Below are positions 1 through 32,814 of a DNA stretch of 32,814 nucleotides, piece by piece. The notes beneath the pieces were generated by a model that was given only the letters and a program-made list of their open reading frames with translations, was not told the origin of the DNA and searched no databases. Origin of the DNA: Burkholderiaceae bacterium (lineage in GTDB: Bacteria; Pseudomonadota; Gammaproteobacteria; Burkholderiales; Burkholderiaceae_C); assembly GCA_031285125.1 (NCBI GenBank), contig JAITWT010000074.1, forward strand, positions 1 through 32,814, in the 5' to 3' direction. The position numbers and the translations under genes were made by a program. The stretch's first letter is position 1. Each line of letters begins with the position of its first letter.

Positions 1-843
1 ACGGCGCTGCTCGCCGATGTGCTTGAGGACCGCGTTACGCTCGATGCGCTGTGCGTCGAAGGCGCGCTGCTGCGCGGCCCGCTGGGCACGGGGCGCTTTC
101 ACATGCTGGCGGGCACCGGTCTGCCGATGAGCGATTGGGTGCAACGTCTGAGCGCGAAGGCGCGTTACGTGCTGGCCGTGGGCAGTTGCGCGGCCTGGGG
201 CGGCATGACCGCCGGGGGCAGCAACCCCACCGACGCCTGCGGCCTGCAATACGAAGACGACCGTCCCGGCGGCCTGCTGGGGGCCGAGTTCCGCGCGACC
301 GGCGGGCTGCCCGTCATCAACGTCGCGGGCTGCCCCACGCACCCCAACTGGGTCATCGACACACTCACGGCGCTGGCCGCCGGGCTGCTCGCCGCTGCTG
401 ATCTGGACAGCTTTGCCCGCCCGCGCTTTTACGCCGATCAGCTCGTGCATCACGGTTGCACGCGCAATGAATACTATGAGTTCAAGGCCAGCGCCGAAAA
501 GCCCTCTGACCTGGGCTGCCTGATGGAGCACATGGGCTGCAAGGGTACGCAGGTACACGCCGACTGCAACATCCGGCTGTGGAACGGCGAAGGCTCCTGC
601 ATCCGCGGCGGCTACGCCTGCGTGGCCTGCACCGAACCGGGCTTTCAGGAGCCGGGCCACCCGTTCCACCAGACCCCGAAGGTGGCGGGGATTCCCATCG
701 GCCTGCCTACCGACATGCCCAAAGCCTGGTTCGTGGCCCTGGCTTCGCTGTCCAAATCCGCCACGCCGCGCCGGGTCAAGCTCAACGCGGTGGAGGATCA
801 TCTGGTGGTGACGCCGGTGGCGCGCAAGACGCGGTTGAAATGA
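1..843 (+). CDS. hupU: Regulatory (H2-sensing) [NiFe] hydrogenase small subunit HupU/HoxB, 5'-partial
   Basis: The reading frame is open from base 1, so the start lies upstream; the ORF track's GTG at 19 is only the first internal start codon. About 60 N-terminal residues with the first cluster-binding Cys motif are expected to be missing. Visible family motifs are GSCAAWGG, CPTHPNW, CTRNEYYEF and the C-terminal cluster region GSCIRGGYACVACTEPGF. The protein ends soon after this region with no hydrophobic anchor, unlike the energy-conserving small subunit HupS in this window. In the family, HupU/HoxB carries the FeS relay of a cytoplasmic H2 sensor that pairs with HupV/HoxC and signals to the kinase HupT/HoxJ. 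Its stop overlaps the hupV start (ATGA), indicating translational coupling. Assignment is firm; the N-terminus cannot be seen. Confidence 0.93.
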   Translation, partial: TALLADVLEDRVTLDALCVEGALLRGPLGTGRFHMLAGTGLPMSDWVQRLSAKARYVLAVGSCAAWGGMTAGGSNPTDACGLQYEDDRPGGLLGAEFRATGGLPVINVAGCPTHPNWVIDTLTALAAGLLAAADLDSFARPRFYADQLVHHGCTRNEYYEFKASAEKPSDLGCLMEHMGCKGTQVHADCNIRLWNGEGSCIRGGYACVACTEPGFQEPGHPFHQTPKVAGIPIGLPTDMPKAWFVALASLSKSATPRRVKLNAVEDHLVVTPVARKTRLK

Positions 844-2291
844 CCCGTTTGCTCGTCGGCCCCTTCAACCGCGTCGAAGGTGATCTGGAAATCACCCTCG
901 ACCTCGCCGATGGGCGCGTGACCCAGGCGCGCGTCAACGCCCCCATGTACCGGGGTTTTGAGCAGATTCTGACCGGCAAGGCGCCGCACGATGCGCTGGT
1001 CTACGTGCCGCGCATCTGCGGCATCTGCTCAGTCTCGCAGTCGGTGGCGGCGGCGCGCGCGCTGGCCGATATGGCGGGGGCCGCGCCCGCGCCCAACGGC
1101 CAGATCGTCACCAACCTGATGCTGGCCGCAGAAAATCTGGCCGACCACCTGACGCATTTCTACCTGTTCTTCATGCCGGACTTCACCCGGCCCATCTATG
1201 CCGCTGACCCGTGGCACGCGGAAGTCATGCGCCGTTTTGCCCCCCAGGGCGGGCAGCAGACGCGCCAGGCCACCGCGGCGCGGCAGCGCTGGCTCACGCT
1301 GCTGGGCACTTTGGGCGGCAAATGGCCGCATACCCAGAGCATCGAACCCGGCGGCAGCACCCGTCCTGTGGATGCCGCGGAGCGCTTGCGCCTGCTGTCC
1401 AAAATCCGCGAGTTCCGCGCTTTTTTGGAGCAGGAACTGTTCGCCGCCCCGCTGGAACAAATCGCCGCGCTGGACAGCGAATCGGCCCTGTGGAACTGGC
1501 ATGCCCAAGACCCCTGGCGCGGCGACTTGCGCGCCTTTCTGAGCCTGTCGCAAGCGCTGGCCCTCGACCGCCTGGGCGCTGGGCCGGGGCGGTTTCTCAG
1601 TTACGGCGCGTACCCGCAGCCGGACGGCGGGGATACGCTGGACGCGGGCGTTTGGGCCGCCGGGAGCAGGGCCGCGCTTGATACCCGCGCGATCACCGAG
1701 GATGCCAGCCACGCCTGGCTGGCCGATGCCGCCGCCGCGCGCCATCCCCTGGAAGGGCAGACGATACCGGACGCAGACAAGCCCGGCGCGTACAGTTGGA
1801 GCAAAGCGCCGCGCCTGGCCGGCGCGGTGGTGGAAACCGGCGCCATTGCGCGCCAGTTGTGCAGCGGGCAGCCTTTGCTTGCCGACGCCGTACAGCGCCA
1901 CGGCGGCACGGTCTATACCCGTGTGCTGGCGCGGCTGCTGGAATTGGCGCGGGTCGTCCCGCTGATGGAAGACTGGCTGGCGCAGTTGCGCCAGCGCGAG
2001 CCGTACTGCGCCCCGGCGCGCCTGCCCGACGCGGGATCGGGCATCGGTCTGAACGAAGCCGCCCGTGGGGCGCTGGGGCACTGGGTCATCGTTCAGAACG
2101 GGCGCATCGCCAATTACCAGATCGTCTCGCCCACCACCTGGAACTTTTCGCCGCGCGACCGCACGGGCACGCCCGGCGCGCTGGAAAAAGCGCTTGAAGG
2201 CGCGCCCGTGCGGGAAGGCGAAATCACGCCGGTGGCCGTGCAGCACATCGTGCGCTCGTTCGACCCCTGCATGGTGTGCACGGTGCATTGA
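840..2291 (+). CDS. hupV: Regulatory (H2-sensing) [NiFe] hydrogenase large subunit HupV/HoxC
   Basis: The ATG at 840 overlaps the hupU stop, giving a 483-aa protein; the ORF track's start at 579 would read far into hupU and is rejected. The N-terminal nickel-site motif is RICGICSVSQ (residues 58-67): the two Cys are kept (C60, C63) but the His of the usual RxCGxCxxxH is Gln67, as in known H2-sensor subunits. The second motif is FDPCMVCTVH, and the protein stops exactly at that His. There is therefore no C-terminal peptide for an endopeptidase to remove, another sensor-type hallmark. The inferred role is H2 binding in a soluble HoxBC complex that controls the HupT kinase. hupT follows 10 bp later behind a strong AGGAGGG ribosome-binding site. 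Confidence 0.95.
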   Translation: MTRLLVGPFNRVEGDLEITLDLADGRVTQARVNAPMYRGFEQILTGKAPHDALVYVPRICGICSVSQSVAAARALADMAGAAPAPNGQIVTNLMLAAENLADHLTHFYLFFMPDFTRPIYAADPWHAEVMRRFAPQGGQQTRQATAARQRWLTLLGTLGGKWPHTQSIEPGGSTRPVDAAERLRLLSKIREFRAFLEQELFAAPLEQIAALDSESALWNWHAQDPWRGDLRAFLSLSQALALDRLGAGPGRFLSYGAYPQPDGGDTLDAGVWAAGSRAALDTRAITEDASHAWLADAAAARHPLEGQTIPDADKPGAYSWSKAPRLAGAVVETGAIARQLCSGQPLLADAVQRHGGTVYTRVLARLLELARVVPLMEDWLAQLRQREPYCAPARLPDAGSGIGLNEAARGALGHWVIVQNGRIANYQIVSPTTWNFSPRDRTGTPGALEKALEGAPVREGEITPVAVQHIVRSFDPCMVCTVH

Positions 2292-2301
2292 GGAGGGACA
2301 A

Positions 2302-3678
2302 ATGACCGACGACAAATCGAAAGTCACCGCGCCCCGGCCCGGCGTTGCCGCGCCTGCGCCGGGCCGGGGCATGGAAGGGCTGGACGAATCGACCTGGATG
2401 GATGTCATCCAGAAGATGGATGAGGTGTATTCCCAACTGATTCAGGACGAGGTTGAGCTGGAGCAGAAGAATGCCGAGCTGGAGCAGTCGCAGCAGTTCG
2501 TCTTCAGCGTCATGTCGGCGATGTCGGACGTGCTGGTGGTCTGCGACGAGCGCGGCTTGATCGAGCAGACCAACGCCGCGCTGTGCGATCTGGTCGGGCG
2601 CGGCGACCAGGTGCTGCGCGGCACGCCCTTCGAGACCCTGATGGCCGATGCCGACAGCGCCGCGCGGGTGCGGCAGGTGCTGACCCACGCCGCGCCGCCG
2701 CGCGGGGGCGAGGCGCTCGATCTGAACCTGCTCGATGCGCAAGGCCATGCCGTGCCGGTGGATGCCAACATCACGCCGCGCCTGGCCGCCAGCGGGCGGC
2801 GTCAGGGCACGGTGTTCGTGGGCCGTCCGACCGCCGAACTCAAGCGCGCCTATCAGGAACTGCGCAGCACGCACGACGCGCTCAAGCGCGCGCAGCAGCA
2901 GCTCATCCAGTCGGAGAAGATGGCCTCGCTCGGGCGGCTGGTGGCGGGCGTGGCGCATGAGCTGAACAACCCGATCAGCTTCGTGCTGGGCAATGTGCAC
3001 GCGCTCAACCGTTATCTGACGCGCCTGAGCGAGTACCTGAGCGCCGTGCACGACGGCGCGAACGCCGACGCCCTGGCCGCGCTGCGGCAGCGCTTGCGCA
3101 TCGACCACCTGCTGGCCGACATTCCCTCGCTGATCGAGGGCACGCTGGAAGGGGCCAACCGCACCACCGACATCGTCAACGGGCTCAAGCGCTTTTCGGC
3201 GGTGGACAAGGAGGCGCGCTCGCCGGTGGATTTGGGCGAAGTCGTCGAGCGCGCCATCCTGTGGGTACGCAAAGGCCAAGCGGCGGATTTCGCGGTGCAT
3301 TGGGAGCGCGGCGAGCCGGTGATGGTCAACGCCAACGCGGGCCACCTGCAGCAAGTGCTGATGAACCTGCTGCAAAACGCCCTGGACGCCTGCCTGGGTT
3401 ACGCCGAACCGCCCGCGGTATGGATTGCGATGGCGCGTGACGGCGAACGGGTGTGCCTGCATCTGCGCGACAACGGCCCGGGCATCGCCACCCAGCACCT
3501 GTCGGCCATTTTTGACCCTTTCTTCACCACCAAGCCGGCCGGCAAAGGCACGGGACTGGGGCTGTCGATCAGCTACGGCATCGTCGAGCAGCACGGCGGA
3601 CGGCTCCGGAGCGCCAACGCGCCCGAAGGCGGCGCCGAATTCGTGCTGGAACTGCCTTTGCTGCAGCCGCCGTCTTGA
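2302..3678 (+). CDS. hupT: Soluble PAS-domain histidine kinase HupT/HoxJ controlling hydrogenase expression
   Basis: The ATG at 2302 follows AGGAGGG directly and gives 458 aa; the longer frame from 2065 overlaps hupV and is rejected. A Pro/Ala-rich start and a predicted coiled stretch (EVELEQKNAELEQSQQ) precede a PAS-like domain at roughly residues 70-185. The HisKA box GVAHELNNP has the phospho-acceptor H219. ATPase motifs follow: N box NLLQNALDA (about 355), DNGPGI (390), FDPFFTTKP and GKGTGLGLS (414). No membrane segment is seen, so the kinase is cytosolic. In Ralstonia and Rhodobacter the homologue is held in check by the H2-loaded HoxBC/HupUV sensor and phosphorylates the NtrC-type activator HoxA/HupR. 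The response regulator is not encoded in the visible sequence; it may lie upstream of base 1. Confidence 0.93.
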   Translation: MTDDKSKVTAPRPGVAAPAPGRGMEGLDESTWMDVIQKMDEVYSQLIQDEVELEQKNAELEQSQQFVFSVMSAMSDVLVVCDERGLIEQTNAALCDLVGRGDQVLRGTPFETLMADADSAARVRQVLTHAAPPRGGEALDLNLLDAQGHAVPVDANITPRLAASGRRQGTVFVGRPTAELKRAYQELRSTHDALKRAQQQLIQSEKMASLGRLVAGVAHELNNPISFVLGNVHALNRYLTRLSEYLSAVHDGANADALAALRQRLRIDHLLADIPSLIEGTLEGANRTTDIVNGLKRFSAVDKEARSPVDLGEVVERAILWVRKGQAADFAVHWERGEPVMVNANAGHLQQVLMNLLQNALDACLGYAEPPAVWIAMARDGERVCLHLRDNGPGIATQHLSAIFDPFFTTKPAGKGTGLGLSISYGIVEQHGGRLRSANAPEGGAEFVLELPLLQPPS

Positions 3679-3685
3679 ACCCCAA
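3675..3685. promoter_or_regulatory. Possible HupR/HoxA-type activator half-site pair TTG-N5-CAA
   Basis: TTGAACCCCAA fits TTG-N5-CAA, the pattern described for HupR binding upstream of Rhodobacter capsulatus hupS. It overlaps the hupT stop codon and lies about 230 bp before the predicted hupS transcription start. A match this short occurs often by chance, so the call is weak. Confidence 0.25.
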
Positions 3686-3724
3686 AACAGCTGTTGACCC
3701 CTTGCCAGGTGAGAGCGCCACCCA

Positions 3725-3750
3725 TTGCATTGGAAGATTTTCTTCCGCAA
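3725..3750. promoter_or_regulatory. Inverted repeat in the hupS upstream region, candidate activator site
   Basis: A perfect 6-bp inverted repeat, GGAAGA-TTT-TCTTCC (3732-3746), is flanked by TTGC on the left and GCAA on the right, making an imperfect longer palindrome with a 3-nt asymmetry. It lies about 140-165 bp upstream of the sigma-54 element, where an NtrC-family activator such as HoxA normally binds. There is no T-tract after the arms, so a hupT terminator is less likely. Confidence 0.4.
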
Positions 3751-3762
3751 ATCATTCCATTG
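3750..3762. promoter_or_regulatory. Possible IHF site between activator region and sigma-54 promoter
   Basis: AATCATTCCATTG matches 12 of 13 positions of the IHF consensus WATCAANNNNTTR. It lies in an AT-rich stretch between the candidate activator palindrome and the -24/-12 element, as expected for a DNA-bending site at a sigma-54 promoter. IHF dependence is known for hupSL promoters in Rhodobacter. Here it is inferred from the motif only. Confidence 0.35.
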
Positions 3763-3888
3763 TGATTGATTAATTTCCAGTTCAGCACCGCACAGACGCG
3801 CCGACCTGCCGGGCACGCCCAAAAAAACGTCATTGATTCAAGCACTTCAGGCCACTGGCGTTAGGACTTTCCCTAATTCCCTTAAAAA

Positions 3889-3903
3889 TGGCTCACAACT
3901 TGC
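3889..3903 (+). promoter_or_regulatory. Sigma-54 (-24/-12) promoter of the hupS operon
   Basis: TGGCTCACAACTTGC matches TGGCAC-N5-TTGC with one mismatch in the -24 half, and the invariant GG and GC are at the exact family spacing. The transcription start would fall near 3915, leaving about a 70-nt leader before the hupS ATG at 3985. Sigma-54 control with an NtrC-type activator is established for the membrane-bound hydrogenase promoter of Ralstonia eutropha, and the adjacent hupUVT sensor genes agree. No comparable sigma-70 element was noted in the spacer. Confidence 0.85.
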
Positions 3904-3984
3904 GTAATATCAGGAGTGCGTACAAAACGTGCGCCTTGAAATTTGCGGAAGCAAATCAATCGCCAACAAATAGCGGAGATACCG

Positions 3985-5109
3985 ATGGAATCGTTCTATC
4001 AAGTCATGCGCAATCAGGGCGTATCCCGGCGCAGTTTCATGAAATTTTGCAGCTTGACAGCCACGGCCATGGGATTGGGGCCGGCCTTTGTGCCGCGCAT
4101 CGCCGATGCACTGGAAAACAAGCCGCGTACGCCCGTGCTATGGCTGCACGGATTGGAATGTACTTGTTGCACCGAATCGTTCATCCGCAGCGCGCACCCG
4201 CTGGCCAAGGACGCGATTCTGTCCATGATTTCGCTCGATTACGACGACACCATCATGGCCGCCGCGGGGCACCAGGCCGAGGCCATCCTCAACGAAATCA
4301 CCACCAAATACAAGGGCAACTACATCGTCGCGGTGGAAGGCAATCCGCCGCTCAATGAGGACGGAATGTTCTGCTTCCCAGGCGGCGAGCCGTTCGTGGA
4401 AAAGCTCAAGCGCGTGTCGGCCGATGCCCAAGCCATCATCGCCTGGGGCGCTTGCGCGTCGTGGGGCTGCGTGCAGGCGGCCAAGCCCAATCCGACCCGC
4501 GCCACGCCGGTGGCCGAGGTGATTCGGGACAAGCCCATCATCAAAGTGCCGGGTTGCCCGCCGATTCCTGAGGTGATGGCGGCGGTGGTGACTTATCTGG
4601 TGACATTTGGACGCATTCCGCCGCTGGACCGCCAGGGCCGTCCCAAGATGTTCTATGGGCAGCGTATCCACGACAAGTGCTACCGCCGTCCGCACTTTGA
4701 CGGCGGCCAATTCGTCGAAAGCTGGGACGATGAGGGCGCCCGCAAAGGCTACTGCCTGTACAAGATGGGCTGCAAGGGTCCGACCACTTACAACGCCTGC
4801 TCGACCGTGCGCTGGAACGGCGGCGTTTCGTTCCCGATCCAGTCCGGCCACGGCTGCATCGGCTGCTCGGAAAACGGGTTCTGGGACAAGGGTTCGTTCT
4901 ACGACCGGGTGGTGGACATCAACCAGTTCGGGGTCGAAAGCAATGCCGACAAAATCGGGCTGACGGCCGTCGGCGTTGGCGCCGCTGCCGTGGCGGCGCA
5001 CGCGGTGGTCAGCGCCATCCGGAGCACCACGCTCAACAAGCGCAGCTACCAGCAGCCCGACCGCAAGAAGCCGGCTGACCAAACTCAACCCGAGGAGACA
5101 CGCCAATGA
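3985..5109 (+). CDS. hupS: Oxygen-tolerant uptake [NiFe] hydrogenase small subunit HupS/HoxK
   Basis: The ATG at 3985, behind CGGAGA, gives 374 aa; the track's TTG start at 3943 is not needed. The Tat signal is SRRSFMK (residues 14-20), with likely cleavage after residue 42 (ADA/LEN). Six proximal-cluster Cys are visible: C59, C61 and C62 in LECTCC, C157 and C162 in CASWGC, and C191 in PGC. With 42 subtracted these equal mature positions 17, 19, 20, 115, 120 and 149, the [4Fe-3S] set of oxygen-tolerant group 1d enzymes. The distal and medial clusters use [19 protein letters not shown] and [15 protein letters not shown]-terminal hydrophobic helix ([18 protein letters not shown]) anchors the protein periplasm-side. 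It relays electrons from HupL to HupC. Its stop overlaps the hupL start. Confidence 0.97.
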
Positions 5110-6893
5110 GCACGCAAACACAGGGATTCACGCTGGACAACAGCGGCCGCCGTATCGTTGTCGATCCGGTCACGCGCATCGAAGGGCATCTGCGCTGCGA
5201 GGTCAATCTCGATGGCAACGACGTCATCACCAACGCGGTGTCCACCGGCACCATGTGGCGCGGGCTGGAAGTCATCCTCAAGGGGCGCGACCCGCGCGAT
5301 GCCTGGGCGTTTACCGAGCGCATCTGCGGTGTCTGTACCGGCACCCATGCGCTGACTTCGGTGCGCGCGGTCGAGGACGCGCTGGGCATCAAGATTCCAG
5401 ACAACGCCAACCTGATCCGCAACCTGATGCAAGCGGCCCTGCAAGTGCACGACCACCTGGTGCACTTCTATCACCTGCACGCGCTCGACTGGGTCGATGT
5501 GGTTTCCGCGCTGTCGGCCGACCCCAAAAAGACGTCCGAACTGGCACAAAGCATTTCGGACTGGCCGCTTTCGTCGCCGGGCTACTTTCGCGATTTGCAG
5601 TCGCGCCTGAAGCGCTTTGTCAATTCGGGGCAGTTGGGGCCGTTTCGCAATGGCTACTGGGGCCACCCGGCCTACAAGCTGCCGCCCGAGGCCAATTTGA
5701 TGGCGGTGGCCCATTATCTGGAGGCGCTCGATTTCCAGAAGGAAATCGTCAAAATCCACACCGTCTTCGGCGGCAAGAACCCGCACCCGAACTGGCTGGT
5801 CGGCGGCGTGCCATGCGCCATCAATGTGGATGACGTCGGCGCGGTCGGCGCCATCAACATGGAGCGGCTGAACCTGGTCTCGCAGATCATCGACCGCCTG
5901 ATCACTTTTACCGATCAGGTCTATCTGCCCGATGTGGTGGCCATTGCTTCTTTCTACAAAGACTGGACCTTCGGCGGCGGTCTGTCCGGCAAGTGCGTGC
6001 TCGCATATGGCGATTTCCCCGATATCGCCAACGACCACAGCCCCAAGAGTCTGCTGTTGCCCACCGGGGCGATCATCAATGGCAATTTCAATGAAATCCA
6101 TCCGGTCGATCTGCGCAACCCGGAGGAAATTCAGGAGTTCGTCGCCCATTCCTGGTACCGCTACCCGGATGGCGTCAAGGGCCTGCATCCCTTCGATGGT
6201 GTGACCGAGCCGCATTTCGAGCTGGGTAAAAACTTCAAGGGCACCAAGACCAAAATCGAGAACCTGGACGAAGCGGGCAAATATTCGTGGATCAAGGCGC
6301 CGCGCTGGCGCGGCAACGCGATGGAAGTTGGGCCGCTGGCGCGCTACATCGTGGGCTATTTCCAGAACCGTCCCGACATCAAGGAGCCGGTCGATGCGCT
6401 GCTGGCCAAGCTCCAATTGCCCACCAGCGCACTGTTCTCCACCGTCGGCCGTACTGCGGCGCGCGCTCTGGAATGCCAGTGGGTGGCCTACAAGATGCGT
6501 TATTTCTTCGACCGCCTGATCAGCAACATCAAAAACGGCGATACCGCGACCGCCAACGTTGAAAAGTGGAACCCGGAGACCTGGCCCGCCGAGGCCAAGG
6601 GCGTGGGCTTCACCGAGGCGCCGCGCGGCGCGCTGGGACACTGGATCAAGATCAAGAACAAGCGCATCGAAAGCTACCAGTGCATCGTGCCAACCACCTG
6701 GAACGGCAGCCCGCGCGACGAGTCCGGGAAGATCGGTGCGTTCGAGGCCAGCCTGATGAATACCAAGATGGCCAAACCCGATCAGCCGCTGGAAATCCTG
6801 CGCACGATCCACAGCTTCGACCCTTGCCTGGCCTGCTCGACTCACGTGATCAGCGCAGCCGGCGAGGAATTGGTCAACGTGCAAGTGCGCTGA
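5106..6893 (+). CDS. hupL: Uptake [NiFe] hydrogenase large subunit HupL/HoxG
   Basis: The ATG at 5106 overlaps the hupS stop (ATGA); the protein is 595 aa, normal for the family. The Ni-Fe site is bound by [10 protein letters not shown] (C74, C77) and [10 protein letters not shown] (C574, C577, H580). After His580 a 15-residue tail, [15 protein letters not shown], remains; this is the peptide removed by the endopeptidase HupD once nickel is inserted. The subunit has no signal of its own and would be co-exported through Tat with HupS. It oxidises H2 at the periplasmic face and passes electrons through HupS to cytochrome b. The sequence around the N-terminal motif resembles group 1d membrane-bound hydrogenases such as HoxG and HyaB. 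Confidence 0.97.
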
Positions 6894-6914
6894 GCGCAAG
6901 AAACGGGGGATGTC

Positions 6915-7637
6915 GTGAGCAAAGCACGCAAAACCTACAGCTACGATGGCAGCACGGCCTTGCGCATACAGGGCCAGACGGTCACGTCGGTCTATGTCTA
7001 TGAGGCGCCCTTGCGTATATGGCACTGGGTCACCGTGCTGTGCGTATTCACGCTGTGCGTCACGGGTTACCTGATCGGCAAACCGTTGGCTTCCCTGCCC
7101 GGCGAAGCCAGTGCGCACTTCCTGATGGGCTATATCCGCTTCGCCCATTTCAGCGCCGGTATGGTGCTGGCGGTGGGTCTGCTGTTTCGCATCTACTGGG
7201 GCATCGTGGGCAATACCTACGCACGCGAGATATTCATCGTGCCGGTATGGGATCCGCAGTGGTGGCACGAATTTTTCTACGAGTTGAAGTGGTACCTGTT
7301 CATCAAGCGTTTCCCGAGGAAGTACGTCGGCCACAACCCGGTGGGGCAGATCGCCATGTTTTTCTTCTTCGTGTTCGCGATCCTGATGTCACTGAGCGGC
7401 TTGGCCCTGTATGGTGAAGGTCTGGGTCATGACAGTTGGATATGGCACACCTTTGGCTGGGTGGTTTCACTGACCGGCGGTAACAGCTTGGCGGTGCACA
7501 GCTGGCATCGGCTGGGCATGTGGGCCATCGTCATGTTCATCATGGTGCACGTCTATGCCGCCGTTCGCGAGGACATCATGTCCAAGCAAACCCTGATCTC
7601 GACCATGATCAGCGGCTTTCGCATGTTCAAGAACTAA
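6915..7637 (+). CDS. hupC: Ni/Fe-hydrogenase cytochrome b subunit HupC/HoxZ
   Basis: It starts at GTG 6915 behind a GGGGG ribosome-binding stretch and gives 240 aa. Four hydrophobic segments are visible, near IWHWVTVLCVFTLCVTGYL, FAHFSAGMVLAVGLLFRIYW, QIAMFFFFVFAILMSLSGLA and GMWAIVMFIMVHVYAAV. Conserved His for two b hemes are in WHW, FAHF, HSWHR and MVHV. The family is the di-heme membrane anchor that takes electrons from the HupS distal cluster and reduces quinone. Its place directly after hupL, 21 bp away, is the standard order. The alternative ATG at 6910 is out of frame. Confidence 0.95.
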   Translation: MSKARKTYSYDGSTALRIQGQTVTSVYVYEAPLRIWHWVTVLCVFTLCVTGYLIGKPLASLPGEASAHFLMGYIRFAHFSAGMVLAVGLLFRIYWGIVGNTYAREIFIVPVWDPQWWHEFFYELKWYLFIKRFPRKYVGHNPVGQIAMFFFFVFAILMSLSGLALYGEGLGHDSWIWHTFGWVVSLTGGNSLAVHSWHRLGMWAIVMFIMVHVYAAVREDIMSKQTLISTMISGFRMFKN

Positions 7638-7651
7638 GGCGGGGTTCTCGC

Positions 7652-8284
7652 GTGACCGTGGCACAGACCCCAGCCAGCATCGTCGTCTTGGGCATCGGCA
7701 ACGTTTTGTGGGCCGACGAAGGTTTTGGCGTGCGCGCAGTCGAAGCGCTGCATCAGCGCTGGCAGATGCCCGCGCACGTCTCCCTGGTCGATGGCGGCAC
7801 GCAAGGTTTGGCCTTGCTGCCGCTGGTGGAATCCGCTGAACGGCTGATCGTGCTCGATGCCCTCGATTTCGGACTGCCCCCCGGCACACTGCACCAGGTC
7901 GAAGGCGAGGATGTGCCCGCCACCCTGCAAGCGCGCAAGATGAGCCTGCACCAGACCGGGTTCAATGACGTGCTGGCGCACGCCAAACTCAAAGACCAGT
8001 ACCCGCGCGAAATCGTGCTGATCGGCGTGCAGCCGGTTGAACTCGACGATTACGGCGGCAGCCTGCGTCCACAAGTCAAAGCACGCTTGGATGAAGCGGT
8101 GGCGCGGGCATGTGACGTGCTGCGCCGCTGGGGCGTCGAGCCGGCGCCGCACACGCAAGCACCGCCGCCGTTGTCCGTCAATCCGGGATTGGAATTGGCG
8201 CGCTACGAAGCCGAGCGGCCCACCGAGCAAATGGCCGCGCGCGGGGGCGATGCGCGCTTCTGGCGGTCCATGCCGAAGTCCTGA
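7652..8284 (+). CDS. hupD: Hydrogenase maturation endopeptidase HupD/HoxM
   Basis: The likely start is GTG 7652 (V-T-V-A-Q-T), 14 bp after hupC; GTG 7658 is an alternative, and the track's 7520 start overlaps hupC. The product is about 210 aa. VLGIGNVLWADEGFGVRAVE is the N-terminal signature with the nickel-sensing Glu; VLDALDFG and MSLHQTGFNDVL carry the further Asp and His ligands used by HyaD/HybD-type proteases. The enzyme removes the C-terminal peptide of HupL after nickel insertion, and HupL here has such a 15-residue tail. The C-terminal stretch after about residue 165 is Pro-rich, longer than in minimal homologues and of no clear function. Confidence 0.93.
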   Translation: MTVAQTPASIVVLGIGNVLWADEGFGVRAVEALHQRWQMPAHVSLVDGGTQGLALLPLVESAERLIVLDALDFGLPPGTLHQVEGEDVPATLQARKMSLHQTGFNDVLAHAKLKDQYPREIVLIGVQPVELDDYGGSLRPQVKARLDEAVARACDVLRRWGVEPAPHTQAPPPLSVNPGLELARYEAERPTEQMAARGGDARFWRSMPKS

Positions 8285-8309
8285 ACCCAGAGAGAGAGAG
8301 ATCCCATAG

Positions 8310-8618
8310 ATGTGCATCGGCATCCCCGCGCTGGTCGAGCGTTGCGAGGGCGCTTATGCCCTTTGCCGCACGCGCGATGGCTTGTGCCGCGTCGATTTGG
8401 CGCTGACCGGCCCGGTCTCCGAAGGCCGTTGGCTGCTGGTATTCCAGAACGCGGCGCGCGAATGCATCGACGCGCAGCAGGCGCGTCAGATCGACGCAGC
8501 GCTCGATGCGCTGGCCGCCATCGCCCAAGGCCAGCCCCTGGACATCGACCGTTTTTTCCCCGACCTGGCCAACCGTGAGCCGCAATTGCCGCCGCACCTG
8601 CAAGCGCAGTTGAAATGA
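8310..8618 (+). CDS. hupF: HypC-family hydrogenase chaperone HupF/HoxL
   Basis: This 102-aa protein begins MCIGIPALVERCEG, with the essential Cys at position 2 of the HypC/HupF family. It is longer than HypC (81 aa, also in this window) through a C-terminal extension ending PPHLQAQLK, as in HupF/HoxL. In the family it is a dedicated chaperone of the large subunit, proposed to help deliver the Fe(CN)2CO unit or protect HupL under oxygen. The upstream ribosome-binding region is an unusual GA run (AGAGAGAGAGA). Its stop overlaps the hupG start. Confidence 0.92.
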   Translation: MCIGIPALVERCEGAYALCRTRDGLCRVDLALTGPVSEGRWLLVFQNAARECIDAQQARQIDAALDALAAIAQGQPLDIDRFFPDLANREPQLPPHLQAQLK

Positions 8619-9046
8619 ATAGGCCCTCTATGTCCACACTCCAGGCCGCTGTGCCACTGACCCAAACCGGCCTGCGCGATCGTCTGCTGGCGCGCGGCTA
8701 CCGCGAAATCGACGCGCAGCAACTGGATGCGCTGGCGCAGGATGTTCCGCGTCTGATCGTGCTGCCGCTGGACAACCCCGAGCGTTTTTCAGAACTGGCC
8801 GACATCATGGTGATCCTGCCCGAGGTGCTGCGCCAGTTCCCGGACGGTTGTTTTCAGGTGGCGTTTTGCAACCCCGCTTCATCGGCGGCGCTGTGCCAGC
8901 GTTTTTCGGTCTACCGGCACCCGGCACTGCTCTTTTTCCACGATGGCGCCCACACCGGCACACTGGAAGGGCTGATGGATTGGAGCGATTACCTGCGTGA
9001 ATTTGCCGCCATGCTGAACAAATCCCCCTCCAAGGAGCCGATGTGA
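8615..9046 (+). CDS. hupG: Thioredoxin-fold hydrogenase accessory protein HupG/HoxO (HyaE family)
   Basis: The product is 143 aa from ATG 8615, which overlaps the hupF stop; ATG 8630 (MSTLQAAVPL) is an alternative start. Segments such as FQVAFCNPASSAALCQRFSV and YRHPALLFFHDG fit the HyaE/HupG family, which adopts a thioredoxin-like fold but lacks the CxxC redox pair, as here. HyaE-type proteins bind the small-subunit precursor with its Tat signal and are thought to guard cluster assembly before export. HupS here carries that Tat signal. Function is known only by family, and the exact mechanism is unsettled. Confidence 0.88.
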   Translation: MNRPSMSTLQAAVPLTQTGLRDRLLARGYREIDAQQLDALAQDVPRLIVLPLDNPERFSELADIMVILPEVLRQFPDGCFQVAFCNPASSAALCQRFSVYRHPALLFFHDGAHTGTLEGLMDWSDYLREFAAMLNKSPSKEPM

Positions 9047-9936
9047 CCGACCTGAGCCGCTCATTTCCCATTCCGGTGGTCACGGTTGGCCCGGGCTCTC
9101 AACCTCCAGAAGAGGAGGCGCAGGACTTCGACTTTCTGCCCTTGCCCAACGCTGTCGATACCTTCAACGCGCCGCCCGTCATCTCCACCAGCACCGCGGC
9201 CAAGGCGCCGGTGCTGGCCTTGCTCAGGCAAGCCGTGCTCGCGCTGCAAGACACCGCGCGCGCGCGCGCCGGCGCCGTCGTGCTGCCGGTGCAGGGCCTC
9301 GATCATGAAGCGCAGGCGCTGCTGGCCCAGGTCATGGGCGAAGGCGAAGTCTCGGCCCAGATCGGTCTGCCCGACGGCCGCTCGCTGCAAATCCAGGAAA
9401 CCGTCTATACCGGCATCTGGCGCGTGCTCGAATTGGACGTGGCTGGGCGCGTATGTGCCGATCATCTCGAGGTCGCCAGCGTACCCGCCGCTGTCACGCG
9501 CGAAGCGGCGCGAGCCAGCGCCATGCATGCCCAGTCACCGCCGGTGCAGGGGCATGAACTGATCAATGGACCTTCCATCGCCAGCGAAATCATCGCCGCG
9601 CACGAAGCGGCCGTGGCCAGCGATGGCGCGCACAGCCACGTCGTCAACTTCACCTTGTTGCCCGTCACCGCGGACGACATGGCCTGGCTCAACCGCATGA
9701 TCGGCGGCGGCCCGGTCGGCATTTTTTCGCGCGGCTACGGCAAATGTGTGGTCACTTCCACCGGGTTGCGGCACGTCTGGCGCGTGCGCTATTTCGATGG
9801 CATGAACAAGACACTGCTCGATACGCTGGAAATTACCCGCGCCCCCGAAGTGGTGCAGGCCGCCGCCGAGGATCTGGCCGATACGCGTGAACGTCTGCAC
9901 GAATTGATCACATGGCTGGAGCGTGACGATGTTTGA
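9043..9936 (+). CDS. hupH: Hydrogenase expression/assembly protein HupH/HoxQ (HyaF family)
   Basis: It starts at GTG 9043, overlapping the hupG stop, and is 297 aa. The C-terminal half (SHVVNFTLLPVTADDMAWL, GGGPVGIFSRGYGKC, VWRVRYFDGMNKTLLDTLEI) matches the HupH/HyaF family. These proteins work with HupG on small-subunit maturation in oxygen-tolerant hydrogenases, by family evidence. No transmembrane segment or cofactor motif is evident, and a single Cys sits in RGYGKC. A Pro/Glu-rich N-terminus of about 50 residues seems less conserved. The end overlaps hupI by 8 bp. Confidence 0.9.
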   Translation: MTDLSRSFPIPVVTVGPGSQPPEEEAQDFDFLPLPNAVDTFNAPPVISTSTAAKAPVLALLRQAVLALQDTARARAGAVVLPVQGLDHEAQALLAQVMGEGEVSAQIGLPDGRSLQIQETVYTGIWRVLELDVAGRVCADHLEVASVPAAVTREAARASAMHAQSPPVQGHELINGPSIASEIIAAHEAAVASDGAHSHVVNFTLLPVTADDMAWLNRMIGGGPVGIFSRGYGKCVVTSTGLRHVWRVRYFDGMNKTLLDTLEITRAPEVVQAAAEDLADTRERLHELITWLERDDV

Positions 9937-10147
9937 AGGCAGTTACCTGGGCGATGCCAGCGGGCTGCGTCCCGAGAGCCGGCTCGAATGCAAGATTTGC
10001 TGGTGGGTCTATGACCCGGCCCAAGGCGATCGGCAATGGGGCATCCCGCCCGGCACCCCCTTCGCCAGCCTGCCGCCGCATTGGCGCTGCCCGGTGTGCG
10101 ATGGCGAGCCCGAGCAATTTATGGTTGTGGCGGATTCGCAGTCCTGA
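9929..10147 (+). CDS. hupI: Hydrogenase-associated rubredoxin HupI/HoxR
   Basis: This small protein of 72 aa starts at ATG 9929; the track's GTG 9923 adds only two residues. Two knuckles, CKICWWVYDP and CPVCDG, supply the four Cys of a mononuclear rubredoxin Fe site. It is encoded inside the hup operon and overlaps hupH. In Ralstonia and Rhizobium homologues the rubredoxin is needed for hydrogenase formation in the presence of oxygen, probably during assembly of the special proximal cluster. That agrees with the six-Cys HupS in this window. Confidence 0.94.
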   Translation: MFEGSYLGDASGLRPESRLECKICWWVYDPAQGDRQWGIPPGTPFASLPPHWRCPVCDGEPEQFMVVADSQS

Positions 10148-10156
10148 GAAGTTGCG

Positions 10157-10621
10157 ATGCTGCCGCCCCACAACCCCGCGCATCAACTGGAAGCCGTTTT
10201 CCGCCGCATCGGCGCCGAGCGCATGCACGACCTGCCTTTTCTGAACGACCGGCTGAGCGTTGAAGCCGTCGGCTTTCGCCTGTGGCAGCAAAGCTGGCCC
10301 GGCGTGCTGGTGACGCCCTGGGGGATCAATCTGCTGCAATTGCCCACCCCCGAGCTGCCCTTTCCTGCGGTGCGCGCCGACGCGCTGGTCGAAGTGAGCT
10401 TGCCCGGCGGCGTGGTGTCCTTCATGCCCGCACACGAAAAACAATTGGGCGATTACCGGATGTGTTCGCTGTACTCGCCCGCGCAGCAATTCACCGATCA
10501 TGAAGCCGCCCGGCTCACCGCGCAGCACGTCATGACCTTGCTGTTTCCCGAGAGCCCAGGCGATTCGGACCACGCAGGCCAGCCCCCCGACCGGGGGCGC
10601 CGGCGTTTTCTGGGGTTATGA
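10157..10621 (+). CDS. hupJ: Hydrogenase assembly chaperone HupJ/HoxT (HybE family)
   Basis: The 154-aa protein starts at ATG 10157, nine bases after hupI. The body (MHDLPFLNDRLSVEAVGFRLW, GVLVTPWGINLLQLP, LPGGVVSFMPAHEKQLGDY, YRMCSLYSPAQQF) fits the HybE/HupJ family of small-subunit chaperones that delay Tat export until the partner subunit is ready. Position between the rubredoxin and hupK is conserved in known clusters. The C-terminal 20 residues are Arg/Pro-rich and probably flexible. Confidence 0.88.
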   Translation: MLPPHNPAHQLEAVFRRIGAERMHDLPFLNDRLSVEAVGFRLWQQSWPGVLVTPWGINLLQLPTPELPFPAVRADALVEVSLPGGVVSFMPAHEKQLGDYRMCSLYSPAQQFTDHEAARLTAQHVMTLLFPESPGDSDHAGQPPDRGRRRFLGL

Positions 10622-10633
10622 CTTTCTAGGGCG

Positions 10634-11713
10634 ATGAATATGCCAGATGCATCCCCCGCTTCAGCCCTTGCCGTCGAGCAGCCCGTGCGCGTGCGCTTGC
10701 TCTGCGCGCACGGTCGGGTGCGGCGCGTGGACGCGGCATGGCGGCGCTTGCCGGTCGAGCAGTTGTGGATGGGCCGGCAGGCGCAAACGATCGAGCCGGT
10801 CTTGAGCCGTATCTTGACGGTTTGCCTGCAAGCCCACCTGGGCGCGGCGCAACAGGCGGTTCGGGCGGCCTTGCGCGCGCCGCCCGAACCGCCCGCCCCG
10901 GACGGGGACACGCTGCCAGCCATCGATACCCGCATCCGCCTGGAAGCGGCGCGCGATACGTTGCGCCGCTGGCTGCTGGACTACCCGCGCGTCTTCGGGG
11001 GCGTCTGGAACCAGAACGCGCTACGTGCCTGGCAAGGCATCAACGGCACCGCCGCGCTCGCCGCGTACTGTCGCATGTACGTCTTCGGCATGAAGCCCGA
11101 TGCTTGGCTGGCGCTGGACGAGCCGGCGCTGAGCGTCTGGATCAAGACCGGGGCCGCGCTGCCGGCGCGCTGGCTTCGATCGGGCTTGTTCGAACCGCTG
11201 CGCCGCACCTTGCTGCCGCCGTCCGTCAACCTGCTTGAATGGGCCACGGCACACGCCCATGAACTGCTGCACGGCGGCATGCCCACGCCCGCGCCGCCCC
11301 ATGCGCAATCCGACACAGTGCCGAGCCAGCGCAACCTGCCCAGCGCCTTGCTGCTGCACCGGCTGCGCCGGCTGGCGCAGGCTTGCAGCGACACGGCCAT
11401 GCGCACGCATGGCGGCTTGCGCAACGCGGATATCGGCATCGGCTGGGCGCGCACAGCGCGCGGGCTGCTGCTGCATCTGGCACGGGTTGAACAGGGCCGC
11501 GTGAGCGCTTATCGCATCCTGCCGCCGACGCTCTGGAACACAGCGCCCGGCGGAATATTGGCGTCTGCGCTGACCGGGCTGGAAAGCGCCGAGGCCGAGC
11601 GCAGCGCCCAGCAATTGCTGTTGCTGCTCGACCCGTGCGCACCGTTCGAGATCACACTGGCGCAGGAAACATTGCCGCCCGCCGAAAACACCGGAGGCGT
11701 TGGCCATGCATGA
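10634..11713 (+). CDS. hupK: Large-subunit-like hydrogenase maturation scaffold HupK/HoxV
   Basis: The 359-aa protein starts at ATG 10634 behind AGGGCG. Its C-terminal part echoes HupL: YRILPPTLWNTAPGG resembles the HupL segment around PTTWNGSPR, and LLLLDPCAPFE recalls the DPCxxC motif with only the first Cys kept. The N-terminal Ni-binding motif is absent. HupK/HoxV is regarded as an assembly scaffold that holds the Fe(CN)2CO unit before transfer to the large subunit. This is family knowledge and was not tested here. The middle region is Ala/Arg-rich and weakly conserved. The 3' end overlaps hypA by 8 bp. Confidence 0.86.
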   Translation: MNMPDASPASALAVEQPVRVRLLCAHGRVRRVDAAWRRLPVEQLWMGRQAQTIEPVLSRILTVCLQAHLGAAQQAVRAALRAPPEPPAPDGDTLPAIDTRIRLEAARDTLRRWLLDYPRVFGGVWNQNALRAWQGINGTAALAAYCRMYVFGMKPDAWLALDEPALSVWIKTGAALPARWLRSGLFEPLRRTLLPPSVNLLEWATAHAHELLHGGMPTPAPPHAQSDTVPSQRNLPSALLLHRLRRLAQACSDTAMRTHGGLRNADIGIGWARTARGLLLHLARVEQGRVSAYRILPPTLWNTAPGGILASALTGLESAEAERSAQQLLLLLDPCAPFEITLAQETLPPAENTGGVGHA

Positions 11714-12047
11714 AATGTCGCTGGCCGAATCGATCCGCGACCTGATCGAGACACAGGCGCGCAAGGAGCGTTTTAACCGTGTCCGCACCGTGGAATTGGA
11801 AATTGGTCAGCTTGCCAGTGTGGATAGCGCGGCATTACGCTTCGCGCTAGACATTGCCCTGCGCGGCACCCCGGCCGACGGCGCCGAATTGGTGATCGCC
11901 GAGCCCGCCGGGCAAGCGTGGTGCATGCACTGCGCGCGCACGGTGGAACTGGCCCAGCGCGGCGACGGCTGCCCGGCTTGCGGCGGCTACCAGTTGGCCG
12001 TGACCGGCGGCGACCAGATGCGCGTATCCGGCCTGCTGGTCGATTAA
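11706..12047 (+). CDS. hypA: Hydrogenase nickel metallochaperone HypA
   Basis: The start is ATG 11706 because HypA must begin MHEMSL, where His2 is a nickel ligand; the track's TTG 11700 adds two residues and is rejected. The length is 113 aa. The zinc site is two CxxC pairs, WCMHC and CPAC. HypA takes nickel with HypB and inserts it into the large subunit after the Fe unit is in place. It overlaps hupK, so the hup and hyp genes are transcriptionally continuous. A 47-bp spacer with a tandem repeat separates it from hypB. Confidence 0.95.
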   Translation: MHEMSLAESIRDLIETQARKERFNRVRTVELEIGQLASVDSAALRFALDIALRGTPADGAELVIAEPAGQAWCMHCARTVELAQRGDGCPACGGYQLAVTGGDQMRVSGLLVD

Positions 12048-12048
12048 T

Positions 12049-12072
12049 CGCTATTGAGTAACCGCTATTGAG
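12049..12072 (+). repeat. Tandem 10-bp direct repeat in the hypA-hypB spacer
   Basis: CGCTATTGAG occurs at 12049-12058 and again at 12063-12072, 14 bp apart, just after the hypA stop and before the hypB ribosome-binding site. It may be a simple duplication. No regulator is known to use it, and no promoter is evident. Confidence 0.7.
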
Positions 12073-12094
12073 ATTTAACTTCAGGAGAAAACTT

Positions 12095-12925
12095 ATGTGC
12101 CTGACCTGCGGCTGCGGAACAACCCATACGCACACCCACGAGCATGACCACGAGCATGACCATGCGCACGATCATGCGCATGAGCATTCCCACGGCCATC
12201 CCCACACGCACGCCAAATCGGATGGCCGGCGCCTGTCGCTGGAGCAGGACATTCTGGGCGAGAACAACCGCTACGCCGCCGCCAACCGCGCGCGCTGGCA
12301 AGCGCTGGGCGTATTTGCGCTGAATCTGGTGTCCAGCCCCGGTTCGGGCAAGACCAGCGTGCTGGTGCGCACCATCGAAGCGCTGCGCGACCAAATGCCG
12401 CTGGCGGTGATCGAGGGCGACCAGCAGACCGCCAACGACGCGCAGCGCATCCTGGCCGCCGGCGCGCCCGCGATCCAGATCAACACCGGCAAAGGCTGCC
12501 ATCTGGAAGCGCACGGCGTGGGCCATGCGGCCGAAGCGCTGCCGCTGTCGGCCGGCGCGCTGCTGCTGATCGAAAACGTGGGCAACCTGGTGTGCCCGGC
12601 GGCGTTCGATCTGGGCGAGGCGCACAAGGTGGCGGTGCTGTCGGTGACCGAAGGCGAGGACAAGCCCATCAAGTACCCTGACATGTTCGCTGCCGCCGAC
12701 GTGCTGCTGCTCAACAAAATTGACCTGCTGCCCTATGTCGATTTCGACGTGGCGCGCGCCTTGGCCTATGCGCGCCAGGTCAACCCGGGCATCCGCGTGT
12801 TCCAGCTTTCGGCGCGCAGCGGCGAAGGCATGGCCCACTGGCTGGGCTGGCTGCGCGAGGGCTGCCAGCAAGCGCGCCAAGCCCTTCCGCAACCGCCGCA
12901 TGGCGTGGCCGCAGTCCATGCTTGA
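12095..12925 (+). CDS. hypB: Hydrogenase nickel-insertion GTPase HypB with His-rich nickel-storage region
   Basis: The ATG at 12095 follows CAGGAG and yields 276 aa beginning MCLTCGCG, the N-terminal CxxCGC metal site; the longer frame from 12068 lacks this logic. A His-rich stretch ([20 protein letters not shown] and on to about residue 43) alternates His with Asp/Glu/Thr/Ala and should store nickel. The P-loop SSPGSGKTS lies near residues 80-88, with [16 protein letters not shown] and the G-domain body after it. The GTPase drives nickel transfer with HypA. The stop lies inside the hypF start region. Confidence is high. Confidence 0.97.
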
Positions 12926-15299
12926 ACGGCGGCAACTGTGGGTCACCGGCTGCGTGCAGGGCGTGGGATTCCGTCCTTTCGTCTGGCGCAAGGCGACCCA
13001 GTTGCAACTGGCTGGCGAGGTCTGTAACACGGCGCGCGGCGTGCTGATCGACGTGCAGGGCGAGCGCGGCAGCCTGCAGGCGCTGGAAGCGGCGCTGCGC
13101 TGCGATCACGAGCTGCCGCCGCTGGCCCGCATCGACGGCATCAGCGCCAGCGATGCATCACCACGCGGCAACTGGCAGGGCTTTGCCATCGTCGGCAGCC
13201 GCGACGACGGCAGCGCCACGGCGGCTATTCCGGTCGATACCGCGGTGTGCGCGGCTTGCGTGACGGAACTGTTCACGCGCGCCAACCGGCGCTGGCGGCA
13301 CCCGTTCATCACCTGCACCGATTGCGGCCCGCGCTTCACGCTGGCTTGGCGCACGCCCTACGACCGCGCCAACACCAGCATGGCGGCCTTCGAGATGTGT
13401 CCGGACTGCGCGCGCGAGTATCACGATCCGGCCAGCCGGCGCTTCCATGCCGAACCGATCGCCTGCCCGCGCTGCGGGCCGCGCCTGGTTTTCGAGGACT
13501 GGCGCGCCCCGGCGGCCGCGCAAGATACGGCCGCACAAGAGCCCCCCGCGAGGAGCGATCCCATCGAAGCGGCATGGCGCTTGATCGAGGCCGGCGGCAT
13601 CGTGGCGGTGCAAGGGCTGGGGGGCTTTCACCTGCTGTGCGACGCGCGCCAGCCGGATGCCGTGGCGCGCCTGCGCCAACGCAAACACCGCCCGGCCAAG
13701 CCGTTCGCCACGCTGACGCTGAACACCGCTTCGGCGGCGCGCTGGGTCCATCTGGACCCGGCCGACATCCCTTTGCTCGAAAGCGCGCAGCGCTCCATCG
13801 TGCTGCTGCCCCTGCGCGAACAACGCTCCGGCGCGTTGCTGCACGTCGCCCCGGGCCTGCGCCAACTCGGGCTGATGCTGCCCAGCACACCGATTCACTA
13901 CCTGCTGTTTCACGCCGCGCTCGGCCAGCCGCAAGGGCAGGATTGGTTGAATGAAGCGCACGATTTGATTTGGGTGGCCACCAGCGCCAACCGCTCCGGC
14001 CAACCGCTGCTGATCGACCCGGCCCAGGCCAGAAGCGAGCTGGCCGGCATTGCCGACGCCATGCTCTGGCACGACCGCGCCATCGCCGCGCGCTGCGACG
14101 ACAGCGTCCTCCTGTCACGCGGTGGTCGCGCCGGCGCACTGTGGCTGCGCCGCGCGCGCGGCCAAGTGCCGCTGCCGATAACGCTGCCGCGCCCCGGCCC
14201 GGCGGTGCTGGCGCTGGGCGGCTATCTGAACAACTGCTTTACCGTCACGCAGGGGCGCCAAGCGTGGGTTTCGCAACACATCGGCGACCTCTCCAGCGCC
14301 GCCGCGTGCGACGCGCTGGAAACCACGGTGCAGCGCTGGCTGGACTACTGGCGCATCGTGCCGCAGGCCGTGGTGTGCGACGTGCAGCCCGACATCCATT
14401 CCAGCCGCCTGGCCGCGCGCATCGCGCAGCAACGCGCGCTGCCGCTGCTGAGCGTGCAGCACCACCACGCCCACGTGGCCGCTGTGCTGGCCGAACACGG
14501 ATGCGACGAACCCGCCCTGGGACTGGCGCTGGACGGCTTTGGCCTGGGCCAAGACGAGGACGGAAGCGGCAACGCCTGGGGCGGCGAACTGCTGCGCCTG
14601 GAGCGGGGCCGCGTTGAACGCTTGGGCCACCTCAGCGCGCTGGCGCTGCCCGGCGGCGACGCGGCGGCCCGCGCGCCCTGGCGCATGGCGCTGGCGCTGC
14701 TGCATCGGCTGGGCGAGCGAGAGCGTTTACCCGCAGGCGTCGACGCGCAAACCGCCGCGCGCGTGCGTCAGCAAATCGAGCGCGATTTCAATTGCCCGCA
14801 AACCACCAGCCTGGGGCGCTGGTTCGATGCGGTGGCCGGGCTGGCGGGCATTTGCCCGAATCAAAGTTATGAAGGCGAAGCGGCCATGAGGCTGGAGGCG
14901 CTGGCCGAGCCGGTGACGGCTGACGGCGTGGACCCCTCACTCTGGCATGTCGACGGCCTGCGCCTGGACCTGCTCCCGCTGGCCGCGCGCCTGATTCAAG
15001 TGGACGACGCCGCGGTCATGGCCCGCCTGTGGCACGCCGCGCTGTCGCAAGCGCTGGCCGATTGGATCGCTCAGGCGATGCAGGCCACCGGCCTGCGTAC
15101 CGTCGCACTGGCGGGCGGCTGCTGCGCCAACCGGCTGCTGGTGCAAGGTCTGGCCGATGCGCTGGCCGATACGCCTTGCCGCCTGCTGCAAGCGCGCCAG
15201 TTGCCGCCCGGCGATGGGGCCTTAAGTCTGGGGCAGGCGTGGGTGACTGTGCAGCAGTGGGCCGATGCGCCGTCTTCTTTTTCTCTGGAAAGGTCTTGA
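12918..15299 (+). CDS. hypF: Carbamoyltransferase HypF (cyanide ligand synthesis)
   Basis: The chosen start is ATG 12918 ([21 protein letters not shown]), giving 793 aa; ATG 12900 is an in-frame alternative, and the track start at 12720 lies deep in hypB. Domains in order: acylphosphatase ([11 protein letters not shown]); two zinc-finger pairs ([33 protein letters not shown]); a YrdC-like domain ([21 protein letters not shown]); and a Kae1-like C-terminal domain ([34 protein letters not shown]). The enzyme makes carbamoyl-AMP from carbamoyl phosphate and loads the HypE C-terminal Cys. The order hypA-B-F-C-D-E matches Ralstonia. It overlaps hypB by 8 bp. Confidence 0.96.
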
Positions 15300-15302
15300 A
15301 CC

Positions 15303-15548
15303 ATGTGCCTAGCCATGCCGGTTGAGGTCATCGAGCTGTTGCCGGAACAGCGCGCGCGCATCAGCGTCGATGGCGTTTCGCGCGAGATTTCTCTTGCGCT
15401 GGTGGACGATGTCGCGGTGGGCGATTTCGTGCTGCTGCACGTGGGCTATGCCATCGGCAAGCTCGACCGGGCCGAAGCCGACCAAACGCTGCGCGCCCTG
15501 GCCGAGCTGGCCACCATAGTGGATCAACCCGAAGGCAGCGCCGCATGA
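15303..15548 (+). CDS. hypC: Hydrogenase maturation chaperone HypC
   Basis: This 81-aa protein starts three bases after hypF and begins MCLAMPVEVIEL, with the invariant N-terminal Cys2. It continues with the beta-barrel core (DGVSREISLALVDDVAVGDFVLLHVGYAIGKLD, quoted in part). With HypD it carries the Fe(CN)2CO unit to the large-subunit precursor. It overlaps hypD by 4 bp. A second, longer family member (hupF) is in the same operon, as usual for clusters that mature an oxygen-tolerant enzyme. Confidence 0.96.
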   Translation: MCLAMPVEVIELLPEQRARISVDGVSREISLALVDDVAVGDFVLLHVGYAIGKLDRAEADQTLRALAELATIVDQPEGSAA

Positions 15549-16684
15549 AATACGTTGACGAATTCCGCCGCAGTGACGTGGCGCGCGCGCTGGCCCAGCG
15601 CATCCACGCCGAGGTGCGGCCCGACCGCCGCTATCGCCTGATGGAGTTTTGCGGCGGGCACACGCACGCCATCGCGCGCTACGGTCTGACGGCGCTGCTG
15701 CCCGGCAACATCGAGCTGATCCACGGCCCCGGCTGCCCGGTGTGCGTGCTGCCGATCGGGCGCATCGACAGCGCCGTGCGCCTGCTCAAGGAGCGCCCGG
15801 CGGTCACGCTGTGCACCTATGGCGACGTGCTGCGCGTGCCCGGTTCCGGGGGCGAGAGTTTGTACCGCGCGCGCGCCGCCGGGGCCGACGTGCGCATGGT
15901 GTATTCCAGCGCCGACGCGCTGGCGCTGGCGCGGCGCGAGCCGGCGCGCGAAGTGGTGTTCTTCGGGCTGGGCTTCGAGACCACCACGCCGCCCACGGCG
16001 GTCGCGCTGCTGAGCGCGCGCGCCGAGGGTTTGCGCAATTTCAGCGTCTACTGCAACCATGTGCTCACCCCGCCCGCGATGGCGCATTTGCTGCAAGACG
16101 GCGGCGCCCTGCTTGACGGCTTTCTTGGCCCCTCGCATGTGAGCACCGTGATCGGCGCAGCGCCCTATCGCCCGATCGCGGTGCGCTACCGCAAGCCGAT
16201 CGTGGTAACCGGCTTCGAGCCGATCGACGTGCTGCAAGCGGTGCAGATGCTGGTGCGGCAGGTCAATGAGGGGCGCGCCGAAATCGAAAACCAGTTCACC
16301 CGCGCCGTCACGGAGCAGGGCAACCAGAAGGCGCAGGCGCTGATGGCGCAGACCCTGCAATTGCGCGCGTCCTTTGAATGGCGCGGACTGGGCAGGGTGC
16401 CGCGCAGCGCGCTGGAGATCCGGCCCGAGTTTGCCGGCTGGGACGCCGAGCAGCGCTACGACCTGCGCTCGCGCGGCGGCGCGGACGTCAAAGCCTGCGC
16501 CTGTGGCGAGATCCTGCGCGGCATCAAAAAGCCCAGCGACTGCAAAGTGTTCGCCTCCGCCTGCACCCCGGCCACCCCGCTGGGCGCGTGCATGGTGTCC
16601 AGCGAGGGGGCCTGCGCGGCGTATTACCAATACGGGCGCTTCCTGCAAAAAGAGCACCGCGCCACGGCAGGAGCGCCTGCATGA
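15545..16684 (+). CDS. hypD: Fe-S hydrogenase maturation protein HypD
   Basis: The 379-aa protein starts with ATG overlapping the hypC stop. Motifs are MEFCGGHTHAIARYG, IHGPGCPVCVLP, GFETTTPPTAV and the C-terminal cluster region CACGEILRGIKKPSDCKVF with CTPATPLGACMVSSEGACAA, which supplies the [4Fe-4S] ligands. HypD is the scaffold on which the Fe ion receives two cyanides and one CO before delivery with HypC. It overlaps hypE by 4 bp. Length and motifs are normal. Confidence 0.97.
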   Translation: MKYVDEFRRSDVARALAQRIHAEVRPDRRYRLMEFCGGHTHAIARYGLTALLPGNIELIHGPGCPVCVLPIGRIDSAVRLLKERPAVTLCTYGDVLRVPGSGGESLYRARAAGADVRMVYSSADALALARREPAREVVFFGLGFETTTPPTAVALLSARAEGLRNFSVYCNHVLTPPAMAHLLQDGGALLDGFLGPSHVSTVIGAAPYRPIAVRYRKPIVVTGFEPIDVLQAVQMLVRQVNEGRAEIENQFTRAVTEQGNQKAQALMAQTLQLRASFEWRGLGRVPRSALEIRPEFAGWDAEQRYDLRSRGGADVKACACGEILRGIKKPSDCKVFASACTPATPLGACMVSSEGACAAYYQYGRFLQKEHRATAGAPA

Positions 16685-17739
16685 ATCGCGCCAAACGCAT
16701 CGACGCCCGCCCGCTGGACTTGCGGCGGGGCCGCGTCGAACTCACGCACGGCGCGGGCGGGCGCGCCACCGCGCAACTGATCGCTGAACTGTTCGCGCCC
16801 TGCTTCGACCGCGGCGACAACCCCTGGCTGCGCCAAGGCAACGACCAGGCCATCCTGCCGCCGCCCGCGGGCAGGCTGGCGATGAGCACCGATTGCCACG
16901 TCGTCACGCCGCTGTTCTTCCCGGGCGGCGACATCGGCACGCTGGCCGTCAACGGCACCGTCAACGATCTGGCGATGGGCGGCGCCCAGCCGCTGTATCT
17001 GAGCGCGGGCTTCATCCTCGAAGAAGGTTTTCCGCTGGCCGATTTGCAGCGCGTGGCGCAGTCGATGGCGCAGGCCGCCGCCACGGCGGGCGTGCATCTG
17101 GTAACGGGCGACACCAAAGTGGTCGAACGCGGCAAGGCCGACGGCCTGTTCATCACCACGGCGGGTGTGGGCGTGGTGCCCGAGGGCGTCGCGCTGGATG
17201 GTGCCAACGCCCAGCCCGGCGATGCGATCATCGTCTCGGGCGATCTGGGCGATCACGGCATGGCGATCCTCTCGCAGCGCGAGGCGCTGGCGCTGGACAG
17301 CCCGATTGAATCGGACTGCGCCGCGCTGGGCGGCCTGGTGGCGCACATGCTCGCGCACTGCCGCTCGCTGCGCTTGCTGCGCGATCCGACCCGTGGCGGC
17401 CTGGCCAATACCCTCAATGAACTGTGCCAGCAGTCGGGCGTGGGCATGCGCATCACGGAGGCGGCCCTGCCGATCCGCCCGGCTGTGCGCGCGGCTTGCG
17501 AGTTCTTCGGTCTGGATCCGCTGTACCTGGCCAACGAAGGCAAGCTGATCGCCGTCTGCGCCGCTGATGACGCCGCCGCCCTGATCTCGGCGATGCACGC
17601 GCACCCACTCGGGCGCCAGGCCGCTGTCATCGGCGAGGTCTGTGCCGACACCCACGGTTTTGTTAGGATGACCACGCCGTTTGGCGGCGAGCGGCTGCTG
17701 GACTGGTTGCAGGGTGAAATGCTGCCGAGGATTTGTTGA
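16681..17739 (+). CDS. hypE: Thiocarboxamide dehydratase HypE
   Basis: The start at ATG 16681 (MNRAKRIDARPL) overlaps the hypD stop; the 453-aa track frame from 16378 is rejected. The product is 352 aa. The ATP-binding PurM-like fold shows HGAGGRATAQLI, GNDQAILPP, STDCHVVTPLFFPGGDIG, MGGAQPLYLS and DPTRGGLANTLNE. The C-terminus is LPRIC, the conserved tail whose Cys is carbamoylated by HypF and dehydrated to thiocyanate. It is the last accessory gene here: no hypX follows, unlike Ralstonia, so CO-ligand supply under air must come from elsewhere or another locus. Confidence 0.97.
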   Translation: MNRAKRIDARPLDLRRGRVELTHGAGGRATAQLIAELFAPCFDRGDNPWLRQGNDQAILPPPAGRLAMSTDCHVVTPLFFPGGDIGTLAVNGTVNDLAMGGAQPLYLSAGFILEEGFPLADLQRVAQSMAQAAATAGVHLVTGDTKVVERGKADGLFITTAGVGVVPEGVALDGANAQPGDAIIVSGDLGDHGMAILSQREALALDSPIESDCAALGGLVAHMLAHCRSLRLLRDPTRGGLANTLNELCQQSGVGMRITEAALPIRPAVRAACEFFGLDPLYLANEGKLIAVCAADDAAALISAMHAHPLGRQAAVIGEVCADTHGFVRMTTPFGGERLLDWLQGEMLPRIC

Positions 17740-17869
17740 GATGAAACGCCACTGTTCCTCACCTCCCCATCTCCGGGCCCCCCTTCCCGTTCAGCCCCGC
17801 TTGCGCGCAGATGAGCGGGAGGGTCGGGTTTCATGCGGCGCGGATCGCGCGCAACGCCACGAATAACCG

Positions 17870-18931
17870 ATGATCGGCCATCTCATCGCGCTCTTCAACA
17901 ACGCCAACCCCGGCGCGCGCCGCAGGCTGTTCGGCATTTACAGCGCGCTGATCGCGCTCAACGTGGCCGCCTGGCTGTGGGCGCTGATCGCCTTTCACGG
18001 CTACCCGGTGCTGCTCGGCTCGGCCCTGCTGGCCTACGGCTTTGGGCTGCGCCATGCGGTCGATGCCGACCACATCGCGGCCATCGACAACGTCACGCGC
18101 AAACTCATGCAGGAGCGCAAACGCCCCATCGCGGTGGGCCTGTTCTTTTCGCTCGGACACTCGACCGTGGTGGTGCTGGCCTGCATCGCCATCGCCCTGG
18201 CCACCACCGCGATCGAGGGGCGCTTCGAGCACTTCAAGGCTTACGGCGGCGTGATCGGCACCACGGTCTCGGGGGTTTTCCTGCTGGCGCTGGCCTTGAT
18301 GAACTGCCTGATCCTGCGCGGCATCTACCGGGCCTGGTGCAGGGTGCGCGGCGGCGGCGGCTACGTTGACGAAGACTTCGACCTGCTGCTGGCCAACCGG
18401 GGCTTGATCGCGCGGATCTTCCGCTCGCTGTTCCGCCTGGTCAGGCGCAGTTGGCACATGTACCCCATCGGCTTTCTGTTCGGTCTGGGCTTTGACACCG
18501 CGACCGAAATCGGCCTGCTGGGCATCGCCGCCATCCAGGCCGCCAAGGGCCTGTCGCCCTGGGTCATCATGGTGTTCCCGCTGCTGTTTGGCGCGGGCAT
18601 GTCGCTGATCGACACGCTCGACGGCCACCTGATGCTCGGCGCCTACGGCTGGGCCTATCAAAAACCGCTGCGCAAGATTTACTACAACATGACCATCACG
18701 CTGGTCTCGATCATCGTTGCCGTCGTGATCGGCGGCCTCGAACTGCTGGGCCTGCTGGCCGGCAAGTTCGGCCTGCAAGGGCCGGTGTGGGACGCCGTGG
18801 GCCTGATCAACGACAAATTCGGCATGCTGGGCTACATCATCATCGGCATCTTCGCCTTCAGTTGGATCGCCTCCATCGTGATCTATCGCGCCAAGGGCTT
18901 CGACAAAATGGAAGTGCTCCCTCAGCACTGA
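17870..18931 (+). CDS. hoxN: Nickel permease HoxN (NiCoT family)
   Basis: The 353-aa membrane protein starts at ATG 17870, 130 bp after hypE. The NiCoT signature HAVDADHIAAIDNVTRK is in the second hydrophobic segment, followed by GLFFSLGHSTVVVLA and GLGFDTATEIGLL, the other conserved family motifs. About eight hydrophobic segments are visible. It should import Ni(II) with high affinity for hydrogenase assembly; cobalt uptake cannot be excluded from sequence alone. In the 130-bp gap no convincing terminator or riboswitch was recognised, so it may be read through from hypE. Just downstream the coding strand switches. Confidence 0.95.
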   Translation: MIGHLIALFNNANPGARRRLFGIYSALIALNVAAWLWALIAFHGYPVLLGSALLAYGFGLRHAVDADHIAAIDNVTRKLMQERKRPIAVGLFFSLGHSTVVVLACIAIALATTAIEGRFEHFKAYGGVIGTTVSGVFLLALALMNCLILRGIYRAWCRVRGGGGYVDEDFDLLLANRGLIARIFRSLFRLVRRSWHMYPIGFLFGLGFDTATEIGLLGIAAIQAAKGLSPWVIMVFPLLFGAGMSLIDTLDGHLMLGAYGWAYQKPLRKIYYNMTITLVSIIVAVVIGGLELLGLLAGKFGLQGPVWDAVGLINDKFGMLGYIIIGIFAFSWIASIVIYRAKGFDKMEVLPQH

Positions 18932-19129
18932 ACGCGCCGATGTCCGATAGGACCCATGCGCGTTGCATTCATATACGGCATACACGGGTTTCCTGGGCGC
19001 CCTTCGCTCCCGCTTGAACTCAACGCACGTTCAACTTCGCTCTCTCCACGGCGAAAGCTCTCCACCCCCCTTTGTCGTCGAGCGCATTCGATTGCCGTTT
19101 CTAGGTTACTTCAACAATCTGACCGGCCA

Positions 19130-19684
19130 TCAAGCCGCACTGCAACTGGTCACTCCCATTTTCATGCGAATCCGCCCGCCGCTGGAAACGCAGACCACGG
19201 CACTCAGGCGCGGGTCGCTGCGGCCTTGGGCGGACAGGACGAATCCGGCCATGCCGGCCCCGTTGAGTTGGCCCCAACCGTCCATCGTCAGCGTCGCCAG
19301 CGAGGAGGTTTGTTTGAGCGCCAAGCCCGCCGGCAAGCGCGTGTTTTGCAGCAATTCGGGCCATTCCGGCGCATTGGCGGGGCGATAAACGCGCCAGCCG
19401 CAGCTCCAATCACCCCGTCCGCCAAGGAGCGGGCATTGGGAATCGGCATCCAGCCGCCCGACGATGACGCCGCCGCCACGCCGGATGCTTTCATTGCGCG
19501 CGTAATAGAGCGTAGCGATCAGCTCCTCGGCTGCGCTGCGCACGCGCCAACGCAAAACGGTGTCGCTGAAATTGGCTAAAGCCAAGCCGGTGAGGACAGC
19601 CACAATCACGATGACAGTCAGCATTTCGATCAAGGTGAAACCGGCCGCGCACGGCCGGCGCAGGCTGTCTTTTACCTTGGACAT
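19130..19684 (-). CDS. fimT: FimT/GspH-type pseudopilin
   Basis: The minus-strand ATG at 19684 follows AAGGGAGGCG and gives 184 aa. A short basic leader precedes the prepilin site GFTLIEML, with cleavage after Gly and Glu at +5, followed by a hydrophobic helix (TVIVIVAVLTGLALANF). The body (ATLYYARNESIRRGG, GLALKQTSSLATLTMDGWG, VVCVSSGGRIRMK) resembles FimT/GspH minor pilins that prime type IV pilus or type II secretion assembly. The usual partners (pilV, pilW, pilX, pilY1) would be expected downstream. Instead the hydrogenase cluster begins on the opposite strand. It is an orphan that may be functional if partners are elsewhere. The gene symbol is tentative between FimT and GspH. Confidence 0.85.
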   Translation of the reverse strand: MSKVKDSLRRPCAAGFTLIEMLTVIVIVAVLTGLALANFSDTVLRWRVRSAAEELIATLYYARNESIRRGGGVIVGRLDADSQCPLLGGRGDWSCGWRVYRPANAPEWPELLQNTRLPAGLALKQTSSLATLTMDGWGQLNGAGMAGFVLSAQGRSDPRLSAVVCVSSGGRIRMKMGVTSCSAA

Positions 19685-19753
19685 ATGACGCCTCCCTTTC
19701 TTTTATTCACCATGATTTACGGTCTACCGCAGATCAAGGCCGGTCTTGGATCA

Positions 19754-19773
19754 AAATAAATACCTATTTATTT
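19754..19773. repeat. AT-rich inverted repeat upstream of fimT
   Basis: Perfect 9-bp arms AAATAAATA and TATTTATTT are separated by CC. The repeat extends to TCAAA/TTTGA with one extra A. It lies about 70-90 bp upstream of the fimT start, a plausible operator position, and contains no G in the core. It does not resemble the NrdR box. Regulator unknown. Confidence 0.6.
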
Positions 19774-20012
19774 GACCCAAAATATTTCTAATTGTTTCCC
19801 GTAGTCTCCTCATGCACAACCGCAGAACTTGCAATTATCATGATCTCTTTAATAACCACAAGCGCTACGCGCCGCCGCCACCAGAATAACCAGAAATCTT
19901 CGACTGAACCTTAAGAAACTTCAACACAAATCTGCACAAGTACCCGCTAGAGAGAAACACCTGGGACCAGGATATGCTGACGGCGACAGATTTACGTATA
20001 AATTCTTAATGG

Positions 20013-20099
20013 CTATTCTTCAATTTCAAAATCAAGCGGGTACACACCGGCGTTACGCAAACCGCGCTGTAGCGCAGCAAATGCCGCCTGCAAAGTCAC
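20013..20099 (-). CDS. Possible 28-aa small ORF behind nrdR
   Basis: GTG at 20099 opens a frame of 28 codons (VTLQAAFAALQRGL...YPLDFEIEE) ending TAG at 20013. An upstream in-frame TAA stops any longer version. The peptide looks like an amphipathic helix followed by an acidic tail, protein-like rather than random. The ribosome-binding site is poor, and it could be a decayed C-terminal remnant. Too short for the ORF track. No function is proposed. Confidence 0.2.
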   Translation of the reverse strand: MTLQAAFAALQRGLRNAGVYPLDFEIEE

Positions 20100-20119
20100 C
20101 GTTTGACGGAGAAATTAAA

Positions 20120-20563
20120 TTAAATATCACGTAAAAGTTCGTGAAATTCCTGCGTATCTTCAAAACTGCGGTAGACCGAGGCAAAGCGCACATAAGCGAC
20201 TTTGTCCATCCGCTTGAGCTCATGCATCACCATTTCGCCGATGCGGCTGGAAGCGATTTCGCGCTGGGCCGCCGAGAGCAGCTGGTGTTCGATCCGGGCC
20301 AGCGCACGATCGATTTGTTCGACGCTGACAGGCCGTTTACGCAACGCCACCGTCATTGAGGCACGGACCTTGGCGGGATCGAATTCAGTACGGCGGCCGT
20401 CTTTCTTGACGACCGCCGGAAAGTTCACCTCGGGCCGCTCGTAAGTGGTAAAACGCTTATGACACGCGCCGCATTGGCGGCGGCGGCGAATGCAAGCAGC
20501 GTCTTCACTGACACGGGTTTCGACGACCTGCGTTTCAAGATGACCACAGAACGGGCACTTCAT
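20120..20563 (-). CDS. nrdR: Transcriptional repressor NrdR
   Basis: The 147-aa protein begins MKCPFCG. A zinc ribbon uses C3, C6, C31 and C34 (CPFC and CGAC), followed by an ATP-cone domain ([27 protein letters not shown]). It senses dATP/ATP and represses ribonucleotide reductase genes. It sits 39 bp after glyA on the same strand, a frequent betaproteobacterial pair, so it is probably co-transcribed with glyA and under the same ZTP riboswitch. Length and motifs are normal. Confidence 0.97.
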
Positions 20564-20602
20564 GCGACCACGCTGCGTATCCGGTTGAGCCGATTCAACG
20601 GT

Positions 20603-21847
20603 TCAACGGTAAACCGGGAAACGGCTGGTCAGCGCATGCACCTTGGCGCGTACCGCTTCGATATTGGCGGCATCGTGCGGGTTATCCAGCACATCGGCCA
20701 CCAAATTCGCCGTCAAGCGCGCTTGCTCCTGCCCGAATCCGCGCGTGGTCATGGCCGGGGTGCCGATGCGCACACCGCTGGTGACCATCGGCTTTTGCGG
20801 GTCGTTGGGAATCGCATTCTTGTTGATGGTGATGTGCGCTTGGCCCAGCGCGGCTTCGGCCTCTTTGCCGGTGATGCCCTTGGCGCGCAGATCGACCAGC
20901 ATCATGTGGCTTTCGGTGCGCCCGCTGACAATGCGCAAGCCGCGCTCGTTGAACGTCTGAGCAACCGTCTGGGCATTTTTTAGCACCTGCTGTTGGTAGC
21001 TCTTGAATTCGGGCGAGAGCGCCTCCTTGAAGGCGACCGCCTTGGCCGCGATCACATGCATCAGCGGCCCCCCTTGCAGACCGGGGAAGACGGCGCTATT
21101 GATCGCCTTCTCGTGCTGCGCCTTCATCATGATGACGCCACCGCGCGGACCGCGCAGACTTTTGTGGGTGGTGGAAGTGACCACGTCGGCGTGCGGCACC
21201 GGGTTCGGATAGACGCCCGCGGCGACCAGGCCGGCATAGTGCGCGATATCCACCATGAAGATCGCGCCGACATCCTTGGCGACACGGGCGAAACGCTCGA
21301 AATCAATACGCAAAGAATAGGCCGACGCGCCCGCGATGATGAGCTTGGGCCGCGTCTCATGCGCTTTGCGCTCCATCGCGTCATAGTCGATGGCTTCCTG
21401 CGCGTTCAGCCCGTAGCTGACGACGTTGAACCACTTGCCGCTCATATTCAGCGCCATCCCGTGCGTCAAATGGCCGCCTTCGGCCAAGCTCATCCCCATG
21501 ATGGTATCGCCGGGCTTGAGGAAAGCCAGCATCACCGCCTCGTTGGCCGAAGCGCCGCAGTGCGGCTGCACGTTGGCCGCATCGGCACCGAAAAGCTGTT
21601 TGAGGCGGTCGATGGCCAATTGCTCGGCAACATCTACGAACTCACAGCCGCCATAGTAACGCTTGCCGGGATAGCCCTCGGCGTACTTATTGGTCAGTTG
21701 CGAGCCCTGCGCGGCCATAACGGCGGGCGAGGCGTAGTTTTCACTGGCGATCAGTTCGATGTGCTCTTCCTGGCGCCTGTTTTCGGCCTGGAGGGCAGCG
21801 TAAAGTTCGGGGTCGGTCTGTTCGACCAGATGGGAGCGTTGATACAT
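20603..21847 (-). CDS. glyA: Serine hydroxymethyltransferase GlyA
   Basis: The real start is ATG 21847 ([19 protein letters not shown]), giving 414 aa; the track's extension to 21961 runs into the riboswitch and is rejected. Signatures include [55 protein letters not shown] and the PLP-lysine motif [14 protein letters not shown]. It interconverts serine and glycine while making 5,10-methylene-THF. The leader contains a ZTP riboswitch, fitting control by the 10-formyl-THF shortage signal ZMP/ZTP. The ribosome-binding site is weak (GGA about 10 bases before ATG) and lies beside CTGCCCC, which could pair with the aptamer's 3' end. Confidence 0.98.
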
Positions 21848-21901
21848 GGGGCAGTCCAGTGGTGAAAGGCTTTTGTAACTGAAACAGTACAAAGGCTGCC
21901 C
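21848..21901 (-). promoter_or_regulatory. Putative expression platform of the glyA ZTP riboswitch
   Basis: On the minus strand CTGCCC sits directly before the glyA ATG (plus 21849-21854) and is exactly complementary to GGGCAG at the aptamer's conserved 3' end (plus 21896-21901). Between them lies a hairpin, CTTTGTACTG-TTT-CAGTTACAAAG, with one bulge. Without ligand the 3' end could pair with the start region and block translation. With ZMP/ZTP the 3' end would be held in the aptamer pseudoknot, freeing the start. The complementarity is seen; the mechanism is inferred. Confidence 0.5.
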
Positions 21902-22002
21902 AGGCGAACGGCAAAACGCCAGCAACCGCCAGCGACGCACTCCCCCGTGGTGTTCCCCCACGTTGGCGCCCGGTAGGAACGCCTATCGCCAGTCGCGCGC
22001 AG
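21897..22002 (-). promoter_or_regulatory. ZTP (pfl motif) riboswitch in the glyA leader
   Basis: Read on the minus strand, the leader has in order GCGACTGGCGAT, the hairpin-plus-GGGGAG element (GTGGGGGAACACCACGGGGG followed by AGTG), and after a GC-rich linker GCCGTTCGCCTGGGCA. These match the conserved blocks of the pfl RNA: CUGGCG, GGAA-CACC-GGGGAG and the 3' GCC-N-CUGGGCA pseudoknot strand. It ends 49 bp before the glyA start, and glyA is a known member of this regulon. The class binds ZMP/ZTP and usually turns genes on. Boundaries are approximate. Confidence 0.85.
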
Positions 22003-22064
22003 GGCAAGTTTACCCGAAGCGGCCCTTGCACGAAACGCTCTGCGCGAACTGTCCACTTCAAGGT

Positions 22065-22099
22065 AAAACCCCATCCCCTGGGAAACTGGGGAATGGGGT
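22065..22099 (-). terminator. Rho-independent terminator behind the lytic transglycosylase gene
   Basis: On the minus strand ACCCCATTCCCC, a short loop, and GGGGATGGGGTTTT form a strong GC-rich stem with a short T-run. It begins 17 bases after the transglycosylase stop and lies upstream of the glyA riboswitch, so it separates the two transcription units. Confidence 0.8.
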
Positions 22100-22115
22100 C
22101 TCTTGGGCATCAGCT

Positions 22116-23030
22116 TTATTCGTCGACTTTGATCGATGCGACCATCGTCAAATCACTGGCCTCGTGCCTGCCGACCCTGAAAACCTGGCTGGGCTGCGGC
22201 GCGGCGGCCGCCATACTTGCAGCAGGATGGGAAAATTTCCCGCCATTCGCCTCGGAAGCAACGCGCTGCAACTGCGCATACACAGCCATCACCTTGGTGA
22301 CATAGCCGCCGTCGCTGGCACGGTTGGCCGCACCCACATAGTAGCGCAGGCCGCCTTCGACCGAGCCGGTGAGTCTGATGCATTCCTGCAACACTCTGGC
22401 GCCCACCCGCATGTTGGTCACCGGATCAAAAGCCGTGAGTGCGCCCCCCTGACTTTCGTATTTTTGGTGATGTATGTGGGTGATAACTTGCATCAGCCCC
22501 TGAGCACCCGCGTGGCTTTGAGCGAAGGGGTTGAAGTTGGATTCGATGGCCATGACCGAAAGAATCAGCGTCGGATCGAGCTGCGTGCGCTTGCCGATGT
22601 CGTAGGCCTCAGCCACCAGCGCTGACACGGGTTCAACCGCCACACGATATCTCTTGCTCAGCCAATACGCCAATGCCGCTTGCTGACGCGGCAGGTTGCG
22701 AGGGTTCTCAGCGGTGGTACGCGCCAGCGCACCAGCAGCCAGCGCACTTGTATCGAGAGAAACCTCCAACGCATCATCCACCACACTCGCGCCGATTTCG
22801 TTCTGTGCGCTCTGTGCGACAGCAACGACGGGGTGTGATTCAAGCCAACTCGCCAACCGCTGTTGGCTTGATGCACGCAAGTCAGGCCGTACCACCAGGG
22901 TCAACACCACGAACACGGTAGCCAGACCCAAGAGCGCAAAGCCACTGTGTGCGCAGACAAAAAACCCGCCTGCCATGTCGCGCACGACGGTACGCAGACT
23001 CTGTACGATGACTGATAACGCTTGCTTCAT
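22116..23030 (-). CDS. Membrane-anchored lytic transglycosylase (SLT domain)
   Basis: The start is ATG 23030 (MKQALSVIVQ) behind AGGAAAAACG; the track's 23090 start adds 20 residues without support. The protein is 304 aa. A hydrophobic segment at about residues 28-47 (FALLGLATVFVVLTLVV) anchors or exports it. The SLT core is LILSVMAIESNFNPFAQS, with catalytic Glu near 163, then HAGAQGLMQV and a late GGLRYYVGAANR motif. It should cleave peptidoglycan glycan strands to 1,6-anhydro products. The N-terminal linker and the Ala/Pro-rich C-terminus are not recognised. The promoter lies about 390 bp upstream with a structured leader. The exact subfamily (MltC/E-like) cannot be set from sequence alone. 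Confidence 0.9.
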   Translation of the reverse strand: MKQALSVIVQSLRTVVRDMAGGFFVCAHSGFALLGLATVFVVLTLVVRPDLRASSQQRLASWLESHPVVAVAQSAQNEIGASVVDDALEVSLDTSALAAGALARTTAENPRNLPRQQAALAYWLSKRYRVAVEPVSALVAEAYDIGKRTQLDPTLILSVMAIESNFNPFAQSHAGAQGLMQVITHIHHQKYESQGGALTAFDPVTNMRVGARVLQECIRLTGSVEGGLRYYVGAANRASDGGYVTKVMAVYAQLQRVASEANGGKFSHPAASMAAAAPQPSQVFRVGRHEASDLTMVASIKVDE

Positions 23031-23337
23031 CGTTTTTCCTTTCGTTTTTCCGTCTAGGAAACCTTTACACGAATCGATCGCGGCGGGCACGTCCTGGTTT
23101 CGGGTGGCCCGCTTCGTTGCTGATACTCACGATACCATCAAGTACCGCTGCGCTTGGCGCCTCCCATTGCCACCCCGAATCCAGGCGCGCCCGTTCGCGC
23201 TGATTCGTGTAGAGGCTCCTAGCATCAACACACGCTGCCGATCCTCGATCGACAGATACGATGTTATCAACAAGTGGATGGGAATCAAGGAGCGCTCAAC
23301 ACGAAGCACGGAGGCACTGCAACTTGATCAGAGGAAC

Positions 23338-23411
23338 TGCGGACTGTCTTGAGTCCGCATAACAACAGACGCCGAAGAATCCGACTTTCGGCGAATCGGC
23401 ATCTCCCGATT
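23338..23411 (-). ncRNA. Hairpin-rich 5' leader of the transglycosylase mRNA (class unknown)
   Basis: Three adjacent perfect inverted repeats: TGCGGACT/AGTCCGCA (8 bp, 6-nt loop, 23338-23359), GCCGAA/TTCGGC (6 bp, 23371-23392) and AATCGG/CCGATT (6 bp, 6-nt loop, 23394-23411). In the minus-strand transcript they would start within a few bases of the predicted start site. Parts can pair alternatively (CCGA...TCGG across repeats 2 and 3), as in a riboregulator. No known riboswitch consensus was matched. It could equally be a small RNA or an mRNA-stabilising leader. Confidence 0.4.
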
Positions 23412-23419
23412 TATGGGGA

Positions 23420-23448
23420 ATTATAAGAAAAAGTCAATACACCGTCAA
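23420..23448 (-). promoter_or_regulatory. Near-consensus sigma-70 promoter for the transglycosylase unit
   Basis: On the minus strand TTGACG, a 17-bp spacer, and a perfect TATAAT are seen. The start would be near 23413, about 380 bases before the ATG. Match quality and spacing make this one of the best promoter calls in the window. Confidence 0.75.
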
Positions 23449-23475
23449 GTTTTCTCAAAAAAGTAATAGTTTCTC

Positions 23476-23504
23476 TTGACTATGAGCATGGGGATTCTTG
23501 TGAT
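23476..23504 (+). promoter_or_regulatory. Candidate sigma-70 promoter for the DUF748 gene
   Basis: TTGACT, 17 bp, TGTGAT (four of six at -10). The start would be about 80 bases before the ATG at 23593. The -10 is weak and the region is AT-rich, so chance is possible. Confidence 0.35.
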
Positions 23505-23592
23505 TTTTACTCGATTCTCTGGTTTTTCCGTTCAATCCGGCTTTTGAGTCCACACGCTCTAAGTCATACTTAGGGCACCTGCTGAACCGACG

Positions 23593-27303
<3,711 letters not shown>

Positions 27304-27350
27304 GGGAATCATTCCATTCATCAGATCGAGCGAGCACGCAATGGCGGTGC

Positions 27351-27375
27351 GCTTACCGTGCGACGCACGGCAAGC
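27351..27375. repeat. Near-perfect 25-bp palindrome behind the DUF748 gene
   Basis: GCTTACCGTGCG, one central A, CGCACGGCAAGC: 12-bp arms with one mismatch, 47 bases after the stop. There is no T-tract, so it is not a classic terminator; it could be an mRNA 3' stabiliser or a REP-type element. Whether it recurs in the genome cannot be seen here. Confidence 0.65.
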
Positions 27376-27571
27376 GAAGCCAACAAAGTTTGAATGGAAA
27401 GGGAATAACCGAATCGCTTGAAGTCGGCTCTTCCCGCGCAAACGCCCTTTCCAGTTAAAGACGTTTGCTCGCCACACTGGCGCAAAAGAAAGTAAAAGCA
27501 CGTCACGGGCCGTACAACGGCGCCCGGAGCATACCGGCGCCTCCGTATCACGCCCATACGCTCATGTATAC

Positions 27572-27608
27572 AACCCCGCGCCCGAGCGTGCAGGCGGGCG
27601 CGAGGGTT
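27572..27608 (-). terminator. GC-rich hairpin behind the Sel1 gene, possible terminator
   Basis: CGCGCCCG and CGGGCGCG form a perfect 8-bp stem with a 10-nt loop, extended by AACCC/GGGTT with a bulge. It lies 30 bases after the Sel1 stop on the minus strand, where it is followed by GGTTGT rather than a clean T-run. It may act for both convergent genes. Confidence 0.5.
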
Positions 27609-27637
27609 TCAAAACGCCGAGGACCGGTCGGCTTGCG

Positions 27638-29413
27638 TCAAGAAGGACACGCTGCGGGCATGTCCTTTTCTTGCACACCGGCCTTGCGCAACCAATCCTT
27701 GGCTTGCGTGCAGTCTTGCGGAACGCCTTGGCCTTTTGCATACATCCTGCCCAATCTGTCTTGCGCAGGAGCATATCCTTGTGTGGCAGCCTTACGATAC
27801 CAGAGTACCGCCTGAACATCGTCCTTGGGAACGCCCCGGCCATTCTCGTACATCACGCCCAGGTTATTTTGGGCGTTGACATACCCACTCATAGCAGCCT
27901 TACGGAACCAGGATGCGGCCTGGACATCGTCACGGGGAACACCCCAGCCCTGTGCGTACATGAAGCCAAGGTTGTTTTGCGCCCGGCCTTCTTTCTGGCT
28001 CGCGGATTTGCGAAACCAGGACAAGGCCAGGGCATAGTCTTTGGGTACACCACGGCCCTGCGCATACATAAAGCCAAGGTCATTTTGAGCATCGGCATAG
28101 CCCTGTTCAGCCGCTTTGCGGTACCAAAACGCAGCTTGCCCCTCGTCCCGGGCAATTCCCTGGCCTTTTTCATACATCATGCCAAGGTTGTATTGGGCTT
28201 TAGGATCTCCTTTTTCAGCCGCAGTGCGATATCCAGAGGCGGTCGGTGCAGTGTCGGCCTCTCTTGGTTCAACGGCCTTGCGGTCTGGAGGTTCCGTCTG
28301 AGCGGAGCCTTTGGCAACGCTTTGGCCTCTTTCTCTTTCCATCTCGCCCGGCTTGCCGGGAGCGCCCATACCCTTTTGCTCAACGGCTTTGCGACCCACG
28401 GTTTCGGCGGGGGCCATGCCTCGCGCAACGCTTTGGCCTCTTTCCATCTCGCCCGGCTTGCTGGGAGCACCCATACCCTTTTGCTCAACGGCTTTGCGGC
28501 CCACGGTTTCGGTGGGGGCAGTGCCTCGCGCAATGCTTTGGCCTCTTTCCATCCCGGCTGGCCTGTTGGGCGTCGTCAGATCTCTTTGTTCGACCGTCTT
28601 GCGATTCAAGATTTCGGTTTGTGCAACGCCTTTAGCGGCGCTTGGGCCTCTTTCCATCTCGCCCGGCTTGCTGGGAGCGCCCAGACCCTTTTGCTCAGCG
28701 GCTTTGCGACCCACGGTTTCGGTGGGCACCTCGCCTCGGGTCACGCTTTGGCCTCTTTGCATCTCGCCAGGCCTGCTGGGTGCGCTGAAATCTCTGGGTT
28801 CGACAGCTTTGCGACCCACGGTTTCGATGGGTGGCGCGACTTTGGCAACGCTTGGACCCTTCTCTTGGGCCGCGAAATCCCTCGGTTCAGCGGGATTGCG
28901 ATCTACGGTTTCAGTCCCTCTGGCAACGGCTCGGCCTCCCCCCATCGCACTCAGTCTGGATCGCGCGCCAGCATCCCCTTGTTCAGCAGCCTTGCGATAC
29001 CAGGAGAGCGCTTCTTCCGCGTCTCTGGGAATGCCGCGGCCCTTCTCGTACATCACGCCAAGGTTGTATTGGGCGCCGACATCTCCTTGTTCAGCCGCTT
29101 TACGCAGCCAAGAAACCGCTTGCGCATCGTCCCGGGCGACGCCCCGGCCTCTTGCATACATCATGCCCAGGTTGTATTCAGCGGCAGGGTAGCCTTGTTC
29201 CGCGGCCTTGCTGAACCAGGACAGCGCTTGTTCATAGTTCTTGGCCACGCCCCAACCCCCTGCATACATCAGGCCCATGCTGTTTTGAGCCGCAGGATCA
29301 CCCTGCTGCGCAGAGGCGCTGTAATCGGCCAGGAGTGGCACTCGATTGATTTGCGCGAAAACCGGGGCACAAAGACAAACCGCAAGTAGCGCGGGAGGAA
29401 CAAAGTTTTTCAT
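27638..29413 (-). CDS. Secreted Sel1-repeat (TPR-like) protein interrupted by a tandem repeat insert
   Basis: The chosen start is ATG 29413, giving MKNFVPPALLAVCLCAPVFA, a clean signal peptide with cleavage before Q; the track's start 15 bases earlier spoils it. The protein is 591 aa. Three full Sel1 repeats (pattern AEQG-AQYNLG-MYxxGxGVxRDxxQAxxWxRKA) and a fourth broken one precede a region of about 220 residues made of 35-residue tandem repeats. Five further Sel1 repeats follow, ending with GVQEKDMPAACPS. Sel1 solenoids mediate protein contacts, often in periplasmic or host-interaction settings. The partner is unknown. The long antisense frame on the plus strand is a shadow of the repeats. 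Confidence 0.85.
   Translation of the reverse strand: MKNFVPPALLAVCLCAPVFAQINRVPLLADYSASAQQGDPAAQNSMGLMYAGGWGVAKNYEQALSWFSKAAEQGYPAAEYNLGMMYARGRGVARDDAQAVSWLRKAAEQGDVGAQYNLGVMYEKGRGIPRDAEEALSWYRKAAEQGDAGARSRLSAMGGGRAVARGTETVDRNPAEPRDFAAQEKGPSVAKVAPPIETVGRKAVEPRDFSAPSRPGEMQRGQSVTRGEVPTETVGRKAAEQKGLGAPSKPGEMERGPSAAKGVAQTEILNRKTVEQRDLTTPNRPAGMERGQSIARGTAPTETVGRKAVEQKGMGAPSKPGEMERGQSVARGMAPAETVGRKAVEQKGMGAPGKPGEMERERGQSVAKGSAQTEPPDRKAVEPREADTAPTASGYRTAAEKGDPKAQYNLGMMYEKGQGIARDEGQAAFWYRKAAEQGYADAQNDLGFMYAQGRGVPKDYALALSWFRKSASQKEGRAQNNLGFMYAQGWGVPRDDVQAASWFRKAAMSGYVNAQNNLGVMYENGRGVPKDDVQAVLWYRKAATQGYAPAQDRLGRMYAKGQGVPQDCTQAKDWLRKAGVQEKDMPAACPS
28259..28915 (-). repeat. Array of seven degenerate 105-bp (35-aa) repeats inside the Sel1 gene
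   Basis: Units begin TETVDR, IETVGR, TETVGR, TEILNR, TETVGR, AETVGR and TEPPDR. Inner units are spaced exactly 35 residues; the sixth is 37 because of an added Glu-Arg, and the first is shortened to 29. The shared core is ETVGRKAVEQKG-GAPSKPGEMERGQSVARG. The insert is basic/polar and Pro/Gly-rich, probably disordered. Units four to six are most alike, suggesting recent duplication. Not a known domain to me. Confidence 0.9.
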
Positions 29414-29844
29414 AGTAGTGAACACCATCAGGAAAAAACTACGTATTCAGATACCGAGATCGATTATTGTGTTAAATGCTCGGTACATGCTATCGGACAA
29501 ACACCGCCAGCTGCCGGTACGGTAAACACCGTGCCGTCAAAAAACCGCTGACTGGCGGCTCCTGGCTCCTGCAAACTTTATAGGTATAAATAAGGCACTA
29601 GACTCAGTTAGGCCATACATATATCTGATTAATGGTACCGCAGTTTGTACCGTTTGACCAGTTATTTTAGAAACGATGTTCCCAAAAAAGCACGACTGTC
29701 TCCTGCTTCATGGCGCATTCGGGCGGGCACACCGCAGGCTCGCGCAAGTGGCAAAAAGTGTGCTTGACCTTGCTGCGCAGATCGCGCCGTAAGCGACAAT
29801 GGCGACTTCCTCTCCCTATCGATATCTTCTTTTTGTTGCGCGCC
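29414..29844. other. 431-bp divergent spacer between Sel1 and DUF349 genes
   Basis: AT-rich in the middle. CGGTAC appears at 29481 and 29515 and its complement GTACCG at 29635 and 29647; an 8-bp hairpin (GGTACGGT/ACCGTGCC) lies at about 29516-29535. Both divergent promoters must lie here, but no convincing -35/-10 pair was fixed. If the DUF349 gene began at the track's ATG 29710, its end would be coding. Confidence 0.5.
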
Positions 29845-32700
29845 GTGACTTCCAGTTCATCCAAATCCCACGATCTCCAGGCCCTTGATGCGCTCACCGG
29901 CGGTGCCTTCACTGCGCCCACCTCCAGCGAGCGTGCGCAGCGCATCCGCGATTGGTTGGCCAGGCATCCCCCAGTCGAGCAATTGCAGGAAGTGTTCCGG
30001 GAACTCAGCGGCCGCGACAAGGGCGCGGCGCGTCCCGTGCGCGAACGCCTGGATGAGTTTAAACGCGCCAAAGGCCAGGAACAGCTGGCCGTCGAATGGG
30101 GTGAAAAAGCCCGCACTTTGCTCGGTCAGCCGCGTCTGAACATTGCCGATGCCTTGGCGTGGCAACGCGATGCCGCCAAGGCGGGTGCGCCCCTGTCGCG
30201 CGAGCCGCTGACTGCGTTGCGCATTCAGTTGACTGAGCGCATCAAAGGAATCGAAGATTTGCAGCTGCGCGTGCAAGTGCATCGCGAAGCCGCGGTGCTG
30301 CTGGCGCAGCGGCTGGAAGTCCTTTCCACCAAGCCGTGGCAAGAAGCGCAAAACGTGGCCAGCGATCTGAGTGCCGATGTCGAGCATTGGAAACAACAGG
30401 TGGCCGAATTCGCCGTGGACCCGAATTGGAATAGCCTGGATCCGCGCTTTGCTCTGCAACTGGAGGCCTCGCGCGGCCAGCTTCAAGCGGTCTCCGAGGC
30501 TTTTCACAGTGCGCTGACGCTGGCTGCTGTTGCTGCGGCCAATCCCACCGCGCCGCTGCCGCCGGTGCCCGTGTGGGCTGACGAACTGAGCGCCGCACGC
30601 GGCTTGGCGACCGAGCCCAAGGAACCGTCCGCGCCGCGCACACCCAGGATCGATCCGGCCCAGCGCGCCGCGGCCAACCAAGCCGTCCACACCGCACTCG
30701 CGCATCTCCAACAAGAAACCGCAGAAGGCCACGGCAAGGCCAGCACCAGCGCAGCGGCAGCCTTGCGCGCGGCGCTCAAGGAATACGGGCGCTTCATCGA
30801 GCCCGCGCTCGATTCACAAATCCACGCTGCGCTCATCGCCGCGGGCGAACTCGAAGGCTGGCAGCGCTGGGGCGCTGACAAGATCCGTGAGGAATTGGTG
30901 GCCAAAGCCGAAGCGCTGCTTCAGCGCCCGGAAGGGCAGGCCCTGGGCGGGCGCAAGATGCAGGAAAACATACGTGCCTTGCGTGAGCAATGGAAACAAG
31001 CTGACCAGGGTGGCGTGCCCAATCACGCGCTGTGGAAGCGTTTTGACCAGGCCTGCAATGAAGCGCACAAGGTGGTCGAGACCTGGCTCGAAAAGATGCG
31101 CACCGACGCCCAAGCACACCGTGCCACGCGCGAGGCGCTGATCAAAGAAGTTAATGCCTGGGCCGCCGCGCACGCCAATAACGCCGACAGTGCCGGCCTC
31201 AAGGCCAGCCACCGCATGGCGCACCAATTCGCCGAGCGCTGGCGCGACGCCGGCCACGTCGGCGAGAAAGTTTTCGCTGAATTGCAGCCGCTGTGGAATG
31301 AAGCGCTCGCCGCCGTGCGCGCGCCGGTCGAAACGGCGCAAAAAGCCAGCATCGAACGCCGCCGCGCGCTGATCGAGGAAGCGCGCCAACTGGGTTCGGC
31401 CCCGGCATTGCGCATCGACGCGATCCGCGCGCTCCAACAGCGTTGGCAGAGCGAAGCGCAGAGCGTGCCGCTGGAGCGCCGCCAAGAACAAAAGCTCTGG
31501 GATGCTTTCCGCGCGCCGATCGACGAAGCGTTCAATCGCAAGACCGCCGAACGCGAAAAGGCGGCTGCCGCCACCAGCGAGCACGACCGCCGCGTGCTCG
31601 AAGCCGCCAAGGCGCTCGAAGCCGCCAACGCCGGCGGCGATGCACAAGCCATCCGCGCGGCGATGACCGCGCTTGAAGCGGCGCTGCACGGGCAGGCGCC
31701 AGCGGTTGCACCGACTGCACCCGCCGCACCCGCCGAACCTGCATCGGCTGCGCCTGTAGCCGATACCGACGCCGACGCCAGCAAAACAGATACGCCGGCC
31801 CCTGCCGATTCCACGGCCAGCGCGGCTACGGACGCTTCTGCCGCCTCCGATGCTTCGGTCAGCACCGCCGACACCGCTGCAAACGATACGCCGCAAGCGC
31901 AAAGCGCATCTGAAGAAAACGTGCCCACCGAAAGCACGCCCGCCACGGCAACCGCTGAGCCCGCAGCACCTGCCGCGGCCCCGCCGCCGCCCAAACGCGT
32001 CATCGCGGTACGCGGCGACGACCGCCCCGGCGCCAAGCGCCCTGAATTGGCCTCGACAACGCGCGGCGGCCGGCCCGATGCCCGTGACGGGCGCGACGGA
32101 CGCAATGGCCGCGATAGCCGCTCCCCGCGCGGGGGCGATCGAGACGAGCGCACCAGCCGCTTTGGCGACCGCTCGGGCGGCCGCGCCCGCCCGGGTACTG
32201 CTGAGTTGCGCGAACGCGAGCCGCGTCCTCCGCGCCTGGGCGATACGGCTTTCCGCGCCCAGCGCGAAGCGATTGAACACGCGCAAGCCGCATTGCGCAA
32301 ACTCCAGGCGCAGGCGCACGGCGAGGCGCTCGCCCAACTCATCGCCGCCTGGGCGCAACGCGACGCCGGGCAACTGCCCAGTGCGCAGGAACTGGGCCAC
32401 GCCGTCAATGCTTCGGCGCGCAACCGCTGGGCACAAACCCTCTCGGCCGCGCCGCGTGCCGATACGGCCGCCGAGGCTTCCGAGGCGCTGCTGCGTCTGG
32501 AAATGGCGGCGCAAGTCCCCACGCCCGCGAACGAACTCGACGCACGGCGTGCACTGCAATTGAAACTGCTCACGCGCCGGGGCGATCCCTCCCCCCAGCA
32601 GACCTGGCGTGACGATGCCGCCAAGGTGCTCGCCTGCGCCCATGACGAAGCCAGTGCCAAGCGCCTGCAAAGCGTGCTCAAGGCGCTGTTGCGCCAGTAA
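29845..32700 (+). CDS. DUF349 protein with coiled-coil body and Arg/Gly-rich disordered region
   Basis: The start is uncertain. GTG 29845 (VTSSSSKSHDLQALDAL) is preferred, giving 951 aa, because the stretch from ATG 29710 reads as Arg/Trp-rich non-conserved sequence; neither has a good ribosome-binding site. The first 600 residues are charged and helical, with DUF349-type units such as IREELVAKAEALLQ, NHALWKRFDQACNEAH and PLWNEALAAVRAPVE. Residues about 615-715 are Ala/Pro/Asp/Thr-rich. Residues about 720-790 are Arg/Gly/Asp-rich (GRDGRNGRDSRSPRGGDRDE) like RGG-box RNA-binding tails. A helical C-terminal domain follows. DUF349 proteins have no settled function; the RGG-like tract hints at nucleic-acid binding, by inference only. 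Confidence 0.8.
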   Translation: MTSSSSKSHDLQALDALTGGAFTAPTSSERAQRIRDWLARHPPVEQLQEVFRELSGRDKGAARPVRERLDEFKRAKGQEQLAVEWGEKARTLLGQPRLNIADALAWQRDAAKAGAPLSREPLTALRIQLTERIKGIEDLQLRVQVHREAAVLLAQRLEVLSTKPWQEAQNVASDLSADVEHWKQQVAEFAVDPNWNSLDPRFALQLEASRGQLQAVSEAFHSALTLAAVAAANPTAPLPPVPVWADELSAARGLATEPKEPSAPRTPRIDPAQRAAANQAVHTALAHLQQETAEGHGKASTSAAAALRAALKEYGRFIEPALDSQIHAALIAAGELEGWQRWGADKIREELVAKAEALLQRPEGQALGGRKMQENIRALREQWKQADQGGVPNHALWKRFDQACNEAHKVVETWLEKMRTDAQAHRATREALIKEVNAWAAAHANNADSAGLKASHRMAHQFAERWRDAGHVGEKVFAELQPLWNEALAAVRAPVETAQKASIERRRALIEEARQLGSAPALRIDAIRALQQRWQSEAQSVPLERRQEQKLWDAFRAPIDEAFNRKTAEREKAAAATSEHDRRVLEAAKALEAANAGGDAQAIRAAMTALEAALHGQAPAVAPTAPAAPAEPASAAPVADTDADASKTDTPAPADSTASAATDASAASDASVSTADTAANDTPQAQSASEENVPTESTPATATAEPAAPAAAPPPPKRVIAVRGDDRPGAKRPELASTTRGGRPDARDGRDGRNGRDSRSPRGGDRDERTSRFGDRSGGRARPGTAELREREPRPPRLGDTAFRAQREAIEHAQAALRKLQAQAHGEALAQLIAAWAQRDAGQLPSAQELGHAVNASARNRWAQTLSAAPRADTAAEASEALLRLEMAAQVPTPANELDARRALQLKLLTRRGDPSPQQTWRDDAAKVLACAHDEASAKRLQSVLKALLRQ

Positions 32701-32814
32701 AGCCTCGGTGGAATTTTTCGTAAAGCATGACGGCTTCTGCCCCTTGCTGCTTGTGAAATACAGATATCAATAGAAATACGAAAGGGAATGCGAAGGCCAA
32801 CGCAGTCATCGTTT
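32701..32814. other. Non-coding tail at the window edge
   Basis: The last 114 bases after the DUF349 stop are AT-richer. No gene start, clear terminator or repeat is visible before the window ends. Confidence 0.5.

Follow-up and report, generated by a model that had tools for sequence, protein, structure and literature searches.

Judged from its sequence, the leader upstream of glyA is a genuine ZTP riboswitch, and very probably it is a translational ON switch that controls glyA, whose start site would be masked without ligand. The leader lies in a 32,814-nucleotide stretch of DNA from a Burkholderiaceae bacterium (hereafter the window). We infer that the aptamer binds ZMP/ZTP and that ligand turns the switch on. 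The genes concerned and the parts of the aptamer are:

20603..21847, minus strand: glyA, serine hydroxymethyltransferase, the putatively controlled gene (NCBIfam NF000586, 643 bits)
20120..20563, minus strand: nrdR, repressor of ribonucleotide reductase genes (NCBIfam NrdR equivalog TIGR00244, 181.8 bits)
21891..22006, minus strand: ZMP/ZTP riboswitch aptamer (RF01750; cmscan, 49 bits, above the gathering score)
21987..21990, minus strand: pseudoknot 5' partner, GGCG, within the ACUGGCG junction (sequence and RF01750 alignment)
21903..21906, minus strand: pseudoknot 3' partner, CGCC, within the P3 loop (sequence and RF01750 alignment)
21910..21914, minus strand: P3 5' strand UUGCC (RF01750 consensus structure)

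The initial annotation had recognised the pfl blocks with correct coordinates and had proposed an Infernal search with the Rfam family RF01750 (ZMP-ZTP, pfl motif). This covariance model matched positions 22006-21891 of the minus strand with cmscan over all 86 model positions, scoring 49 bits where the gathering score is 39 bits (E 3e-05 for the window alone, 5.4e-7 for the genome as a whole), and the match was unique in the 2.47-Mb assembly. The alignment shows P1-P2 with the ACUGGCG junction, the P3 hairpin and a GGCG/CGCC pair capable of forming the pseudoknot; GACUGGCG and GCCGUUCGCCUGGGCA are both there. Published structures assign GGCG its role in the pseudoknot. P3 is formed by UUGCC (21914-21910) paired with GGCAG (21900-21896), and the three outer pairs of P1 are non-standard in the RF01750 alignment. 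The aptamer ends 43 nt from the AUG of glyA, a start fixed by protein alignment with relatives, and thus occupies the 5' leader of a folate/purine gene. An extra hairpin, GGCG...CGCC, lies between the ACUGGCG junction and P2 (21987-21957, minus strand), and ACUGGCGAUAGGC...ACGUGG is common to many relatives.

The 5' side of the aptamer carries two further elements:

22007..22012, minus strand: predicted -10 element TAAACT, directly 5' of the aptamer (kept in relatives as TACACT/TAAACT)
22065..22098, minus strand: terminator-like hairpin CCCCAUUCCCC...GGGGAUGGGG-UUUU at the end of the upstream lytic transglycosylase gene (sequence; partly flagged in the terminator scan)

Of 91 riboswitch leaders, 87 have a -10-like box, typically TACACT, immediately before the aptamer, compared with 10 of 480 control stretches, and the hairpin at 22098-22065 sets the lytic transglycosylase gene apart from the riboswitch transcript. 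Given the conserved box and the hairpin upstream, the leader probably starts at the aptamer, with transcription beginning near 22000 at its 5' edge. Further away in the window is a hydrogenase region (19-18931). There a histidine kinase, possibly H2-sensing, comes after a small hydrogenase subunit; the region also encodes an uptake hydrogenase, maturation genes of the hyp type and, at 17870-18931, a nickel transporter of the NicO/HoxN kind.

No intrinsic terminator candidate was found between the aptamer and the AUG on the minus strand (22006 to 21848), and in particular none that has a U run and overlaps P3, such as a transcription-terminating ZTP ON switch would have. This bears on a reading in which the riboswitch is mainly transcriptional, so that without ligand Rho or a non-canonical terminator would stop transcription in the leader or in early untranslated glyA and silence nrdR as well. 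Untranslated leaders can recruit Rho, as is generally known, and the short gap that separates glyA from nrdR holds no terminator candidate. Moreover, those ZTP switches that have been characterised act on transcription, through terminators that overlap the 3' end of the aptamer (Weinberg 2010, PMC2864571; PMC10085676). Against such a reading stand the lack of an intrinsic-terminator candidate from aptamer to AUG and the position of the complementary box, which adjoins the start codon and not a U run, and we consider it improbable.

The predicted translational platform has three parts:

21894..21901, minus strand: GGGCAGCC, the P3 3' strand GGCAG plus CC, predicted OFF-state partner of the ribosome-binding site (local fold and shuffle test)
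21849..21857, minus strand: GGACUGCCC, a weak Shine-Dalgarno GGA and the CUGCCC box, predicted to be masked when OFF (sequence, shuffle test, relatives and local fold)
21872..21893, minus strand: hairpin H4 (UUUGUACUG-UUU-CAG-U-UACAAA), apposing the P3 strand and the start site (folds and compensating changes in relatives; weak in the window, p 0.08)

As initially annotated, GGGCAG (21901-21896, minus strand) is complementary to CUGCCC (21854-21849, minus strand). The box is indeed near the AUG (21847-21845), but it does not immediately precede it, as had been stated, since one C (21848) intervenes. A bulged A lets the pairing extend, CC pairing with the Shine-Dalgarno GG to give an 8-bp helix (GG-A-CUGCCC, 21857-21849). 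As in a translational ON switch, a strand of the aptamer is complementary to the ribosome-binding site, including the Shine-Dalgarno GG, and this complementarity is conserved in relatives. P3 and the OFF helix are mutually exclusive because one strand is common to both.

In the best local fold of the stretch from P3 to the AUG, the OFF helix closes over H4 (-16.7 kcal/mol, pair probabilities 0.73-0.82). The alternative local fold, P3 with the downstream hairpin H4, gave -10.7 kcal/mol, a value that excludes pseudoknot and ligand energy. Folding the 186-nt leader likewise gave the OFF helix as part of the minimum-energy structure. When the 18 bases before the AUG were shuffled 5000 times, equally good pairing with the P3 strand arose in 0.5% of the shuffles. 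The folding energy of the whole leader was nothing unusual relative to shuffles (z about 0), and when P3 through 27 coding bases was folded, a fold other than the OFF helix was predicted to be best for the window and for several relatives. By constrained folding, the median cost of opening the start site was 5.1 kcal/mol in free leaders versus 3.6 kcal/mol with P3 forced, the drop being at least 2 in 26 of 71 leaders. Since the folding-energy statistics are uninformative and the OFF helix is not the best fold with 27 coding bases included, the case for masking rests on complementarity and comparison.

The comparison drew on 61 related genomes, 33 of which have an RF01750 match, and on 80 named glyA loci. 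The 109 glyA leaders comprised 96 with and 13 without a riboswitch (covariance model, E up to 1). Of the 96 riboswitch leaders, 55 have CUGCC no more than 16 bases from the glyA start, whereas 0 of the 13 riboswitch-free genes do. For the clade of the window (Comamonadaceae by NCBI names), in which the box usually has the form (A)GGACUGCC and directly abuts the AUG, the counts were 47/53 versus 0/10. Fisher's test gave p 6e-8 for the association of box and riboswitch, a value inflated by relatedness. On the GlyA tree, riboswitch presence switches about 8 times and only 4 contrasts are well supported and independent; the box changed in the same direction in 1-2 of them and in the opposite direction in none, and the paired sign test was not significant, 4 contrasts being too few. 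Two riboswitch-free glyA genes (L050 and L079) carry apparent decayed boxes, GGACUCC and GGAUUGCC; their sequences suggest that the box decays once the riboswitch is lost.

CUGCC might instead be an ordinary conserved feature of glyA translation starts that matches the P3 strand incidentally. The glyA start region is conserved anyway and the OFF helix shows no covariation, both as this explanation would have it. However, the box is missing from all 13 riboswitch-free glyA genes, 10 of them from the same clade, and it is retained in four leaders (L009, L044, L046 and L058) in which the Shine-Dalgarno has drifted to CGA. An incidental match is therefore very unlikely.

The presence of the box varies with leader length. 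It occurs in 54 of 72 short-leader riboswitches and in 1 of 21 long-leader ones, mostly of Cupriavidus, Paraburkholderia and Oxalobacteraceae; as it is essentially absent from long leaders, their expression platform differs. In four leaders of Oxalobacteraceae and kin (L003, L086, L102 and L103), a GGCUGCC complementary to GGGCAGCC follows after about 20-30 nt. It is remote from the AUG and lacks a U run, an arrangement that looks like another, different expression platform.

With a covariance model of the OFF fold and H4, correctly placed matches were obtained in 43 riboswitch leaders, and the 10 riboswitch-free loci gave none. The window is outside those 43 because its H4 has diverged; it scores 15 bits on the model when its own leader is searched alone. 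For the OFF helix, pairing across the alignment is 99.5%, and the helix is invariant. It shows conservation and no covariation, since the aptamer requires the P3 strand and keeps it invariant. For H4, pairing is 73%, and 4 of its 6 pairs have changed on both sides, as in CCCUUG/CAAGGG, CCCCCG/CGGGGG and CCUCAC/GUGAGG. Its covariation exceeds that in all 500 shuffles, and a partner slid by +1 scores similarly because many leaders start H4 one base later.

Start-site sequestration by the riboswitch's own P3 3' strand, the core of the initial annotation, is thus upheld by the RF01750 match together with the riboswitch-linked CUGCC box, the promoter at the aptamer and the absence of a terminator candidate; the last three make a translational ON switch the best reading. 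Transcription would begin at the 5' edge of the aptamer. Without ligand, GGGCAG(CC) of the P3 3' strand would quit P3 and pair with (GG)A-CUGCCC, hiding the weak Shine-Dalgarno and the bases preceding the AUG, while H4 would keep both strands of the OFF helix together. A shortage of 10-formyl-THF would raise ZMP/ZTP, and the ligand would lock P3 and the pseudoknot. The start site would then be freed, serine hydroxymethyltransferase made and the one-carbon pool refilled.

A paper by Kim et al. 2015 reportedly defines the ZTP ligand. That paper is outside the open literature we covered, in which we found no paper describing this start-site platform. Known since 2010, the pfl class counts glyA among the five genes most often associated with it (Weinberg 2010, PMC2864571). 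The glyA leader shares the aptamer order and conserved blocks of the RF01750 class, but terminators overlap many described members, whereas here there is no terminator candidate and the start site is the competing strand. Herbaspirillum seropedicae has a ZTP riboswitch upstream of glyA, Hsnc029 (PMC7011215), of the same class, before the same gene and in the same bacterial order; however, it and the other Oxalobacteraceae loci examined have long leaders and no CUGCC box at the AUG, hence a platform unlike that of the window. In the pfl ZTP switch of Clostridium beijerinckii, an invader pairs with the P3 3' strand first and builds a terminator, and ligand blocks this (PMC10085676). Likewise, a downstream invader is proposed here to compete for the P3 3' strand, but the ribosome-binding site takes the place of the invader that forms the intrinsic terminator. 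ZTP riboswitches before glyA are thus already known, and the conserved expression platform is apparently under-described.

The nrdR gene follows glyA at 39 bp, a spacing given in the initial annotation and confirmed at 39 bases, and the gap holds no terminator candidate. The two genes are adjacent at 99 of 108 loci and at 12 of 13 riboswitch-free loci; since the pair is equally adjacent without a riboswitch, adjacency is independent of it. An effect of the riboswitch on nrdR is only possible, and masking of the glyA start could reach nrdR only through translational coupling across 39 nt or through Rho-dependent polarity. Tandem NrdR-box-like sites, GCGCTATCTATAGCGT and ACACTAGATATAGTTC, 32 bp apart from start to start (L111 1501-1550, G000:C69), lie about 210 bp upstream of the gene for the ribonucleotide reductase large subunit, and from this pair NrdR probably controls ribonucleotide reductase in this genome.

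A broader proposal is that Comamonadaceae and some relatives share a distinct, lineage-wide platform, with P3 invaded by the glyA ribosome-binding site (AGGACUGCC-AUG) itself and the covarying hairpin assisting. Under this proposal the switch would also change NrdR levels, by way of translational coupling or Rho polarity, and would thereby tie one-carbon stress to the supply of dNTPs. Taken as a whole we regard this as rather doubtful, and the link of glyA and nrdR to dNTP control would matter only if read-through control of nrdR holds. With this leader the ZTP class gains a well-supported example that is conserved across a family of bacteria and whose invader strand would be the ribosome-binding site. 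The mechanistic work on the class that we found deals with transcription-terminating members, and for competition over the P3 strand this leader would offer a compact, natural translational counterpart.
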